From assembly GCF_011065895.1 (NCBI RefSeq), contig NZ_JAALCR010000001.1:124001-188000 (forward strand): a stretch of 64,000 bases of DNA. The letters are read 5' to 3'. Source of the DNA: Paludisphaera rhizosphaerae (GTDB lineage Bacteria; Planctomycetota; Planctomycetia; Isosphaerales; Isosphaeraceae). Of the stretch, positions 1 through 64,000 are shown one piece after another; positions within the stretch are counted from its first letter, which is position 1, and each line of letters starts with the position of its first letter. The position numbers and the translations under genes are program-made. The notes under the pieces are model-generated. The model saw only the letters and a list, made by a program, of their open reading frames with translations. It was not told the DNA's origin and did no database searches.

Positions 1-3000
1 CGGCCGCTGGATCGATTGGCGGCCGCCGACTCTCCGTTCTACGTCAACGCCGAGAGCCGCCCCTGGGTGGGTGGTTCGGTTCCCCGCCGAGCGGCGGTGA
101 GCGCCTTCGGATTCGGCGGCAGCAACTTCCACTGCCTGCTCGAAGAGGCCCGGCCCGATCGTCCGAGCATCGACTGGGGCGGCGACGTCCAGATCCTGGC
201 CTACTCGGCCGACGACGAGCAGGCTCTGGCCCAAACGCTCCCTTCCTGGTCGTCCGAGACGCCCTGGGCCGAGGTGCGAGCCGAGGGCCTTCGCAGCCGC
301 GCCGCGTTCCGGTTCGATCACGCGGTTAGGCTCGCAGTCGTCGCCCGTCGCGGCGACGATCCGGCCGTCGTCATGAGCGAGGCCCGCGCGAAGCTCTCAG
401 GCAAGGCGGTCAAGCCGTCGAGCCGCGTCTTCGTCGGTCGAGGAGCCGTCGAAGGCAAGCTCGCCTTCGTCTTCCCGGGGCAGGGTTCGCAGTACATCGG
501 CATGGGCCGCGAGCTGGCCTGCCGCTTTCCGAGGATGCTCGCCGCGCTGGAACTCGTCGACCGGGAGACCTCGGAGACGCTGGGGGGCGAACGACTCAGC
601 GATCGGATTTTCCCGCCGACGACCTTCGACGCCGACCAGCGGCGTCGCGATGACGAGACTCTGCGAGACACCCGTCGCGCCCAGCCGGCCATCGGCGCGG
701 TCTCGTTGGGAATGCTGGGGATTCTCGAAGACTTCGGCGTCCGCCCCGAGATGGTCGGCGGCCACAGTTTCGGCGAGCTTTCCGCACTCCACGCCGCCGG
801 CCGGTTCGAGGCAAGGACGCTCGCGAGGCTCGCCGCCGTTCGCGGTGACCTGATGGGAAGGCAAGGCGACGGCCCCGACGCCGGCTCGATGCTCGCGGTG
901 TTCGCCACCGAGGAGACGCTCGCCCGGTCGATCCGCGAGCATTCTCTGGACGTCGTCATCGCCAACAAGAACGCACCGACGCAGTGCGTGCTCAGCGGGC
1001 CCGCGGCCGAGATCGATCGGGCCGAGGAAGTCCTCCGAGCGGCCGGCGTTCGGGCGAAGCGGCTTCCCGTGTCGGCCGCCTTCCACAGCAGGTTCGTCGC
1101 CGACGCCCGCCGACCGTTCCGCGAGGCGCTTGGCCTGGGCGCCATCGCTCAGGGAGCCGTCCGGACCTACGCCAACGCGACCGGAGAGGCGTACCCGGAC
1201 GCTCCCGAAGCGGCCGGCGACCTGCTGGCCGACCAGCTTGCCAGCCCCGTCGAGTTCGCCCCGATGATCGCCGCGATGCATCGCGACGGGGCAAGGCTGT
1301 TCGTCGAGATCGGTCCTGACGCACGGCTCACCGGCCTCGTCGGTTCGATCCTGGAAGGCCGCGACCACGCCGCCCTCGCAATCGATTCCTCCCGAGAGCC
1401 GAACGGCCTTGTCGGCCTGGCGAGCGTCCTGGCCGCGGTCGCCGTCTCCGGACGCAGCGTCGATCTGTCGCGATGGGACGAGGATTTCACGCCCGTTCAA
1501 CCGCATGGCAAGAAGCTCACCGTCCCCGTCTGCGGCGCTCATCCAACCCCCAAGCGCTCGATCGATCCCCCGCCGATTCGAAAGGCATCGGCTCCTGTCC
1601 CCGCCGCCGTTCCTGCGCCCGCTCGAAACGGGCACGCGCCGAAGCCGACCCCGCCGTCACCGCCCCGACCTTCCTTCGAGCGGACCATGAACTCCCCCGA
1701 TCGCCACCCTCGCCCCTCGACGAACGGCAACGGCCACGCCCACGCCGCCGACCTTGCTCCGCCGGCCGTCACGCAACCGCGGCCGACGCCCACGCCGGCT
1801 TCGGCCCCCAGCGCGTCGTTGCTCCCCACGCCAGCGGTCCAGCAGGTGCACGATCATCTCCTGGCGCTTCAGCAACTCGCCGGGCAGACGGCGCGGCTCC
1901 ATCAGCAGTTCCTCGAAGGCCAGGAAGTCGCGCAGCGGACGTTCCAGACGCTCCTGGAACAGCACCTTCGACCTGGCGTTGGCCCCGTCTCCGCGGCCGC
2001 TCCCGCCCCGGTCGTCTCCCCCGCCCTTCCTCCTGCTCCCGCTCCCGCTCCCATCCGAGCGGTCGAGCCTGTTCGCCCGGCGGCTCCGCCGGCTCCCTCG
2101 CCCGCCCGCGTCGAGGTTCCGGCTCCGATCGTCCCATCGGTTCCGACTCCTGCGCCTGTTGCCGTGATCCCCACTCCCACGCCCGAGGCCTCTCCGGTCG
2201 GGGATGCGTTGCTGGCGGTGGTGTCGGAGAAGACGGGTTATCCGGCGGACATGCTGGACCTGGGGATGGCGTTGGACGCGGACCTCGGAATTGACTCGAT
2301 CAAGCGGGTGGAGATCCTGTCGGCGTTGCAGGAGCGGCTGCCGGGCTCGCCGACGGTGGGCCCCGACCAGCTGGGCTCGATCCACACCCTCGGCGACATC
2401 GCCAAGCTGCTCGGCGCCGGCCAGCCGGCGGCCGCCGCCGTTACCACCAGCATCGCCGCGGCCCCGCAGAGTTCGGCGGTCGGGGATGCGTTGCTGGCGG
2501 TGGTGTCGGAGAAGACGGGTTATCCGGCGGACATGCTGGACCTGGGGATGGCGTTGGACGCGGACCTCGGAATTGACTCGATCAAGCGGGTGGAGATCCT
2601 GTCGGCGTTGCAGGAGCGGCTGCCGGGCTCGCCGACGGTGGGCCCCGACCAGTTGGGCTCGATCCACACCCTCGGCGACATCGCGACATTCCTTGGAGCC
2701 GGCCAACCCGCGTCCCGGCCCGAGCCGGTCGCGCCGCCTTCGATCCCCGTACAGCCCGCACCCGCACCGATCGAGATCGCTCCCGTCCGACTGGAGCGGC
2801 TGACGCCCCGCCCCCGCCCGATCAATCGCGCTGAGCGTCGTGAACGTGTCCCGTTCGCGGCGGACGCCGAGATCTGGATCGTCGACGATCAGACGCCGTT
2901 GACGCGAGCCGTCCAGACGGCCCTGGAGTCGAAGGGGCTCAGGGGGAGGATCGTCGGACTGGACGAACAGCCGACGGGAGAGCCCGGCGGTCTGATCGTC

Positions 3001-5163
3001 GTCGCGCCGGCCTTGCCCGCGGCCGACCTTCCCAAGCGGGCGTTCCGGCTCATTCGCGCCCTTGCCCCGGGCCTGCGCAAGCGGGGCGGTGCGGCCTTGA
3101 TGACGGTCTCGCGGCTCGATGGGGCTTTCGGCCTGGTCGGCCTCGATCCGGCGGCCGACCCCGTCTCCGGGGCCCTGGCCGGGCTCTCCAAGACGGCGGG
3201 CCACGAATGGCCCGAGGTCAGTTGCAAGGCCGTCGACGTCGACCGAGGAATCGCCGATCTCGACGCCTCCGCGCAGAGGATCGTCGAGGAGCTGATGCAC
3301 AAAGGCCCCTCCGAGGTCGGCATCTCCGACCGGGGCGTGATCGAGATCGCCCTGGAGCGGGCCGAGTGGACGACGGGGAACCATCGCCGGCAGCCTGTGC
3401 TTGATCCAGGCGACCTCGTGGTTGTCACCGGAGGGGCTCGCGGGATCGCCGCGGAGGCCGCCGTCGCTTTGGCGAGGGCCTATCGTCCCAGGTTGCTCCT
3501 GCTCGGGCGGACGTCGCTCGCCTCTGAGGCGGAGCCTGCCTGGCTAGCCTCGGCGCTCGACGAAGCCGCCGTCCGGGGGGCGATCGTCAAGAACACGCCA
3601 GGCGTGACCCCTGCGAAGGCGAACGATCAGGCCAAGCTCGTCCTCGCCCGCCGCGAGATCGCCGCGGCGCTCCATCGCATCCGTGAGGCTGGGGGCGAAG
3701 CCGTTTATGAGGCCGTCGACGTTCGCGACCGTGAGGTGGTTCGCGCCGCGGTCGGCCGCGCCCGCACTCGCTTCGGACCCGTCCGCGGCCTGATCCACGC
3801 CGCCGGCGTTTTGGCCGACCGTCGCATTGAGGATCAAACGGACGACCAGTTCGCTCAGGTCTACGACACCAAGGTCGACGGCCTGCTCGCCGTGTTTGAG
3901 TCGCTCGATCCCGCCGAGCTTCGTGCGATCGCGGCTTTCTCATCGTCCACGGCCCGATTCGGCCGGACCGGCCAGGTCGCCTATGCGGCGGCCAACGAGA
4001 CGCTCAACAAGTGGTGTCAGCTTCAGGCTCGCCGGCTTCCCGACTGCCGCGTCGTCTCGTTCAACTGGGGCCCGTGGGAAGGGGGCATGGTCACGCCCTC
4101 GCTCCGCACGGTCTTCGAACGCGAAGGGCTGGGCCTGATCCCAATGGCCGAGGGCTCGACCCTGGTGGCCCGGGAGCTTCAGGAGTCTCGCGAGAATCCG
4201 GTCGAGATCGTCGTCCTCGCCGATCCGCCGCAGACCGTTTCCGGGTCCCGAGCGGAGACGATCGAGGAAGAGTCCTTTGACGCCGACCTCCGCCCGGCCT
4301 TCGAGCGGGTCGTCGACGTCGACGCCTTCCCCGTGCTCCTCTCGCACGTCATCGACGGTCACGCCGTCCTGCCGATGGCCCTGATCATGGAATGGCTGGG
4401 CGAGGCCGCCTTGCATCGGCACCCGGGAATGGTGGTCGCCGGCGTCGACGACTTGAAGCTGTTCAAGGGGGTCGTGCTTCGCGACCACAAGGCCGTCCCG
4501 GTCAGCCTGCGGGCCGGCAAGGGGGAACGGCGCGACGCTTCCTGGGTGGTCCCCGTCGAGATGCGCGGCACGCTCGGCGGCGGCAAGGAGATCGTCCACG
4601 CCCGGGCCCTGGTGACGCTGGCCGACCGCCACGCCGAGGGATCGCGGACGCTCTCCGAGAGCAAGCTGTTCCCGCTTCACGCCGACCAGGAAGCGATCTA
4701 TGAGAGCATCCTGTTCCACGGCCCGGCGATGCAGGCCATCGAGCGGGTTGAAGGGTGCGACGATCGGATGATCGCCGCCCGGGTCTCGACGTCCCCCGCG
4801 CCCTCGGAGTGGGCCGTCCGGCCGCTCCGCCGCGAGTGGCTGACCGACCCGCTGGCGATCGACGCGGCCTTCCAGATGATGGTTCTCTGGTGTCGCCAGC
4901 GGTCGAGCTCCAACTCGCTGCCGACGGCGGTTGGGTCGTACCGCCAGTTCCGTCGTCGGTTCCCGTCTGAAGGCGTCCGGGTCGTGCTGGTCGTCCGCCA
5001 TTCGGGCGACCATCGGGCCGTCGCCGACATCGAGTTCCTCGACGACGACAACGTCCCGGTCGCGCGGATCGACGGCTATGAATGCGTCGTCGACGCCTCG
5101 CTCAACCAGGCCTTTCGCCGCAACCGGCTGGCTCACTCCAAGGCGGCCGCGAAACCCCGATGA
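1..5163 (+). CDS. pfaA: PfaA-like polyunsaturated fatty acid / polyketide synthase (KS-AT-ACP-ACP-KR-DH), 5' end cut by the window
   Basis: Multidomain iterative synthase that extends and reduces acyl chains on built-in acyl carrier domains. The reading frame is open to base 1, so the start lies outside. Numbering from the TTG at 16: the C-terminal end of a ketosynthase (about 1-45, FGFGGSNFHCLLEE), a malonyl-type acyltransferase (about 148-440, FVFPGQGSQ and GHSFGE with Ser251), a long Pro/Ala-rich linker, two acyl carrier domains with GIDSIKR phosphopantetheine sites at Ser761 and Ser855, a ketoreductase with VVVTGGARGIA near 1135, and a hot-dog dehydratase-like N-terminal domain with HVIDGHAVLP near 1444. 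This order matches the PfaA subunit of PUFA synthases; marine PfaA usually carries more ACP copies. The stop overlaps the next start (ATGA), so the two are probably co-translated. No PfaD enoylreductase or phosphopantetheinyl transferase is in view; they may lie to the left. Product chain length cannot be read from sequence. Confidence 0.88.
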   Translation, partial: RPLDRLAAADSPFYVNAESRPWVGGSVPRRAAVSAFGFGGSNFHCLLEEARPDRPSIDWGGDVQILAYSADDEQALAQTLPSWSSETPWAEVRAEGLRSRAAFRFDHAVRLAVVARRGDDPAVVMSEARAKLSGKAVKPSSRVFVGRGAVEGKLAFVFPGQGSQYIGMGRELACRFPRMLAALELVDRETSETLGGERLSDRIFPPTTFDADQRRRDDETLRDTRRAQPAIGAVSLGMLGILEDFGVRPEMVGGHSFGELSALHAAGRFEARTLARLAAVRGDLMGRQGDGPDAGSMLAVFATEETLARSIREHSLDVVIANKNAPTQCVLSGPAAEIDRAEEVLRAAGVRAKRLPVSAAFHSRFVADARRPFREALGLGAIAQGAVRTYANATGEAYPDAPEAAGDLLADQLASPVEFAPMIAAMHRDGARLFVEIGPDARLTGLVGSILEGRDHAALAIDSSREPNGLVGLASVLAAVAVSGRSVDLSRWDEDFTPVQPHGKKLTVPVCGAHPTPKRSIDPPPIRKASAPVPAAVPAPARNGHAPKPTPPSPPRPSFERTMNSPDRHPRPSTNGNGHAHAADLAPPAVTQPRPTPTPASAPSASLLPTPAVQQVHDHLLALQQLAGQTARLHQQFLEGQEVAQRTFQTLLEQHLRPGVGPVSAAAPAPVVSPALPPAPAPAPIRAVEPVRPAAPPAPSPARVEVPAPIVPSVPTPAPVAVIPTPTPEASPVGDALLAVVSEKTGYPADMLDLGMALDADLGIDSIKRVEILSALQERLPGSPTVGPDQLGSIHTLGDIAKLLGAGQPAAAAVTTSIAAAPQSSAVGDALLAVVSEKTGYPADMLDLGMALDADLGIDSIKRVEILSALQERLPGSPTVGPDQLGSIHTLGDIATFLGAGQPASRPEPVAPPSIPVQPAPAPIEIAPVRLERLTPRPRPINRAERRERVPFAADAEIWIVDDQTPLTRAVQTALESKGLRGRIVGLDEQPTGEPGGLIVVAPALPAADLPKRAFRLIRALAPGLRKRGGAALMTVSRLDGAFGLVGLDPAADPVSGALAGLSKTAGHEWPEVSCKAVDVDRGIADLDASAQRIVEELMHKGPSEVGISDRGVIEIALERAEWTTGNHRRQPVLDPGDLVVVTGGARGIAAEAAVALARAYRPRLLLLGRTSLASEAEPAWLASALDEAAVRGAIVKNTPGVTPAKANDQAKLVLARREIAAALHRIREAGGEAVYEAVDVRDREVVRAAVGRARTRFGPVRGLIHAAGVLADRRIEDQTDDQFAQVYDTKVDGLLAVFESLDPAELRAIAAFSSSTARFGRTGQVAYAAANETLNKWCQLQARRLPDCRVVSFNWGPWEGGMVTPSLRTVFEREGLGLIPMAEGSTLVARELQESRENPVEIVVLADPPQTVSGSRAETIEEESFDADLRPAFERVVDVDAFPVLLSHVIDGHAVLPMALIMEWLGEAALHRHPGMVVAGVDDLKLFKGVVLRDHKAVPVSLRAGKGERRDASWVVPVEMRGTLGGGKEIVHARALVTLADRHAEGSRTLSESKLFPLHADQEAIYESILFHGPAMQAIERVEGCDDRMIAARVSTSPAPSEWAVRPLRREWLTDPLAIDAAFQMMVLWCRQRSSSNSLPTAVGSYRQFRRRFPSEGVRVVLVVRHSGDHRAVADIEFLDDDNVPVARIDGYECVVDASLNQAFRRNRLAHSKAAAKPR
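2195..2684 (+). repeat. Near-identical tandem acyl-carrier-domain repeat (2195-2402 and 2477-2684)
   Basis: Two 208-base copies offset by 282 bases encode the two ACP domains of the PfaA-like protein. By eye they differ at one position only (C at 2371, T at 2653). Identity stops abruptly on both sides, and the inter-copy linker is unrelated. The repeat uses more G-ending codons than the flanking C-ending sequence. Such identity at DNA level points to recent duplication or ongoing gene conversion. Confidence 0.95.
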
Positions 5164-8100
5164 CCACGCGACGAAGAGGCGGCGTGGCGATCGTCGGCCT
5201 CGGCGCGGCCTTTCCCGGGGCTTTGGATGCGGACGCCTTCTGGCGGCTCGTCTCCGAGGGCCGGGACGCCACGACCGAGGTCCCGCCGGGCCGTTGGCTG
5301 CTCGACCCCGATCAGGCGTTCGCTCCAGGCATCGCCCAGGCCGACCGTGTCTACACCACCCGCGGCGGCTTCCTCGCCGATGAGGCGCTGGAGGTCGACT
5401 GCACCGGCCTGGACGTGGACCTGGCGCATGTGGTGCGGCTCGACCCCTGCTTCCGCCTGGCTCTACGCGCCGCGGTCCAGGCGTGGCGGTCGGCGAGGAC
5501 CGAAGGGGTGGACCGTTCCCGCGTCGGCGTCGTCTTCGGCCACATCGTCCTGCCGACCGAGACGACCTCGGCCCTGACCCGCGCGACGATCGGCCGACAG
5601 GTCGAAGAGGCTCTTGGAGTCGCTCCGGGCGAGCCCAGCGGCTTCGAGCCGCAGAACGCCTTCCCGGCCGGAGCGCCGGCGCGGCTGATCTCGAAGGCTC
5701 TCGGGCTGGACGGCTCGTTCTACACGATCGACGCCGCCTGCGCCTCGTCGCTGTACGCCCTCAAACTGGCCTGCGATGAGCTGCTTACCGGCCGCGCCGA
5801 TGCGATGATCGCCGGCGGGGTCTCGCGGCCGGATGCTCTCTACACCCAGATGGGCTTCTCGCAGCTCCGAGCGCTCTCGCCACGCGGACGCGCCGCGCCG
5901 TTCGACGCCGAGGGCGACGGCCTGATCGTCGGCGAGGGCGCCGGCTTGTTCGTGCTCAAGCGGCTTGAAGACGCGATCGAACAGGGCGACACGATCCTGG
6001 GCGTGATCCGGGGCGTTGGCGTCTCCAACGACGTCCGCGGCGACCTGCTCGCCCCCAGCAGCGAGGGACAGTTGCGGGCCATGCGATCCGCCTACGACCA
6101 GGCCGGCTGGTCGCCGGCCGACGTCGATCTGATCGAGTGCCACGCGACGGGGACGCCCGTCGGAGACGCGGTCGAGTTCGAGAGCCTGCGAACCCTTTGG
6201 GCCGACCTGCCGGGGGCCGTCGAGCCCGGCCGCTGCACGCTGGGCTCGGTGAAGTCGAACGTCGGCCACGCACTGACGGCCGCCGGAGCGGCGGGCGTGC
6301 TCAAGGTGCTGCTTTCGTTCCAACACAAGACGCTGCCGCCGATCGCCAACCACCGTTCGCCGTCGGCGAAGGTCGCATTAGAGGGCTCGCCCTTTCGGAT
6401 CCTTCAGACGTCCGAACCCTGGCCGGCGACCCACGGCCGCCCCCGCCGCGCGGCGATCAGCGGCTTCGGCTTCGGCGGGATCAACGCCCACCTGTTGCTT
6501 GAGGAATGGACCGGCGGCGAAGCGAGCGCGGAGCCGGCGTCGGAGCCGTCCGGTGAGCGGATCGCGATCGTCGGGCTGGCGGCCCGCTGGGGAGGCGAGT
6601 CGGCGCGCGACGCATTCGCGCATCGGGTCTTAGGCGGCAGGCCCGGCATCGATCACGATGAGACGCTCTCCCGCCTTGAAGAGCTGCGGATCCGCCTGGG
6701 CCGATTCCGGATCCCCCCGTTTGAGTTGGAGGAGATGCTCCTCCAGCAGTCACTGACCCTCCAGGTCGCGGCCGACGCGATCGACGACGCGAAGTGGTCG
6801 CCCGACGTCGCTCTGCGTTCGAGCGTCCTCGTCGGCCTGAACCTCGACCTGAACACGACGAACTACCACCTACGCTGGTGGCTGGCGGAGCGTGCCCTGA
6901 CGTGGAACGTCGAGCAGGGCTGGGGGCTTTCCGAGGAAGAGTTGCAAGCCTGGATTGCTGAGGCGTGCGACGCGATCCAGCCGGCCCTGACCGCGAACCG
7001 GACGATGGGCTCCCTCGGCGGCTTGGTCGCCAGCCGGATCGCCCGCGAGTTCGGCATGGGCGGACCGAGCTTCAGCGTGTCGAGCGACGATGCGTCGGGC
7101 CTGGATGCGCTCAGCATCGCCGCCGACTGGCTGGAGCGCGACGAGATCGACTCCGCCGTCGTCGCGGCCGTCGACCTGACGAGCGACCCGCGGCTACGGC
7201 TTGCCGCCGAACGATTCGTGAAGTACTGGGACAACGACGTCGATGAAGCCGCCGATTGCGCCGTGGCCGTTGTCCTGAAACGCCACGCCGACGCCGTCCG
7301 CGACGGCGACCACGTTTACGCGATCATCGGCGCCGAAGCCAGGCCGGTGATCCAGGTCAACGAGCCGCGACGGCAGTTGGGCTGGACCGGCGCGGCCGAG
7401 GGGCTCGCCACGGCGGTCACGGCGGCCCTTGCGATCAATCGCCGCATCGTCCCGCCGGGATCGACCTGGAAGCCGCGAATGAGCCGAGGGGCCGTTTTGC
7501 CGAGCTACTGGCCTCGCGATCGAGGCTGCGGTCCCAGGTCGGCTCGGGTCGCCTGGAGTCGGGGGATCGAGCTGGAAGACGTCGAGATCGATCAGGGGGA
7601 TGAAGAGCAATTGAGGCCTCTCGGACCCGCCGCGATCGCCGTTTTCCCCGTTTACGGCGGCCTGGTGGGATTGGATCGATTGGCCGCGCTGATCGCCGAG
7701 TCGCCGGGCCGATCCATCGAACAGCTCGCCGCGATCTGGTGGGCCTCGATCCGAGGCGATGATCGCGGAGGCCCCTCCCTGACGTTCGTCGCCGAGGCTA
7801 AGCAAGCGCTGGCGGCGGCGGTCGCCGAGGTCCGCTCCAACCTCGCAGCCGGCGGCGCGGCGAGGCCCCGCGAGCGAGACGGCGTCGAGGTTTTCGAGCC
7901 GTTCGCACTGGCGGGAGACGAACCGCCGAAGGTGGCGTTCACATATCCCGGCCTCGGCGCGGCGCGTCACGAGATGGGCGCCGAGTTGTCGGCGCGGTTC
8001 CCGGAGTTGATGCGCGAGTTCGAGGCTCGCTATCAGACCATCGCCAGTCAGTTCGCGTTTGACTATTGGATGGACGCCGACAACAGCCCGTCCGCGCCGG

Positions 8101-11100
8101 ATCATCGGCCGGCGATCCTGGGGCAGATCTCGGTCGGCTCGCTGATGACGGCGCTCTTCCTGAAGCTGGGCGTCCAGCCCTCGGCGGCCCTGGGGTATAG
8201 CCTCGGCGAATCGGCCGCATTGGTGTCGCTGGGGGCCTGGGACGATCGGGATGAGATGACCCGGCGACTGGTCGAGTCTCCCCTCTTCTACGAAGAACTC
8301 GCCGGACCTTGCCTGGCCGCTCGCCGCGTCTGGGGGCTGGCCGACGATGAGTCCGTCGACTGGGTCGCGGCGCTCGTGCCGAGGTCGAAGGAGCAGGTCG
8401 AGGCCGCGATCGGCGACGAGGCTCGCGTTTACGTCCTCATTCGCAATGCGGCCGACGAGGTCGTGATCGGCGGTCGTCGCGACGCGGTCCATCGGGTGTT
8501 GGAGCGGCTGCAGTCCCCCTCGCTGCCGCTGCCCGCCGTTAGCACGGTCCACTGCCCGATCGGCAAGGACGTCGAGGACGCCTATCGGACGCTCCACGAA
8601 CTGAAGACGAACCACCTCACGGGCGTCACGTTCTACAGCGGCGCCTGGGGGACGGGCTACCTCCCCGACCACGGCACCGCCACGGCGGCGATCACCGCGC
8701 AGGCGTCGCGGATGATCGACTACCCGGCCGTCGTTGAGCGCGCTTACGCCGACGGCGTCCGCGTCTTCGTCGAGATGGGACCCGGCTCCGATTGCACGCG
8801 ACTCGTGCAGAAGATCCTTGGCGATCGCCCCCACGTCGCCGTCACGGCCGACGAGCCGGCCCTCGACACGATGCACGCCCTATTCCGGGCGATCGGCTCA
8901 CTGTTCGCGGCGGGCGTGCCTGTCGACCTGGACTTCCTGTATCCGGCCGAGTTGGCGACGGAACCGACACCGGAGGCCAACCTCCGCGAGATCGTCATCG
9001 AACGCCGCGATGCGCCGTTGCGGCTTCCGGTCGCCCCTCCCCGCCGCCTGTCTCCAGCCGTCGTACCCGAGCCCGCATTCCCCGCGCCCCTTCCGGACCC
9101 CTCGCCGATCATGACCCCGACGACTCCCGACGGCCTCCCCAACCTGACGCGCGGATTCCTCGAATCGCAGCAGGCCGCGGCCTCGGCCCACGAGGTTTTC
9201 CTGAGGCTGGCGCGGTCGTATTCCGAGACGATGGGCGGCGGAATCGCCGCGCTCCTTGCTGAGCCGTCCCACGTCTTCCCCCCTGGAGGGGGAAGACAGA
9301 CCGCGGAGCGGTCAGTTGAGGGGGACGACCGGCGCGGGGTTGATGGTCAGTCGTCGGACGCACGTCCGGAGCCGGTCGTCCCCCTCATCCGGCCCTTCGG
9401 GCCACCTTCCCCCACAAGGGGGGAAGGCCGTCAATTCGAGGTCGCTGCCGCGCTTGATCGCGACCAGTGCCTGGAATACGCGATTGGTTCGATCGGCTCG
9501 GTTCTCGGGTCGCGATACGCCGAGATCGATTCTTATCCCACCCGCGTTCGGCTGCCCGACGAGCCGTTGATGCTCGTCGATCGGATCATGAGCGTAGAGG
9601 GGACGCAATTTGAGCTGGGGCACGGCCGGGTCGTGACCGAGCACGACGTTCTTCACGACGGCTGGTATCTCGACGGCGGCCGGATCGCGGCCTGTGTGGC
9701 GATTGAGGCGGGGCAGGCGGACCTGTTCCTCTCGGGATGGCTGGGGATCGACTTCATTACGAAGGGGTTGGCCGTCTATCGGCTGCTCGACGCCACCGTG
9801 ACTTTCCACCGGCCGCTGCCCGAGCCGGGTGCGGTAATCAACTACGACATCAAGATCAGCGGCTTCTTCCGGCAAGGGGAGACTCACCTCTTCCGCTTCG
9901 AGTTCGTCGGGACGGTCGACGGCGAGCCGTTGTTGACGATGAAGGACGGCTGCGCGGGGTTCTTCTCGGCCGGGGAACTGGCCGCAGGCAAGGGCGTCGT
10001 CCCGAGGCCCCTCGACGCCGCCCCTCGACCCGGGAAGCGACCCGACGACTGGCGCGAACTGGCCCCTCCCACGCCCTGCAGGCTCGACCGGAACCAGGTC
10101 GACGCGCTCCGCGCCGGGGACCTCGCCGCTGCGTTCGGCTCGCCGTTCGATCGGCTTGACCTGCCCCGTCCCTTCCCACTGCCGGGCGGGTTGATGACGC
10201 TCGTCCATCGCGTGGAGACGCTCGACCCGAAGGGAGGTCGGTTCGGCCTGGGCCAGATCCGCGCCGAGGCCGACGTCCAGCCCGACGACTGGTTCATGGT
10301 CTGTCATTTCGTCGACGACCGGGTCATGCCGGGCACGCTCATGTACGAGTGCTGCCTGCACACCTTCCGCATCTTCCTGACGCGGCTCGGGTGGGTGGGC
10401 GCGGCGGATCGCGTCCGGTTCGAGCCCCTGCCGGGCGTCGCCAATCGCCTGCGATGTCGGGGGCAGGTGACCGAGTCGACCCGAGTCGTCACCTACGAGG
10501 TGACCGTCAAGGAACTCGGCTACGGCCCTGAGCCCTTCGCGATCGCCGACGCCCTGATGTACGCCGACGGCAAGCCGATCGTCGAGATCAGCGACATGGC
10601 GATCCGGCTGGCCGGGACCAGCCGCGAGGAGATCGAGGCCCTGTGGGATAAGGCACGGCCGGCGTCTTCCTCGTCCTCCTCGGCCCTCGTCTACGGCAAG
10701 GAACAGATCCTCGCGTTCGCCGAAGGGAAGCCGTCGGCCTGCTTCGGCGAACGCTACCGACCATTCGACGAAGGTCGGTTCATCGCCCGGCTTCCTCGGC
10801 CGCCGTATCAGTTCATGGATCGCGCGACGATCCTCGAAGGGCGTCCCTGGGAGCAGGCGGTTGGGACGACGGCCGAGGTCGTCTACGACGCTCCGCCGGT
10901 CGCCTGGTACTTCGAGGCCGACCGCCAGCCGAGGATGCCGTACGCGGTTCTCGTGGAAGCCGCGCTCCAGCCGTGCGGGTTCGTTTCGGCCTTCATGGGC
11001 TCGGCCCTCCTGAGCGACGAGCCGCTCAAGTTCCGGAACCTGGGTGGCCGGGCCGTCCAGCACCGAGTCATCGGCCCGGATTCCGGCCCGCTCACGACGA

Positions 11101-11765
11101 CGGCCCGGGTGACGAAGATCAACCGCTCGGCCGGCATGATCATCCAGAACTATGAGATGACGGTCCGCGACCGCGAGGGGATTGTCCTGGAAGGCGACAC
11201 CTACTTCGGATTCTTCCACCCCCAGGCGCTGGCGAATCAGGTCGGGATCCCGGACGTCTCCCCCTACGTTCTGACGGATGAGGAACGCGCGGCCTCTCGA
11301 TCGTTCCCCATTCCCGATCGAGCCCCCCTGCCCGACCGCCGCTGGCGGATGGTGGACCGAATTACGGCGCTGATCTCTCAAGGCGGCCCTGGCGGTTTGG
11401 GCTTCGTCGCGGGAGAGACCGACGTCGACCCCTCGGCCTGGTTCTTCCAGGCGCACTTTCTGGGCGACCCGGTGTGGCCGGGGTCATTGGGCTTGGAATC
11501 GCTGCTGCAACTCCTTAAAGTCTTTGCTGAAGCGAGATGGGGCCTCGACGAGCGCGCCGTGTTCGATTCGCCCGGAATCGGCGCGGAGCACGAATGGATT
11601 TATCGCGGCCAGATCGCCCCCGGCTCGCGCCTTGTCGCGACGCAGGCCTGGATCACCGGCGTGGACGACGCCCGACGGCGAGTCACGGCCGACGGCGTCC
11701 TGTCGGTCGACGGCAGGGTCATTTACCGGATGTCGGGTTATACGCTCGACGTCCGACCCGACTGA
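5160..11765 (+). CDS. pfaC: PfaC-like synthase subunit: KS-CLF-AT plus four FabA-type hot-dog dehydratase domains
   Basis: 2201-residue partner of the PfaA-like protein. The ATG at 5160 overlaps the upstream stop; the frame is open further upstream but GVAIVGLGAAFPG lies just after this start, as expected for a ketosynthase N-terminus. Domains: ketosynthase (1-450; Cys194, His328, His370); a chain-length-factor-like second KS (about 465-830) in which the Cys is lost (SSDDASG); an acyltransferase (about 922-1250, GYSLGES with Ser1014) resembling stand-alone PfaB; a linker; then four hot-dog domains starting near 1467, 1690, 1880 and 2060. The second and fourth carry the HFxxDxVxPG motif (His1716, His2099); the first and third lack that His, as in paired PfaC dehydratases. 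PfaB and PfaC functions are thus fused. The linker contains an in-frame palindromic repeat (9273-9427). oleA starts 33 bases downstream. Confidence 0.9.
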   Translation: MTTRRRGGVAIVGLGAAFPGALDADAFWRLVSEGRDATTEVPPGRWLLDPDQAFAPGIAQADRVYTTRGGFLADEALEVDCTGLDVDLAHVVRLDPCFRLALRAAVQAWRSARTEGVDRSRVGVVFGHIVLPTETTSALTRATIGRQVEEALGVAPGEPSGFEPQNAFPAGAPARLISKALGLDGSFYTIDAACASSLYALKLACDELLTGRADAMIAGGVSRPDALYTQMGFSQLRALSPRGRAAPFDAEGDGLIVGEGAGLFVLKRLEDAIEQGDTILGVIRGVGVSNDVRGDLLAPSSEGQLRAMRSAYDQAGWSPADVDLIECHATGTPVGDAVEFESLRTLWADLPGAVEPGRCTLGSVKSNVGHALTAAGAAGVLKVLLSFQHKTLPPIANHRSPSAKVALEGSPFRILQTSEPWPATHGRPRRAAISGFGFGGINAHLLLEEWTGGEASAEPASEPSGERIAIVGLAARWGGESARDAFAHRVLGGRPGIDHDETLSRLEELRIRLGRFRIPPFELEEMLLQQSLTLQVAADAIDDAKWSPDVALRSSVLVGLNLDLNTTNYHLRWWLAERALTWNVEQGWGLSEEELQAWIAEACDAIQPALTANRTMGSLGGLVASRIAREFGMGGPSFSVSSDDASGLDALSIAADWLERDEIDSAVVAAVDLTSDPRLRLAAERFVKYWDNDVDEAADCAVAVVLKRHADAVRDGDHVYAIIGAEARPVIQVNEPRRQLGWTGAAEGLATAVTAALAINRRIVPPGSTWKPRMSRGAVLPSYWPRDRGCGPRSARVAWSRGIELEDVEIDQGDEEQLRPLGPAAIAVFPVYGGLVGLDRLAALIAESPGRSIEQLAAIWWASIRGDDRGGPSLTFVAEAKQALAAAVAEVRSNLAAGGAARPRERDGVEVFEPFALAGDEPPKVAFTYPGLGAARHEMGAELSARFPELMREFEARYQTIASQFAFDYWMDADNSPSAPDHRPAILGQISVGSLMTALFLKLGVQPSAALGYSLGESAALVSLGAWDDRDEMTRRLVESPLFYEELAGPCLAARRVWGLADDESVDWVAALVPRSKEQVEAAIGDEARVYVLIRNAADEVVIGGRRDAVHRVLERLQSPSLPLPAVSTVHCPIGKDVEDAYRTLHELKTNHLTGVTFYSGAWGTGYLPDHGTATAAITAQASRMIDYPAVVERAYADGVRVFVEMGPGSDCTRLVQKILGDRPHVAVTADEPALDTMHALFRAIGSLFAAGVPVDLDFLYPAELATEPTPEANLREIVIERRDAPLRLPVAPPRRLSPAVVPEPAFPAPLPDPSPIMTPTTPDGLPNLTRGFLESQQAAASAHEVFLRLARSYSETMGGGIAALLAEPSHVFPPGGGRQTAERSVEGDDRRGVDGQSSDARPEPVVPLIRPFGPPSPTRGEGRQFEVAAALDRDQCLEYAIGSIGSVLGSRYAEIDSYPTRVRLPDEPLMLVDRIMSVEGTQFELGHGRVVTEHDVLHDGWYLDGGRIAACVAIEAGQADLFLSGWLGIDFITKGLAVYRLLDATVTFHRPLPEPGAVINYDIKISGFFRQGETHLFRFEFVGTVDGEPLLTMKDGCAGFFSAGELAAGKGVVPRPLDAAPRPGKRPDDWRELAPPTPCRLDRNQVDALRAGDLAAAFGSPFDRLDLPRPFPLPGGLMTLVHRVETLDPKGGRFGLGQIRAEADVQPDDWFMVCHFVDDRVMPGTLMYECCLHTFRIFLTRLGWVGAADRVRFEPLPGVANRLRCRGQVTESTRVVTYEVTVKELGYGPEPFAIADALMYADGKPIVEISDMAIRLAGTSREEIEALWDKARPASSSSSSALVYGKEQILAFAEGKPSACFGERYRPFDEGRFIARLPRPPYQFMDRATILEGRPWEQAVGTTAEVVYDAPPVAWYFEADRQPRMPYAVLVEAALQPCGFVSAFMGSALLSDEPLKFRNLGGRAVQHRVIGPDSGPLTTTARVTKINRSAGMIIQNYEMTVRDREGIVLEGDTYFGFFHPQALANQVGIPDVSPYVLTDEERAASRSFPIPDRAPLPDRRWRMVDRITALISQGGPGGLGFVAGETDVDPSAWFFQAHFLGDPVWPGSLGLESLLQLLKVFAEARWGLDERAVFDSPGIGAEHEWIYRGQIAPGSRLVATQAWITGVDDARRRVTADGVLSVDGRVIYRMSGYTLDVRPD
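9273..9427. repeat. REP-like palindromic element inserted in frame inside the PfaC-like gene
   Basis: A dense cluster of inverted repeats: a hairpin with 10-base arms (9273-9297), a small ACCGC/GCGGT hairpin (about 9299-9312), a perfect 17-base inverted repeat (9317-9333 with 9371-9387) enclosing a CGGACG/CGTCCG hairpin (9355-9368), a GGCCC/GGGCC hairpin (9391-9403), and a CCTTCCCCC/GGGGGAAGG hairpin (9405-9427). The sequence around CCGGCCCTTCGGGCC resembles dispersed intergenic REP-type elements of many GC-rich bacteria. It sits in the coding frame between the AT and first DH domains and encodes a low-complexity stretch (VVPLIRPFGPPSPTRGEG) without a stop. Confidence 0.8.
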
Positions 11766-11798
11766 TCGCGGTCCTTCCCCCCAGGCGGTGACCTCCCG

Positions 11799-12860
11799 AT
11801 GGCATCGATGAAATACCAGAACGTCTACGTGGAGGCGTTCGGCTACGAAGTCGCCCCCGTGGTCGTCTCGTCGGCCGAGCTGGAGGAACGGCTCGCACCC
11901 GTTTACGAGAAGCTCTATCTGAACGTCGGTCAGCTTGAGGCCCTCACGGGGATCGTCGAGCGGCGGTGGTGGGAGGAAGGCCATCGCGTCTCCGACGGCG
12001 CGATCGTCGCGGCCTCGCGGGCGCTCGAGGCCGCGGACATGCCGGCCGACCGGATCGAGGCGGTCGTCTACGGCGGCGTCTGCCGCGAGAACTACGAGCC
12101 GGCCACCGCCTGCCGGGTCGCCGCCGAGCTTTCGGTGAGCCCGGGCGCGATCGTCCACGACGTTGGCAACGCCTGCCTCGGCGTGATCGACGGCATGATC
12201 GACGTCGCCAACAGGATCGAGCTGGGCCAGATCCGCGCGGGGCTCGTCGTGGCCTGCGAGACGGCCCGCGAGATCAACGAGGTCATGATCGCCCGGATGC
12301 TCCAGAATCCGACGATGGACTTCTTCAAGCAGGCTCTGGCCACACTGACCGGCGGCTCCGGGGCGGTGGCCGTGCTCCTGACGGACGCCTCGCTCTCGCG
12401 TTCCAAGCGCAGGCGGTTGCTGGGAGGCGCGATGAAGTCGGCGCCCCAGCATCACGAGCTTTGCCGATGGGGCGTCGAGGCGGCTGGGTCGGAGTTCCCG
12501 GGCCTGCTCCGCGCGTTCACCGCGACCGACTCGGCGGCCGTCCTGAGTCATGGCGTCGAGCTGGGGGTGAAGACCTGGCAGGCGTTCCTCGGCAGCCTGG
12601 GCTGGATCAAGGACCGGGTCGACCGGGTGATCTGCCACCAGGTGGGCGGCTCACATCGCGACGCCATCCTGCAGTCGATCGGCGTCCCCGTGGAGAAGGA
12701 CTTCTCGACGTTCGCCTACCTGGGGAACATGGGGACCGTGGCCCTGCCGCTGACCGCCGCCATCGCCGAGGACCGCGGCGTCATCAAGCCTGGCGACCGG
12801 ACGGCGTTCCTGGGGATCGGCAGCGGCCTGAACTGCCTGATGCTGGGGCTGGAGTGGTAA
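11799..12860 (+). CDS. oleA: OleA-type thiolase: head-to-head acyl-CoA condensing enzyme
   Basis: 353-residue FabH/thiolase-fold enzyme. OleA joins two fatty acyl-CoAs by non-decarboxylative Claisen condensation to a 2-alkyl-3-ketoacid. Seen here: the active Cys126 in GNACLGV, a His in the ICHQVGGSHRD block and an Asn in the GNMGTVALP block, the usual Cys-His-Asn triad. Length is normal for OleA. The ATG at 11799 starts 33 bases after the PfaC-like stop, and the stop overlaps the oleB start (TAATG). The assignment is strengthened by the complete oleBCD set downstream; without it, a generic KASIII-like enzyme would be the alternative. Confidence 0.9.
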   Translation: MASMKYQNVYVEAFGYEVAPVVVSSAELEERLAPVYEKLYLNVGQLEALTGIVERRWWEEGHRVSDGAIVAASRALEAADMPADRIEAVVYGGVCRENYEPATACRVAAELSVSPGAIVHDVGNACLGVIDGMIDVANRIELGQIRAGLVVACETAREINEVMIARMLQNPTMDFFKQALATLTGGSGAVAVLLTDASLSRSKRRRLLGGAMKSAPQHHELCRWGVEAAGSEFPGLLRAFTATDSAAVLSHGVELGVKTWQAFLGSLGWIKDRVDRVICHQVGGSHRDAILQSIGVPVEKDFSTFAYLGNMGTVALPLTAAIAEDRGVIKPGDRTAFLGIGSGLNCLMLGLEW

Positions 12861-13819
12861 TGGCGACGATGACGACCGCGACGGCCCCTTCCCTTCGCTC
12901 CAACAGCCCCGAACTCGCCGAGTTCCTCGCCGCCCATCCCGGCCGAGATTTCGTCCGCGATGGCCTGCGGCAGCACTATCTCGACGAGGGCGACGGCGCT
13001 CCCGTCGTCATGCTCCACGGTAATCCGACGTGGTCGTTCTTCTATCGCCGGCTTGTCGAGGTTGTCTCGCCGACGCGCCGGGCGATCGTCCCCGACCACA
13101 TCGGCTGCGGCCTCTCCGACAAGCCCGACGACTCCCGATACGCCTACACGTTGGAGAGCCGCGTCGACGACCTCGAACGCCTGCTCGACCACCTGGGCGT
13201 TGTGGAGGACATCTCGCTCGTCCTGCACGACTGGGGCGGGATGATCGGCTCGGCGTTCGCGGCGCGACACCCGGAGCGGATCGCGAAGATCGTCGTGATG
13301 AACACGGCCGGCTTCCACATGCCGAGCGACAAGACGTTTCCCTGGGCGCTCCACCTCTGCCGAGACACCCCGTTGGGGGCCCTCGCGGTGCGCGGACTCA
13401 ACGCCTTCGCCCGAGGAACGGCCTGGATCGGCTGCAAGAACGAACGCATGCCGCGCTCGCTGCGAGACGCCTACGCCGCCCCTTACGACGACTGGGCCAA
13501 CCGCATCGCCACTCTGCGGTTCGTCCAGGACATTCCGCTCAAGCCGGGAGATCGCGCCTACGACCTGGTCACCCAGACCCAGGACCGGCTGCCGCTGTTG
13601 GCGAACGTCCCCATGTTGATCGCCTGGGGGATGAAGGACTTCGTCTTCGACGAGCCTTTCCTCAAGGAGTGGGAGCGACGGTTCCCGGCTGCCGCCGTCC
13701 GACGGTATCCGAATGCCGGCCATTACGTCCTGGAGGACGAGGCCGTGACGCTGGTCCCGATGATCCGCGACTTCCTCGACGGAGCGACGGAGGGCCGGAC
13801 CGATGGCCGCTCGGGCTGA
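12860..13819 (+). CDS. oleB: OleB-type alpha/beta hydrolase (beta-lactone decarboxylase), haloalkane-dehalogenase fold
   Basis: 319 residues. OleB converts the cis-beta-lactone made by OleC to a cis-olefin and CO2. The frame is open well upstream inside oleA, but the ATG overlapping the oleA stop gives a normal N-terminus. Motifs: HGNPTWSFFYR oxyanion region, nucleophile elbow VLHDWGGMIG with Asp124 rather than Ser, and the catalytic His288 in NAGHYVLEDE. An Asp nucleophile with a Trp after it is the haloalkane-dehalogenase signature and is shared by OleB. The 3' end overlaps oleC by 17 bases. Taken alone it would be called a haloalkane dehalogenase; its place between oleA and oleC decides the call. 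Confidence 0.9.
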   Translation: MATMTTATAPSLRSNSPELAEFLAAHPGRDFVRDGLRQHYLDEGDGAPVVMLHGNPTWSFFYRRLVEVVSPTRRAIVPDHIGCGLSDKPDDSRYAYTLESRVDDLERLLDHLGVVEDISLVLHDWGGMIGSAFAARHPERIAKIVVMNTAGFHMPSDKTFPWALHLCRDTPLGALAVRGLNAFARGTAWIGCKNERMPRSLRDAYAAPYDDWANRIATLRFVQDIPLKPGDRAYDLVTQTQDRLPLLANVPMLIAWGMKDFVFDEPFLKEWERRFPAAAVRRYPNAGHYVLEDEAVTLVPMIRDFLDGATEGRTDGRSG

Positions 13820-15506
13820 GGCGGCCTCGGCCAACATCGCCGGGCGTCTGAGCGAGGTCGCCGAGCTTCGGCCCCATCAGGCCGCGGTGGTCGTCCCGCA
13901 GGGGCGTGGGGCGGGCGGGAAGATGCGATACGCGCACTTCACCTTCCGCCAACTCGATCGCGACAGCGACGCCGTCGCCGCCGGCCTGATCGCTGATCGC
14001 GTTGCGGTCGGCACTCGCGCCGCGGTGATGATCCCTCCCGGCCTCGATTTCTTCTCGCTGGTGTTCGGCCTGTTCAAAGCCGGAGTCGTTCCCGTTCTCA
14101 TCGACCCAGGGATGGGCGTGAAGAGCCTGGGCAAATGCCTGGACGAGGCCGAGCCCGAGCTGTTCATCGGGATCCTGAAGGCCGTCGTCGCCCGTCGCGT
14201 GCTGGGCTGGGGGAAGCGCTCGGTGCGCCGGGTCGTCCTGGCCGGCCGAGCTGGTCGATTGCCGACCCACCGGGGACGTTCTGTCGACGCTCTTCGTGCG
14301 AAGGGACGCCGCGCGATCGCCGAGGGGAAGATTCCGAGCCCCGTGATGCGGGGCGTCGGCGAGGGCGAACCGGCGGCGATTCTCTTCACCAGCGGCAGCA
14401 CGGGGATCCCCAAGGGGGCCGTCTACACGCACTCGATCTTCGAGGCCCAGATCGCCGCATTCCGCGAGCTGTACGACATCCAGCCCGGCGAGGTGGACCT
14501 CTGCACGTTCCCCCTCTTCGCGCTCTTCGCCCCCGCGCTCGCGATGACCTCCGTGGTCCCGAACATGGACCCGACGCGACCGGGCTCGGTCAATCCCGAA
14601 AGCCTCTTCGAGGCGATCGAGGACTTCGGGCCGACGAACCTGTTCGGCTCCCCCGCTCTGTTGAAGCGGGTCGGCCCGGCAGCGGCCGCGAAGGGGATGA
14701 AGCTGCCGACGCTGCGCAGAGTGGTCACGGCTGGAGCGCCGGCCAATCCGAAGGTGCTGGAGGTCTTCGCGGGCCTGCTCGAATCGCCGGCTCAGGTCTT
14801 TACGCCTTACGGCGCTACCGAGTCGCTCCCGGTCGCCTCGCTCGGCACCGACGAGATTCTCGGCGAGACGCGGGCCGAGACCGATCGCGGCCGCGGCGTC
14901 TGCGTCGGCCGGCCCTGCGCGGGGCTCGACGCCCGCGTCATCCGGATCAGCGACGACCCGATCCCAGCCTGGTCAGACGACCTGGAAGTTCCCCAGGGCG
15001 AAGTCGGGGAGATCGTCGTCTCCGGCCCGGTGGTCACTCGCGAGTATTTCGGGAGACCTGAGGCCACGGCGCTCGCCAAGATCGTCGATCACGCGCGGGG
15101 CGTCTTCTACCACCGCATGGGCGACCTGGGTTATCTCGACGATCGCGGACGGCTCTGGTTCTGCGGGCGGAAGTCGCACCGCGTCGTCCTGGCCGACGAG
15201 ACGCTTTACACGATCTGTGTAGAGCGGGTCTTCGACGTGCATCCCGACGTCGCCCGCACGGCCTTAGTTGGAGTGAAACGGCCGTCAGGCAAGGAAGCCG
15301 TCCTCTGCGTCGAGCTGGCTCGACCGCTGGGCCGCCGCGACCAGGCCCGCGTTCGTGAGGAACTCGCGGCCATCGGCGCGAAGTACGATCACACGCGGAA
15401 GGTCCGCACGATTCTGTTCCACCCGGCCTTCCCGGTGGACATCCGCCACAACTCCAAGATCTTCCGCGAGAAGCTGGCCGAGTGGGCCGCTGGGAAAACA
15501 CCATGA
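13803..15506 (+). CDS. oleC: OleC-type AMP-dependent ligase (beta-lactone synthetase)
   Basis: 567-residue member of the acyl-CoA synthetase/ANL superfamily. OleC activates the 2-alkyl-3-hydroxyacid from OleD with ATP and closes it to a beta-lactone. The phosphate-binding loop FTSGSTGIPKG lies near residue 195, the TPYGATESLP motif near 336-345, and a YLDDRGRLWFCGRKS adenylation motif near 445-460. The ATG at 13803 lies inside the oleB 3' end, and the stop overlaps the oleD start (ATGA), so translation of B, C and D is probably coupled. Other ANL enzymes (fatty acyl-CoA/AMP ligases) look similar; gene order supports OleC. Confidence 0.9.
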   Translation: MAARAEAASANIAGRLSEVAELRPHQAAVVVPQGRGAGGKMRYAHFTFRQLDRDSDAVAAGLIADRVAVGTRAAVMIPPGLDFFSLVFGLFKAGVVPVLIDPGMGVKSLGKCLDEAEPELFIGILKAVVARRVLGWGKRSVRRVVLAGRAGRLPTHRGRSVDALRAKGRRAIAEGKIPSPVMRGVGEGEPAAILFTSGSTGIPKGAVYTHSIFEAQIAAFRELYDIQPGEVDLCTFPLFALFAPALAMTSVVPNMDPTRPGSVNPESLFEAIEDFGPTNLFGSPALLKRVGPAAAAKGMKLPTLRRVVTAGAPANPKVLEVFAGLLESPAQVFTPYGATESLPVASLGTDEILGETRAETDRGRGVCVGRPCAGLDARVIRISDDPIPAWSDDLEVPQGEVGEIVVSGPVVTREYFGRPEATALAKIVDHARGVFYHRMGDLGYLDDRGRLWFCGRKSHRVVLADETLYTICVERVFDVHPDVARTALVGVKRPSGKEAVLCVELARPLGRRDQARVREELAAIGAKYDHTRKVRTILFHPAFPVDIRHNSKIFREKLAEWAAGKTP

Positions 15507-16522
15507 CGCTCGACCCTTCCCGACCTGTCCTGGTGACCGGCGGCGGCGGTTTCCTCGGCTCGGCGATCGTCGCCATGCTCCGCGAACGCGGGCTTCCCGT
15601 TCGCAGTCTCTCCCGCAATCGCTACGACCGGCTCGACGAACTTGGAGCTGAGCAGGTCCAGGGGGACGTCGCCGAGGCGGCCACGGTCGACCGCGCCGTC
15701 GAGGGCTGCCAGGCCGTCTTCCACGTCGCCGCCAAGGCGGGGCTCTGGGGCCCTCGCGAGGAATACTACCGGGCCAACGTCGTGGGCACGGAGAACGTCC
15801 TGGCGGCCTGCCGAAAGTCGGGCGTCCGGAAGCTGATCCACACCAGCTCTCCGAGCGTCGTCTTTCATGGGACCGACCTCGAAGGGGTCGACGAATCGGC
15901 TCCGTACGCCGATCATTACGAGGCGGCTTACCCGGAGACGAAGGCGATCTCGGAGCGGTCCGTCCTGAAGGCGAACGACGCGACGCTGGCGACGGTCGTC
16001 CTGCGTCCGCACCTGATCTGGGGGCCGGGCGACAACAACATTCTGCCGCGGATTTACGCTCGCGCCCGGGCCAATCGACTCTTCCGGATCGGTCGTCGCA
16101 ATCCACTGATCGACCTGACCTACATCGACAACGCCGCCGCCGCGCACCTGATGGCGGCGGACCGGCTCGACGTCGGAGCGACGGTCGCGGGCAAGGTTTA
16201 TTTCATCGCTCAGGGCGAGCCCGTTCCGGTCTGGGACATGGTCGACCGGTTCCTGGCGATCGCCCATTTGCCGCCTGTGAAGCGGACCGTCCCCAAGGCC
16301 GCGGCGGTTGCGATCGGTCGCGCCCTTGAGGCCGTCTATCGAACGTTCCGCCTTCCGGGCGAGCCGAGGATGACCCGGTTCCTGGCCCATGAGCTTTCCA
16401 CCGCCCACTGGTACAACCTCGACGCCGCCCGCCGCGACCTGGGATATACGCCGCACGTCGGCATCGAGGAAGGCCTGCGGCGGCTGGCCGCATCGCTAGA
16501 CGCCCCATCGCCGGCGTCTTGA
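15503..16522 (+). CDS. oleD: OleD-type NAD(P)H-dependent 2-alkyl-3-ketoacid reductase
   Basis: 339-residue extended short-chain dehydrogenase of the NAD-dependent epimerase/3-beta-HSD type. OleD reduces the 2-alkyl-3-ketoacid from OleA to the 3-hydroxyacid used by OleC. Seen: Rossmann motif TGGGGFLGS near residue 12 and the catalytic Tyr143-x3-Lys147 pair (YPETK). The ATG overlapping the oleC stop is preferred over a GTG seven codons upstream because ATGA coupling is used at the other junctions. It closes the ole run; a 70-base gap follows. No fused OleBC, as found in some actinobacteria, is present. Confidence 0.9.
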   Translation: MTLDPSRPVLVTGGGGFLGSAIVAMLRERGLPVRSLSRNRYDRLDELGAEQVQGDVAEAATVDRAVEGCQAVFHVAAKAGLWGPREEYYRANVVGTENVLAACRKSGVRKLIHTSSPSVVFHGTDLEGVDESAPYADHYEAAYPETKAISERSVLKANDATLATVVLRPHLIWGPGDNNILPRIYARARANRLFRIGRRNPLIDLTYIDNAAAAHLMAADRLDVGATVAGKVYFIAQGEPVPVWDMVDRFLAIAHLPPVKRTVPKAAAVAIGRALEAVYRTFRLPGEPRMTRFLAHELSTAHWYNLDAARRDLGYTPHVGIEEGLRRLAASLDAPSPAS

Positions 16523-16592
16523 CGCCGACGTCGTCGCGGGCGATCGTTGGAGGCCGCTGAACTGAGCCGCCTCTCGACGAACGGAGCCCGCG

Positions 16593-17795
16593 ATGGAGCC
16601 CGCCGTCTACGCGATCGCTACGATGGACACCAAGGGTCGCGAGCTTCTGTTTCTCGCCGATCGCCTGCGGGAGGCCGGCGCGACCGTTCGAACGGTTGAC
16701 GTCGGTACGACGGGAGAGCCGCTGGCCCCAGCCGACGTTTCGCTCCGCGCATTCGCGGACGGGTCGCCCGTAGCCACCGAGCGCGGCGAAGCGATCTCGG
16801 CCGCCTCGAAGGCCCTCACTCGCTTCCTGCTCGCCGAACAGGCCGCCGGGGGCGTGGCCGGGGTGATCGGCATCGGCGGCAGCGGCGGCACGGCGCTGAT
16901 CACGCCGGCCATGCGGGCGCTGCCGATCGGCCTGCCGAAACTCATGGTGTCGACCGTCGCCAGCGGCGACGTCTCGGCCTACGTCGGCTGTTCGGACGTC
17001 TGCATGATGCATTCGGTCGTGGACGTCGCCGGCCTGAACGTGGTCTCGCGGACGATCCTCGCCAACGCGGCCCGCGCGATGGCCGGCATGGCGAGCGGCG
17101 GTCGGGCCGTCGAACCGGCGCGACCGGCTCTCGGCCTGACGATGTTCGGCCTGACCACGCCGTGTGTCGACGCGGCACGCCGAGCGTTGGAGGATCTCGG
17201 ATACGATCCCCTCGCCTTCCATGCAACGGGGGTCGGCGGCCGGGCGATGGAGAATCTCGTCCGCTCCGGGATGATCATCGGCGTCCTCGACGTGACCACA
17301 ACGGAGGTCGCTGACTTTTTCATGGGCGGGATCTTCCCGTGCTCCGAGGATCGATTCGAGGCTCAGATCGCCGCAGGCGTCCCCTGCGTCCTGAGCCTCG
17401 GCGCGCTTGACATGGTCAACTTCGGAGCGATCGACACGGTCCCGACGAAGTACAGGGACCGCAAGCTCCATCGCCACAACGACCAGATCACCCTGATGCG
17501 GACGACTCCCGAAGAGAACCGCCGCATGGGACGGTGGATCGGCGGGAAGCTGAATCGATGGCGGACGCCCGTCTCGCTGTTGATCCCCGAGGGGGGAGTC
17601 TCGGGCCTGGACTCACCCGGCGGAGCGTTCTTCGATCCCGAGGCCGACGCCGCCCTGTTCGACGCGATCGAGGAAACCGTCGAACGCACAACCGAGCGAA
17701 CGGTGCGGCGCTTCCCGTTGCACATCAACGACCCCGCTTTCGCGAAGGCGCTCGTCGACGAATTCCGGCGACTGGCGGGGCCGATCCCTGTTTGA
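16593..17795 (+). CDS. Tm-1-like ATP-binding domain protein (UPF0261 family)
   Basis: 400 residues. It begins [20 protein letters not shown], the typical start of UPF0261/Tm-1 N-terminal domains, and carries a Gly-rich [19 protein letters not shown] segment near 90-110 of the kind that binds nucleotide. This family matches the N-terminal domain of tomato Tm-1, which binds ATP and inhibits tobamovirus replication; the bacterial function is unknown. A GGAG ten bases before the ATG fits as ribosome binding site. The gene follows oleD by 70 bases and lies 22 bases before the next gene, so these two form a pair and may be read through from the pfa-ole run. Nothing links it clearly to hydrocarbon synthesis. 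Confidence 0.85.
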
Positions 17796-17817
17796 ACGAA
17801 CGAGAGATGGAGCATCG

Positions 17818-18672
17818 ATGATGGCCGAGTCCCGCGCGACGATCCTGGAACGGTTCCGTAAGAAGGTCGCCGCCGGCCTCCCGATCGTGGGGGGCGGCGC
17901 GGGGACAGGCCTCAGCGCCAAGTGCGAGGAAGCGGGTGGGATCGACCTGATCGTCATCTACAACTCGGGCCGGTTCCGCATGGCGGGACGAGGCTCGCTG
18001 GCGGGGCTCATGCCCTACGGCAACGCCAACGCCATCGTCAAGGAGATGGCCCACGAGGTTCTAACCGCCGTCAGCCGCACGCCGGTCATCGCCGGGGTCT
18101 GCGCCAGCGACCCATTTCTGCTGATGGATCACTTCCTGGGCGAGTTGAAGGCCCTGGGCTTCGCCGGCGTGCAGAACTTCCCGACCGTCGGCCTGATCGA
18201 TGGAACGTTCCGTGCGAATCTGGAGGAGACCGGCATGGGCTTCGGCCTCGAGGTCGAGTGCATCCGTCGCGCCAACGCTCTCGACTTGCTCACGACCCCC
18301 TACGCCTTCGATCCCGACCAGGCGCGGGACCTGACCGAAGCCGGCGCCGACGTGATCGTCGCCCACATGGGCCTGACGACCAAGGGAGCCATCGGCGCGA
18401 AGACCGCCAGGACCCTGGATGACTGCGTCGTGGAGGTCGCGGCGATCGTCGAGGCTGCCCGGGCGGTCCGCCCTGACGTCTTCGTCCTCTGCCACGGCGG
18501 GCCCATTGCCATGCCCGAGGACGCCCGCTATATCCTGGACCGGGTCGAGGGGCTCGACGGCTTCTACGGCGCCAGTTCGATGGAACGGCTGCCGACTGAA
18601 GAGGCCATTGCCCGCCAAACGCGAGACTTCATGAATCTCCGGCTGCGGCGGGAGCAGGCGCTCGAAAACTGA
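17818..18672 (+). CDS. Phosphoenolpyruvate hydrolase-like TIM-barrel protein (C-terminal half of Tm-1)
   Basis: 284 residues. It starts [24 protein letters not shown] and continues with [21 protein letters not shown], characteristic of the TIM-barrel family annotated as phosphoenolpyruvate hydrolase-like or signal-transduction TIM-barrel. In plants and fungi this domain is fused behind the UPF0261 domain. Here the two are separate genes 22 bases apart. Two ATGs are adjacent (17818 and 17821); either may serve. The enzymatic activity of this family is not firmly established, so only fold and pairing are claimed. Confidence 0.82.
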
Positions 18673-18687
18673 GCCTTGGGGTGTGGC

Positions 18688-19806
18688 TCAGGCCTCGTCG
18701 ACGGCGATCGTCGAGCGTGCGTTATCCAACCTTGGGAGCAGAACGGAGAAGCACGCGCCGCCCCCCTCGTTGTTGCACGCCTCCAGGCGGCCGCCGAGGT
18801 CTCGAACGATCTCGGACGCGAGGTAGAGGCCGTATCCAGTGCCCCCGTGGCGTGTGGTAAAGAATGGCTCGAAGATGCGCTGGAGGTAGAGGTCCGGAAT
18901 GCCCGGGCCGTCGTCGATGACGTCGATCTTCACCCAGCCGCCGTCGTCGCTGAACACCTCCTCGGTTCGGACCACGACGCCTCCGGACTTGCCGGACGCG
19001 ACGATGGCCTGGTGGGCGTTGGTAAGGAGGTCGAAGAGGACCTGCATGAGCCGGCCGGCGTCGGCCTGGACCTGCGCCGAGCCGCCGCAGTGGGCTTTCA
19101 CCGCGATCTGTCGCTGGTTTGGGGGGAGTCCGTGGACGAAGAGATCGACCGTCTCGGTCAGCAGCGAGCCGACGTCGACGGGCTGCAACTGCACCGGCCC
19201 GGATCGGACGGCTCCCATGAGGTGTTCGAGCCTGAGTTGCAGAAGGCTCGACCCGCGCAGAATCGAATCGACCCACTGCAGATCGTCGGGTCGATTCTGA
19301 ACGTTCAGGCGAAGCAATTCCGCGCTCCCGCGGATGACCGAGAGCGGCCCACGGATCTCGTGAACGATCCCGGCGAGCAGTCGTCCGATCTGGACGAGTT
19401 GGCGGTCGAGCATCGCCAACCCCGCCATCTTGCGGTAGTGGATCAGGCGTCGAACGCGAGCGAGGATCAACTCAGGCGCCGAGTCGTAGAGCACGTAATC
19501 GTCGGCGCCGGCGTCGAGACCGGCCAGCACCGCGCCGTCGGAGTGCTCGGCGCTCATGATCAGCACCGGCGTTTCCGACACAGACGCCTCAGCGCGGATC
19601 GCCCGGCAGAGGGCCGTCTCGGCGTCCTGAGAGAGGCTCCGTCCCAGGATGACGAGGTGGGGGCGGACTCGGCCGGCCTCGGCGACCGCATCGTCGAGTT
19701 TCGCCGTCTCGTGTACCGTGTAGCCTGCCCCCGCGAGGATCGCGCGCAGGGTCGCCCTCTCGAAGTCGACGGGGTCGACGACCAGGATGGCGGCCTCAGG
19801 CTCCAC
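18688..19806 (-). CDS. Sensor histidine kinase with an N-terminal degenerate receiver domain
   Basis: 372 residues from a GTG start at 19806. Residues 1-122 have a receiver fold (ILVVDPVDFERATLRAIL...), but the phosphoacceptor Asp is Gly55 (HLVILGRS), only one of the two acidic pocket residues remains (Asp11) and the conserved Lys is replaced (DDYVLYD). The C-terminal half is an intact kinase: H-box HEIRGPLSVI with His149, N-box LTNAHQAI, and G-boxes DDGPGIP and GTGYGLYLASEIV. No membrane segment is visible, so it should be soluble. It is transcribed away from nadA. A dedicated response-regulator gene is not next to it. The receiver most likely senses or binds rather than accepts phosphate. 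Confidence 0.85.
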   Translation of the reverse strand: MEPEAAILVVDPVDFERATLRAILAGAGYTVHETAKLDDAVAEAGRVRPHLVILGRSLSQDAETALCRAIRAEASVSETPVLIMSAEHSDGAVLAGLDAGADDYVLYDSAPELILARVRRLIHYRKMAGLAMLDRQLVQIGRLLAGIVHEIRGPLSVIRGSAELLRLNVQNRPDDLQWVDSILRGSSLLQLRLEHLMGAVRSGPVQLQPVDVGSLLTETVDLFVHGLPPNQRQIAVKAHCGGSAQVQADAGRLMQVLFDLLTNAHQAIVASGKSGGVVVRTEEVFSDDGGWVKIDVIDDGPGIPDLYLQRIFEPFFTTRHGGTGYGLYLASEIVRDLGGRLEACNNEGGGACFSVLLPRLDNARSTIAVDEA

Positions 19807-19917
19807 GGAGGATTTCCTCGCCTCGAATCGGAGGGTGGGCGGGTGGCCTGTCGAGTCGGCCCGGAATGGGGGAGGCCATCCACGCCCACTCGACGTCGCG
19901 CGGGGGAGGCGGGCGAC

Positions 19918-19946
19918 GCTTCCTTCTCTCGATACTCGGATATAAT
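19918..19946 (+). promoter_or_regulatory. Possible promoter for nadA
   Basis: A perfect TATAAT lies at 19941-19946 in the 263-base divergent region before nadA. At 17 bases upstream the -35 position (GCTTCC) matches poorly, so this would need activation or rely on the -10. The implied leader is about 115 bases. Confidence 0.4.
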
Positions 19947-20069
19947 ACCTAAGGCGGTCAATGCCGACGGTCGATTTCGCGAGAGAGTCGCGCGACGACC
20001 CAACTTCGGCGCAGGATTTTCAACCGCTCTGGACGCTCCGTCCTCTCATTCTTCAGGATTCGTGCAGTT

Positions 20070-21182
20070 ATGAGCCCCACACCCACCACGGTCGACACCG
20101 AGCCCCTCCCCTTCGAGGAGTTCCGAAACGCCTCCGATGCCGAGCTGAACGCCCGGATCGAGGCCGTCCGCCGCGAACTGGGCTCGTCGCTGCTGATCCT
20201 CGGCCACCATTATCAACAGGACGAGGTTATTCGGTTCGCCGACCTTCGCGGCGACAGCCTGAAGCTCAGCCAGCTCGCCGCCGAGAGCCGCGACTGCCGC
20301 TCGATCGTCTTCTGCGGCGTCCACTTCATGGCGGAGACCGCCGACGTCCTCTCGCGCGACGACGTCTCGGTTTACCTCCCCGACATGTCGGCCGGGTGCA
20401 GCATGGCGGATATGGCTGACCTCGACGCCGTCGAGGCCGCCTGGTCCGACCTCTCCGAACTGATCGACGTGGAGGACGTGACGCCGGTCACCTACATCAA
20501 CTCGACGGCCGACCTCAAGGCGTTCTGCGGCCGCCACGGCGGCATCGTATGCACCAGCTCCAACGCTCGAAAGGTGTTGGAGTGGGCCTTCGCACGTCGC
20601 AAGCGCGCCCTGTTCTTCCCCGACCAGCATCTCGGTCGCAACACGGCCCGGACGATGGGAGTCCCCCTCGATCAGATGCCCGTCTGGGACCCTCGTCGCG
20701 AACTCGGCGGCAACAGCCCGCATCAGATTGAGAACAGCCGCGTGATCCTCTGGCGGGGGCATTGCTCGGTCCACCAGATGTTCAAGCCGGCTCACGTGGC
20801 TCAGTTCCGCGAGCGCGATCCCAACGTCAAGATTCTGGTTCACCCCGAGTGCTCGATGGAGGTGGTCGAGGCCGCCGACCTCGTCGGCTCGACGGAATAC
20901 ATCCTGAAGACGATCGAACAGGCCCCGGCCGGTTCGTCCTGGGCGGTTGGCACGGAACTTCACCTGGTCAATCGGTTGGCCAAGGAGCACCCCGACAAGA
21001 CCATCCAGTTCCTGTCGCCGATGGTCTGCATGTGCGCGACGATGTACCGGATTGACCTCCCCCACCTGGCCTGGTGTCTGGAGAATCTGGCGCGCGGGAC
21101 CCCGGTTAATCGCGTCCAGGTTCCCGACGAAACGAAGCGCTGGGCCCGTGAATCGCTTCGGCGCATGCTCGAATTGAAATGA
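20070..21182 (+). CDS. nadA: Quinolinate synthase NadA
   Basis: 370 residues. NadA condenses iminoaspartate with dihydroxyacetone phosphate to quinolinate in NAD biosynthesis, using a [4Fe-4S] cluster. The three expected cluster ligands are seen: Cys110 (SAGCSMADM), Cys261 (HPECSMEV), and a third in MVCMCAT (Cys320 or Cys322). LILGHHYQQDEVI and FCGVHFMAETA are family blocks. The length matches the long NadA type. The ATG at 20070 is the first in frame that leaves a short N-terminal tail before the fold. nadB and nadC are not in the window; the gene appears to stand alone. Confidence 0.96.
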   Translation: MSPTPTTVDTEPLPFEEFRNASDAELNARIEAVRRELGSSLLILGHHYQQDEVIRFADLRGDSLKLSQLAAESRDCRSIVFCGVHFMAETADVLSRDDVSVYLPDMSAGCSMADMADLDAVEAAWSDLSELIDVEDVTPVTYINSTADLKAFCGRHGGIVCTSSNARKVLEWAFARRKRALFFPDQHLGRNTARTMGVPLDQMPVWDPRRELGGNSPHQIENSRVILWRGHCSVHQMFKPAHVAQFRERDPNVKILVHPECSMEVVEAADLVGSTEYILKTIEQAPAGSSWAVGTELHLVNRLAKEHPDKTIQFLSPMVCMCATMYRIDLPHLAWCLENLARGTPVNRVQVPDETKRWARESLRRMLELK

Positions 21183-21203
21183 GCCGGCCGTAAAGTCTTG
21201 CCG

Positions 21204-21232
21204 TTGCACGACGTCGGAGTGCCGGCTATATG
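21204..21232 (+). promoter_or_regulatory. Possible sigma70-type promoter for glgB
   Basis: TTGCAC (21204-21209) and TATATG (21227-21232) are separated by exactly 17 bases and lie 70 bases before the glgB ATG, within a 119-base intergenic gap. Each hexamer is an imperfect match. Confidence 0.4.
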
Positions 21233-21301
21233 AGCTAGCAGCGAGGGCGTCGCGCCGTCGAGTCTGGCACGAATCCTGGTTTAGAGAGCGAGTCCCCAAA
21301 C

Positions 21302-23566
21302 ATGGCCCTGATGACACGACAGTACTCCACGGTCACACAGGCGGATCTCGACCTCGTCATCCAGGCGAACCATTGGAATCCTTTCACGGTCCTGGGCCCG
21401 CATTCGGTCGTCACCGCTGACGGGGCCAAGGCTCTGGCGATCCGTGCGTTCCTCCCTGAGGCCAGAAAGGCCGGTGTCGTCGATCTCTCGAAGGGAGAGC
21501 CGGGCAAGCTCATCCCGATGGAGAAGACCCACGCCGACGGCTTCTTCGAGGTCGTTTTCACCGACCGTACAGCCCCGTTTCCCTACCGACTGCGCGTCGA
21601 GAACCATGAGGGCCATTCGTGGGAGTCGGTGGATCCCTACGCTTTCGAGCCGATCCTGACCGACTTCGACCTACACCTGCTCGGCGAAGGAACCCATCTC
21701 CGGAATTATGAGAAGCTCGGGGCTCACCTGGTCACGCATCAGGGCTATCGCGGCGTCCTCTTCGCCGTGTGGGCTCCGAACGCCCAGCGTGTGAGCGTGG
21801 TCGGCAACTTCAATCACTGGGACGGCCGCCGCCACCTGATGCGCAGTCGAGGCGCCACCGGCATCTGGGAGATCTTCATCCCCGACCTCTGCGAAGGCGA
21901 GGTCTACAAGTTCGAGATCAAGAGTCGACACCACGGCTACACCGTTCTGAAGTCAGACCCCTACGGCCTGGCTTCCGAGATGCGTCCCAAGACCGCCTCC
22001 GTCGTCTGGGACATCGAGCGTTTCTCCTGGGGCGATAAGGATTGGATGGCCACCCGGGCTTCCCGGCAGGCTCTCGACAAGCCGATGGCCTTCTACGAGG
22101 TCCATCTCGGCTCCTGGAAGCGGAAGGTCGAAAAGGAGAACGGCTTTCTCAGCTATCGAGATCTGGCCGAGCAACTCGTCGAATATCTCGACAAGACCCA
22201 CTTCACGCACGTCGAGCTGCTGCCGATTACCGAGCACCCGTTCGACGGCAGCTGGGGCTACCAGCCCGTCGGCTACTTCGCCCCGACGGCTCGGCACGGC
22301 AATCCGGACGATTTCGCCGGCTTCGTCGACTATCTGCACCAGCACGGGTACGGCGTCATCCTCGACTGGGTCCCGGCCCACTTCCCGTCCGACCTCCACG
22401 GCCTGGGCTATTTCGACGGCACCCACCTGTACGAGCACGCCGATCCCCGCCTTGGCGAGCATCGGGATTGGGGCACCAAGATCTTCAACTACGGCCGCCC
22501 CGAGGTCCGCAACTTCCTTCTGGGGAACGCCCTGTTCTGGCTCGATCGTTACCACATCGACGGCCTCCGCGTGGACGCCGTCGCCTCGATGCTTTACCTC
22601 GACTACTCCCGCAACCCGGGCGAGTGGGTCCCCAACATCTTCGGCGGCAACGAGAACCTTGAGGCGATCGACTTTCTCAAGACGCTCAACGAGATCTGCC
22701 ACCGCGAGCACCCTGGCATCCTGACGATCGCCGAGGAGTCCACGAGCTGGTCCGGCGTGTCTCGGCCGACCTATCTGGGAGGTCTCGGGTTCAGCCTCAA
22801 GTGGAACATGGGCTGGATGAACGACACCCTGCGCTACATGGCGAAGGACCCGGTCCACCGCAAGTACGAGCACGGCGCGCTGACGTTCAGCATGATCTAC
22901 GCCTTCACTGAGAACTTCATCCTGCCGCTCTCCCACGACGAGGTCGTGCACGGCAAGAAGTCGTTGCTCGACAAGATGCCCGGCGACCTCTGGCAGAAGT
23001 TCGCCAACCTCCGGCTCCTCTACGGCTACATGTACGGTCACCCGGGCAAGAAGCTTCTGTTCATGGGGGACGAGATCGCCCAGTGGCGCGAGTGGAGCCA
23101 CGACGAGAGCGTCGACTGGCACCTCATGCAGTGGAAGGACCACCAGGGGGTCTTCCAACTGGTCTCGGATCTCAACAGCCTCTATCGTCGTGAACCGGCG
23201 CTGCACCAGGTCGACTTCGACTGGCAGGGCTACGAGTGGCTCGAACTCCACGACTGGGAGAACAGCGTCATCGCCTTCCTCCGCCGCGGCAAGGAGACGG
23301 AGGAAGGGGTCGTCGTCGTCTGCAACTTCACGCCCGTCGTCCGGTACGACTATCGCGTCGGCGTTCCCACAGGGGGCTTCTATCGCGAGATCTTGAACAC
23401 GGACGCAGACGTGTACGGCGGATCGAACGTCGGCAACCAGGGAGGGGCCTGGGCCGTTCGCGAGCCGCATGCAGGCCGGCCGTTCCAGATTTCTCTCAAG
23501 ATTCCGCCGTTGGGCGTCCTCTTCCTGAAGGTCCCCAAGTCGGGCGAGGCAGCGGACGGCAAGTGA
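21302..23566 (+). CDS. glgB: 1,4-alpha-glucan branching enzyme GlgB
   Basis: 754 residues, the usual GlgB length. It moves alpha-1,4 glucan segments to alpha-1,6 positions during glycogen synthesis in the cytoplasm. Order: an N-terminal extension and CBM48 ([22 protein letters not shown] near 155-175), GH13 barrel with the nucleophile Asp425 in [15 protein letters not shown], acid/base Glu478 in IAEESTSW, and the transition-state Asp in [12 protein letters not shown], then a C-terminal beta domain. No other glycogen genes are adjacent. It converges with mutS2, whose end lies seven bases away. Confidence 0.97.
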
Positions 23567-23573
23567 GCCCTCC

Positions 23574-25613
23574 TCAGCCCTCGAAATCCTCCAGCTTCGG
23601 CCCGCGGGCCCGCGACCCCTTGCCGGCGGTCGCGGGCGCGGCCGAGTCCTGGGGGAGCAAGTCGTCGATAGCGACGTTCCAGGTCATGTGGCCGATGGCG
23701 ACGGTGGCCGTCTTCTTTCGCTGGTCGATCTTCACAATGCGGCCGGGACGATCGTAGCCCATCTTCGGAACGACGACCTTGTCGCCCGGCTGGAGCCGGG
23801 CTCGGGCTTCGGCGAGCGTCTCCTCACGTTGAGCCTCCATGTGGAGCGACTGGAGCCTCTCGTGGAGCACGTCTCGGGTCCGCTCGGCGTCGGCCTGAGC
23901 CGCGATGGCTTCCTGGCGGGCTTCCTCGGCGTCGCGTCGCATCCGGGCGATGAGATCCCATTCCGGGACCGTCGAGCCCTGGGTTTGATCCAGATAGCGC
24001 TGGGCGCGGGCGACAAGATGCTCCGCCAGATTGAGGCGGCGGGCGATCTTCAGGGCGTTCGACTGGCCGACGTCGCCGATGTGCAGATGGTAGCGAGGCC
24101 GGAGGGTTTCCACGTCGAACTCGACGGCCGCGTTCTCAGCCCGAGGGTTGCTGAGGGCGTAGGTCTTGAGATCTCCGATGTGGGTCGTGACCATCGCCAG
24201 GCAGCCGATCGAATCGAGTTCGTCGAGCATCGCCCGGCCGAGAGCGGCGCCCTCAGCGGGATCGGTTCCGGCCCCGAGTTCGTCGAGGATCACCAGCGAC
24301 TTCTCGGTCGCCCTGCCGAAGATCTCGGAAATGCGTCGGACGTGAGATGAGAACGTCGAGAGCGATTGCTCCAGGCTCTGCTCGTCGCCGATATCCGCCA
24401 GGACCTGGTCGAAGACCGGGATCTGTGAGCCCTCGGCCGCGGGGATGTGCAGACCCATCTGGGCCATCAGGGCGAGCAGCCCCACCGTCTTGAGGGCCAC
24501 GGTCTTGCCGCCGGTGTTCGGCCCCGTGATGATCAGGACCTGGAACCGAAGGCCGAGATGGACGTCGATCGGAACGACCTCGCGCTCGCGGGGCGGCGGT
24601 TCGACGACCTGCGGCGGTTCGCTCCCCTCCGTCGTCGCGGGCTGGGCTTCGACGCTCAACGCGGGGTCATTGCGGAGGATCGCCTCAAGGACCGGATGGC
24701 GGGCCTGCCTCAGCACGAGCTTCCGCTCCTCATTGAGGTCGGGCGCTCTCATCTGGTAGTCGACGGAGTATCGAGCCTTGGCATAGATCAAGTCGAGTTC
24801 CGCCATGGTCTCCAGCGTGCCGAGTAACGAGTCGGCGACGAGCCCAACCTGCGCGGTAAGCCAGCGAAGAATGCGGCGGATCTCCTTCTGTTCACGAGCG
24901 CGAAGGTAGGAGAGCTGCGCCGATTTCTCCGCGATCGCGAGAGGCTCGATGTAGACCGTTTCGTTGCTCGCGCTGGTCCTTTGGACGGAGCCGGCGATCT
25001 CGCCGCGATGGTCCTTGGAGACTGGCAGGACGTAGTGGTGGCCGACCATCGTAAAGTTCGAATACCGAAGCGCCCGCTTCACCTCGGGCGATCGAAGCAT
25101 CGATCGGAGCTTCTCCTGGATCCTGGCTTCGACTTCTTCCATCTCGCGACGGATTGTCGAGAGTCGTCGACTGGCCGTGTCGATCACGTTGGCCCGGCTG
25201 TCGAGGCAACCCTCGATGGCCGTCGTCACGCCGCCGAACTCGCCGACGTCGGCCCGCATGCCGCCGAGGCGAGGGAAGTTGTCTCCCATTCGTTCGAGCC
25301 AGGCGGCCAGCCCGGCGATCGAACGAAGGGTTTCCGAGACCTGGGCGAGTTCCTCGGCTTCGAGGACGGCGCCGATCTGGGCGCGGCGGACGAGCGGCCG
25401 GATGTCGTGAAGACCTCCGAGCGGGGGACGGAGGCCGGAGCGGATCGCCTCGACCATCTCCGTCGTCGCGGCCAGCTTTGAAACGATCCCGGCCAGGTCG
25501 CGCGAGGGCTCGAGCGCCGTCGCCGCTTCTTTACCTAACGAGCAAGCCGCGCGGGCTGCAACCAGCGCGCGGACCTTGGAAACACCCAGCAGATCGAGCG
25601 TGTGACTGTCCAT
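23574..25613 (-). CDS. mutS2: MutS2-family DNA-binding ATPase lacking the C-terminal Smr domain
   Basis: 679 residues. MutS2 proteins bind branched DNA or stalled ribosomes and are distinct from mismatch-repair MutS. Start taken at 25613, after a GAGAGGCGAG ribosome-binding site, not at the ATG 16 codons upstream. It begins DSHTLDLLGVSKVRALVAARAA, as in MutS2. The ATPase core has Walker A TGPNTGGKTVALKT near residue 362 and Walker B VILDELGAGTDPAEG. After a charged coiled region, a KOW-like segment (LQPGDKVVVPKMG) is followed only by a short basic tail ending KLEDFEG. The roughly 80-residue Smr domain normally found in 780-800-residue MutS2 is absent, so Smr-linked nuclease activity is not expected. 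Confidence 0.9.
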   Translation of the reverse strand: MDSHTLDLLGVSKVRALVAARAACSLGKEAATALEPSRDLAGIVSKLAATTEMVEAIRSGLRPPLGGLHDIRPLVRRAQIGAVLEAEELAQVSETLRSIAGLAAWLERMGDNFPRLGGMRADVGEFGGVTTAIEGCLDSRANVIDTASRRLSTIRREMEEVEARIQEKLRSMLRSPEVKRALRYSNFTMVGHHYVLPVSKDHRGEIAGSVQRTSASNETVYIEPLAIAEKSAQLSYLRAREQKEIRRILRWLTAQVGLVADSLLGTLETMAELDLIYAKARYSVDYQMRAPDLNEERKLVLRQARHPVLEAILRNDPALSVEAQPATTEGSEPPQVVEPPPREREVVPIDVHLGLRFQVLIITGPNTGGKTVALKTVGLLALMAQMGLHIPAAEGSQIPVFDQVLADIGDEQSLEQSLSTFSSHVRRISEIFGRATEKSLVILDELGAGTDPAEGAALGRAMLDELDSIGCLAMVTTHIGDLKTYALSNPRAENAAVEFDVETLRPRYHLHIGDVGQSNALKIARRLNLAEHLVARAQRYLDQTQGSTVPEWDLIARMRRDAEEARQEAIAAQADAERTRDVLHERLQSLHMEAQREETLAEARARLQPGDKVVVPKMGYDRPGRIVKIDQRKKTATVAIGHMTWNVAIDDLLPQDSAAPATAGKGSRARGPKLEDFEG

Positions 25614-25790
25614 CTCGCCTCTCGGAAGCCGACGCGACGACCACAGGGAATGATCCCCCATCGGTCAGGGGGATGGGATCTCCTCGGACGCACAGGACCA
25701 AGGCGCGGTTCGCGTCATCACTCGATTATGGCGGATGCGTGTTCGGCGGGGCCATCCCAAGAGGCGCGTGAATCGACGGAGCGGCCGGGG

Positions 25791-26558
25791 TCAGTGAGGA
25801 GCGACGTCCGGCCGAAACTCCGCAGCGGCGCTCTGGGAGGCTGCTTCGTCGGCGGGCGAGGCCGGCGTCGCCGGCGCCCGCATGTCGGCCGGTGTGGCGG
25901 CGAGGATCGGTTCGAGGTCCTTGCGCCATGGGGTGGGTTCGGTCCCCAGGTCCTTGCCGGTGATCTTGCGGAGCGCGTTGAGCGAGGCCAACCGGATGGC
26001 TGGGTCTTCGTTCTCCATCGCGTCGAGCAGCACCTTGTAGATCCTCGGGTCGTTGCTCTTCAATTCGGCGAGCCCGTCGATCGCGGCGATCCGCACGTCC
26101 TCGACGTTGTCGACGGCCATCGACTGGGCCAGGCTTGTGGCGTCCTCGCTCCGGCCGATCTTGCCGAGCGCCCGACAGGCCTCGACGCGAACGACGGCTT
26201 CGTGGTGGCGGACGGCCTTCAGCAGGACCTCGCGAGCGGAGTCGTCGCCGATCTCGCCGAGCGTCCGGCAGATGATGGCGCGGCTGGCGATCGGCTCGTT
26301 CCCCTTCTGGTAGCGGTCGATCAGGACGGCGACGGCCTCATGGCGTTGCTCGTCCGATTCGAAGACGTCCTTCGAGGCCAGCTTGGTATAGGCGATGTAC
26401 CGGATGTTGGGGTCGGGATTGTTGCGGACGTGGCCGAGGAAGCTCCGCGCTGTGGTTCCGACGTACGTGCTGCAACCGGTCGCGCACGCAGCCAGGGCGA
26501 GGACCCAACGGGCCGCCGCGCGTCGCGTCGCGCTGTTCCTGAAAGCTCGGTCGTCCAT
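25791..26558 (-). CDS. HEAT-repeat lipoprotein
   Basis: 255 residues from the ATG at 26558; a longer frame reaches 26651 but its first 31 residues are low-complexity and carry no export signal. The N-terminus has basic residues, a short hydrophobic run and a lipobox-like LAAC (Cys25) or ATGC (Cys29), so membrane-anchored export is likely. The rest is a series of HEAT/PBS-type helical repeats (for example ASRAIICRTLGEIGDDSA and VRVEACRALGKIGRSEDA), a protein-interaction scaffold. Partner and role are unknown. It follows mutS2 at 177 bases on the same strand. Confidence 0.78.
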   Translation of the reverse strand: MDDRAFRNSATRRAAARWVLALAACATGCSTYVGTTARSFLGHVRNNPDPNIRYIAYTKLASKDVFESDEQRHEAVAVLIDRYQKGNEPIASRAIICRTLGEIGDDSAREVLLKAVRHHEAVVRVEACRALGKIGRSEDATSLAQSMAVDNVEDVRIAAIDGLAELKSNDPRIYKVLLDAMENEDPAIRLASLNALRKITGKDLGTEPTPWRKDLEPILAATPADMRAPATPASPADEAASQSAAAEFRPDVAPH

Positions 26559-26707
26559 GACGAGGGACCATCCTTCGGCGAGGGGCGGGCGTCGCGAGCG
26601 CGAAGGGCGAGGCCCGTCGCCGACGCCGAGGCGACGAGGCGCGGGGATCATAGCGAGGATCGTTCAACACGCCAAGAGCGGCTTCGGCTTCCTCGGCGAT
26701 GCGCATG

Positions 26708-26746
26708 AAAAAGGGCCGAAGCCCGGCGTGGTCGCGGACTCGGCCC
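26708..26746 (-). terminator. Rho-independent terminator of the histone-like gene
   Basis: On the minus strand, arms GGGCCGA (26746-26740) and TCGGCCC (26719-26713) with a 20-base loop are followed by TTTTT (26712-26708). It lies 29 bases past the stop of the histone-like gene. Confidence 0.55.
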
Positions 26747-26774
26747 GTGGGTCCAACCAGCCCCGAGATCGGCT

Positions 26775-27188
26775 TCAGGCCGACGGGGTGGAGGTGGGTT
26801 CGGCCTTCGAGGCGTGGTGCTTCTCGCCGAGCTTGGTCACGTGGTACTTGAAGAACTCCCCCTCCTTCTTGCCCTTCTTGATCAGCTTCTTCGTCTGCAG
26901 CGAATCGAGCTGCTTCTGGATCTTCTTGGACGCCACCAGTCCGATCTCGCCAGCGCCGACGATCTCCTTGAGGAGGTTCGTCTGAGCGTCGCTCAGCTTG
27001 ATCGCGGGGGCGGCCTTCTTGGGGGCGGCCTTCTTCACCGGAGCGGCGGCCTTGGGAGCGGCGGCCTTCTTCGGAGGGGCGACCTTCTTCACGGCGGCGG
27101 CCTTGGGGGCGGCGGCCTTCTTGGGGGCGGCCTTCTTCACAGCGGCCTTAGGGGTGCTGCTCTTCGGTGCTGCTTTCTTCGTGGCCAT
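26775..27188 (-). CDS. Histone H1-like Lys/Ala-rich DNA-binding protein with C-terminal folded domain
   Basis: 137 residues from the ATG at 27188 (GAGGTG ribosome-binding site); a longer frame adds 21 atypical residues. The first 75 residues are Lys-Ala-Pro repeats (KKAAPKKAA, PKAAAPKAAA), like the eukaryotic H1 tail and bacterial AlgP/HctB-type proteins. Residues about 75-125 are predicted to fold (LSDAQTNLLKEIVGAGEIGL ... KKIQKQLDSLQTKKLIKKG), resembling a winged-helix module. A DNA-compacting or nucleoid role is inferred from composition. A terminator follows, so it is probably monocistronic. Confidence 0.82.
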   Translation of the reverse strand: MATKKAAPKSSTPKAAVKKAAPKKAAAPKAAAVKKVAPPKKAAAPKAAAPVKKAAPKKAAPAIKLSDAQTNLLKEIVGAGEIGLVASKKIQKQLDSLQTKKLIKKGKKEGEFFKYHVTKLGEKHHASKAEPTSTPSA

Positions 27189-27251
27189 CGGGCACCTCGT
27201 CTCGGTCGTGTTCTCGAATCGGACCCTCTCATTGAGCGGTCCCTGCGCCAA

Positions 27252-28178
27252 TTCATACCAAATCTTTGACCTAGTGGAAGGGGAAGATGAACGGAAATCG
27301 CGGTTTTTCTCGGATTTTTTCGGGTTTTTCAGCCTCGCGCGCCCCTCGCATCAGAGTAGTCAGGTTCACTTTTCTAGCATGACGTGAAATTACATTGAAG
27401 CGTTACTAGGTTCATGTAATGCAGTTTCACCCCGTAATTTACAGGGTTTGCTCGATCGACTCTCGACGACGACGCGCCGACCGCGCGCCGATTCCGAGCT
27501 TCGACGAGCGCTGCGAGGTCCACTTCGCGCGATCACGCGCCGAACGTGACTTCGGAACGCGCGAAGGCCGCGCAGAGGGAGGCGCGCGACCTCGAATCGA
27601 TGATGGACAGGGGCGGCCATGTGACGACCCCACCGGCGCGATCGACGCGCGTTCGAGGAGCGCTCGGCGCTGAACGAGACCCTGCGCGTCTCCGCGCTTT
27701 CGAGGAGTCGAAGGCTCGACTCATCCGGGGCTCGCGCGTCGCTGATGAGGTCTGCGCGGCGACCTCACTCCGACGGGCCTGACTGAGTCCTCTCCCGCGC
27801 CGCGAGTCGTCGATCCTGAGAGTCGACGTCATCGTGAGAGTCCTCTGACCGTCGCGCGCTCCGCTCATCGATCGGCCTCCGCAAGACGCGCCGAAGTTCA
27901 ACCGGCTGGGACCACCGCGACCCATGCGCGAGGAGCTGTTCGGAGATCGCGACGACGACCTCGCTCGCCCCAAGGCCTCGTGACGAATCGATGGATCTGA
28001 GAGGCGCTTCACTCCCAGCGTCGCGATCAGTCAAAGACCCACCCAGGGCGCATGCTCGACTCGGTCGGGGCGTCTCACGAGAACCTCGGTCTGAGCCGAT
28101 CGCGTCGAACCTCTCTCGACCTGACGGCGTGGCTCGCTCCGTGGAGAGCGAGTGGTCCCGACGCCGTCGTTTCCTCGC
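27252..28178. other. About 0.93 kb without a convincing gene between the histone-like gene and ruvA
   Basis: The first 200 bases (27252-27450) are clearly AT-richer than the rest of the window and probably hold the histone-like gene's promoter. An imperfect stem with GTGAAA/TTTCAC ends lies at 27384-27430. From about 27450 to 28178 the sequence is GC-rich with many TCGA/GACG runs. Short open frames exist on both strands, but their products are Arg/Ser-rich with no recognisable domain and no good ribosome-binding site. No tRNA, tmRNA, RNase P or SRP RNA signature was recognised. Confidence 0.6.
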
Positions 28179-28207
28179 TTGCTTCGCTCCACATCGTGGT
28201 CTACAAT
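28179..28207 (+). promoter_or_regulatory. Sigma70-type promoter for ruvAB
   Basis: TTGCTT (28179-28184), a 17-base spacer and TACAAT (28202-28207) precede the ruvA start by about 45 bases. Spacing and -10 match the consensus well. Confidence 0.6.
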
Positions 28208-28252
28208 GACTGAACAAAAACACACAGGCGTTCGAGGGGCTGAGGGCTTCCG

Positions 28253-28903
28253 GTGATTACTCAGATTCGAGGCGTGCTCCGCGCAGTGGGAGAAGAGAGC
28301 CTGACGCTTGGGGTCGACCCGTTCGAACTCGAGGTGTTGATCCCCGAGCACACGCGGAGGCAGGTGCAGGGGAAGCTCGGCGAGTCGGTCACGCTCCACA
28401 CCACCTTCTATATAGAGGGACAGGCGATGGGGGGGCGTATGAACCCCCGCTTGATCGGATTCCTGTCGACGGTGGACCGCGAGTTCTTCGATACCTTCTG
28501 CTCGGTCGACGGCGTCGGAATGCGGAAAGCGCTGCGGGCGATGGTTCGGCCGGTTCGGGAGATCGCGCGGATCATTCAGGAGCAGGACGTGAAGATGCTC
28601 TCCACGTTCCCGGGCATCGGCGAGGCGATGGCCGAGCGGATCGTGGCGAAGCTCCGCCGCAAGGTCGGCATATTCGCTCTGATCGTTAACCCCGACGGGA
28701 CGACGTCGACCCCAGCGGCTACGAATGGTGAGGCGGCGCATGCCGAGCCCGACGTGGTCAGCGACGCCTACGCAGCGCTGCTCGCGGTCGGCCACAGTGA
28801 GATGCAGGCTCGGGCGATGCTGGATCGCGCGCTCTCGGGCCGGAAGAAGTTCAAGTCGCTGTCCGATCTGATCGAAGCGATCTACCAGCAGGAGAAGTCG
28901 TAA
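28253..28903 (+). CDS. ruvA: Holliday junction DNA helicase subunit RuvA
   Basis: 216 residues from a GTG. RuvA tetramers bind Holliday junctions and load the RuvB motor. The N-terminal OB fold starts [11 protein letters not shown], the helix-hairpin-helix region contains [13 protein letters not shown] and [16 protein letters not shown], and the C-terminal domain III ([20 protein letters not shown]) that contacts RuvB is present. ruvB follows 40 bases later on the same strand, forming a ruvAB operon. ruvC is not in the window. Confidence 0.95.
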
Positions 28904-28943
28904 TCCGTCGCCCGGTCGAGACGACGTGTGGGAGAACCACGCC

Positions 28944-30041
28944 ATGGCCCGAGAAGTGAAGATCAAAGGGAAGCCGAACGACGATCGGGACCGCGAGCCG
29001 TCGCCTGCGGCTCGCGACGAGGCGCAGTCTCCCCCCGACCCCATCGAGGAGAAGCTCCGTCCCCAGCGCCTTTCCGAGATCATCGGTCAGCGCGCGGTGG
29101 CTGAGCGGCTCTCGATCGCACTCGCCGCCGCCAAGAAGCGTGGGGAGCCACTGCCGCACATCCTCTTCGATGGTCCGCCCGGTCTGGGCAAGACGACCTT
29201 CGCGGGCGTGCTCCACAACGAACTCGGGGTCGAGTTGAACCTGACCAGCGGCGCGTCGCTCGACAAGAAGATGGACGTCATGCCCTACCTGACCAACGCG
29301 TCAGAGGGGTCCATCCTCTTTATTGATGAAATCCATCGCCTCCCTCGCGCCGTCGAAGAGTTCATCTACCCGGTGATGGAGGACTTCCGCGTCGACGTGG
29401 TCCTGGGCGAGGGGATGTCGGCCCGGACGATCAACCTGCCGCTGAAGAAGTTCACCATCATCGGGGCCACGACTCGGAGCGGCATGCTCTCCTCGCCGCT
29501 CCGTGAGCGATTCCACATGCACGAGCATCTGGAGTTCTATGACCCCGAGGATCTGGCGCGGATCATCACGATCAACGCCGGCAAGCTCCGCGCGCCGATC
29601 ACCCCGGAAGCAGCCTGGGAATTGGCGGAACGCAGTCGGGGGACGCCTCGAATCGCCAACGCCCGCCTACGGTGGGTTCGCGACTACGCCCTCGCCCGGG
29701 CTGACGGCGGCATCGACGTCCCAATCGCCCGCGATGCGCTGGCCATGCAGGAGATCGACTCCGAAGGCATGGACAAGCAAGACCGGCGATACCTGGATAC
29801 GCTGATCCGCGTCTTCAAGGGAGGGCCGACGGGCGCCGAGGCGCTCGCCGCGACGATGACCCTTTCCGTCGACACGATCCGCGATGAGGTCGAGCCCTAT
29901 CTCCTGCGTCGCGAATTCGTCGTGAGGACCCCGCGCGGTCGCGTGGCCACGTCGGCCGCCTACCGCCACCTGGGTCTCGCCGAGCCCGAACGCGAGCCCG
30001 TGGAAGACATCCTCGACCCTCAGCGCCGCTTGTTCCTCTGA
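28944..30041 (+). CDS. ruvB: Holliday junction branch-migration ATPase RuvB
   Basis: 365 residues. Hexameric AAA+ motor of branch migration. The ATG at 28944 with GGGAG about 10 bases upstream is preferred to a GTG six codons earlier. Walker A GPPGLGKTTFAG near residue 75, Walker B ILFIDEIHRLPRAVEE, sensor I GATTRSGMLSSPLRERF, and a C-terminal winged helix ending with the usual TPRGRVATSAAYRHL block. A roughly 30-residue charged N-terminal extension precedes the conserved RPQRLSEIIGQ. Its last 22 bases overlap the 3' end of the convergent sua5 gene. Confidence 0.97.
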   Translation: MAREVKIKGKPNDDRDREPSPAARDEAQSPPDPIEEKLRPQRLSEIIGQRAVAERLSIALAAAKKRGEPLPHILFDGPPGLGKTTFAGVLHNELGVELNLTSGASLDKKMDVMPYLTNASEGSILFIDEIHRLPRAVEEFIYPVMEDFRVDVVLGEGMSARTINLPLKKFTIIGATTRSGMLSSPLRERFHMHEHLEFYDPEDLARIITINAGKLRAPITPEAAWELAERSRGTPRIANARLRWVRDYALARADGGIDVPIARDALAMQEIDSEGMDKQDRRYLDTLIRVFKGGPTGAEALAATMTLSVDTIRDEVEPYLLRREFVVRTPRGRVATSAAYRHLGLAEPEREPVEDILDPQRRLFL

Positions 30042-31054
30042 TAGGGGATCGTCGCTCGGCGGAGTCGGTCGCGAATCGCGTCCCACTCCGCTCCGGCGGG
30101 GGGCTCGACCGCGACGATGAGGTCGAGTCGTCGGGCGTCAAGGTTGTGGAGCGTCTCGTAGAACTCCCTGGCCGCGACGTCGGAAGTCGGCTGGATGAAC
30201 CGGACCACCTGAGCGGGGATGTGATTGAGGTCGATCGGCTCGAAGGCGACGAGGGCGGCTCGTTCCGGCCAGTCGACATCGGTCAATCGCGCCGACGATT
30301 CAACCCTGACGGCCGGGGTTCGCGGCGCGTAGTGCACGGAGAGCATGCCGGGGCTCGCATGCGGGCCGGCTTGCCTCGTTTCGGTCTCTCCGTGGCTTCT
30401 CGGTGCGACGGTGGTCGTCGAAAGCGCTTCGGCTAGCTCGGCGGGGCCGATTGGTCCCGGTCGAAGGACGGCCGGCGGATCGGCAGTGAGGTCCACGACG
30501 GTTGATTCGAGGCCGACCGTGGTGGGGCCGCTGTCGAGGATGAGATGGACGCGTCCGTCCAGGTCGGCGAGGACGTGCTCCGCGCGTGTCGGCGAGATTC
30601 GGTTCGATCGATTAGCGCTCGGGGCCGCCAGAGGGAGTCCGACGCATTCGACGAGCCGCCGGGCCACGGTCGGGGCCGGGACGCGTAGGCCAACAGTGGG
30701 ACCGCCGCCGGTCACCACCTCGGGAACGTCCACGGTTCGGGGCAGGACGAGGGTCAGCGGGCCCGGCCAGAAGCGGCGAGCGAGAACATCCGCTCGGGCC
30801 GACCAGTCGGTGGTGTATCGTTTCGCCTGGTCGATTCCGGCGACGTGCACGATGAGAGGATTGAAAGAAGGACGGCCCTTGGCCTCGAAGATTCGTCGAA
30901 CAGCCTCGGCGTCGGTGGCTACCGCGCCGAGGCCGTAAACGGTCTCCGTGGCAAACGCTACGAGGCCGCCTCCGAGCAACACGGCGGCGGCCTCGTTCAG
31001 TATGTCGACCTCAGGCTCGTCGCGAGCCACGGCGATGACCCGCGTATGGATCAC
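30020..31054 (-). CDS. sua5: L-threonylcarbamoyladenylate synthase (Sua5/YrdC/YciO)
   Basis: 344 residues. The enzyme makes threonylcarbamoyl-AMP from Thr, bicarbonate and ATP for tRNA t6A modification. The YrdC domain is clear (FATETVYGLGAVATDAEAV, KGRPSFNPLIVHV, PSANRSNRISPT). Length and the C-terminal portion (about 220-344) fit the two-domain Sua5 type rather than short YrdC. It converges with ruvB (22-base overlap) and lies 10 bases downstream of pdaD on the same strand, so the two may be co-transcribed. Confidence 0.93.
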   Translation of the reverse strand: MIHTRVIAVARDEPEVDILNEAAAVLLGGGLVAFATETVYGLGAVATDAEAVRRIFEAKGRPSFNPLIVHVAGIDQAKRYTTDWSARADVLARRFWPGPLTLVLPRTVDVPEVVTGGGPTVGLRVPAPTVARRLVECVGLPLAAPSANRSNRISPTRAEHVLADLDGRVHLILDSGPTTVGLESTVVDLTADPPAVLRPGPIGPAELAEALSTTTVAPRSHGETETRQAGPHASPGMLSVHYAPRTPAVRVESSARLTDVDWPERAALVAFEPIDLNHIPAQVVRFIQPTSDVAAREFYETLHNLDARRLDLIVAVEPPAGAEWDAIRDRLRRATIPYQRNKRR

Positions 31055-31064
31055 AGCGAGAGAC

Positions 31065-31616
31065 TCAACGTTCGGGAAGCAGCACGGCGGCGGCGATCAC
31101 GGTCGTCCACAGGCCGTCCTTGTGGCCGACTGCCGTCTGGGTCACTTCCTTCGTCTTGTAAATGACGTCGGCGATCTTCCACTGCTCGCGCTTTTCGTCC
31201 CACGAGCTGTTGGGGTTGAACTCCACACCCAGAATCGTCGCCAGCATTTCAGCGGCAAGATCCTCGGCGTAGTCGGCCGCTGCCTTGGCGGTCTGACCGT
31301 AGGCGTGGTGCTCGGAAAGATAGCCGAACTGGTCGCGGTCCTTGGGGATGGCGACGCCAACACTGGAGGCGACCAGGCGGTTGGGCTCGGCCGTGGCGCA
31401 CTCGCTGATAACGACGTGGACGATCTGACCGGGCATCAGTTCCTTGAGCCCCTGGTCGATCGAGACCTCCTTGCAGCGCGGCGGGAAGATGCTGGAGACC
31501 CGCACCAGGTTGTAGCAGGCGATCCGAGCGTCCCGGAGGGCCAGCTCGAAGCTGGTCAACTTTTCGCGGTGGGTACCGACTCCCTTGGTGAAGAACAACT
31601 TCGCTGGTACGTACAT
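31065..31616 (-). CDS. pdaD: Pyruvoyl-dependent arginine decarboxylase PdaD
   Basis: 183 residues. It decarboxylates arginine to agmatine, the first step of a polyamine route, using a pyruvoyl group formed by self-cleavage. The cleavage motif VSSIFPP is present, with the scissile bond between Ser41 and Ser42; the resulting Ser42 becomes the pyruvoyl. LPGQIV-like (LMPGQIVHVV) and ISECATAEPNRLVASSVGVA blocks match the family. Such enzymes are common in archaea, chlamydiae and planctomycetes. An AGGA about 13 bases upstream is a rather distant ribosome-binding site. A perfect inverted repeat lies 92 bases upstream. No agmatinase is adjacent. Confidence 0.94.
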   Translation of the reverse strand: MYVPAKLFFTKGVGTHREKLTSFELALRDARIACYNLVRVSSIFPPRCKEVSIDQGLKELMPGQIVHVVISECATAEPNRLVASSVGVAIPKDRDQFGYLSEHHAYGQTAKAAADYAEDLAAEMLATILGVEFNPNSSWDEKREQWKIADVIYKTKEVTQTAVGHKDGLWTTVIAAAVLLPER

Positions 31617-31707
31617 CTCTGGCTTGAGTCCTCCCGCATCGGCCGGTCCGGAATGGACGTCGGCCGACCGACTGTCCGCGGCTGTCCCCCGGCGATTCCG
31701 CTCGACG

Positions 31708-31737
31708 CGATAATTCCGACGGGGGCCTGAATTATCG
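31708..31737. promoter_or_regulatory. Operator-like inverted repeat upstream of pdaD
   Basis: Perfect 9-base arms CGATAATTC and GAATTATCG separated by 12 bases. The arms are AT-rich in a GC-rich neighbourhood and sit 92 bases before the pdaD start. The size and symmetry fit a dimeric repressor site overlapping the promoter. Between this and the tRNA (31738-32065) no gene was recognised. Confidence 0.5.
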
Positions 31738-32065
31738 TGCCGGATGCGGTTCGCATCAAGGTCAGCCCAGGCGACTGTTCGCGATATCCACCGAGCCGAC
31801 GGCGAAATTCGACCGCAGGTCCCTGATGGCGTGCCGTCGATGCACCTGCCGGCGTGGCGAGGTTTCGGCGTTCGGTTGATCGAGGATCGACGAGCGGAAC
31901 CGGTCGAGAACCTTCAACGCGCAGTATACCGATCTGCAGTCGGCTCGCGCCTGGCCAGCGACCGGATCGATCAAAGGATCAATCGAATCAGCCCACCTGA
32001 AGGATGGGTTCAGGCATTGGAGGATCGCTCATCTCGCGTTGAACCTGTACGAACGCGAGGTGAGA

Positions 32066-32102
32066 ATCAAAATAACCTGGACGACGAGACGTCGTATCCA
32101 GG
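32066..32102 (-). terminator. Probable terminator after tRNA-Asp
   Basis: Stem CCTGGA-CGACG / CGTCG-TA-TCCAGG (32076-32102) followed on the minus strand by TTATTTT. A second small hairpin (CGACACA/TGTGTCG, 32106-32123) lies between it and the tRNA. Confidence 0.5.
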
Positions 32103-32136
32103 AATCGACACAAGAGTGTGTCGAGCGGGTGGGAAG

Positions 32137-32210
32137 CGAGGATGACGGGGCTCGAACCCGCAACCTCCGGCGTGACAGGCCGGTGCTCTAACCAATTGAG
32201 CTACATCCCC
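32137..32210 (-). tRNA. tRNA-Asp (GTC)
   Basis: Read on the minus strand: acceptor GGGGATG paired with CATCCTC (one G-T pair), D-arm GCTC..GAGC, anticodon stem CCGGC/GCCGG around loop CTGTCAC with anticodon GTC, and T-arm GCGGG TTCGAAC CCCGT. It is 74 bases and CCA is not encoded. A promoter-like element lies 51 bases upstream and a terminator-like stem downstream, so it is probably transcribed alone. Confidence 0.96.
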
Positions 32211-32260
32211 AAGGACGGCGGGTTTTTTTGCGGCCCGACTCGTCGCGGTTGGTAAGAACA

Positions 32261-32289
32261 AGATTAATCTCAGCCCCGGGGGAAGTCAA
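32261..32289 (-). promoter_or_regulatory. Sigma70-type promoter for tRNA-Asp
   Basis: On the minus strand TTGACT (32289-32284), a 17-base spacer and TAATCT (32266-32261). The predicted transcription start is about 45 bases before the tRNA. Both hexamers are close to consensus. Confidence 0.65.
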
Positions 32290-32357
32290 GAGTCTCGGCT
32301 GGCTGATTTCATAAGACGAGACTTCAGAGAAGCTTAGGGAGTACCAGCCCTCGCAGA

Positions 32358-32384
32358 CCGCCTCCCGGTTTGAGCGGGAGGCGG
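32358..32384 (-). terminator. Stem-loop downstream of the DUF1559 gene
   Basis: Perfect 10-base stem CCGCCTCCCG/CGGGAGGCGG with a 7-base loop, 40 bases past the DUF1559 stop. There is no T-run, so it may be a terminator aided by Rho or a 3' stabiliser. Confidence 0.45.
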
Positions 32385-32424
32385 CCTGGGTGAGCGAGTC
32401 GTGAGTTCGATGACTCACTTCAAC

Positions 32425-33525
32425 TCAGTAGGCGTCCGAGCTAATGACTTCACCACCGCCTCGCGTGCCGAGCGCCCAGTAGGTCGGCATCGAGATCGAG
32501 CCCTTGACGAACTTCACACTGCCGTCGCCCATCATCATGTTGGCGCCGCCCGAGTGATAGCTCTGGGCGTTCGAGTAATCCATGCTGGCCCCGTCGCAGC
32601 CGCCGCCGCAGTCGGTCCGGCAGGCTGCCCATTTGTACTGGGTGCTGTTGGGCGGGACGATTGTGTTGAAGAGCGTGGCGCCCATCCCTCCGATGCCCCA
32701 GTCATGACCATGGCCGACGGACAGGTTGCCGGAATTGGACGCGACGAACTTGTTGGAACATGTCTGCAAGTCGGTCAGAACGAGCGCCTGGTTTTGATTG
32801 GCGTTCAGGAACCAGGCGTTGCCGGAGAGGCCGGCCCCCATGACCATCGCGCCTGGGACCGGTGATTGGATCATGGGCCCTGCCTGCCCTTCCGAGAAGG
32901 CGATGGTGTTCGACGTCCCGTCGGTGATGTCGCGGATGCCGTAGGAGAGACGGAAGCCGAACACGCCCGATGTGGGGGAGGTTCGGTTGGCCGCGATGGG
33001 ACCGCCTCGGGGCGGGGTGTCGTCGCCGGCGTTCGTCGTGGGACCGACGCTGCCGTAGTAGCAGTTGTCGTTCACCCGACCGCCGTTCGAGTCGGAGGGA
33101 CAGAGGAACGCTGCGATCTTGGCGTTGTAGCCGGTGGCGTTGGCCGAGCTGGCGTAGTCGCTCCCCCGCCCTTCCATCATGAAGTTGATCGAGTTGTAGA
33201 GAGCGGACTGCTCCATGTAGTTAAGGAGCGCGGCGTGGGCCGACCAGTTGTTCCAGGTCGTGTACGTGATGGATCCGCCGTAGTTGTAATTGCACAACGA
33301 CGCCCCCATCGGGAAGACGTCGTTGGCTGAGTGGTAATTGTGCATCGCCAACCCGATCTGCTTCAGGTTGTTGACGCACTGGGCGCGCCGGGCGGCTTCG
33401 CGAGCTGCCTGCACGGCCGGCAGCAGCAGCGCGATGAGAACGGCGATGATCGCGATCACCACCAACAATTCGATCAGCGTGAAGCCGCTACGGGACGAAA
33501 GCCCCGCGGAGCGGGAATTCGCCAT
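32425..33525 (-). CDS. DUF1559 prepilin-like (pseudopilin) protein
   Basis: 366 residues, start at the ATG at 33525 with AAGGAG eight bases upstream; the frame is open 37 codons further but that part lacks a signal. The N-terminus is a type IV pilin-type leader: short basic stretch, then [21 protein letters not shown] with cleavage before Phe, followed by the family's [16 protein letters not shown]. The C-terminus has the H-X9-DG motif ([17 protein letters not shown]). DUF1559 proteins are found in large numbers in planctomycete genomes and are thought to be exported surface or pseudopilin-like proteins; individual functions are unknown. Confidence 0.95.
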
Positions 33526-34437
33526 GGGATGGCACTCCTTCAGCAGATAAGACCGAGGCGAGGCTTGCACGACTAACCCTCGCCGAACCGCGACAAGGCA
33601 ACGATGCTTCGAATCAGTCCCAAAGCGACGTTCCACCCCTGGACGCCGTGACGCGAATTGATCCGGGTCGGGGCGGAATCAAAGAGAGTCCAGACGGGGA
33701 TGGCCGCATGAAGGCCGGCGTGCTGTGGCGTCGGCCCAGAAGAGGGCCAAGCAACTGACGCAGAAACGCCCGCCACGCAGCGGCGCCGACGTGAGGCGTC
33801 TCAAGAAGTCTCTTTGGCTTCCTTCATGAATGAAGAATACGACTCTCTCCCCGATGCGTCTAGTCGCCGGAGTCGCATGGGAAGGATTTCCACATGCCGA
33901 ATTCGTTAAGAGATTGGATCGCAGCCACACTTCGAGCGTTGTCCCGACTCATGGACTCGACGATCCGTGAGGGTGGCTTCCTTGTGGATGTGAACGTGTT
34001 GGGTTCGTCACTCGCGGGCCATGCGACGCGGACGCTGGAGGCGAAGCCCGTTCAGGTCGAGTATCATACAGGTCCGCTTCCCGAATCGTCGCGATCTCTC
34101 AAACGTTCCCGCGATCGACCTGGACCCCGGAGACGTGTCTGGGATTGTCTCGCCGTCCGCTTCGGGGTCTTTGGCGGGGACGATTTCGAGACCGTATACA
34201 CGGGTGCCGGTGAGGTCTGGTCCTCCGGTGGGCGCGCCATTCAGTTCGCTCCGATGGTCTCGTAGGCTAGGGCTATACGGTCGACGTGGAGTGTGCGAAC
34301 CGATCGCGGGGGGAAGGCCGATCGGCTGCCTCAGGCGCATACGGGGTCAGCAGGCCGCGATCAATCGCCGCGGCAAGAAGTTCTGTAGTGTGGACCTGGA
34401 TTCGACGGGCGGGTCTTTCGGCGGAAGGGATAGCGAA
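33526..34437. other. About 0.9 kb without a convincing gene before the GalU-like gene
   Basis: This stretch should hold the promoters of the divergent DUF1559 and GalU-like genes. A 123-codon frame at 33894-34265 (+) has an ATG preceded by GAAGGA at suitable spacing, but its product has no recognisable domain and looks low-complexity towards the end; I do not call it. The frame of the GalU-like gene is open back to 34021, but residues before 34438 do not resemble the family. Confidence 0.55.
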
Positions 34438-35394
34438 GTGATTATCACGAAGGCGGTCATCACCGCGGCCGGCCGAGGCGCACGGCAGTACCCGGCGTCG
34501 GACACGGTTCAGAAGGCCATGTTGCCCGTCGTCGACCGCGACGGCCTCACGAAGCCGGTCCTTCAGATCATCGCCGAGGAGGCGCTGGAGAGCGGCGTCG
34601 AACAGGTCTGCGTCGTCGCCGCACCGGGCGACGAGGCGGTTTACCGGGGCCACTTCCGCAATTACGCCAATACGCTGCGGACGGGTTTCCCCAACGCGGA
34701 ATGGGCCGATGAGCAGGCCAAGCGACTCTTGCAGTTGGAAGAACGCCTGACGTTCGCCGTCCAGGACGAGCCCAGGGGCTACGGCCACGCCGTCTGGTGC
34801 GCCCGTGAGTTCGTCGGCGGCGAGTCTTTCTTGCTCCTGCTGGGGGACCACCTCTATCTCTCCAGCGAGCCCCGCCGCTGCGCCCGGCAGCTCATCGACC
34901 TGGCGACGGCCGAGGAGTGTGCGGTCTCGGCCGTGCAGGCGACGCGCGAGCACTTGATTCACCAGTACGGTACGCTCGCCGGCCGGCGGTTGGCCGACCG
35001 TCACGACGTCTACGCCATCGATGAGATCATCGAGAAGCCGAATCCGACGCTCGCCGAACTCAGGCTGCACGTGCCGGGCCTACGCGCCGGCCACTACCTT
35101 TGCTTCTTCGGGATGCACGTCCTGACCCCGTTGGTCTTCGACCTGCTCGACGAGGCGGTCCGCACGGACGCTCGCGAGCACGGCGCGATTCAGCTCACCT
35201 CGGCGCTCAACGCGCTCGCTCGTCGTGAGAAGTACCTGGCGTTGGAGACTCGCGGCCAGCGATTCAACCTGGGCGTGAAGTTCGGCGTGATCGAGGCTCA
35301 GGTCGCTCTGGCGATGGCCGGCGTCGACCGGGATCGGATCCTGGCCGTCCTCCTCGACGCCGCGGCGAGGATCGAGCAGGCCTCCCCGCACTGA
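34438..35394 (+). CDS. galU: GalU-like UTP-glucose-1-phosphate uridylyltransferase / sugar nucleotidyltransferase
   Basis: 318 residues from a GTG with GGAAGGGA upstream. Start motif KAVITAAGRGARQYPASDTVQKAMLPVVD is the GalU nucleotide-binding signature (usual GxGTRxLPxTKxxPKxMLP), with Gln and Val replacing usual residues. Further GalU features: QDEPRGYGHAVWCA, LLLLGDHLYL and DEIIEKPNP. The reaction would be UTP plus glucose-1-phosphate to UDP-glucose. A large kinase-pyrophosphorylase fusion follows 62 bases later, so the two likely form a nucleotide-sugar operon. Substrate could be another sugar-1-phosphate. Confidence 0.82.
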   Translation: MIITKAVITAAGRGARQYPASDTVQKAMLPVVDRDGLTKPVLQIIAEEALESGVEQVCVVAAPGDEAVYRGHFRNYANTLRTGFPNAEWADEQAKRLLQLEERLTFAVQDEPRGYGHAVWCAREFVGGESFLLLLGDHLYLSSEPRRCARQLIDLATAEECAVSAVQATREHLIHQYGTLAGRRLADRHDVYAIDEIIEKPNPTLAELRLHVPGLRAGHYLCFFGMHVLTPLVFDLLDEAVRTDAREHGAIQLTSALNALARREKYLALETRGQRFNLGVKFGVIEAQVALAMAGVDRDRILAVLLDAAARIEQASPH

Positions 35395-35456
35395 TTCGAG
35401 TCGATCCGGCCCCCCGCGTCGCCACCCCGAACCGAACTTCGAGCCCGCGAACGACC

Positions 35457-38400
35457 ATGGCTTCACTCGGCTCCGTCCTCATCGAGACCATCACCTCCGC
35501 GGACCCCTCGCTACGCGACCGCTCGGTTCGGGCGCTTGTCGCCGAGACGAGCCTGGCGGAAAAGCTCCAGGCCTGCGAGGAGCTGGAACGGTTCCGTCGC
35601 CGGTCCGACAACCTTTATGAACGCGTCCGCGCGTCGCTCTTCCTGCACGCGATCTATCGCTACGACGTCCAGGAAGACGCATCCGTACGCCGCACCGGGC
35701 TGATCCCGTTCGACGGCTACATGGACCTGATGGAGCGGCGCTACGAGCAGGCGATCACCGCCTTTCGCGCCTCGCTCAAGCAGGACCGGCCCAACGGCGC
35801 CATCTGCTCGGCGCTGGCGCAGGCCTACGATCAGATCGCCTTCCAGACGCTGGCCGATCAGGTGCGGCGGTCGGTCCGCAGTTGCCCCGGCAACCGCTGG
35901 ATGTTCCGAGTCGGCGGCGTCGACGAGCACCCTTTGCGGATCGACCCTCGGCTGCTGGAGCGGCCCTCGACCGACGCCCTCTTCCCGATCCTGGCCGAGT
36001 TCACCCCCGTCCGATTGGACCTCTCGCACAGCGGTTGGTCGGACATCTTCTTCCTCGGGATGGACTTTCCCGAGGGCGCGCGGGTGATGAACATTTCGGT
36101 CGACCTGGGCGTTCACGGCCGCGACGACGCGCCGACGCCGCCGATCGAATGCCGCCTCCGCGTGATCGCCGAGCCGATCCTCCGGCTGACCAGCATCGAC
36201 CTCGACGCCACCAAGGACGTCGACTCTCTGGAGGAGTTGTTCAACTTCGGCAACGACTACCTCGGGCTGGTGAAGGCGGGCGTAATCGCCTCTGGATTGG
36301 TTCCGCCTTCGCTCGAAGGGACCCCGGCGTCGCTGGCCGATTTGTTGGGGAGGCTCGTCCGCCCAGGGTACGGCTTGGAGATCGTCAGCAAGGTCAACGA
36401 CATCCCCAAGGGATCGCGGCTGGCCGTCTCCACGAACCTGCTCGCTTCGCTGATCTCCGTGATGATGCGGGCCACGGGTCAGACCAAGAACCTGACCGGC
36501 CCGCTGGAGTTGGAGGAGGCCCGCGTGGTGGTCGCCCGCGCGATTCTCGGCGAGTGGTTGGGGGGCTCGGGAGGGGGGTGGCAGGATTCGGGCGGGGTGT
36601 TCCCCGGCGTGAAGCTGATCATGGGAGTGATGGCCGGCGAGAACGACCCGGAATGGGGAGTCAGTCGCGGCCGGCTCCTTCCCGAACACCGCCTGGTCGA
36701 CGTCTCTCCCCAGTCCGACGCCCCGGGGGCGTCGTTCTCCGAGGCCCTGGCCAGGAGTATGGTCCTCATTCACGGCGGGATGGCTCAGAACACCGGGCCG
36801 ATCCTCAACATGGTGACGGTCAAATATCTGCTCCGCGACGCGGCCGAGTGGAAGGCACGCCGCGAGGCCCTGCGGATCTTCGAGGGGGTGACGGAAGCCG
36901 TCGATCAGGCCGACATCAAGGCGCTGGGAGGCTGGACCACGGCCAACTGGGACGGACCTCTCAAGGGGATCATCCCCTGGATCACGAGCGCCTTCACCGA
37001 GGGGATCATCCGCGAGGCTCGCGCTGCGATGGGCGAGGACTTCTGGGGTTTCCTGATGCTCGGCGGGCTGGCGGGCGGCGGCATGGCCTTCATGGTCGAC
37101 CCGAAGCGTCATGAGGAGTTCCAGTCGCGCATCGGCGAGATCATGGGCCGGGTCAAGCGGTCGCTCGACGACGCCCTGCCCTTCGCCATGGAGCCCGTCG
37201 TCTACGACTTCCAGATCAATCCGCGCGGCACCTGGTCGATCCTCGAGGACGATCGTCCGCTGATGCCGGCTCGCTACTACCGGCTCCAGATCCCCCGGAT
37301 GATCGCCGAGGGGGAGGGCGGCCTCTCCCCCGGCCGCATGGCGGACGTCGACGCCTTCGCCAACAGCGCCGAGGAAGGCCCCGAGCAGCTCCGCGTCTTC
37401 CGCACGATGATCAACAAGCTGTTCCCCGTCTCCCGGGGAGCTGCTGACGCTTCATCAACGAAGTGGGACGGGGAGGCCGAGACGATCCGTCGCGAGAACG
37501 GCTTCGACCCCGTGCAGCATGAGGCCCTCCGGGACGACCTGATTCGCGGGCGGATCGGTCTGGCCCGCAATCGATTGCCGGTCGACATGCAGATCAACGA
37601 CGTCGACGACACCGACCTGATCGCCGCCCACGAGGAAGTCTCGGCATCTGCCGTCGCGCTCGGCGAGCGGCTCATCCGCAAGGGGGAGGTCGCCGTCGTC
37701 TCACTGGCGGCGGGCGTCGGCAGCCGATGGACCAGCGGCGCTGGCGTGGTGAAGGCGGTCAATCCGTTCGCCGTCTTCGAGGGTCGCCACCGTTCGTTCC
37801 TGGAACTCCACCTGGCCAAGACGGGAGCCGTTCAGGAGGCACTGGGAGCGACGATCCCTCACGTCGTCACGACGAGCTATCTGACCCACGACGCCATCGA
37901 ACGGCACCTCGCGACGACGTCCAATTACGGTCATCGCGGGCCGGTGTACTTGTCTCGCGGCCAGTCGATCGGCCAGCGCCTCATCCCGATGGCCCGCGAC
38001 CTGACGTTCCTGTGGGAGGAATCCACCCACGAGACGCTCGACGAGAACAAGCAGAAGGTCCGCGAGGCCGGTCGGCGCGCGATCCTCGAATGGGCGAAGG
38101 CCCAGGGCGAGGGGAGCGACTACACCGACAACGTCCCGCTCCAGCGGTTCAATCCCCCCGGCCACTTCTACGAGGTCCCCAACCTCCTGCGCAACGGGTT
38201 GCTGGCCAAGCTTCTCACCGCCCATCCCGACCTGAAGTGGCTGATGGTCCATAACATCGACACCCTGGGAGCGACCGTCGATCCGGGCGTCCTCGGCCTG
38301 GTCGCCGAGGCGGGATCGACGCACAGCTTCGAGGTCATCCCACGCCGGATCGACGACCGCGGCGGCGGCCTCGCTCGCGTCGGCGGCCGGCTTCGGCTGC

Positions 38401-38819
38401 TGGAAGGGTTGGCCCAGCCGCGAGAGGATTCCGAGTTCGCCCTGCGGTATTACAACTCGATGACGACGTGGGTCCGGATCGACGGCCTGCTGCAGGCGCT
38501 CCACCTCACGCGCGACGACCTGGGCCGGTCTCCGGAGAAGGTCGCCGCGGCGGTTCGCGGGCTGGCGGCTCGGGTACCGACGTATGTCACGATCAAGGAC
38601 GTCAAGCGGCGCTGGGGGCACGGCCAGGAGGACGTCCTACCCGTCGTCCAGTTCGAGAAGCTCTGGAGCGACCTGACCTCGCTGCCGGACCTCCCCTGCT
38701 CTTACCTATCCGTCGACCGCCGCCGCGGTCAGCAGCTCAAGGACGCGGCGCAGCTCGACGGCTGGGTGACGGACGGCGGCCGGGATTACATCGCTTCGCT
38801 CTGCAAGTTCCCGAGTTAG
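35457..38819 (+). CDS. Fusion of fucokinase-like GHMP kinase and UDP-sugar pyrophosphorylase
   Basis: 1120 residues. The C-terminal part (from about 700) is a UDPGP-type pyrophosphorylase: LAAGVGSRW at 750-758 in place of the usual Gly-rich loop, and HNIDTLGATVDP at 932, a block diagnostic of UTP-glucose/UDP-sugar pyrophosphorylases. The N-terminal part resembles the GHMP kinase of L-fucokinases: SGWSD at 192 with RVMNISVDL after it, IPKGSRLAVST at 316-326 (degenerate form of PKGSGLGTSS), GGSGGGWQDSGG at 369-380, and GGLAGGGMAF near 540. The expected overall job is sugar to sugar-1-phosphate to UDP-sugar in one protein. Several kinase residues deviate (no GLGTSS), so the kinase half may be inactive or altered. 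The order is opposite to Bacteroides FKP. It follows the GalU-like gene. Confidence 0.8.
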   Translation: MASLGSVLIETITSADPSLRDRSVRALVAETSLAEKLQACEELERFRRRSDNLYERVRASLFLHAIYRYDVQEDASVRRTGLIPFDGYMDLMERRYEQAITAFRASLKQDRPNGAICSALAQAYDQIAFQTLADQVRRSVRSCPGNRWMFRVGGVDEHPLRIDPRLLERPSTDALFPILAEFTPVRLDLSHSGWSDIFFLGMDFPEGARVMNISVDLGVHGRDDAPTPPIECRLRVIAEPILRLTSIDLDATKDVDSLEELFNFGNDYLGLVKAGVIASGLVPPSLEGTPASLADLLGRLVRPGYGLEIVSKVNDIPKGSRLAVSTNLLASLISVMMRATGQTKNLTGPLELEEARVVVARAILGEWLGGSGGGWQDSGGVFPGVKLIMGVMAGENDPEWGVSRGRLLPEHRLVDVSPQSDAPGASFSEALARSMVLIHGGMAQNTGPILNMVTVKYLLRDAAEWKARREALRIFEGVTEAVDQADIKALGGWTTANWDGPLKGIIPWITSAFTEGIIREARAAMGEDFWGFLMLGGLAGGGMAFMVDPKRHEEFQSRIGEIMGRVKRSLDDALPFAMEPVVYDFQINPRGTWSILEDDRPLMPARYYRLQIPRMIAEGEGGLSPGRMADVDAFANSAEEGPEQLRVFRTMINKLFPVSRGAADASSTKWDGEAETIRRENGFDPVQHEALRDDLIRGRIGLARNRLPVDMQINDVDDTDLIAAHEEVSASAVALGERLIRKGEVAVVSLAAGVGSRWTSGAGVVKAVNPFAVFEGRHRSFLELHLAKTGAVQEALGATIPHVVTTSYLTHDAIERHLATTSNYGHRGPVYLSRGQSIGQRLIPMARDLTFLWEESTHETLDENKQKVREAGRRAILEWAKAQGEGSDYTDNVPLQRFNPPGHFYEVPNLLRNGLLAKLLTAHPDLKWLMVHNIDTLGATVDPGVLGLVAEAGSTHSFEVIPRRIDDRGGGLARVGGRLRLLEGLAQPREDSEFALRYYNSMTTWVRIDGLLQALHLTRDDLGRSPEKVAAAVRGLAARVPTYVTIKDVKRRWGHGQEDVLPVVQFEKLWSDLTSLPDLPCSYLSVDRRRGQQLKDAAQLDGWVTDGGRDYIASLCKFPS

Positions 38820-38846
38820 CGATCCATTTCACGGAGGAAGGCGACC

Positions 38847-39638
38847 GTGTCAGCGCGATGGAAGGACGAGTTTGATGCGGAGCACATCCTGCGCATCTTC
38901 GACGAGTGCGCTGAGAACTACACGTTCACCATGCTCGACAACGGGTACAAGTACCCGGCGGCGTGCAGGCTGTCGCTGCATCGCTCCGAGTCAGATTGGG
39001 CTCTCGTGCTCGAGGATTTCGGCTTCTCGCCTCGGGTCGGTGATCCTGACCTCACGATCAAGACATTCGCGAGCCGGCTTCATGCGCGAAATCGACCGGT
39101 GGATTACGTCAGCGAGAAGGCCTATCAGAACTACTTAGCCACCAACCCTCACAACGAGTATAGATCCGTTTACCCCGTCGATAAGCGGGTCTGGGCCGAA
39201 GACGATTCTCCGATCGTTGACGACGATGCGTCCGAGGTAGACCTCTGGACTATCAGAGACGATGTGGCTGAGGTGTCGGTTCGAGGGAGGCTCCTCCGCT
39301 TGCCGCCGGCGTCTGAGTATTTGAAACACGGGATCGAACTGGAAGATCCGCCCCACATCAAGGTTTTCGAGCTCTGCCGTTATATGGCGGCGGTTGGGAG
39401 AGACTTGGTCCTGGCCACGCCTCAGGAACGTCGCGTTTCCTTGCTCCCCGAGATGAAACAAATCCTTCTACTTGAGGAATGGCGTCATCCGGATCTCGCT
39501 GCGGGCGAACGGCCGAGCGAGGTCGATGCATTTCGACAGTTGGCTCAGGTTCTCGCGACGGGCGATCCTGAACAATACCAGCCGACGGAATCGGCCAACA
39601 CGCATTGGAGCTTCTGGCCTGTAGGCGGGACTCTCTGA
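38847..39638 (+). CDS. Uncharacterised protein, resembles DUF7003 family
   Basis: 263 residues from a GTG after GGAGGAAGG. No enzyme motif is seen. The opening segment (YTFTMLDNGYKYPAACRLSLHR, DWALVLEDFGFSPR, TFASRLHAR, LATNPHNEYRS) resembles a small family I recall as DUF7003; this is memory, not a search. No signal peptide or membrane segment, so cytoplasmic. The gene is visibly less GC-rich than its neighbours with more A/T-ending codons, which suggests acquisition by transfer. It sits 27 bases after the fusion gene and converges with the acyl-CoA dehydrogenase. Confidence 0.75.
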   Translation: MSARWKDEFDAEHILRIFDECAENYTFTMLDNGYKYPAACRLSLHRSESDWALVLEDFGFSPRVGDPDLTIKTFASRLHARNRPVDYVSEKAYQNYLATNPHNEYRSVYPVDKRVWAEDDSPIVDDDASEVDLWTIRDDVAEVSVRGRLLRLPPASEYLKHGIELEDPPHIKVFELCRYMAAVGRDLVLATPQERRVSLLPEMKQILLLEEWRHPDLAAGERPSEVDAFRQLAQVLATGDPEQYQPTESANTHWSFWPVGGTL

Positions 39639-39646
39639 GGTCCTTT

Positions 39647-40753
39647 TCAGGCCGGGCAGATGCCCGCCAGTTCGCGGATGGCGGCCTGGGCGACCGGCGA
39701 GGGGCACGACCAGACCAGGAAGAACAGGGCCTGGCGAGCCCAGCGCTGGGCCGGGTCGGTGCGGAGGAAGCCGCTGCCTCGGCGGGCGGTCAGGAAGGCC
39801 TGCGTCGTTTTCAAGGCCAGGCCGTTGGCCTGCGCTCGAAGTTCAGCGGAGGCGGCGGCGTCGCGGTCGCCTCGGGCGCAGGCCATCAGGGTCTCCCAGG
39901 CCTGGGACCAGTTCTCGTCGAGCAACTCGACGGGCTCGACCAGGTCGGCGCGTTCGGCCTTGAGCTTGCCCAATGCGTCGAGCGCCGCGGCGGCCTGACC
40001 GAGCGCCAGGGCCGACGTCTCCAGCCCCGCAGTGCCCACGGCACCGGGCTGGGTGGCGATCTCGTTCGTCGGGCCCATCAGCACGTCGTCGGCGTCGATC
40101 TCGACGCCCTCGACGAGGACCTCTGCCGTTCGAGAGGCCTGGAGCGCGGCGAGGTCGAAGGCCGGCTTGACGGTCAGGCCCGGACGATCGCCGGCCAGGG
40201 CGATCAGCATTTGTCGGTCGTCTTCGAGGAGGGCCCCGGTGATGAAGACGTCGGCTCGCTCGGCGCCTGTGACCCAGGGCATCGCGCCGTCGAGCCGGTA
40301 GCGGCCGTCGCCGAGGGCCGTCGCCGTCATCGGACGGGCACCCAGCCGTCGCGAGGTGGTCAACTGGGAGATCCCCACCGTGGCCATCGTGAGGCCTTCG
40401 GCGATCGAACGCAGCCAATCCGCCGCGCGGGGTCGGTCGGCGACGGTCAGCAGTCGGCGGACGGCGGCGTCGTGCTGGGAGAGGATGAATACGGCCGTGA
40501 GACTGGCCTCGGCCAATCGGGCGTAACGCTGGACCAGCAGCGGACGCGGACACTCGTCGCCGCCGAACTCGGCGGGGACCGACCAACGCATCACGCCGGC
40601 GTCGCGGAGCAGGTTCCAGAGCGTCTCGGGCCAGTCGCCGGCGAGGTCCGCCGGGCCATCGGCCGCGCGGAGTGCGTTGGTCAGGGCGACGATCTGGGCT
40701 TCTTCGGGGTCGTGTTCGGTCCAGCGGCCGTCGTGCATCGCGTCCTCTTGCAT
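39647..40753 (-). CDS. Acyl-CoA dehydrogenase family protein
   Basis: 368 residues. The flavoprotein fold is supported by WSVPAEFGGDECPRPLL in the N-terminal helical domain, LTMATVGISQLTTSRR and LDGAMPWVTGAERADVFI in the middle beta domain, and a C-terminal helical domain ending LFFLVWSCPSPVAQAAI. Family members oxidise acyl-CoA thioesters with FAD. The usual catalytic Glu cannot be placed confidently and the C-terminal domain is Ala-rich, so a divergent substrate or non-dehydrogenase role is possible. GAGG precedes the ATG at 40753. It is divergent from the Nudix gene with a 64-base shared promoter region. Confidence 0.82.
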   Translation of the reverse strand: MQEDAMHDGRWTEHDPEEAQIVALTNALRAADGPADLAGDWPETLWNLLRDAGVMRWSVPAEFGGDECPRPLLVQRYARLAEASLTAVFILSQHDAAVRRLLTVADRPRAADWLRSIAEGLTMATVGISQLTTSRRLGARPMTATALGDGRYRLDGAMPWVTGAERADVFITGALLEDDRQMLIALAGDRPGLTVKPAFDLAALQASRTAEVLVEGVEIDADDVLMGPTNEIATQPGAVGTAGLETSALALGQAAAALDALGKLKAERADLVEPVELLDENWSQAWETLMACARGDRDAAASAELRAQANGLALKTTQAFLTARRGSGFLRTDPAQRWARQALFFLVWSCPSPVAQAAIRELAGICPA

Positions 40754-40817
40754 GCTAACCTCGACCTTCCCGGTCCGGGCGCGTCTCCCTCGTCATCGTC
40801 GCACAAGGCCGAGAAGC

Positions 40818-41396
40818 ATGTCATCCCCGTATTGCTACAAGTACCCCCGGCCGGCCGTCACCACCGACCTGGTCGTCTTCGCCTGGATCGATCACACGCT
40901 CCAGACGCTTCTGATCCGCCGCAAGCACGACCCGTTCGCCGACCATTGGGCGATCCCCGGCGGATTTCTCGACATGGAGGAAACCGCCGAGGCCGGCGCG
41001 CGGCGGGAACTCCTCGAAGAGACCGGGCTGACGATCCCCGGCGTGGTCGAGCCCCTGGGCTTCTTCGCCGCTCCTGATCGCGATCCCCGGGGACGGACGA
41101 TCACCCTCGCCCACGTCGCGACCTTGCCTGGGGGCGATCACCCGATCGAGGGAGGCGACGACGCCGCCGAGGCCGCCTGGCGTCCCGTCGTCGAGGCTCG
41201 CGACCTCGCCTTCGACCACGACGAGGTCTTGGCTGCGGCCGTCGACTGGCTGCGTCGAAAGGTCGTCGCGAAATCGCCCGAGGCGTTGGCATTGCTGCCG
41301 CGTCCGGTCGAGCTTTCGGAGGTCCGCTCGCTCTTCAAGTCACTCGGCGCGCCGGCCCGAAACCTCGCCGCCTGGGTCGCGGCGGCCGGCGGCTGA
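40818..41396 (+). CDS. Nudix hydrolase (ADP-ribose pyrophosphatase-like)
   Basis: 192 residues from the ATG at 40818. The complete Nudix box GX5EX7REUXEEXGU is present (GFLDMEETAEAGARRELLEE, then TGL). The start YKYPRPAVTTDLVVFAW and the large C-terminal part resemble ADP-ribose/NAD-related Nudix proteins of the type sometimes linked to NrtR. No DNA-binding winged helix is obvious. It presumably cleaves a nucleoside diphosphate linked to another moiety; the substrate is unknown. Divergent from the acyl-CoA dehydrogenase. Confidence 0.9.
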   Translation: MSSPYCYKYPRPAVTTDLVVFAWIDHTLQTLLIRRKHDPFADHWAIPGGFLDMEETAEAGARRELLEETGLTIPGVVEPLGFFAAPDRDPRGRTITLAHVATLPGGDHPIEGGDDAAEAAWRPVVEARDLAFDHDEVLAAAVDWLRRKVVAKSPEALALLPRPVELSEVRSLFKSLGAPARNLAAWVAAAGG

Positions 41397-41501
41397 TTCG
41401 GTTCGCCTTGCCGGGAAGGCGCTTAACCGCTACATTCCCCGCGCCCGCCGGGCTGCGCGCGGATCGTGCGCCTGTTGGGATGTCCAAGGAAGGACCGACC
41501 G

Positions 41502-42356
41502 ATGACCGGCCTCGGATGGAAGACGAAGCCTCGCCGGGCCGCATCCGGCGCACAGGGACTTGGCATCGACCACCACGCCGAGGCCGAGCTGATCCGCCGC
41601 CTCTGGGCCGAGCAGCGCGCGCACGTCCCCCTGGAGACGCTCGACAGCGAGGAACAGGGCTATCTCGACGCCCACCTCGCCATGCCGCTCACCATGAGAC
41701 GGCGGCTGGCCATGATCGACTGGCTGGCGCAGGGGATTCGCCCCGGCGACCGCGTCCTGGAATGGGGATGCCGCCACGGCGTCGATTCCTGCGTCTACCG
41801 CCGCCGCTTCGGGCCCTCGCTGGAACTCTACGGCTGCGACTACATCGAAGGCGACACCTACCGTCCCTTCCACGATTACAGCCGACTTCAATACGTGAAG
41901 GTGACGCACTCGTCCCGGCTGGAATATCCTGACGGCTTCTTCGACGTCGTCACCGGCAACGGCGTCTGGGAGCACGTACTGGACGAGACGAACTCGCTCC
42001 TGGAGTTGCACCGCGTGCTTCGCCCGGGCGGGCTCTTCATGATCGCCTGCCTCCCGAACCGGTACAGCTACACCGAGGCCCTCCAGCGCAGGCTTGGCCA
42101 CGAGGCTCACGACCGCCTCTACACAATCCATTCGGCGACGGAGATGCTCCGCACCGCCGGCTTCGAGGTCCTGGCCACCGACCGCCGCCTCTTAGTCCCG
42201 ACCATGCTCAACGGCTTCGGGCCCGGCCTGCGCGACCTTTACAGTCGGCTACACGGAGTCGTCTGGACTCTCAACAGCGTGCTGGAACGCATCTGGCCCA
42301 TCAACCTGATCGCCAGCAACCTCATGTTCGTGGCGCGGCGTCCGCTCGAGGCCTGA
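41502..42356 (+). CDS. Class I SAM-dependent methyltransferase
   Basis: 284 residues from the ATG at 41502 with AAGGAAGGA just upstream; a start 12 codons earlier lacks this. SAM-binding motif I is VLEWGCRHGVDSCVYRRRFG, followed by motif II-type YGCDYIEGD and a Methyltransf_11-like block FFDVVTGNGVWEHVLDETNSLLELHRVLRPGG. The C-terminal part after about 240 is hydrophobic (WPINLIASNLMFVA). The substrate is unknown; this type is often found with polysaccharide or lipid glycosylation genes. Its last 108 bases overlap, in antisense, the 3' end of the membrane-protein gene. Confidence 0.87.
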   Translation: MTGLGWKTKPRRAASGAQGLGIDHHAEAELIRRLWAEQRAHVPLETLDSEEQGYLDAHLAMPLTMRRRLAMIDWLAQGIRPGDRVLEWGCRHGVDSCVYRRRFGPSLELYGCDYIEGDTYRPFHDYSRLQYVKVTHSSRLEYPDGFFDVVTGNGVWEHVLDETNSLLELHRVLRPGGLFMIACLPNRYSYTEALQRRLGHEAHDRLYTIHSATEMLRTAGFEVLATDRRLLVPTMLNGFGPGLRDLYSRLHGVVWTLNSVLERIWPINLIASNLMFVARRPLEA

Positions 42357-42842
42357 GGGTTCTCCACGAGCGCTCGACCTTGATGGGCGTTGCGGTCCGA
42401 AGACGCCGAAGCAACTTTTCCCTCGCCGTATGCGGCTGTCGGGGACGATGACTCTTCGCTCCAGCAGCCGCATGACAATCCCCAACGTCGCCATCATTAT
42501 GACCACGCCAGGGATTCCGATCGCCAGCATCTGCGAAAGCCCCCATGGCTTCACCCTGGGGGACATGAACCACATGATCACCGAGATCGCAACCTGCAAC
42601 CTAGCGAAGACTTCGCCGAAGGTTAGACGGGACGATCCCCGCAGGAGAGGATAGACCAGCCAGCCGAGGGTCCCGGTAAGCATGGTCGCCGTCGCGGGCA
42701 CCACGGCCTCGCTCTCGCTGTAACCACTGATAACGCTTGCGACGAAGCCCAAGCACCATAGAACGGGAACGAGACAGGCGGTGAATTTCCACGTCGAGAC
42801 CCACGGAGACACCGTAGGCGTTGAGTCTTCTCCGCCGAGCAT
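42249..42842 (-). CDS. Membrane protein of unknown function, paralogue A
   Basis: 197 residues from the ATG at 42842, preceded by AGGGAGG. About four hydrophobic segments: FTACLVPVLWCLGFVASVI, VVPATATMLTGTLGWLVYPLL, FARLQVAISVIMWF, and LSQMLAIGIPGVVIMMATLGI. It is clearly homologous to the next gene (shared WKFTAxLxPxLWCxGF, VPATATML/APATATML, PWxLSxMLxIGIP). The last about 36 residues are antisense to the methyltransferase end and look unlike the paralogue; a frameshift or stop loss is possible. No function is known. Confidence 0.68.
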   Translation of the reverse strand: MLGGEDSTPTVSPWVSTWKFTACLVPVLWCLGFVASVISGYSESEAVVPATATMLTGTLGWLVYPLLRGSSRLTFGEVFARLQVAISVIMWFMSPRVKPWGLSQMLAIGIPGVVIMMATLGIVMRLLERRVIVPDSRIRRGKSCFGVFGPQRPSRSSARGEPSGLERTPRHEHEVAGDQVDGPDAFQHAVESPDDSV

Positions 42843-42875
42843 CGCGTGGGCCTCCCTGGACTCAGCGACAAGGTG

Positions 42876-42898
42876 AGGTGGACGGAATCCGTCCACCT
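42876..42898. promoter_or_regulatory. Palindrome between the tandem membrane-protein genes
   Basis: Perfect 11-base arms AGGTGGACGGA and TCCGTCCACCT around one central base. A decayed copy with the same flanks lies at 43439-43461, also just upstream of a membrane-protein gene, offset by 563 bases. It could be a repressor site or the transcription terminator of the preceding gene carried along by the duplication. Confidence 0.5.
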
Positions 42899-42917
42899 GA
42901 GCGGCACCTCTGCATCC

Positions 42918-43406
42918 TTACATCCGTCGTGCCTCGACAGGTCGGTCGTGAGGGCCTTCCACGGGCACGACCTGTTCGATCCGATCACTCTCGTTCTCGC
43001 ATCGAGCATCCCATCGGGCGAAAGCTCGGACCACAAGTCCGATCACGATCCCCACGACGAGCGAGATAGGGATTCCAACGGTCAGCATTGCTGACAATTC
43101 CCAGGGCTCGACTCGCCTCGGCATCATGAAGAGCGAGGACGACATGAAGGCGGGGTATAGCCCGCGGAGCCGATAGGTGAGGTCGCGACGAAATGGCCCC
43201 AGGACCAGGAGATAGGCCAGCCAGACGGTAATTCCGCACAACATGGTGGCTGTGGCTGGAGCAAAGCACTGGCTAGCCACATGCCTAACAGCAAACCTCG
43301 AGATGAAGCCACAACACCAGAGGGCGGGTATCAGACCGGCGGTGAACTTCCAGATCGAACTTGAGGAGGATGAAAGCACCCGAGAAGGTGGCAGTTCGCC
43401 CGTCAT
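42918..43406 (-). CDS. Membrane protein of unknown function, paralogue B
   Basis: 162 residues from the ATG at 43406. About four hydrophobic segments (FTAGLIPALWCCGFISRF, FAPATATMLCGITVWLAYLLVL, YPAFMSSSLFMM, LSAMLTVGIPISLVVGIVIGLVV) align with paralogue A. A Ser-rich stretch precedes the first segment. The C-terminal tail is charged and cytoplasmic or periplasmic. The ribosome-binding site is weak (GGGGGG). Base composition is less GC-rich than the neighbours. Function unknown. Confidence 0.7.
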   Translation of the reverse strand: MTGELPPSRVLSSSSSSIWKFTAGLIPALWCCGFISRFAVRHVASQCFAPATATMLCGITVWLAYLLVLGPFRRDLTYRLRGLYPAFMSSSLFMMPRRVEPWELSAMLTVGIPISLVVGIVIGLVVRAFARWDARCENESDRIEQVVPVEGPHDRPVEARRM

Positions 43407-43487
43407 TGTGACAGCCCCCCGCAACTGAACGATCCGCCAGGTGGCCGGAATCCGACCACCCGGGCGCGCCGTCTGCATCCTCGGCCG

Positions 43488-43979
43488 TCAGTTGGACAGG
43501 TCGGCCTCGCAGAGGATCTCGAAACCCATCTCGTGCAGCGAGCGGCTGGCCTGCTCGTTGTTGTCGACGTGCATGGCGACCGCTGGGCGGCCGTGGGGCT
43601 GGACGATCAGCGGATAGGCGTAGTGGATGTTGATCTCAGCGCGAAGCAGGGCCAGGCACATGTCCGCCAGCGAGGAAGCGGCCGGGGGCAACTCGGCCGC
43701 CAGCAGTTCGTTCTCGGCGAAGGCGTGCTTGTTCAGCGAGAGGATCTCGCGGCCTTGCTCCGGATGGCTGAGAATCAGCCTCAGGATGGAGCAGTCGGCC
43801 GAGTCGGAGATCGTCAGGCCGACGATCCGCACCTTACTCCCCTGGAAGGCGCGAACGACTTCCAGCAACTGGCCGACTCGATTCTCTAGGAAGACCGAGA
43901 ACTGGGTGACGCTCGGCCAGTTGCGGCCGTGCATGGTCTCGACGTCGATTTCGGAGCCGCCGTCCTCTCCCAAGCTCAT
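43488..43979 (-). CDS. Double ACT-domain protein
   Basis: 163 residues. Two ACT-type amino-acid-binding modules are visible: SVFLENRVGQLLEVVRAFQGSKVRIVGLTI with DSADCSILRLIL, and a second around LADMCLALLRAEINIHYAYPLIV with AVAMHVDNNEQASRSL. No catalytic domain is attached, so it is probably a ligand-binding regulator, like stand-alone ACT proteins that resemble the acetolactate synthase small subunit. GAGGGA precedes the ATG at 43979. It is upstream of, and co-directional with, the two membrane proteins. Confidence 0.85.
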   Translation of the reverse strand: MSLGEDGGSEIDVETMHGRNWPSVTQFSVFLENRVGQLLEVVRAFQGSKVRIVGLTISDSADCSILRLILSHPEQGREILSLNKHAFAENELLAAELPPAASSLADMCLALLRAEINIHYAYPLIVQPHGRPAVAMHVDNNEQASRSLHEMGFEILCEADLSN

Positions 43980-44017
43980 ATGAGTCCCTCGCGTGCTTGC
44001 CAGGACTGTCCCGTCGG

Positions 44018-44045
44018 TTGAATGGCGACTCTCACAAGGTAATAG
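44018..44045 (+). promoter_or_regulatory. Possible promoter for the CAP-domain gene
   Basis: TTGAAT (44018-44023), 16 bases, then TAATAG (44040-44045), 50 bases before the ATG, in an AT-richer gap between divergent genes. Confidence 0.35.
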
Positions 44046-44094
44046 GGTTCATCCACTCAGGTCAATGTAAACCCCCCGCCGAAAGGACGGCACC

Positions 44095-44958
44095 ATGAAG
44101 TCCTCCGCTTCTCCTGGCCTGATTGGAATAATCCTCATGCTCGCGACAATCGCTGCCCGAGCCGAGGAACCTGCCATCGGTCCGCTCGCGCGCGACCTCC
44201 TGGCCGCACACAACAAGGAACGCGAGGTCGAGAAGCTCGAACCGCTCAAGCTCGACGAGGCGCTCACAAAGGCGGCCCTGGAACACGCCCGCGACATGGC
44301 CGAGCATCGCAACCTGTCGCACGAGGGGTCCGACGGGTCCACGCCCTTCGATCGAATCAAGCGGTTCGACTACCACTACGCCAAGGCAGGCGAAAACGTC
44401 GCCGAGGGACAGCGCGACGTCGCCGGGGTGATGCGCACCTGGATGAACAGCGAGGGGCACCGCGCCAACATCCTTGGCGCGTTCACTCAGATGGGAGCCG
44501 CTCGCGCGAAGGACGGCGACGGTCGGCCCTACTGGTGCGTCGTCTTCGGCAAGCCGTTCCCGAAGGTCGATCCCAAGCAGGCGGCCGGCGAAGCCCTGGA
44601 GAAGATCAACGCCGCCCGCAAGGAAGCCGGTAAAGAACCGCCCTTGAAGCCGAGTTCCAAACTGGACGAGGTCGCCCGATCGTTCGCCCTGGCGATGGCC
44701 GCGTCCGCTGGAGACAAGACGGGTGAGAAGAAGCAACCGGACCTCGTCGCCCTGCTGAAGGACGCCGGCGTTTCGTTCCGGAGCGTCGGGATGTGCGTGG
44801 GAGTGGGGAATCCCACCGTCGACGACGCCATGAAGTCGATCTTGAAGGACGAGCGTCAGAAGGAAGCCGTCCTCGGGACGTTCCGGTCCGTGGGAATCGG
44901 TTACGCCAAAGGTGCGGACGGACTGCCGTACTGGTGCGTCCTGCTGGTGGAGGAATGA
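44095..44958 (+). CDS. Secreted CAP (SCP/PR-1-like) domain protein with a degenerate second CAP domain
   Basis: 287 residues. A signal peptide of about 23 residues ends at ATIAARA-EE. The first CAP domain (about 28-160) has the expected His in NLSHEG, Glu in AGENVAEG and His in EGHRANIL, the metal-binding cavity residues. Residues about 165-287 repeat the pattern (KINAARKEAGKEPPLKPSSKL ... GIGYAKGADGLPYWCVLL parallels GAARAKDGDGRPYWCVVF) but lack the His/Glu residues, so the second domain seems structural. CAP proteins are exported and of varied or unknown function. The gene appears monocistronic. Confidence 0.85.
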   Translation: MKSSASPGLIGIILMLATIAARAEEPAIGPLARDLLAAHNKEREVEKLEPLKLDEALTKAALEHARDMAEHRNLSHEGSDGSTPFDRIKRFDYHYAKAGENVAEGQRDVAGVMRTWMNSEGHRANILGAFTQMGAARAKDGDGRPYWCVVFGKPFPKVDPKQAAGEALEKINAARKEAGKEPPLKPSSKLDEVARSFALAMAASAGDKTGEKKQPDLVALLKDAGVSFRSVGMCVGVGNPTVDDAMKSILKDERQKEAVLGTFRSVGIGYAKGADGLPYWCVLLVEE

Positions 44959-45208
44959 CGGCCGGCGCGACGGAAAGACGTCTCGGAAGGGGGTTTTCCT
45001 CCAAAGCCGGCGGACCGCTCTGCCGAAGAATCTGAGGTGACGAGTTCGAATAACCGCGCGCCGAGGGGCGTCTTTCCAAAGGACGGCTTCGACGGTGCGG
45101 ATGCGCGAAACTCGGTCGACGGAAACCGGTCTTACGACGATGCATGAAGGGCCGGGAGCGGGGACGCCCCCCCTCGTCCACGGCCTCGTCCAGAAAGGGT
45201 GAACCCCC

Positions 45209-46567
45209 ATGCCGTGGCGACGCCTTCACCTGGCTCGGGCCCTCTCGGCCGCGGGCCTGGCCAGCAGCTTGATGTTCCTCGGGAGCGCGATCGCGACCGC
45301 CGCGCCCGGAGACGACCTGGAGCCCTCGACGGCTCCCTCCGCCGCATCGACGACCGAAACGGTCGATCTCCTCAAGGCCGCCCGCGCCGGCGATCTGAAG
45401 GTCTCCGCCCGCGGCCAGGGCCAGGACAAGGTTCGGCTCAGCCTGCAGAACACCTCGGAGAAGCGGCTGAACGTGATCGTGCCTCCGGGCCTGGTCGCCT
45501 CCAGCGGCGTGGCTCAGCGAGGCGGCGGCGGCGGCTTCCAGAGCATGGGCCTGGGCATGATCAACAATCGGCCGGGCAGCTTCGGCCGATTCCAGGGCTC
45601 GTCCGTGACGGGCCTTCGCTCGATGCCCATCAACGGTTCCGACTCCCCGTCGGTCGCCGTGCCGGTCGGTGAGACGGTCGACGTCTCGGTTCCCGCCGTC
45701 TGCCTGAACTACGGCGTGAACACCCCCACCCCGCGCGACAGCTTCACCTTGATGGACGTCGACGACTACACCCAGGACGTCCGGATCCGCAAGGGTCTGC
45801 GGAGCCTGGCGCTGCTGGGCACGAGCCACGGCGTCGCCCAGGCCTCGATGTGGCGAATCTGCAACGGCATCCCCTTCGAGGAGATGGCCGCTCGCGACGC
45901 CAAGTTCCTTAATGACTCCGAAATCGCCCTCGCCGCCCGATTCGTCGAGGCCGTCGACGCCGCTGGGACTGAGGACCTGGTCAATCCGGCCCTCCTGACC
46001 GAAGGCCGCGTCTTCGTGAAGCTCACCGCCGAGACCACCTCTGTCGAGGGCGAGGTTTCGCGGCTTACCGAGAAGCTCGACGGGCTTCGCCTTTTCGGCC
46101 TCCCCATCGAGGTCGTGAAGAACGACGACATGCCGATCGCCAAGGCTCCCGCCATCTTCGTGAAGGTCGCCCTGAGCGAGAACCAGGTCGGCGACGCCGT
46201 CGGGCGGCTCCAGGTCGGCAGCTCGCTCCGGGACGACCAATGGCGTCCGATCGGGAAGGCCGCCTTCCGCGACCACGCCTCGATCGCCGTCCTCGATTCC
46301 CAGAGCCTCGTCCAGCTGGTCGAGCAGCAGCTTGCGGCGACCTTCGTGTCCGTCAAGCCCGCCCGCAAGTCGGTCGGCGCGACGACGCTCAAGATTGAGA
46401 ACCACCTGCCGTTCACGGTCGCCGGCCTGAACGTCCGGGCGGGGAACTCTCCCGGCTCGCCGGTCGTTCCCTTCGAAGCCGTCGGCCTGGGCCCCAACCG
46501 CGCCGCCATGGTGCCGATCCAGGCCGCCCAGGGCGAAATCGTCTCCCTCGAGCTGAACGGGCTCTGA
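45209..46567 (+). CDS. Large secreted protein of unknown function
   Basis: 452 residues. A clear signal peptide (basic start, hydrophobic LSAAGLASSLMFLGSAIATA, cleavage near residue 31 after AA). The mature part has a Gly-rich, low-complexity segment near 105-130 (AQRGGGGGFQSMGLGM), a region with CLNYGVNTPTPRDSFTLMDVDDY near 175-195, and a beta-rich C-terminal end (TLKIENHLPFTVAGLNVRAG). No enzyme motif was recognised. It resembles exported planctomycete proteins without known role. AAGGG precedes the ATG, and a strong hairpin follows the stop. Confidence 0.78.
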   Translation: MPWRRLHLARALSAAGLASSLMFLGSAIATAAPGDDLEPSTAPSAASTTETVDLLKAARAGDLKVSARGQGQDKVRLSLQNTSEKRLNVIVPPGLVASSGVAQRGGGGGFQSMGLGMINNRPGSFGRFQGSSVTGLRSMPINGSDSPSVAVPVGETVDVSVPAVCLNYGVNTPTPRDSFTLMDVDDYTQDVRIRKGLRSLALLGTSHGVAQASMWRICNGIPFEEMAARDAKFLNDSEIALAARFVEAVDAAGTEDLVNPALLTEGRVFVKLTAETTSVEGEVSRLTEKLDGLRLFGLPIEVVKNDDMPIAKAPAIFVKVALSENQVGDAVGRLQVGSSLRDDQWRPIGKAAFRDHASIAVLDSQSLVQLVEQQLAATFVSVKPARKSVGATTLKIENHLPFTVAGLNVRAGNSPGSPVVPFEAVGLGPNRAAMVPIQAAQGEIVSLELNGL

Positions 46568-46597
46568 TCGACGCCTCTCGTCCGAACAAGTGCGAAC

Positions 46598-46635
46598 CGG
46601 CGGACCTTCCCTGGAGGGTCCGCCGTGTTCGTTTC
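46598..46635 (+). terminator. Terminator-like hairpin after the secreted protein gene
   Basis: Perfect 9-base arms CGGCGGACC (46598-46606) and GGTCCGCCG (46617-46625), then a T-rich tail TGTTCGTTT. It begins 31 bases after the stop. Confidence 0.6.
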
Positions 46636-46830
46636 GAAGGCGAGGTTAAGTCGAGTGAACCTTCGACGGCCCGGCGTCGTAGCATTCGGAACGACGCGAC
46701 CCTGCGTCCTCTCATCGGCCCTTCGAGCCCTTGCCGGGGTTGGGGCGGACCGGCTACGATGAAAGGGATTGCAGGTCGAGGGCGGGCGCGAAGCCGGCCT
46801 CTGAAGTCGCCGGGGGGCTGCACGTCCGAA

Positions 46831-47109
46831 ATGGCGCTCGAACGACGGCGGATTCTATACTCGGGCCACGTTCAGGGCGTGGGGTTCCGGGCGACGACTT
46901 CCTGGCTCGCCCGGGGGTTTGAGGTCGCCGGCCACGTTCGAAACCTGCCCGACGGCCGCGTCGAGGTGATCGCCGAGGGGGACGTCGCCGAACTCGATCG
47001 CTTCACGGCCGCGATCCAGGACTCGCTGGGGAACTTCGTCCGAGACGTCGACGCCTCTCCGCTGCCGACCCACGAGCCCCCGCTGGAGGGATTCGGCATC
47101 CGCCATTGA
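46831..47109 (+). CDS. acyP: Acylphosphatase
   Basis: 92 residues from the ATG at 46831, the normal length; a frame extension upstream is low-complexity. It hydrolyses acyl phosphates. The signature YSGHVQGVGFRATTSWLARG contains the phosphate-binding Arg, and GHVRNLPDGRVEVIAEG contains the catalytic Asn. The terminal GFGIRH is typical. The ABC permease gene starts 75 bases later on the same strand. Confidence 0.95.
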   Translation: MALERRRILYSGHVQGVGFRATTSWLARGFEVAGHVRNLPDGRVEVIAEGDVAELDRFTAAIQDSLGNFVRDVDASPLPTHEPPLEGFGIRH

Positions 47110-47183
47110 TTCCGATCTCCGAAAGGCTTCCAGATGGAAGCACGGAGATAATCCATCGCTTCTTTCCTCCGAATCAGAGCATC

Positions 47184-47996
47184 ATGAAATCCCTCACGAT
47201 CGCCCTCGCGACGGCCAAGGAAACCATCCGCCAGCCGTCCTTCTTCGTGATCGCCTTCTTCGCCGCCTCGCTGCTCGTGGGCACGATCTTCGTGCCTTAC
47301 TTCACGTTCGGCGAAGACATCAAGATGTACAAGGACACGGGCCTCACCACGATCTCCTTCTTCTGCATGCTGCTGGCGCTTTTGACCTCCAGCTCGACCG
47401 TGGCGGAAGAGATCGAAGGTAAAACGGCGATCACCCTGCTCTCCAAGCCGATCAACCGCCGGCAGTTCATCGTTGGCAAGCTGATGGGCATCCTGATGGG
47501 GGTGTTGGTCCTCTACCTCTTCCTGGGAATCCTGTTCGCCGCCGGCGTCTGGTACAAGATTCCGTACGACCTTCGTGAGTCGGCGGGGACCCTTGAGCCG
47601 GGCAAGCAGCTCGGCCAGGTGATGCAGGTGGTTCCCGGCCTCGTGCTGGGCTTCCTGGAGGTCACGATCCTGACGTCGGTGAGCGTGGCGCTTTCCACGC
47701 GGCTGCCGATGCTGGTCAACCTGATCGTCTGCATCATGATCTTCTTCCTGGGCCACCTCAGCCCGGTCTTGATCCAGGCGACGGCCGAGCGACAGCAGCT
47801 CATCCATTTCATGGCGCAGCTTTTCGGTTGGGTCCTTCCCCCGCTGGAGTTGTTCAACGCCGGCCCCTCGATCGCGACCGGCGCTGTGATTCCCTGGGTG
47901 GGCTATGTTCTGCCGGCGCTGGGCTGCTGCGTGTTGTACAGTGGAGCAGCGCTTTTCTTCGCGTTCCTCCTGTTCGAGGATCGCGACCTGGCCTGA
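47184..47996 (+). CDS. ABC-2-type transporter permease
   Basis: 270 residues from the ATG at 47184. About six hydrophobic segments, including SFFVIAFFAASLLVGTIFV, SFFCMLLALLTSS, LMGILMGVLVLYLFLGILFAAGV, and a C-terminal pair. The segment STVAEEIEGKTAITLLSKPINRRQFIVGK is the conserved cytoplasmic block of ABC-2 permeases (CcmB/NatB-like), where the ATPase docks. No cognate ATPase gene is adjacent; the next gene encodes a self-contained exporter with a degenerate ATPase. Substrate unknown. Confidence 0.85.
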   Translation: MKSLTIALATAKETIRQPSFFVIAFFAASLLVGTIFVPYFTFGEDIKMYKDTGLTTISFFCMLLALLTSSSTVAEEIEGKTAITLLSKPINRRQFIVGKLMGILMGVLVLYLFLGILFAAGVWYKIPYDLRESAGTLEPGKQLGQVMQVVPGLVLGFLEVTILTSVSVALSTRLPMLVNLIVCIMIFFLGHLSPVLIQATAERQQLIHFMAQLFGWVLPPLELFNAGPSIATGAVIPWVGYVLPALGCCVLYSGAALFFAFLLFEDRDLA

Positions 47997-48148
47997 TCCG
48001 CTCGTTCCCTCCGTCACGGGCCGCGCGACCCTTCAGGTCCGCCGGCTCGGCCGACGGACGGGGACGCGTCCCGCAAGGAGGATCGCCGGCGGCCTGACGG
48101 AGCGCAGACCCGATTCCCGGCCCTGGACCCTGGCGGGGAGCCTCCCGT

Positions 48149-50122
48149 ATGCAAGCGGAAGCCTACCTTCGTGTTAAGAAACTCCTGGGAGCCGGCCGGT
48201 CGCCGATGACCGCCCGGCTCCTCGGCGCCTGCGAGGCTTTGCTGGTCCTCGCATTATTGATCGTGGCCGGCCTGTTCGCCGCCTTGATGGCGTCGCGGGG
48301 CGAGATCAGCATCGCCAAACCAGTCACCGAGTCGCTCCCCTCGTGGACGCTCAGCCGACAGGTCGGCGACTATGACGATTACATCGTCTACGGCGATTCC
48401 GGCCTGTTCCCGCTCATCGGAGCCAACCTGAACAGCAGCAACCCCATCCATCGGCTTGGGGCGCGGCTCCTCGAAGGCTTCACAAGAGTACTCCCGCCTC
48501 TGCGGAACAACCTCGGCGCACTGACGACGCTGCTGGCCGTCGGCCTGATCCTGATTCTCCTGCTGGCGCTGGTGGCGAAGGCCCGACGAGCCGTCGTCGC
48601 CACGACCGTGGCCGATCTGGCTGCGAACCTGAGGAACCAGATCCATCGCCAGATGTATCGACTCGGCCAGTCCTCTCTGCCCACCGAGGGCGTCGGCCCG
48701 GTCGTCAACATCTGGACTCGCGAGGTCAACGACGTCCGCGATGCGCTCGTCGCCGATTTCGACGTCGTCCCCGGGATGATCGTTCTGGGTGTAGGTCTGG
48801 CTCTGCTGGCGCTCTCGACCTCACCGACGCTCACGCTCTTCCTGGCGTCGCTCGCGCTGCTCGTCTATCTGATCTCTCGCGTCATGAACCGCGACGCCCG
48901 GACGAATTACGACGCGGCCCTGCGAGACTCCTCGGTGCAGCTCTGTTTGCTGCATGAGGATCTCGGGCTGCTGCGGACCGTCCGGACCTACGGCGTCGAG
49001 GATTACGACCGCAAGCGGTTCGACGAGCACCTGGAACGGTATCGAGACGCGGACGTGCGACGGATGCTCGCCCAGGGGAAGGTCTCCACGGGGGCCGCCC
49101 TGCTCTACGGAGCGGCGATCGCCACGGGGTTGGGACTGCTGGGTTACAACATCCTGGTGAAGGACCGGATCTCGATCGCCACCATGATCATCCTGGTTGC
49201 GACGCTCGCCGGCCTGGCCGTCCCGATCCTGCAATGGATTCGGATGCGGCAGACGATCCGCCACGCCAATCGTTCGGCCGGCGAGATCTTCGAGTTTCTG
49301 GCCCGCTCCCCGGAACTCCACCAGAACGTGGGCGCCGAGTTTTTGCCGCCGCTGCGACGCTCGATCGTCCTCGACGACGTCACCCTGGAGAGTCGTTCGG
49401 GACGGCTCTTGCTGGACAAGGTCTCGCTGGAGATCCCCGCCGTCGGTCGGACGGCGATCGTGGGCGTGGACGAGGACTCGAAGCTCGCCCTGGCCTGCTT
49501 GATCCCGCGTCTGATCGACCCTCAGGGGGGCAAGGTTCTGATCGACGGCCGCGACCTCCGCGACATGACGTTGGAATCGGTCCGCGCCCAGTCGGCGACC
49601 GTCCTGCAGGCCGATCTGGTCTTCACCGACACGATCATGGCGAACATCGGTCTGGGAGACTCGAGGAACACGCTTCAGCGCGTGATCGAGGCCGCCAAGA
49701 CTGCCCACGCCCACTTCTTCATCCAGGAGCTGCCGCACGGTTACGATACCGTCGTCGGTCCGCTGGGCCATTACCTCCGGCCCGACGAGCAGCTCCGGAT
49801 CGCTCTGGCCCGCGCGTACCTCCACGATCCGTCGATCCTGATCGTGGAGGAACTTCCCTCGCAGATCGACGACGAGGTGAAGCTGCTGCTCGACGACACG
49901 CTGGCTCGGCTCTCGGTCAACCGGACGGTCATCACGATCCCGCACCGGCTGTCGACCATTCGCTCCGCGGACAACATCATCCTGCTGCACAACGGTCGGG
50001 TGGAGGCGTTCGGTACTCCGTCGAAGCTGCAGGCCGAGAGCAAGCTCTTCCGCCACATCCTCTACACCGAGTTCAACGAGTACGCCACCGGCGAGATCGA
50101 AGCGGGTCGGGTCTCTGCCTGA
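48149..50122 (+). CDS. ABC exporter (TMD-NBD fusion) with eroded ATPase motifs
   Basis: 657 residues: an N-terminal extended membrane region (first segment near 25-48, a loop, another near 120-145), a type-IV exporter transmembrane domain, and a nucleotide-binding domain from about 400. The NBD deviates at every key motif: Walker A is GVDEDSKL (439-446; Gly to Ser and Ser/Thr to Leu), the signature LSGGEQ is LRPDEQ (543-548), Walker B ends IVEEL (Asp replaced by Glu567, catalytic Glu568 kept). The switch His599 remains (PHRLSTI). It may bind nucleotide poorly or act as one half of a heterodimer with a normal partner. GGGGAG precedes the ATG. It follows the ABC-2 permease by 152 bases. Confidence 0.85.
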   Translation: MQAEAYLRVKKLLGAGRSPMTARLLGACEALLVLALLIVAGLFAALMASRGEISIAKPVTESLPSWTLSRQVGDYDDYIVYGDSGLFPLIGANLNSSNPIHRLGARLLEGFTRVLPPLRNNLGALTTLLAVGLILILLLALVAKARRAVVATTVADLAANLRNQIHRQMYRLGQSSLPTEGVGPVVNIWTREVNDVRDALVADFDVVPGMIVLGVGLALLALSTSPTLTLFLASLALLVYLISRVMNRDARTNYDAALRDSSVQLCLLHEDLGLLRTVRTYGVEDYDRKRFDEHLERYRDADVRRMLAQGKVSTGAALLYGAAIATGLGLLGYNILVKDRISIATMIILVATLAGLAVPILQWIRMRQTIRHANRSAGEIFEFLARSPELHQNVGAEFLPPLRRSIVLDDVTLESRSGRLLLDKVSLEIPAVGRTAIVGVDEDSKLALACLIPRLIDPQGGKVLIDGRDLRDMTLESVRAQSATVLQADLVFTDTIMANIGLGDSRNTLQRVIEAAKTAHAHFFIQELPHGYDTVVGPLGHYLRPDEQLRIALARAYLHDPSILIVEELPSQIDDEVKLLLDDTLARLSVNRTVITIPHRLSTIRSADNIILLHNGRVEAFGTPSKLQAESKLFRHILYTEFNEYATGEIEAGRVSA

Positions 50123-50146
50123 CCCGCCTCGACCGAGCGGGCATGC

Positions 50147-50881
50147 TCAGAAAAAGTCGTCGACCGTCGGCGTGATGACCAGCTCGGGGACGCGGGCGCG
50201 GGGGTGAAGCTCCACCAGGAACTTCACCGCCGCCGCGACGTCCTCGGGCTGGAGGATCGCCGCCTTGCGCTCATCCGAAACCTTCACGGGACGAGCGTCG
50301 AGGATGGGCGTATTGACCTCGCCCGGATAGATCACCGTCGATCGAATCCCTTCCTCGCGCACCTCGCGGCCCAGGGTGATCCCTAATGCCGCCTGGCCGA
50401 ACTTCGACGCCGAATACCCCGCTCCCCCCAGGGTGCTCGCCCGCACGCCGGAGATCGAGCAGATCTGGACGACGAGCCCGTCCTTCCGCTCCCGCATGCC
50501 GGGGAGAATCGCGCGCAAGAGGTTGAACGGACCGGTCAGATTGGTCCGGATCATCAGGTCCCAGTCTTCGGGCGTCAGGACGTTCAACGCGCGGTTGCGA
50601 ACGTTCGTCCCTGCGTTGCAGACGAGGACGTCGATCGTCCCGAACGTCGACTCGACCTCCTTCGCCATCGCCATGACGGCCTCGGCGTCGGTCACGTCGC
50701 AAGGGGCGACCATGACCCGATCGTCGGCGACGCCGAGCAACCCCTTCGTCGTCTCCAGCTTGCCCGGGTCCCGCCCCACCAACGCCACCCGCAAACCCAT
50801 CTTCGCCAACGTCTGGGCGACGCCCCGACCGATCCCGCTCCCCGCGCCCGTGACGAGCGCGGTCTCCGGCTTCCGACTCAT
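50147..50881 (-). CDS. Short-chain dehydrogenase/reductase
   Basis: 244 residues from the ATG at 50881 with AAGGATC upstream; the frame runs open far upstream, but only through antisense of the protease gene. Classical SDR: TGAGSGIG cofactor loop near residue 11, DVTDAEAV, CNAGTNV, catalytic Ser in SISGVRAS and YSASK (Tyr-x3-Lys). The absence of a basic residue right after the loop does not settle NAD against NADP. Substrate unknown. It lies 113 bases downstream of the subtilase stop on the same strand; probable co-transcription. Confidence 0.9.
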   Translation of the reverse strand: MSRKPETALVTGAGSGIGRGVAQTLAKMGLRVALVGRDPGKLETTKGLLGVADDRVMVAPCDVTDAEAVMAMAKEVESTFGTIDVLVCNAGTNVRNRALNVLTPEDWDLMIRTNLTGPFNLLRAILPGMRERKDGLVVQICSISGVRASTLGGAGYSASKFGQAALGITLGREVREEGIRSTVIYPGEVNTPILDARPVKVSDERKAAILQPEDVAAAVKFLVELHPRARVPELVITPTVDDFF

Positions 50882-50994
50882 GGCTGATCCTTGGTGAAAA
50901 GACGAAGGCCCCGCGCTCGGATGCCGGCGCGGGGCCTCGAGTTCGTCTCGGATTGTAACCCGACCGTGAAGCCGACGCGAAGGCCGGCCCCGGT

Positions 50995-52695
50995 TCAGCT
51001 CGACGAGGCCGCGTTCCAGGCCCGGACCGACTTCGAGCCGCTCGAAGAGTTGGCCCACTTGCTCATGGCCTGAAGGAGTTGGCTGACGTCGGCCCGAGCC
51101 AGCTTCGTCGTCGAGGCCGCCTTGTCCAGTGAGCCCGCGTCGACCGCCGTGCCGTTGAGGAAGACCGGGACCGACAGCGTGGTCGGCGTCGGCTCGGTCT
51201 GGCTGTCCGTGTTGGAGGTCGTGGAGTCCGTCGAAGTCGTCGAGGGCGTGCTGGGCGTGGTCGTTGTGGTCGTCGGGGGAGTGGAGGTGGAATCGGTCGG
51301 CGTCGGGGTCGACGGGGTCGTCGTCGTCGAGGTGACCGGCGTGTAGTCCACGGTGGTCGTCGGTGGGACGAGCACCTGCTGGGCCGGTGGTGTCACCGTG
51401 ACGTTCGTGCTCCCCGTGGAGGTGCTCGGCGGCGTGGTGACGACGGGCGTCGAGGGCGAGGAGCCTGGGATGAGCGAGGCCGAATTCAGAACGTTGAGAC
51501 GGCCGAGATCGATTCCCGTGACGCTGTCGTGGATCGACTTGGCGCCCTGTTCGAGCCAGCCCTTGATCTGGTCGACCGTCGGCAGCGTGCCGAATCGGGA
51601 CTTGTAGATCGACTGGAGGAGGACGATCGAGCCGGAGACCAGCGGAGCGGCGAAGCTCGTCCCCTCGACGGTCGAGTAGTTCGACCCGTCGATCAGAGCC
51701 TGGAGACCCGACCCGGGGGCGGCGATGTTCGTCGCCGTGGAGCCGCCGAGCGCGGAGCCCAGTCGCTGGGCGTCGGAGAGGAGGTTGTCGGAGGAGTCCG
51801 TCGCCGTGACGCTGATGACGTTGTCCAGCACCGCGGTGAACCCTTCGCCCTGCTGGCCGTTGAAGCTGTTGCCCGTCGCGGCGACGACCGGGATGTTCAA
51901 CGACTTGAGCTGGGCGATGAGCTGAGTCATCCGCTGGCCGACGCCGCCGTCCTGGGCGAACCAGTTGCGGGCGTAGTTCGCACCATTGGAGAGGGAGATG
52001 TTCACCACGCTGATGTTGTACTGGCTGTGGTGGTCGATCACCCACTGCAGGGCGTTGGCGATGTTGTTGGTGTCGGCCGTGTTCGTGCTGTTGGTCACCT
52101 TCAGGGCGACGATGTCCGCCCCCGGGGCGACGCCCAGGTGGTTCGCATCGCTCCCCGCGATCAGGCCGGCGACGGCCGTGCCGTGCTGCGAGGTCGTCGC
52201 GATCGGGTCGGCGTCGCCGTCGCCGAAGTCATAGCCGGCGACTACCTTGTTGCTGGACCCGAAGCCGCCGCCGAGGTCGGCGTCGTTGTAGTTGACGCCG
52301 GTGTCGATCACGGCCACCGTCAGTCCCGTGCCGTCGACGCCGTAGGTCGACCGCGTCTGGGCCGAGCCGATGATCGGGTCGAAGGCCGTGGCGGCGCCGG
52401 TCGCGACAGTCCCTGTCGGGGCCTGGGTCGCATCGGCGACCGCAGCCCGCCGCGCCGCCGCTCGGGCGAATGCGGCGCCCCTCGCGGCCGTGAACTGGTG
52501 GACGCCGTTCTGCGGCGTCGACGAGCCCGCGGCTTTCAGCCGCTCAACGATCGCGGCTCGCCTGACGGCGGCCTGTTCGGAGAGGGCTCCTCCGAGCCCC
52601 GTCGAGAGCAGGCGTCGGACGTCGAGTTGCTCGACCGCGGGCCGGTGCTTGAGTCGAGCGTCTCGGCTGTTCTTGCCAGTCAGGTTCCAGACCAT
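50995..52695 (-). CDS. Subtilisin-like (S8) serine protease with Thr/Pro-rich C-terminal tail
   Basis: 566 residues from the ATG at 52695 (GGGGAGA site); 89 codons of open frame upstream look spurious. Catalytic triad: Asp131 (VAVIDTGVN), His171 (SQHGTAVAGLIAG), Ser347 (VEGTSFAAPLVSG), oxyanion Asn276. The N-terminus contains AVEQLDVRRLLS, which resembles the LExRxLLS-type motif of large exported planctomycete proteins. A Thr/Ser/Pro-rich segment (about 410-500) probably forms a flexible or glycosylated stalk, followed by a short C-terminal domain. It is expected to be extracellular or surface-bound. Confidence 0.9.
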   Translation of the reverse strand: MVWNLTGKNSRDARLKHRPAVEQLDVRRLLSTGLGGALSEQAAVRRAAIVERLKAAGSSTPQNGVHQFTAARGAAFARAAARRAAVADATQAPTGTVATGAATAFDPIIGSAQTRSTYGVDGTGLTVAVIDTGVNYNDADLGGGFGSSNKVVAGYDFGDGDADPIATTSQHGTAVAGLIAGSDANHLGVAPGADIVALKVTNSTNTADTNNIANALQWVIDHHSQYNISVVNISLSNGANYARNWFAQDGGVGQRMTQLIAQLKSLNIPVVAATGNSFNGQQGEGFTAVLDNVISVTATDSSDNLLSDAQRLGSALGGSTATNIAAPGSGLQALIDGSNYSTVEGTSFAAPLVSGSIVLLQSIYKSRFGTLPTVDQIKGWLEQGAKSIHDSVTGIDLGRLNVLNSASLIPGSSPSTPVVTTPPSTSTGSTNVTVTPPAQQVLVPPTTTVDYTPVTSTTTTPSTPTPTDSTSTPPTTTTTTPSTPSTTSTDSTTSNTDSQTEPTPTTLSVPVFLNGTAVDAGSLDKAASTTKLARADVSQLLQAMSKWANSSSGSKSVRAWNAASSS

Positions 52696-53371
52696 GGAAC
52701 GGATCTCCCCAGACGGCCGCCATGCCTTTGGCTCAGGCCGCCCCGCGATTCGGATGTGAACGCCCCCCGTCCTTGGCGGGTTCCGATCGTCGGGTCGGAC
52801 GCATCCGACTCGACCCTCGGCCCGGAGGGCCCCGCTCGGGACGGATCCCGAACGCGACCCCGCAGAGCGCGTGATCAGGTTGTGCGGCACGAGACGAGGC
52901 ACGACGGAAGGACAGGTGGACGGCGATGACGCGAGGTCCGGGGACTTCACGACGGCGATCACCCCTCCTTCACGCCGGGCCCTTCAGCCCGAGCGCGGAG
53001 AATCAACGGGAGCCCGAGCGGGCGACCGGGAGTCTGGGGACACCCTCGGCCATCACCCGGGACCATCGATTCGGCTTCATCCTCCTGAGCGGCGACCGGA
53101 CGAATCCGCTACGTCCGGCCATTCCGGAAGACCTCGAAAGGCCCCCCGCCGACGCCCCTCCTTGACGGCGCCGGTGCGACGCGACGGCTCGGCGGGCTTC
53201 GACGTCCGCCCCCCGCCTCGCGTCTCCTCCCCGAGGTGGGCCTCCATCCTCCTTGCGTCCCCTCTTGGAACGCACTAGATTGAGGTCGCCTTGGGAAGGT
53301 CCCGGCCGAGCTTGGTTCTCCGCCGGTATGCCTTGTATCGGAATCGAGTCGAAGCGAGGTCCGCAGGAAAA
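52696..53371. other. About 0.68 kb without a convincing gene between the subtilase and kdsB
   Basis: Divergent upstream region of the protease and kdsB. Open frames here are extensions or shadows without family resemblance. No clear palindrome or RNA was seen. Confidence 0.6.
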
Positions 53372-54130
53372 ATGGAAAATGTCGCGGTGATTCCGGCGCG
53401 GTTCGCTTCCACCCGACTGCCCGGCAAACCCCTTCTATCCGACACCGGGAAGCCCCTCATCCAGCACGTGGTGGAAGCCGCGAAACGCGCGCGATCGCTG
53501 CAACGCGTCATCGTCGCCACCGACGACGATCGCATCGCCGACGCGGTACGCAGCTTCGGCGGCGAAGTCGTCATGACCCGCGCCGACCACCCGACGGGCA
53601 CCGACCGCGTGGCCGAAGTCGCCGCGACGATCCCCACCGCCGGGATCATCGTCAACGTCCAGGGGGACGAGCCCGAAATCGACGGAGCTTCAATCGATCG
53701 TTTGATCACCCTCTTGAACGAAGACCTCGATGCGCCGATGGCCACGCTCGCGACGCCGATCCGCGATGAGGCCGTCTACCGCGATCCTTCGTGCGTGAAG
53801 GTCGTGGCCTCCTCTCGCGGCCGCGCTCTGTATTTCTCGCGCAGTCCCATCCCCTGCCACCGCGACGGCTCGCCTGACTTCTCCGACCCCCAAACCCCCG
53901 CCGCTCTCCTGCATCTGGGAATCTACGCCTACCGCCGCGACTTCCTGCTGTCGGTCGGCACCCTCCCCCGCTCGCCTTTGGAGTCTGCTGAGAAGCTCGA
54001 ACAACTCCGAGTCCTGGAAGCCGGGCTCCCCATCGCTCTGGGAGTCGTCGACGAGCCGTCCATCGGCATCGACACCCCGGAAGACTACCGGCGGTTCGTC
54101 GACCGCTGGCGAGCAGCACACTCGGCCTGA
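53372..54130 (+). CDS. kdsB: 3-deoxy-manno-octulosonate cytidylyltransferase KdsB
   Basis: 252 residues from the ATG at 53372, the usual length; upstream in-frame codons do not fit the family. It activates Kdo as CMP-Kdo for lipopolysaccharide core synthesis in the cytoplasm. Motifs: VIPARFASTRLPGKPL nucleotide loop, ATDDDRIADAV, NVQGDEPEI metal-binding region, HLGIYAYRRDFL and the C-terminal GIDTPEDYRRF. It indicates an outer membrane with Kdo-type glycolipid. Other kds genes are not nearby. Confidence 0.97.
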   Translation: MENVAVIPARFASTRLPGKPLLSDTGKPLIQHVVEAAKRARSLQRVIVATDDDRIADAVRSFGGEVVMTRADHPTGTDRVAEVAATIPTAGIIVNVQGDEPEIDGASIDRLITLLNEDLDAPMATLATPIRDEAVYRDPSCVKVVASSRGRALYFSRSPIPCHRDGSPDFSDPQTPAALLHLGIYAYRRDFLLSVGTLPRSPLESAEKLEQLRVLEAGLPIALGVVDEPSIGIDTPEDYRRFVDRWRAAHSA

Positions 54131-54161
54131 GGCGACTAACCCCGTCGCCGCAACGCCTGGA

Positions 54162-54208
54162 AACGAGCCCATCCGCTCGACGCAATCGCGAGCGGACGGG
54201 TTCTCGTT
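54162..54208 (+). terminator. Long hairpin after kdsB
   Basis: Nested complementary arms: AACGAG/CTCGTT, CCC/GGG and TCCGCTCG/CGAGCGGA, with small mismatches and a 9-base loop. It begins 32 bases after the kdsB stop. There is no T-run. Confidence 0.5.
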
Positions 54209-54530
54209 GCGCTGAGGAAGCCGATCCGAGGGCTCGCCTCTCGCCGTCGGCCCTCTCCCTTCCATTCATAGGGAGTCGTCGACGCTGCCCAGGCCGACGG
54301 CGGGCTGTTGCCCGCTCGTTCCTTCGATGCGATGCGGCATCATCGCGATCCGACGTCCTCTTGAGGATCCACAAGCCGGATCGGTTTGTTTAACAGAGGC
54401 AACTTGCCTGGTGTGGCGGGCACAAACGGCGGATGGCTTCATTCTTAAGACAAAGCCCGCCTGGAATGACCTAGAGTTCTAACAATTCCCAAATCAGATC
54501 AAGGAAGAACAGCCTATGGAGCAGTAATCG
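54209..54530. other. Upstream region of the PEP-CTERM gene, no gene seen
   Basis: Becomes AT-rich towards 54530. A GGAG at 54518-54521 is the ribosome-binding site for the gene at 54531. No convincing -35/-10 pair was found. Confidence 0.5.
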
Positions 54531-55172
54531 ATGAAGACGCTGTTCACGCGCGTTCTGATCGCTTCCTCGCTGATTGCGGGCGGTTCGATTTTCTCGGCGC
54601 CGTCGCAGGCAGCCCTGGTCACCGTCGACCCAGACTCCTATTCCAATCACACCAACATCAGCAGTTCGTTTTCCGGACTGACGCTGTCGACCGTCGGCGG
54701 TTCCAACACCAACGTCTACGCGGTGGCCAGCGGTCTGTCCACGACCGGCTCAAATGTGTTCGGCACGTACAGCACGTCGGCCGGCTACGGAGTTAATTGG
54801 GGCGGCAGCTCGAACGACGGGCTGAAGGCGGTCTTCGCTGTCGCGACCGACTACGTCCAGATCGACATCATTGGCAACAGCAGCGGCAACAGCGACCGCG
54901 GCCAGTTGACGGCCTACGACTCCTCGAACAACGTGATCGCCACCGTGACCACCAACAACCTCGGGAGCGGCGATTATCAGACGTTGTCGATAACCCAGGG
55001 GACCGCAAGCATCGCCTACATCATCGCAACCGGAACGAACAACCGGGCGATCTCCCTGGACAACCTCAAGTACACCGTTGGCTCGGTCCCCGAACCGAGC
55101 GCCATCGTGATGTTGGGCTGCGGAGCCGTGGCGATCTTCGGCGTATCCCGTCGCCGGAGGCCGCGAGGCTGA
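54531..55172 (+). CDS. PEP-CTERM sorting-domain protein
   Basis: 213 residues. A signal peptide of about 27 residues (LIASSLIAGGSIFSAPSQA-A) is followed by a Ser/Thr/Asn-rich beta-type extracellular domain (about 28-180) and, at the end, VPEPSAIVMLGCGAVAIFGV with a basic RRRRPRG tail, the canonical PEP-CTERM anchor recognised by an exosortase. The protein should be exported and processed at the cell surface, probably into matrix or exopolysaccharide. No exosortase gene is in the window. A strong terminator follows, so it is monocistronic. Confidence 0.92.
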   Translation: MKTLFTRVLIASSLIAGGSIFSAPSQAALVTVDPDSYSNHTNISSSFSGLTLSTVGGSNTNVYAVASGLSTTGSNVFGTYSTSAGYGVNWGGSSNDGLKAVFAVATDYVQIDIIGNSSGNSDRGQLTAYDSSNNVIATVTTNNLGSGDYQTLSITQGTASIAYIIATGTNNRAISLDNLKYTVGSVPEPSAIVMLGCGAVAIFGVSRRRRPRG

Positions 55173-55198
55173 TTCGAGAGGTTGATGCAGACTTCGGA

Positions 55199-55230
55199 GA
55201 GCCGGCGGAAATCCGCCGGCTCCTTTTTTT
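55199..55230 (+). terminator. Rho-independent terminator of the PEP-CTERM gene
   Basis: Perfect 11-base arms GAGCCGGCGGA/TCCGCCGGCTC followed by C and seven T. It begins 27 bases after the stop. Confidence 0.9.
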
Positions 55231-55305
55231 GGTAAATCGACCGTTCGCCAATCCCGCCCCTTCTCGACCGACGCCTCAACCGGCGACGGGAGGGGCCTCC
55301 AGCGT

Positions 55306-56025
55306 TCAGCGGGTCTGGTCGAGCGCGGCGAGGATCGCTTCGGCGATCGCCTTCATGCCTCGGTCGCCGGGATGGGAGGCGACTCCCTCGTGTTTGAAGG
55401 AGCGTTCCGAACGGGCGGCGTTTGAGGGGTCGCGTCCCAGGGAGGAGATCTCTATGAACCGGGCGCCGGCCGCTTCGCTCGCCTTGCGGAGTCGGGCGTC
55501 CCGGGCCTCGCTGGGCCAGAAGCAGCCGCGAACGAGGATGATCGGCTGACGTCTGGCCCGCACGCCGGCCAGGATTTTCGCAACGCTCGCCTCGAAGCGG
55601 TCTGCGTCTGCGTCGGTTTTGAACTCAGGGACGTTCTCGCCGATCGCTAGCACAAAGAGGTCGGCATCGAACGCGAAGGCGTCCTTCAGTTTCGCGTCCA
55701 CATCATAATCGGAATATCCCCGCTCGAAGTCGGCGATGTTCTTGACGAGGATCTCGGGCGGCTTTCCCGTCCGTCGGCCGACCTCCGCCGCGACGAGATG
55801 AACGTAGTCCTTGTCCGCCGAGGTCGCCGCCATCCCCCAATCGTCGTGCCAGTCGATCTCCGGCCTGGGCGGGTGCCTGGTGATGCTGTTGCCGAGGAAG
55901 AGGATCTTGCGGATCTCCGCCGGCCGCACCGTCGCCCGATCGTCCTGTCCCGAGCCTTCAAGGGAAGGCGCCGTTGCCAGGGTTGTCGCAACGATTCCGA
56001 TGATGCCGAGAATGCGGCGTCTCAC
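55306..56025 (-). CDS. Secreted SGNH/GDSL-family hydrolase
   Basis: 239 residues from a GTG at 56025 with GGAGGG eight bases upstream; this start gives a clean signal peptide (VRRRILGIIGIVATTLATAP) while the longer frame does not. Block I LFLGNSIT holds the Ser47 nucleophile, LAIGENVPE is block III-like, and the C-terminal SHPGDRGMKAIAEAI holds the catalytic His region. Family members are esterases or carbohydrate acetylesterases; substrate unknown. It converges with the PEP-CTERM gene beyond its terminator. Confidence 0.85.
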   Translation of the reverse strand: MRRRILGIIGIVATTLATAPSLEGSGQDDRATVRPAEIRKILFLGNSITRHPPRPEIDWHDDWGMAATSADKDYVHLVAAEVGRRTGKPPEILVKNIADFERGYSDYDVDAKLKDAFAFDADLFVLAIGENVPEFKTDADADRFEASVAKILAGVRARRQPIILVRGCFWPSEARDARLRKASEAAGARFIEISSLGRDPSNAARSERSFKHEGVASHPGDRGMKAIAEAILAALDQTR

Positions 56026-56290
56026 GTCGGTCGCCCTCCAAATCACGACATCTCCCGCGTCGGGTGCGATCACATTTGCCGATCAGGCGACACTTTATCT
56101 CTAGGAGGACCCCACGGCCCGCCGTGCGGCGTCGACGAGGCAGGAGAAACGGAGCCCGCGAGAACGGCCGAAAATGCGCGAACGAACCCACCTAGATACG
56201 GTGCATCTTGTTGTTGCAAGACACGTTATGTCGATGCAACTGGGTTCGTTTTCGCGCGATCGAAGCCAATCCGCCGCGGCGCTGATCGAC

Positions 56291-57292
56291 TCAATAGTTG
56301 AACAGCCGGCTCACGCTCTCGCGGCGGTGGATCGACATGATGGCGTCTGCGAAGAGGCCGGCGACGCTGACGACCTTGCAGCAGGAGGCGAGCGGCTCGA
56401 AGCGGTAGCCGATCGTGTCGGTCATCACCAGTTCCTTGATCGGCGACTTCTCCAGCTTGGCCGCCGAGCCCTTCGAGAAGACCCCGTGCGAGACGCAGGC
56501 GTAGATGTCCTTGGCCCCCCGCTCCTTGCAGGCGACGGCCATCTCGATCAGGGTGCCGCCGGAGATGGTGAAGTCGTCTACGATCAGGACGTTGCGGTCC
56601 TTGACCTCACCGACGATGTCCAGCATCTCCGCCTTCTCGTCGTGCCCGCGACGGACCTTGTTGCCGAAGACCACCGGCGCGTGGATCATCTCGGCGAACT
56701 TGTACGCCTGCTTGCCGAAACCGACGTCCGGCGAGGCGACCACCAGATCGGGGATCTCCTTGCGGCGGAAGTAGTCCACCAGGACGGGCATGGCGTAGAG
56801 GTGGTCGACGGGGATGCGGAAGAAGCCCTGGATCTGCGGGCTGTGCAGGTCCATCGTCAGGACGCGGTCGGCCCCGGCGGCCTCGATGCAGTCTGCGCAA
56901 ACACGGGCGCGGATGGAGACGCGGGGCTCGTCCTTCTTGTCCCCCTTGGCGTACGAGAAGAACGGGATGACGGCCGTCACCTGGGTCGCACTCGCCCGCT
57001 TGAAGGCGTCGATCCAGAAGAGCAACTCCATGAAGTTGTCGTTGACCGGGTATTCCGACCCCTGAATGATGTACACGTCGCGTCCGCGGACGTTTTCCAG
57101 AACGCGGACGAAGACGCAACCCTCGCTGAACGTGTGGGTTTCGGCTTCCGCCAACCCGGAGCCGAGACGCTCGGCGATGGCCTTCGCCAGCGATCCGCTG
57201 GCGCTGCCGGCGAAGACTTTCAATTCGCCGTAAGGGTCGACCCGCTCTTCCGACGTGCAGATCAGCGACATGTCCTTGCTCACGGCGTACAC
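56291..57292 (-). CDS. prs: Ribose-phosphate pyrophosphokinase (PRPP synthetase family)
   Basis: 333 residues. It transfers pyrophosphate from ATP to ribose-5-phosphate for nucleotide, His and Trp synthesis. Seen: LKVFAGSASGSLAKAIAERL, FSEGCVFVRVLENVRGRDVY, the MDLHSPQIQGFF metal-binding block, PDVGFGKQAYKFAE, and the PRPP loop VDDFTISGGT (usual DDxxDTGGT, so slightly divergent). Start may be the GTG at 57292 or the ATG at 57271 (after AAGGAC); the latter leaves a more typical N-terminus. The gap at 56026-56290 downstream holds no gene. A class with altered loop residues could have different allosteric control. Confidence 0.9.
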   Translation of the reverse strand: MYAVSKDMSLICTSEERVDPYGELKVFAGSASGSLAKAIAERLGSGLAEAETHTFSEGCVFVRVLENVRGRDVYIIQGSEYPVNDNFMELLFWIDAFKRASATQVTAVIPFFSYAKGDKKDEPRVSIRARVCADCIEAAGADRVLTMDLHSPQIQGFFRIPVDHLYAMPVLVDYFRRKEIPDLVVASPDVGFGKQAYKFAEMIHAPVVFGNKVRRGHDEKAEMLDIVGEVKDRNVLIVDDFTISGGTLIEMAVACKERGAKDIYACVSHGVFSKGSAAKLEKSPIKELVMTDTIGYRFEPLASCCKVVSVAGLFADAIMSIHRRESVSRLFNY

Positions 57293-57566
57293 CCTGTCGT
57301 CGGGAGTGGAGAAGGTCCATGTCCATGCGAGACCGCCGCATCGACCTCGCCCGCCGGCCCCGCCCCCCGCAGCGGTCCGACTTCATACGATCTTAGCACT
57401 CGCCGCCGCCCCCGGCCACCCTGGGGCCGGCGACGAATCGGCGAACGCTTGTGGGTCGACCGCCAGCCAAGTCGGGAGGATCGACCGAAGCCGACCTTTC
57501 AGATACTCTCGGTTCCAGGTCGAGTCGTGCTGAATTCCTGGATCGCCGCGATCATGAGACCGAGCG

Positions 57567-58178
57567 ATGAACGAGTCGCCGGGGATATCCCCATCTTCGA
57601 CATCCCCGACGGGTCGGCCGTTCTTCCTCTCGGACGCCGTAATCCTTGTCGTGGCCCTGGCGGTCGGGACGGCGTTCGCACGTGTGCCGTTCGATCTCGC
57701 ATACACGAGCCTGCTTCAGAACAGGGGGACCGACAGACCGGTCGAGATCGATCGATTATTAGGCGTGATGCTGACAGTCGTCTATCCGATCGTCGCCGCG
57801 ATGATGGCTGCCACGATCGTTCTTCGAATGAAGCCGACCAGGTGCGGCTTGCGCGAACGACTCGGCGAGCCAGGATCGGCGGTCTGTATTACGGCACTCG
57901 TCGCCCTGACGATTGGGTTCCTCACAAGTCTTCCGTTGCAACTTGGATTCACTGGTTTCTTAACCATGGACGGCGCGGTGGCCGGCGCCTGGGAGTCAAG
58001 TGGCGAATCGGCCGGGTTCGCTGCGCTGGGAGCCTGGTTGGCACTGAAGATCTGTGGGCGTTGGGCTCCGGCCACGGATTGGGTCGATGTCATGGCGCGC
58101 GCCCTAGGTATGTTCTGGGTTCTGACGATTGTTCTAAACCTTATCACGATGTGGCGCTTATATAGGTCGGGCCCATGA
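57567..58178 (+). CDS. Small multi-pass membrane protein of unknown function
   Basis: 203 residues. About four to five hydrophobic segments (AVILVVALAVGTAFA, LLGVMLTVVYPIVAAMMAATIV, ITALVALTIGFLTSL, FAALGAWLALKICG, LGMFWVLTIVLNLITMW). No family was recognised. It is less GC-rich than neighbours. The stop overlaps, by 4 bases, an in-frame upstream extension of the thioredoxin-NHL gene, which more likely starts at 58232. Confidence 0.68.
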   Translation: MNESPGISPSSTSPTGRPFFLSDAVILVVALAVGTAFARVPFDLAYTSLLQNRGTDRPVEIDRLLGVMLTVVYPIVAAMMAATIVLRMKPTRCGLRERLGEPGSAVCITALVALTIGFLTSLPLQLGFTGFLTMDGAVAGAWESSGESAGFAALGAWLALKICGRWAPATDWVDVMARALGMFWVLTIVLNLITMWRLYRSGP

Positions 58179-58231
58179 CGACCGCCAACTCGCCGCCGCG
58201 TTCTTTCACCATGCCACGAGGAAGCCAGACA

Positions 58232-59845
58232 ATGCGGAACCGTCGAAGATTCCAGCGAATGGCGATCTTGAGTCAACTCACCCTGGCGACGGCCCTGCTC
58301 GCCTCCCCGGCCGCGGCCCAGGAGGCGGCGAAGCCCAGCCTCGACGGCGCGATCGGTTGGATCAACTCCGGGCCTATCGACCTGGCCTCGCTCAAGGGGA
58401 AGGTGGTCCTGCTCGACTTCTGGACCTACTGCTGCATCAACTGCCACCACATCCTCCCCGATCTTGAAAAGCTGGAGAAGAAGTACAAGAACGAGCTGGT
58501 CGTCATCGGCGTCCACTCGGGCAAGTTCGACGCCGAGCGGAACACCGAGAACATCCGTCGGAAGGTGGCTGAGTACCGGATCAAGCACCCCGTCGCCAAC
58601 GACGCTGAGATGGTGATCTGGGAACGGTTCAACATCCGCAGTTGGCCCAGCCGAGTCCTGATCGCCCCCGACGGCAACGTCGTGGTCGTCCGGAACGAGC
58701 TCGGGGAGCCGACGATCGCGATCGGCGGCGAGGGGAACTATGAGTTCTTCGACCACGCCATCGGCGAACTGGCCGACAAGGCCCGCAAGGCTGGGACGCT
58801 GAACGAGAAGCCGATCACCTTCGCCACCGAGGAGAGCCAGTACTCCGACAAGGCCCTGCTCTTCCCCGGCAAAATCCTGGCGGATGCGAAGTCCAGCCGC
58901 CTGTTCATCTCGGACACTGGCCACAACCGGATCGTCGTCGCCGACCTGGACGGCAAGAACCCCGTCGTGATCGGCGACGGCGGCGCGGGGCTCGTGGACG
59001 GCGACTTCACGAAGGCTCGGTTCAATCGTCAGCAGGGGATGTGCCTGGAGGGGGACGTTCTCTATGTGGCCGACACCGAGAACCACGCCATCCGCGCCGT
59101 GGACCTGAAGGCGAAGACCGTCTCCACCGTCGTCGGCGACGGCAAGCAGGCCGATCGCGATCCCCGAGAGACTTTCGTGGGGCCTGGCAAGAAGTCTCGG
59201 ATCTCCAGCCCGTGGGATGTGATCCAGCTTCCCGGCTCGCGTCGGATCTACATCGCGATGGCTGGCACCCACCAGATCTATGCCTACGACCCGGATTCGG
59301 GCGACGTCCGGACGTTTGCCGGTTCGGGGTACGAGAACATCCAGGACGGCCTCCCCGCAGCGGCCCGATTCGCCCAGCCCAGCGGTCTAGCCACCGACGG
59401 CGAAAACCTCTACGTGGCCGACTCCGAGGTCTCCGGCGTCCGTGTGATCTCCGGCATCCCCGAAGGAAAGGCGAAGGTCGGCCGGGTCGTCGGCGAGGGC
59501 CTGTTCAAGTTCGGCGACCGCGACGGCAAGGGGCCGGCTGAGGTCCGACTCCAGCACTGCCTGGGTCTCGCCTATAGCGACGGCGTCCTCTACATCGCCG
59601 ACACCTACAACAACAAGATCAAGGCCTGCGACCCGAAGACCGCAACCGTCACGACGTTCCTCGGCGACGTGAAGTCCGGCGACTCCGACGATCCGCCTCG
59701 CTTCCATGAGCTGGGCGGGCTGAGCGCCGCCGGCGGCAAGCTGTACGTCGCCGACACCAACAACCACAAGATCAAGGTCGTCGACCTCGCCTCCCGCAAG
59801 GTTCACTCGCTGGAGATCTCCGGCCTCAAACCGCCGACTCCGTGA
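58232..59845 (+). CDS. Exported thioredoxin-NHL repeat protein (NHLRC2-like)
   Basis: 537 residues from the ATG at 58232, preceded by GAGGAAG; two earlier ATGs lack a site. Signal peptide about 1-30 (LTLATALLASPAAAQ). A thioredoxin/TlpA-type domain (about 30-180) has the motif FWTYCCINCHHILPDL, with the CxxC as CINC, and SWPSRVLIAPDG (cis-Pro region). Then five or six NHL beta-propeller repeats such as LFISDTGHNRIVVADLDG, LYVADTENHAIRAVDL and LYVADTNNHKIKVVDL. This is the domain order of NHLRC2 proteins. A periplasmic redox or scaffold role is inferred. Confidence 0.9.
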   Translation: MRNRRRFQRMAILSQLTLATALLASPAAAQEAAKPSLDGAIGWINSGPIDLASLKGKVVLLDFWTYCCINCHHILPDLEKLEKKYKNELVVIGVHSGKFDAERNTENIRRKVAEYRIKHPVANDAEMVIWERFNIRSWPSRVLIAPDGNVVVVRNELGEPTIAIGGEGNYEFFDHAIGELADKARKAGTLNEKPITFATEESQYSDKALLFPGKILADAKSSRLFISDTGHNRIVVADLDGKNPVVIGDGGAGLVDGDFTKARFNRQQGMCLEGDVLYVADTENHAIRAVDLKAKTVSTVVGDGKQADRDPRETFVGPGKKSRISSPWDVIQLPGSRRIYIAMAGTHQIYAYDPDSGDVRTFAGSGYENIQDGLPAAARFAQPSGLATDGENLYVADSEVSGVRVISGIPEGKAKVGRVVGEGLFKFGDRDGKGPAEVRLQHCLGLAYSDGVLYIADTYNNKIKACDPKTATVTTFLGDVKSGDSDDPPRFHELGGLSAAGGKLYVADTNNHKIKVVDLASRKVHSLEISGLKPPTP

Positions 59846-59958
59846 GTTTCCGCTCGTCATCGCGTCTGCCGACCGAATATTGTAGGTATTTAGACGAATG
59901 TCGAAATGCCGGCTCGATCGACCGGTGCTCTGAACCGACAGACGACGGAGGCGCGAAG

Positions 59959-61278
59959 ATGATTCGGGTGTTGCCGATCCTGCTGCTGACGACGACGACG
60001 GCCTGGGCGGCCGATCTAAAAGACGACGCCCGCAAGTTCCTGGAGCTCTGCCAGACCGCGAAGTACGACGAAGCGTATGCGAGGTTCGGCCCGAAGATGG
60101 CCGCCGCCCTACCCAAGGAGAAGCTTGCTGAGGTCTGGACGAACATCGGTGGGCAGCTTGGGCCGATCGAGTCCATGGCCGAACCGCAGGAGGACCGCAT
60201 CGGAGCCTCGCGACGTGTGAAGATCCTCTGCCGGTTCAAGCCCATGACCCTTGAAGCCCTCATCAGCTATGACCCCGACGGAAAGATCGAGGGCTTCTTT
60301 CTCAACACCCCCACTCCGCCGGCCGCGCCGAAGGCTGAGCCCCCTTACGTCGATCGGGCGAAGTACACCGAGGAGGACGTCGTCGTCGGGGCTGACGGTT
60401 GGCCCTTGCCGGGGACGCTCGCGCGGCCGAAGGGGTTGGAGCTTCCGGCGCTGGTCGTTCTGGTACAGGGGTCGGGGCCGCACGACCGCGACGAGACCAT
60501 CGGCCCCAACGCCCCGTTCCGCGATCTCGCCCACGGCCTGGCCAGCCGGGGCGTCGCCGTTCTCCGTTACGACAAGCGGACGCGGACTCACAAGAGCCGC
60601 TACGCCGACCCCAAGGCCGGGGCCGCGGTCGTCGTGCAGGACGAGGTCGTCGACGACGCCCTCGCCTCAGTCGCCAAGGCTCGGACCTGGAAAGGGATCG
60701 CCCCGAACAGGATCTTCGTCCTGGGCCACAGCCTGGGCGCAACCACCGCGCCGATGATCGCCGAACAGGACGGTCGCCTTGCCGGCGTGATCCTCCTCGC
60801 CGCCTCGACCCGCCCTTCGGCCGACGTCGTCCGCGAACAGTCCGACTACGTACGGAAGGTCGACCCTGTCCGCGCGAAGGGGCTCGACGCGCTCGACGCC
60901 AAGCTCGACGAGCACCTGACCGCTCTCAAGGCTGGCACGCTGGGCGATGACGACAAGGTCCTGGGCGGTGCGGTCCGCTACTGGAAGTCGATGGACGCGA
61001 CCCGCCCCGCCCAGAGGCTCGCCGAGCAACCGAACTTGCCGGCGCTGATTCTCCAGGGAGGCCGCGACTATCAGGTCACCGAGGCGGATCTCGAAGCCTT
61101 CCGTCGCGTCCTTCCCAATCGGCCCAACGTCACGATCAAGCTTTACCCGGACCTCAACCACACCTTCATGAAGGGCGAAGGAAAGGCGACGCCCTCCGAG
61201 TACGACAAGCCGGGGTTCGTGGACGTCCGGGTCGTTGAGGACATCGCGGCGTGGGTCGGGTCGGTCCCCTCCCATTGA
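59959..61278 (+). CDS. Exported alpha/beta hydrolase with N-terminal DUF3887-like domain
   Basis: 439 residues from the ATG at 59959 (GGAGGCG site); the upstream extension lacks an export signal. Signal peptide about 1-18 (RVLPILLLTTTTAWAA-D). Residues about 20-120 look like the DUF3887 accessory domain (KFLELCQTAKYDEAYARF). The hydrolase domain has VVLVQGSGPHDRDETIG, nucleophile elbow GHSLGATTAPMIA with Ser258, LQGGRDYQV (acid Asp) and DLNHTFM (catalytic His). Related proteins are bacterial esterases/acyl hydrolases; substrate unknown. It abuts the convergent Hsp70-like gene. Confidence 0.88.
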   Translation: MIRVLPILLLTTTTAWAADLKDDARKFLELCQTAKYDEAYARFGPKMAAALPKEKLAEVWTNIGGQLGPIESMAEPQEDRIGASRRVKILCRFKPMTLEALISYDPDGKIEGFFLNTPTPPAAPKAEPPYVDRAKYTEEDVVVGADGWPLPGTLARPKGLELPALVVLVQGSGPHDRDETIGPNAPFRDLAHGLASRGVAVLRYDKRTRTHKSRYADPKAGAAVVVQDEVVDDALASVAKARTWKGIAPNRIFVLGHSLGATTAPMIAEQDGRLAGVILLAASTRPSADVVREQSDYVRKVDPVRAKGLDALDAKLDEHLTALKAGTLGDDDKVLGGAVRYWKSMDATRPAQRLAEQPNLPALILQGGRDYQVTEADLEAFRRVLPNRPNVTIKLYPDLNHTFMKGEGKATPSEYDKPGFVDVRVVEDIAAWVGSVPSH

Positions 61279-61281
61279 GGA

Positions 61282-64000
61282 TCAGGTCGTTTCCGACCCC
61301 GACCGCAAGCGAAGGCCGATGGGAAGCGAGTCGCCCAGGGCTTCACCCTCCTGGGCGGCCTCCAACTCGCGATAGTGCCGGACCGGGGCGATGGTCGACT
61401 CGTCGGCCCCGAGCTTGGTCAGCGCCTCGATGGCCGCGTCACGGGCCGCGTCGGAGAAGTCCCGGACGCGGTCGCCGGAGCATCGGGCGAGTTGGCTCAG
61501 GGCGAAGATCGCATCAGCGGTTTCACGGCCCGAGGAGAACGAGCGGCCGGCGATCGCCGAAGCCCAGCGCTCGGCGGTCTCGCGACCGACGGCCGTGTTC
61601 GCCGGGCCGTACAGCGGCACTCGGGCCCCCAAACGCCCGAGGCACCAGAGGACGTAGTTGGGGATCGTCGGCCGGGCGACCTCACGGGCGAGGACGTCCC
61701 CCAGCGATTCCTTGACCTCGGCGGAGAACCGTTCGAGGCTGGCGACGCACCGCCACATCTCAGCCAACTCATGCGGCTCGGGCTTGGGGCGACCGGCCTT
61801 TTTGGCTGGGGTCGAGCCCTTCGGCGGGTTGAGGAATGGGGAGAGGCGGCGGTGGATCTCCTCATGGTGGGCGCGCGTCAGCCCTGCGGCCACACGACGC
61901 CAGAGGATCCACCATTCGGCCCAGCACTGGACGTCCTTGATGTGCTTCACCCCCTGGTGGAACGCCGGCCAGAGGGCCTTGATCCGGACCTCGTCGAGCG
62001 GGAAGCCGCGGCCGGGCCTCAGCGCGTAGCCGGCCAGGTTGAACCATCGCGACTCATGACGGGGGCTCTTGAGCCGCTGGTCGGCCAGGTCGCGGAGTGG
62101 TTCCCAGAGGGCTCGCAGCGCGGAGGGCGGCCAGCCCTCGCGGGGGACGTCGAGCACCTCTTCCAGCCGCTTCACCAGCCGCGCAGGGCCGTCGTCGGCG
62201 TTGGCCGCCGAGGCCGGAGCCTGGAACGCGGTCTGCACGGCGGCGACCGCAGCGTCGAGTTCGCCCTGTTCGACGACGATCCGGTCGGTCTCGACGTCGG
62301 CGACGGTCTCACGCTTCTGGCCCCCTTCGGCGGCTCCGCGAAGCTGGATCTGGAGCCGCCAGCGTCGGTCGTCCGTTCGAGACTGGCACCAAAGCTCGAT
62401 GGTCCCGACCTCGGTCACCCGAGCGGCGAGGTTGACGGCTGCGCGCTCGGCCTTAGCTTTCCGGCCGACGCGCATCAGGCTCTGGAGCGGGGGAAGCTCA
62501 CGGATCGAGTCCGGGTCGGCCGCCACCAGATCGCCGGGGCGGTCGTCCGGGCGGACCGAGCTGCTGGCGAGCGGGAAGACGACGGGTTGTCCCATGAGCA
62601 GGTCGAAGTCGCGATCCTTGATCTCGATCTCGTCCCCTTCCTCGGCGTCGCGAGGGACGACGCAGAGCCAGGGCTTGCCGGGCGTGTCGCTCTCGAGCCC
62701 GACGTAGAACGACCGCGCGGTGCCGCCGCCGATGCGGATGCCGCCGCCTCGGCGGACGACCCCGTAGTAGGCCGCCCCATGGGCCACGGCCAGGTCGAGC
62801 GAGACGTTCGTGAGCACTCGGGGCTCGTAAGGCGGCCCTGGGTCGTCGGTGAACCACGAGGCGACGACCTGGACCACACGGTCGCGGATCACGGCCGGCG
62901 TCAGGGCGCCGCCGTTGAAGAGGATCGCATCTGGACGTGCGGGGCGATCGTCGGCGGCGTGGCCATCGGGACCGGCGGCGTGCGTTGGATGCCTGCGAAG
63001 AAAGGCCGAGAGATGCTTTGGGACGGCGGGATCGGCGACGAACGGCAGGCCGAATTCCTGAAGCCCCGACTTGGCCCCTCGCGTCGGCTCCTCGCCCCGG
63101 CCGACCGAGGGGAAGAAGCCGTCGAGTGCGATCCGACGCACCTCGTCGCGGGAAAGCTCCGACTGGATGCTGCCGCCGATGATCCGCGAGCCTCGGCCGG
63201 CGATCGTGACCGGCCAGCGCTCCGGAGCGGTCTGCCCCGGCGCGGCGGGGGCCAGCAGCTTCTCCTTGGCCGTCCGGCAGGCGAACCGCAGGGCGCTCCA
63301 TTGCTCGCCGTCAAGCTTAAGGCCTCCGAGCTTCCGCTCCACGTGATGGGCCAGCGCGAGGTCGATATTGTCGCCGCCCAGCATGAGGTGGTCGCCCACT
63401 GCGACGCGGCGGAAGCCCGGCCCGGTGGGGGTCTCGGCGACGGTGATCAGGCTGAAGTCCGTCGTGCCGCCGCCGATGTCGCAGACCAGAATCAACTCAC
63501 CGGCTCGGACCTCCTTCTGCCAGCGGTCCTGGTGCGTCACGATCCAGCAGTAGAACGCGGCTTGCGGCTCTTCCAGGAGCGTCACCGACTCCAGCCCGGC
63601 TTTCTTCGCCGCCGCCAGCGTCAACTCGCGGGCGGCCTCGTCGAAGGAAGCGGGGACCGTCAGGACGATCTCCTGCTTCTCCAGTCGGTGCGCTTCATCC
63701 CCCTTCGAAACGGCGTGGTTCCAGGCGTCGCGGATGTGGATGAGGTAGTCGGCCGAGGCCTCCACAGGCGAGATCTTCCGGACCTCCGGAGGCGCTCCCC
63801 AGGGGAGGATGGCCGCCTCGCGGTCGACGCCCGGGTGGCAGAGCCAGCTCTTGGCGCTGGAGACCAGCCGGCTCGGAACCTTCGCTCCCTGCCCTCGCGC
63901 GAACTCGCCGACGATCCGGCCTGAGCCGTCGCTCCAGGGGAGAGTCGCCGCGCCCGGCGGCAGTTCGGGCCCGCCGGCCAGGTAGACGAACGACGGCAGC
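61282..64000 (-). CDS. Hsp70 family protein with long C-terminal extension (5' end cut by the window)
   Basis: The frame is open to the right edge, so the start is missing; a GTG at 63765 is internal, since upstream codons continue an Hsp70-like N-terminal sequence (LPSFVYLAGGPELP). The actin-like ATPase is clear: VTVPASFDEAARELTLAAA, LLEEPQAAFYCW and the phosphate-2 loop CDIGGGTTDFSLI. DnaK's substrate-binding beta domain is not recognisable; instead there is a divergent middle and a long helical C-terminal region (from about 62300 down, e.g. MWRCVASLERFSAEVK), as in bacterial Hsp70-like proteins with DUF3731-type tails. Cytoplasmic ATP-dependent role, partner unknown. Confidence 0.88.
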   Translation of the reverse strand, partial: LPSFVYLAGGPELPPGAATLPWSDGSGRIVGEFARGQGAKVPSRLVSSAKSWLCHPGVDREAAILPWGAPPEVRKISPVEASADYLIHIRDAWNHAVSKGDEAHRLEKQEIVLTVPASFDEAARELTLAAAKKAGLESVTLLEEPQAAFYCWIVTHQDRWQKEVRAGELILVCDIGGGTTDFSLITVAETPTGPGFRRVAVGDHLMLGGDNIDLALAHHVERKLGGLKLDGEQWSALRFACRTAKEKLLAPAAPGQTAPERWPVTIAGRGSRIIGGSIQSELSRDEVRRIALDGFFPSVGRGEEPTRGAKSGLQEFGLPFVADPAVPKHLSAFLRRHPTHAAGPDGHAADDRPARPDAILFNGGALTPAVIRDRVVQVVASWFTDDPGPPYEPRVLTNVSLDLAVAHGAAYYGVVRRGGGIRIGGGTARSFYVGLESDTPGKPWLCVVPRDAEEGDEIEIKDRDFDLLMGQPVVFPLASSSVRPDDRPGDLVAADPDSIRELPPLQSLMRVGRKAKAERAAVNLAARVTEVGTIELWCQSRTDDRRWRLQIQLRGAAEGGQKRETVADVETDRIVVEQGELDAAVAAVQTAFQAPASAANADDGPARLVKRLEEVLDVPREGWPPSALRALWEPLRDLADQRLKSPRHESRWFNLAGYALRPGRGFPLDEVRIKALWPAFHQGVKHIKDVQCWAEWWILWRRVAAGLTRAHHEEIHRRLSPFLNPPKGSTPAKKAGRPKPEPHELAEMWRCVASLERFSAEVKESLGDVLAREVARPTIPNYVLWCLGRLGARVPLYGPANTAVGRETAERWASAIAGRSFSSGRETADAIFALSQLARCSGDRVRDFSDAARDAAIEALTKLGADESTIAPVRHYRELEAAQEGEALGDSLPIGLRLRSGSETT

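Follow-up and report, generated by a model that had tools for sequence, protein, structure and literature searches.

An ABC exporter family with dismantled nucleotide-site motifs: a candidate pseudo-ATPase in a Paludisphaera genome

The window considered here is a 64,000-nucleotide stretch of the 8.05 Mb genome of Paludisphaera rhizosphaerae, which has Paludisphaera soli (79% identity) among its close relatives. An open reading frame on its forward strand (48149..50122) begins with ATG, contains zero internal stops and encodes a half-transporter of 657 amino acids. An exporter membrane domain, matched by PF00664 at residues 126-354 (48524..49210, +; 61.1 bits against a Pfam cut-off of 28), is followed in the same chain by a nucleotide-binding domain (NBD), matched by PF00005 at residues 422-568 (49412..49852, +; 36.2 bits against 25), and with this architecture the protein is a type IV (ABCB-like) ABC exporter in the structural sense. 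The membrane domain had been called intact in the first-pass annotation, and its score bears this out. NCBIfam matches include HepA (4.2e-69) and MsbA (2.9e-67), and the matches in the PDB include ABCB chains. Since the NBD lies above the PF00005 cut-off, a domain search alone still labels the protein as an ABC ATPase. This is a caution for annotation by domain match, as a protein that clears the Pfam ATPase threshold would be labelled ATP-binding.

An ABC-2 permease gene (PF12679; 47184..47996, +) ends 152 nt upstream of the exporter and is a recurrent neighbour, while an acylphosphatase gene (PF00708; 46759..47109, +) lies further upstream and is also frequent in this position, its cluster (c2) being present in 26 loci. 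On the strand opposite to the exporter, a subtilase gene (PF00082; 50998-52962, -) encodes a protein with a long Thr/Pro/Ser-rich tail, and a homologue (cluster c4) is located near the exporter in 19 loci.

The canonical Walker A, signature and Walker B motifs, together with the A-loop, are required of an ATP-hydrolysing ABC exporter, and they are absent here. Motif positions were assigned from an alignment that takes in canonical paralogues. In the window protein, Glu replaces Tyr at the A-loop position (residue 414; 49388..49390, +), the Walker A position reads GVDEDSKL (residues 439-446; 49463..49486, +), the signature position reads LRPDEQ (residues 543-548; 49775..49792, +), and Walker B ends in IVEEL (residues 565-569; 49841..49855, +), in which the Asp has become Glu 567 and the Glu at the catalytic position, 568, is retained. 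Gln 487 of the Q-loop (49607..49609, +) and His 599 of the H-loop (49943..49945, +) are retained as well. The first-pass annotation had described Walker A, the signature and Walker B as degenerate and the H-loop as intact; the alignment with canonical paralogues confirms the former, and the latter holds for the window protein, though only 57 of 76 relatives share this His. The loss of the A-loop and the retention of E568 are two points beyond that annotation.

The search for orthologues with the same substitutions, which had been proposed as a check, revealed that the losses are common to the orthologues: degenerate motifs are found in every listed orthologue of the window exporter, a set that was listed before any division by Walker A. 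Relatives from the bacterial family and class of the host were then scored, and their ORFs were sorted by Walker A: 76, among them the window protein, lack the consensus, and 25 have it. Because this split was made on Walker A, the absence of a canonical Walker A in the 76 is true by construction; that count is circular, and therefore independent support comes from the other motifs, from a motif-masked tree and from the orthologues listed before the split. The 76 relatives are non-independent (about 21 effective rows among 73), and three of them are contig-end fragments in which the motif region is still present. One ORF with no motif region (L048) and duplicate copies of included loci (L010-L015 and L091) were left out before counting. 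The controls number 25 in the Walker A-sorted motif scoring and 24 elsewhere, where the second ORF of L079 is omitted.

An aromatic residue at the A-loop occurs in 0 of the 76 relatives, as opposed to Tyr in all 24 controls. Acidic residues are present within Walker A in 75/76 relatives versus 0/24 controls, and within the signature in 71/76 versus 4/24. The Walker A Gly is found at position 4 in 0/76 and at position 6 in 1/76, Ser or Thr at position 8 in 2/76, and the Walker A Lys in 50/76, which corresponds to 0.25 of the protein family after weighting for similarity. The Walker B Asp persists in a single relative (1/76, versus 25/25 controls); Glu takes its place at position 567 in 73/76, and the Glu at the catalytic position is present in all 76. 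The Q-loop Gln is present in 52/76. One member (L065, with LSSGE) matches a loose signature pattern, and the signature consensus is present in all 25 canonical ORFs, together with the Walker B Asp and the catalytic Glu.

When positions conserved in the controls were compared with the degenerate family after similarity weighting (73 rows, equivalent to about 21 effective ones), most of the conserved positions lost by the family were found to fall in the A-loop, Walker A, signature and Walker B, and only a few (188, 192, 379, 578, 597 and 610) lie outside the nucleotide motifs. Other NBD positions are common to the family and the controls, for example S477, R479, N499, G531, G537, R555, E568 and R600, and four residues, E567, P569, D583 and R587, are newly conserved and specific to the family. 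The degenerate NBD is under purifying selection like that of a canonical paralogue: dN/dS is 0.09-0.28 in the window family and 0.08-0.32 in the paralogue from the same genomes (15 pairs each from six genomes of the genus, by the Nei-Gojobori method in our own script). At the level of the alignment, the losses in the A-loop, Walker A, signature and Walker B are family-wide, within a domain that is being maintained by selection.

A tree calculated with the motifs masked places 65 degenerate rows and 24 canonical rows on the two sides of one branch with an SH-aLRT of 100; it was made by a quick method with a midpoint root, long branches were flagged, and 12 near-copies and fragments were omitted. 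As the canonical set is small and was drawn from the same profile, this tree yields no sister group. The groups within its degenerate side mostly track the families of the genomes, which fits vertical descent.

These data bear on the suggestion that the gene is a pseudogene or a decaying duplicate, which the first-pass annotation had named, as pseudogene drift, among the outcomes that would refute its proposal. The degenerate motifs themselves agree with decay, as do four members in which degeneracy has gone even further than in the others (L088, L089, L097 and L104), but the frames are open across many independent genomes, the NBD dN/dS stays at 0.09-0.28 over all 15 pairs, new residues have become conserved in the family, and a single branch of the masked tree separates the members from the canonical rows. 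We consider this explanation highly improbable, and drift as such is ruled out by the common losses, the dN/dS values and the masked tree.

With the window protein as query, a match at E <= 1e-80 was obtained in 40 of the 45 genomes of the bacterial family, and two of the five remaining genomes, which were fetched (L088 and L089), both hold a still more degenerate exporter directly after an ABC-2 permease (L088:8128-10095, +; L089:5147-7069, -). The two genomes belong to a single genus; their exporter lacks both the signature and the H-loop His, and the Glu-Glu pair of Walker B is retained. A profile of the protein family at E <= 1e-135 matches at least 167 of the 248 genomes of the class, with one copy each, a lower bound given that this threshold misses true but diverged members. 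All 15 best matches fetched from outside the class carry canonical motifs; in this sample of 15, degenerate members are thus restricted to the class.

The ABC-2 permease is found immediately upstream of the exporter, on the same strand, in 62 of the 73 exporter loci for which 700 nt or more of upstream sequence is present, and is absent next door in the other 11. It is near-universal and single-copy in the class (240 of 248 genomes), its C-terminus is nearly invariant (FEDRDLA), and weaker relatives are spread through the phylum (at E <= 1e-25, 78 of 199 genomes, a count that takes in those of the class). The recurrent adjacency of the two genes suggests a shared role. Nevertheless, 15 of 18 further permease loci, from 20 regions fetched, have no exporter within the fetched stretch, and in one genome (G090) the permease and the exporter are about 4 Mb apart; they are thus separate in some lineages, and the link between them is not obligatory. 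Outside the class, the relatives of the permease often lie beside genes that were named by eye as ParA/ParB-like and metallophosphoesterase-like.

It had also been pointed out that this permease lacks an ATPase gene of its own nearby, which is true here and in nearly all relatives. In a pattern-based search, a canonical ABC ATPase ORF was detected in 1 of the 39 exporter loci that exceed 9 kb; none was detected in the 12 loci of relatives outside the class, several of which are cut by contig ends. A recurrent upstream ORF of the right size for a hidden ATPase (cluster c16) was rejected, because its sequence reads by eye as NAD kinase. Three other neighbouring clusters were likewise named by eye from their sequences, and we take them to be DXP synthase (c27), a CysQ/inositol-monophosphatase protein (c5) and an HD-domain protein (c29). 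In some relatives, homologues of a UPF0261 gene and a PEP_hydrolase (PF09370) gene are situated just downstream of the exporter (clusters c11 and c12), and in the window these two genes adjoin each other elsewhere (16593-18672, +). They are preceded by a PfaA/PfaB-like polyketide synthase gene followed directly by four genes resembling OleA, OleB, OleC and OleD (5082-16522, +); the OleC and OleD models give strong matches that are still under their cut-offs, and the names of the other two are presumed. OleA-OleD are involved in long-chain olefin synthesis.

The first-pass annotation had further proposed that the exporter may depend on an ATPase encoded elsewhere. As stated, this is not supported: the NBD is fused to the membrane domain, and Walker A, Walker B and the signature are degenerate in one chain, hence a separately encoded ATPase cannot simply power the exporter. 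According to PMC7756269, each site of an ABC dimer is formed by Walker A and Walker B from one NBD together with the signature from its partner. It follows that a homodimer of the window protein would have no intact site, and that both composite sites would be impaired even in a pairing with a canonical half, which weakens any simple rescue by an ATPase from elsewhere. A more specific proposal is that the protein forms the degenerate half of a heterodimeric exporter whose canonical partner is encoded at another locus, with ATP at a composite site driving transport. Heterodimeric exporters that have a degenerate site are common, according to PMC7756269, and a canonical partner is available in principle, since each of the 45 genomes of the bacterial family encodes 2-12 PF00664 proteins and all 45 have canonical exporters. 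On the other hand, the losses in this one chain reach both composite sites, no canonical exporter gene recurs alongside, and a canonical ATPase ORF is rare in the longer loci, as described above. In addition, the three other PF00664 proteins of the source genome are exporters canonical in every motif, and none of the three has a complementary degeneracy. We therefore regard a heterodimer of this kind as unlikely. A regulatory half-transporter and a substrate-binding scaffold had been offered in the first-pass annotation as candidate roles; the analysis pointed to neither a regulated partner nor a substrate.

Judging from the substitutions, a negative charge now occupies the phosphate-binding position in the family, and the acidic residues there would block ATP. 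We infer that the window protein neither productively binds nor hydrolyses ATP, and because a large bacterial group has preserved relatives that share these losses, it probably works without consuming ATP. The residues that have been kept weaken this interpretation to some extent: E568 in 76/76, His in 57, Gln in 52 and Lys in 50, and such retention would be odd if the site were without any role. The same four counts would be accommodated if the NBD bound a nucleotide or another anion without hydrolysing it, and served as a sensor gating the membrane domain, at least in those members that keep the Lys. However, the glycines of the phosphate loop are gone (0 and 1 of 76), Walker A is acidic in 75/76, A-loop aromatics are entirely missing, and the Lys falls to a quarter of the family when similarity is taken into account. 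A sensor of this sort seems to us doubtful. A structure prediction with seven sequences gave mean pLDDT values of 54.4 (whole chain) and 59.2 (NBD), too low to assess the pocket, and a Foldseek search with this low-confidence NBD model shows only that it resembles ABCB and MsbA NBDs.

Overall, we put at roughly 50% the probability that the product of this gene is an ancient pseudo-ATPase ABC exporter that does its work without itself hydrolysing ATP. The protein keeps the type IV membrane domain, the coupling regions and the NBD core, with the residues that hold ATP gone. It would most likely be a homodimer whose nucleotide-free NBDs clamp the membrane domain, either structurally or as a gate; the movement of substrate may be passive, driven by a gradient or controlled by a partner protein. 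A pseudo-ATPase exporter with its NBD retained as a mechanical part is the most economical reading. A broader version, plausible but held with less assurance, is that a class-wide exporter family abandoned ATP while keeping the whole NBD and its coupling to the membrane domain, that the NBD was rebuilt around the conserved EEP and D583/R587 into a nucleotide-free clamp, and that the protein is an ATP-independent transporter, channel or scramblase, possibly acting with the ABC-2 permease. ABC exporters are defined by their ATP-driven NBDs; if the pseudo-ATPase reading is true, this family separates the role of the NBD as an engine from its mechanical role, and offers natural material for testing whether cargo transport or gating by an exporter fold is possible in the absence of ATP.

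Among known systems, MsbA/HepA-like and other ABCB-type type IV exporters resemble the window protein in domain order, membrane domain and NBD core, and differ in that the window protein has lost the nucleotide motifs. The equivalog models agree with this distance: the protein scores 233.5 of 725 bits with HepA (NF045513) and 227.5 of 602 bits with MsbA (TIGR02203), both far under the curated cut-offs.

The SLiPT proteins (SbmA/BacA) have an exporter-type membrane fold that has ceased to be powered by ATP, as presented in PMC13316013, and SbmA is thus a precedent for an exporter fold without ATP, a condition that would apply to the window protein as well. In SLiPT, according to the same source, the NBD and the coupling helices were lost and a glutamate ladder was gained, whereas the window protein keeps both its NBD and its coupling regions. 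No acid is conserved in most members within the six putative transmembrane segments, which were assigned by eye; E is present at position 362 in 19 members, and E270, E284 and E389 lie outside the segments. An SbmA-like proton coupling was set aside on this ground.

Exporters that have a single degenerate site are well known, as PMC7756269 documents. In the open-licence PMC papers searched, no prior description of the degenerate exporter family was found, nor is any family described within that literature in which one chain has had its nucleotide site dismantled on both sides. Close parallels are TM287/288, TmrAB, TAP and Pdr5, in which, according to PMC7756269, conserved functional departures occur in Walker A, Walker B or the signature, as they do here. 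In those exporters the departures are shared between two NBDs and one site remains canonical; the window exporter has no such division, since its single chain has lost both sides of the site and keeps the Glu at the catalytic position.
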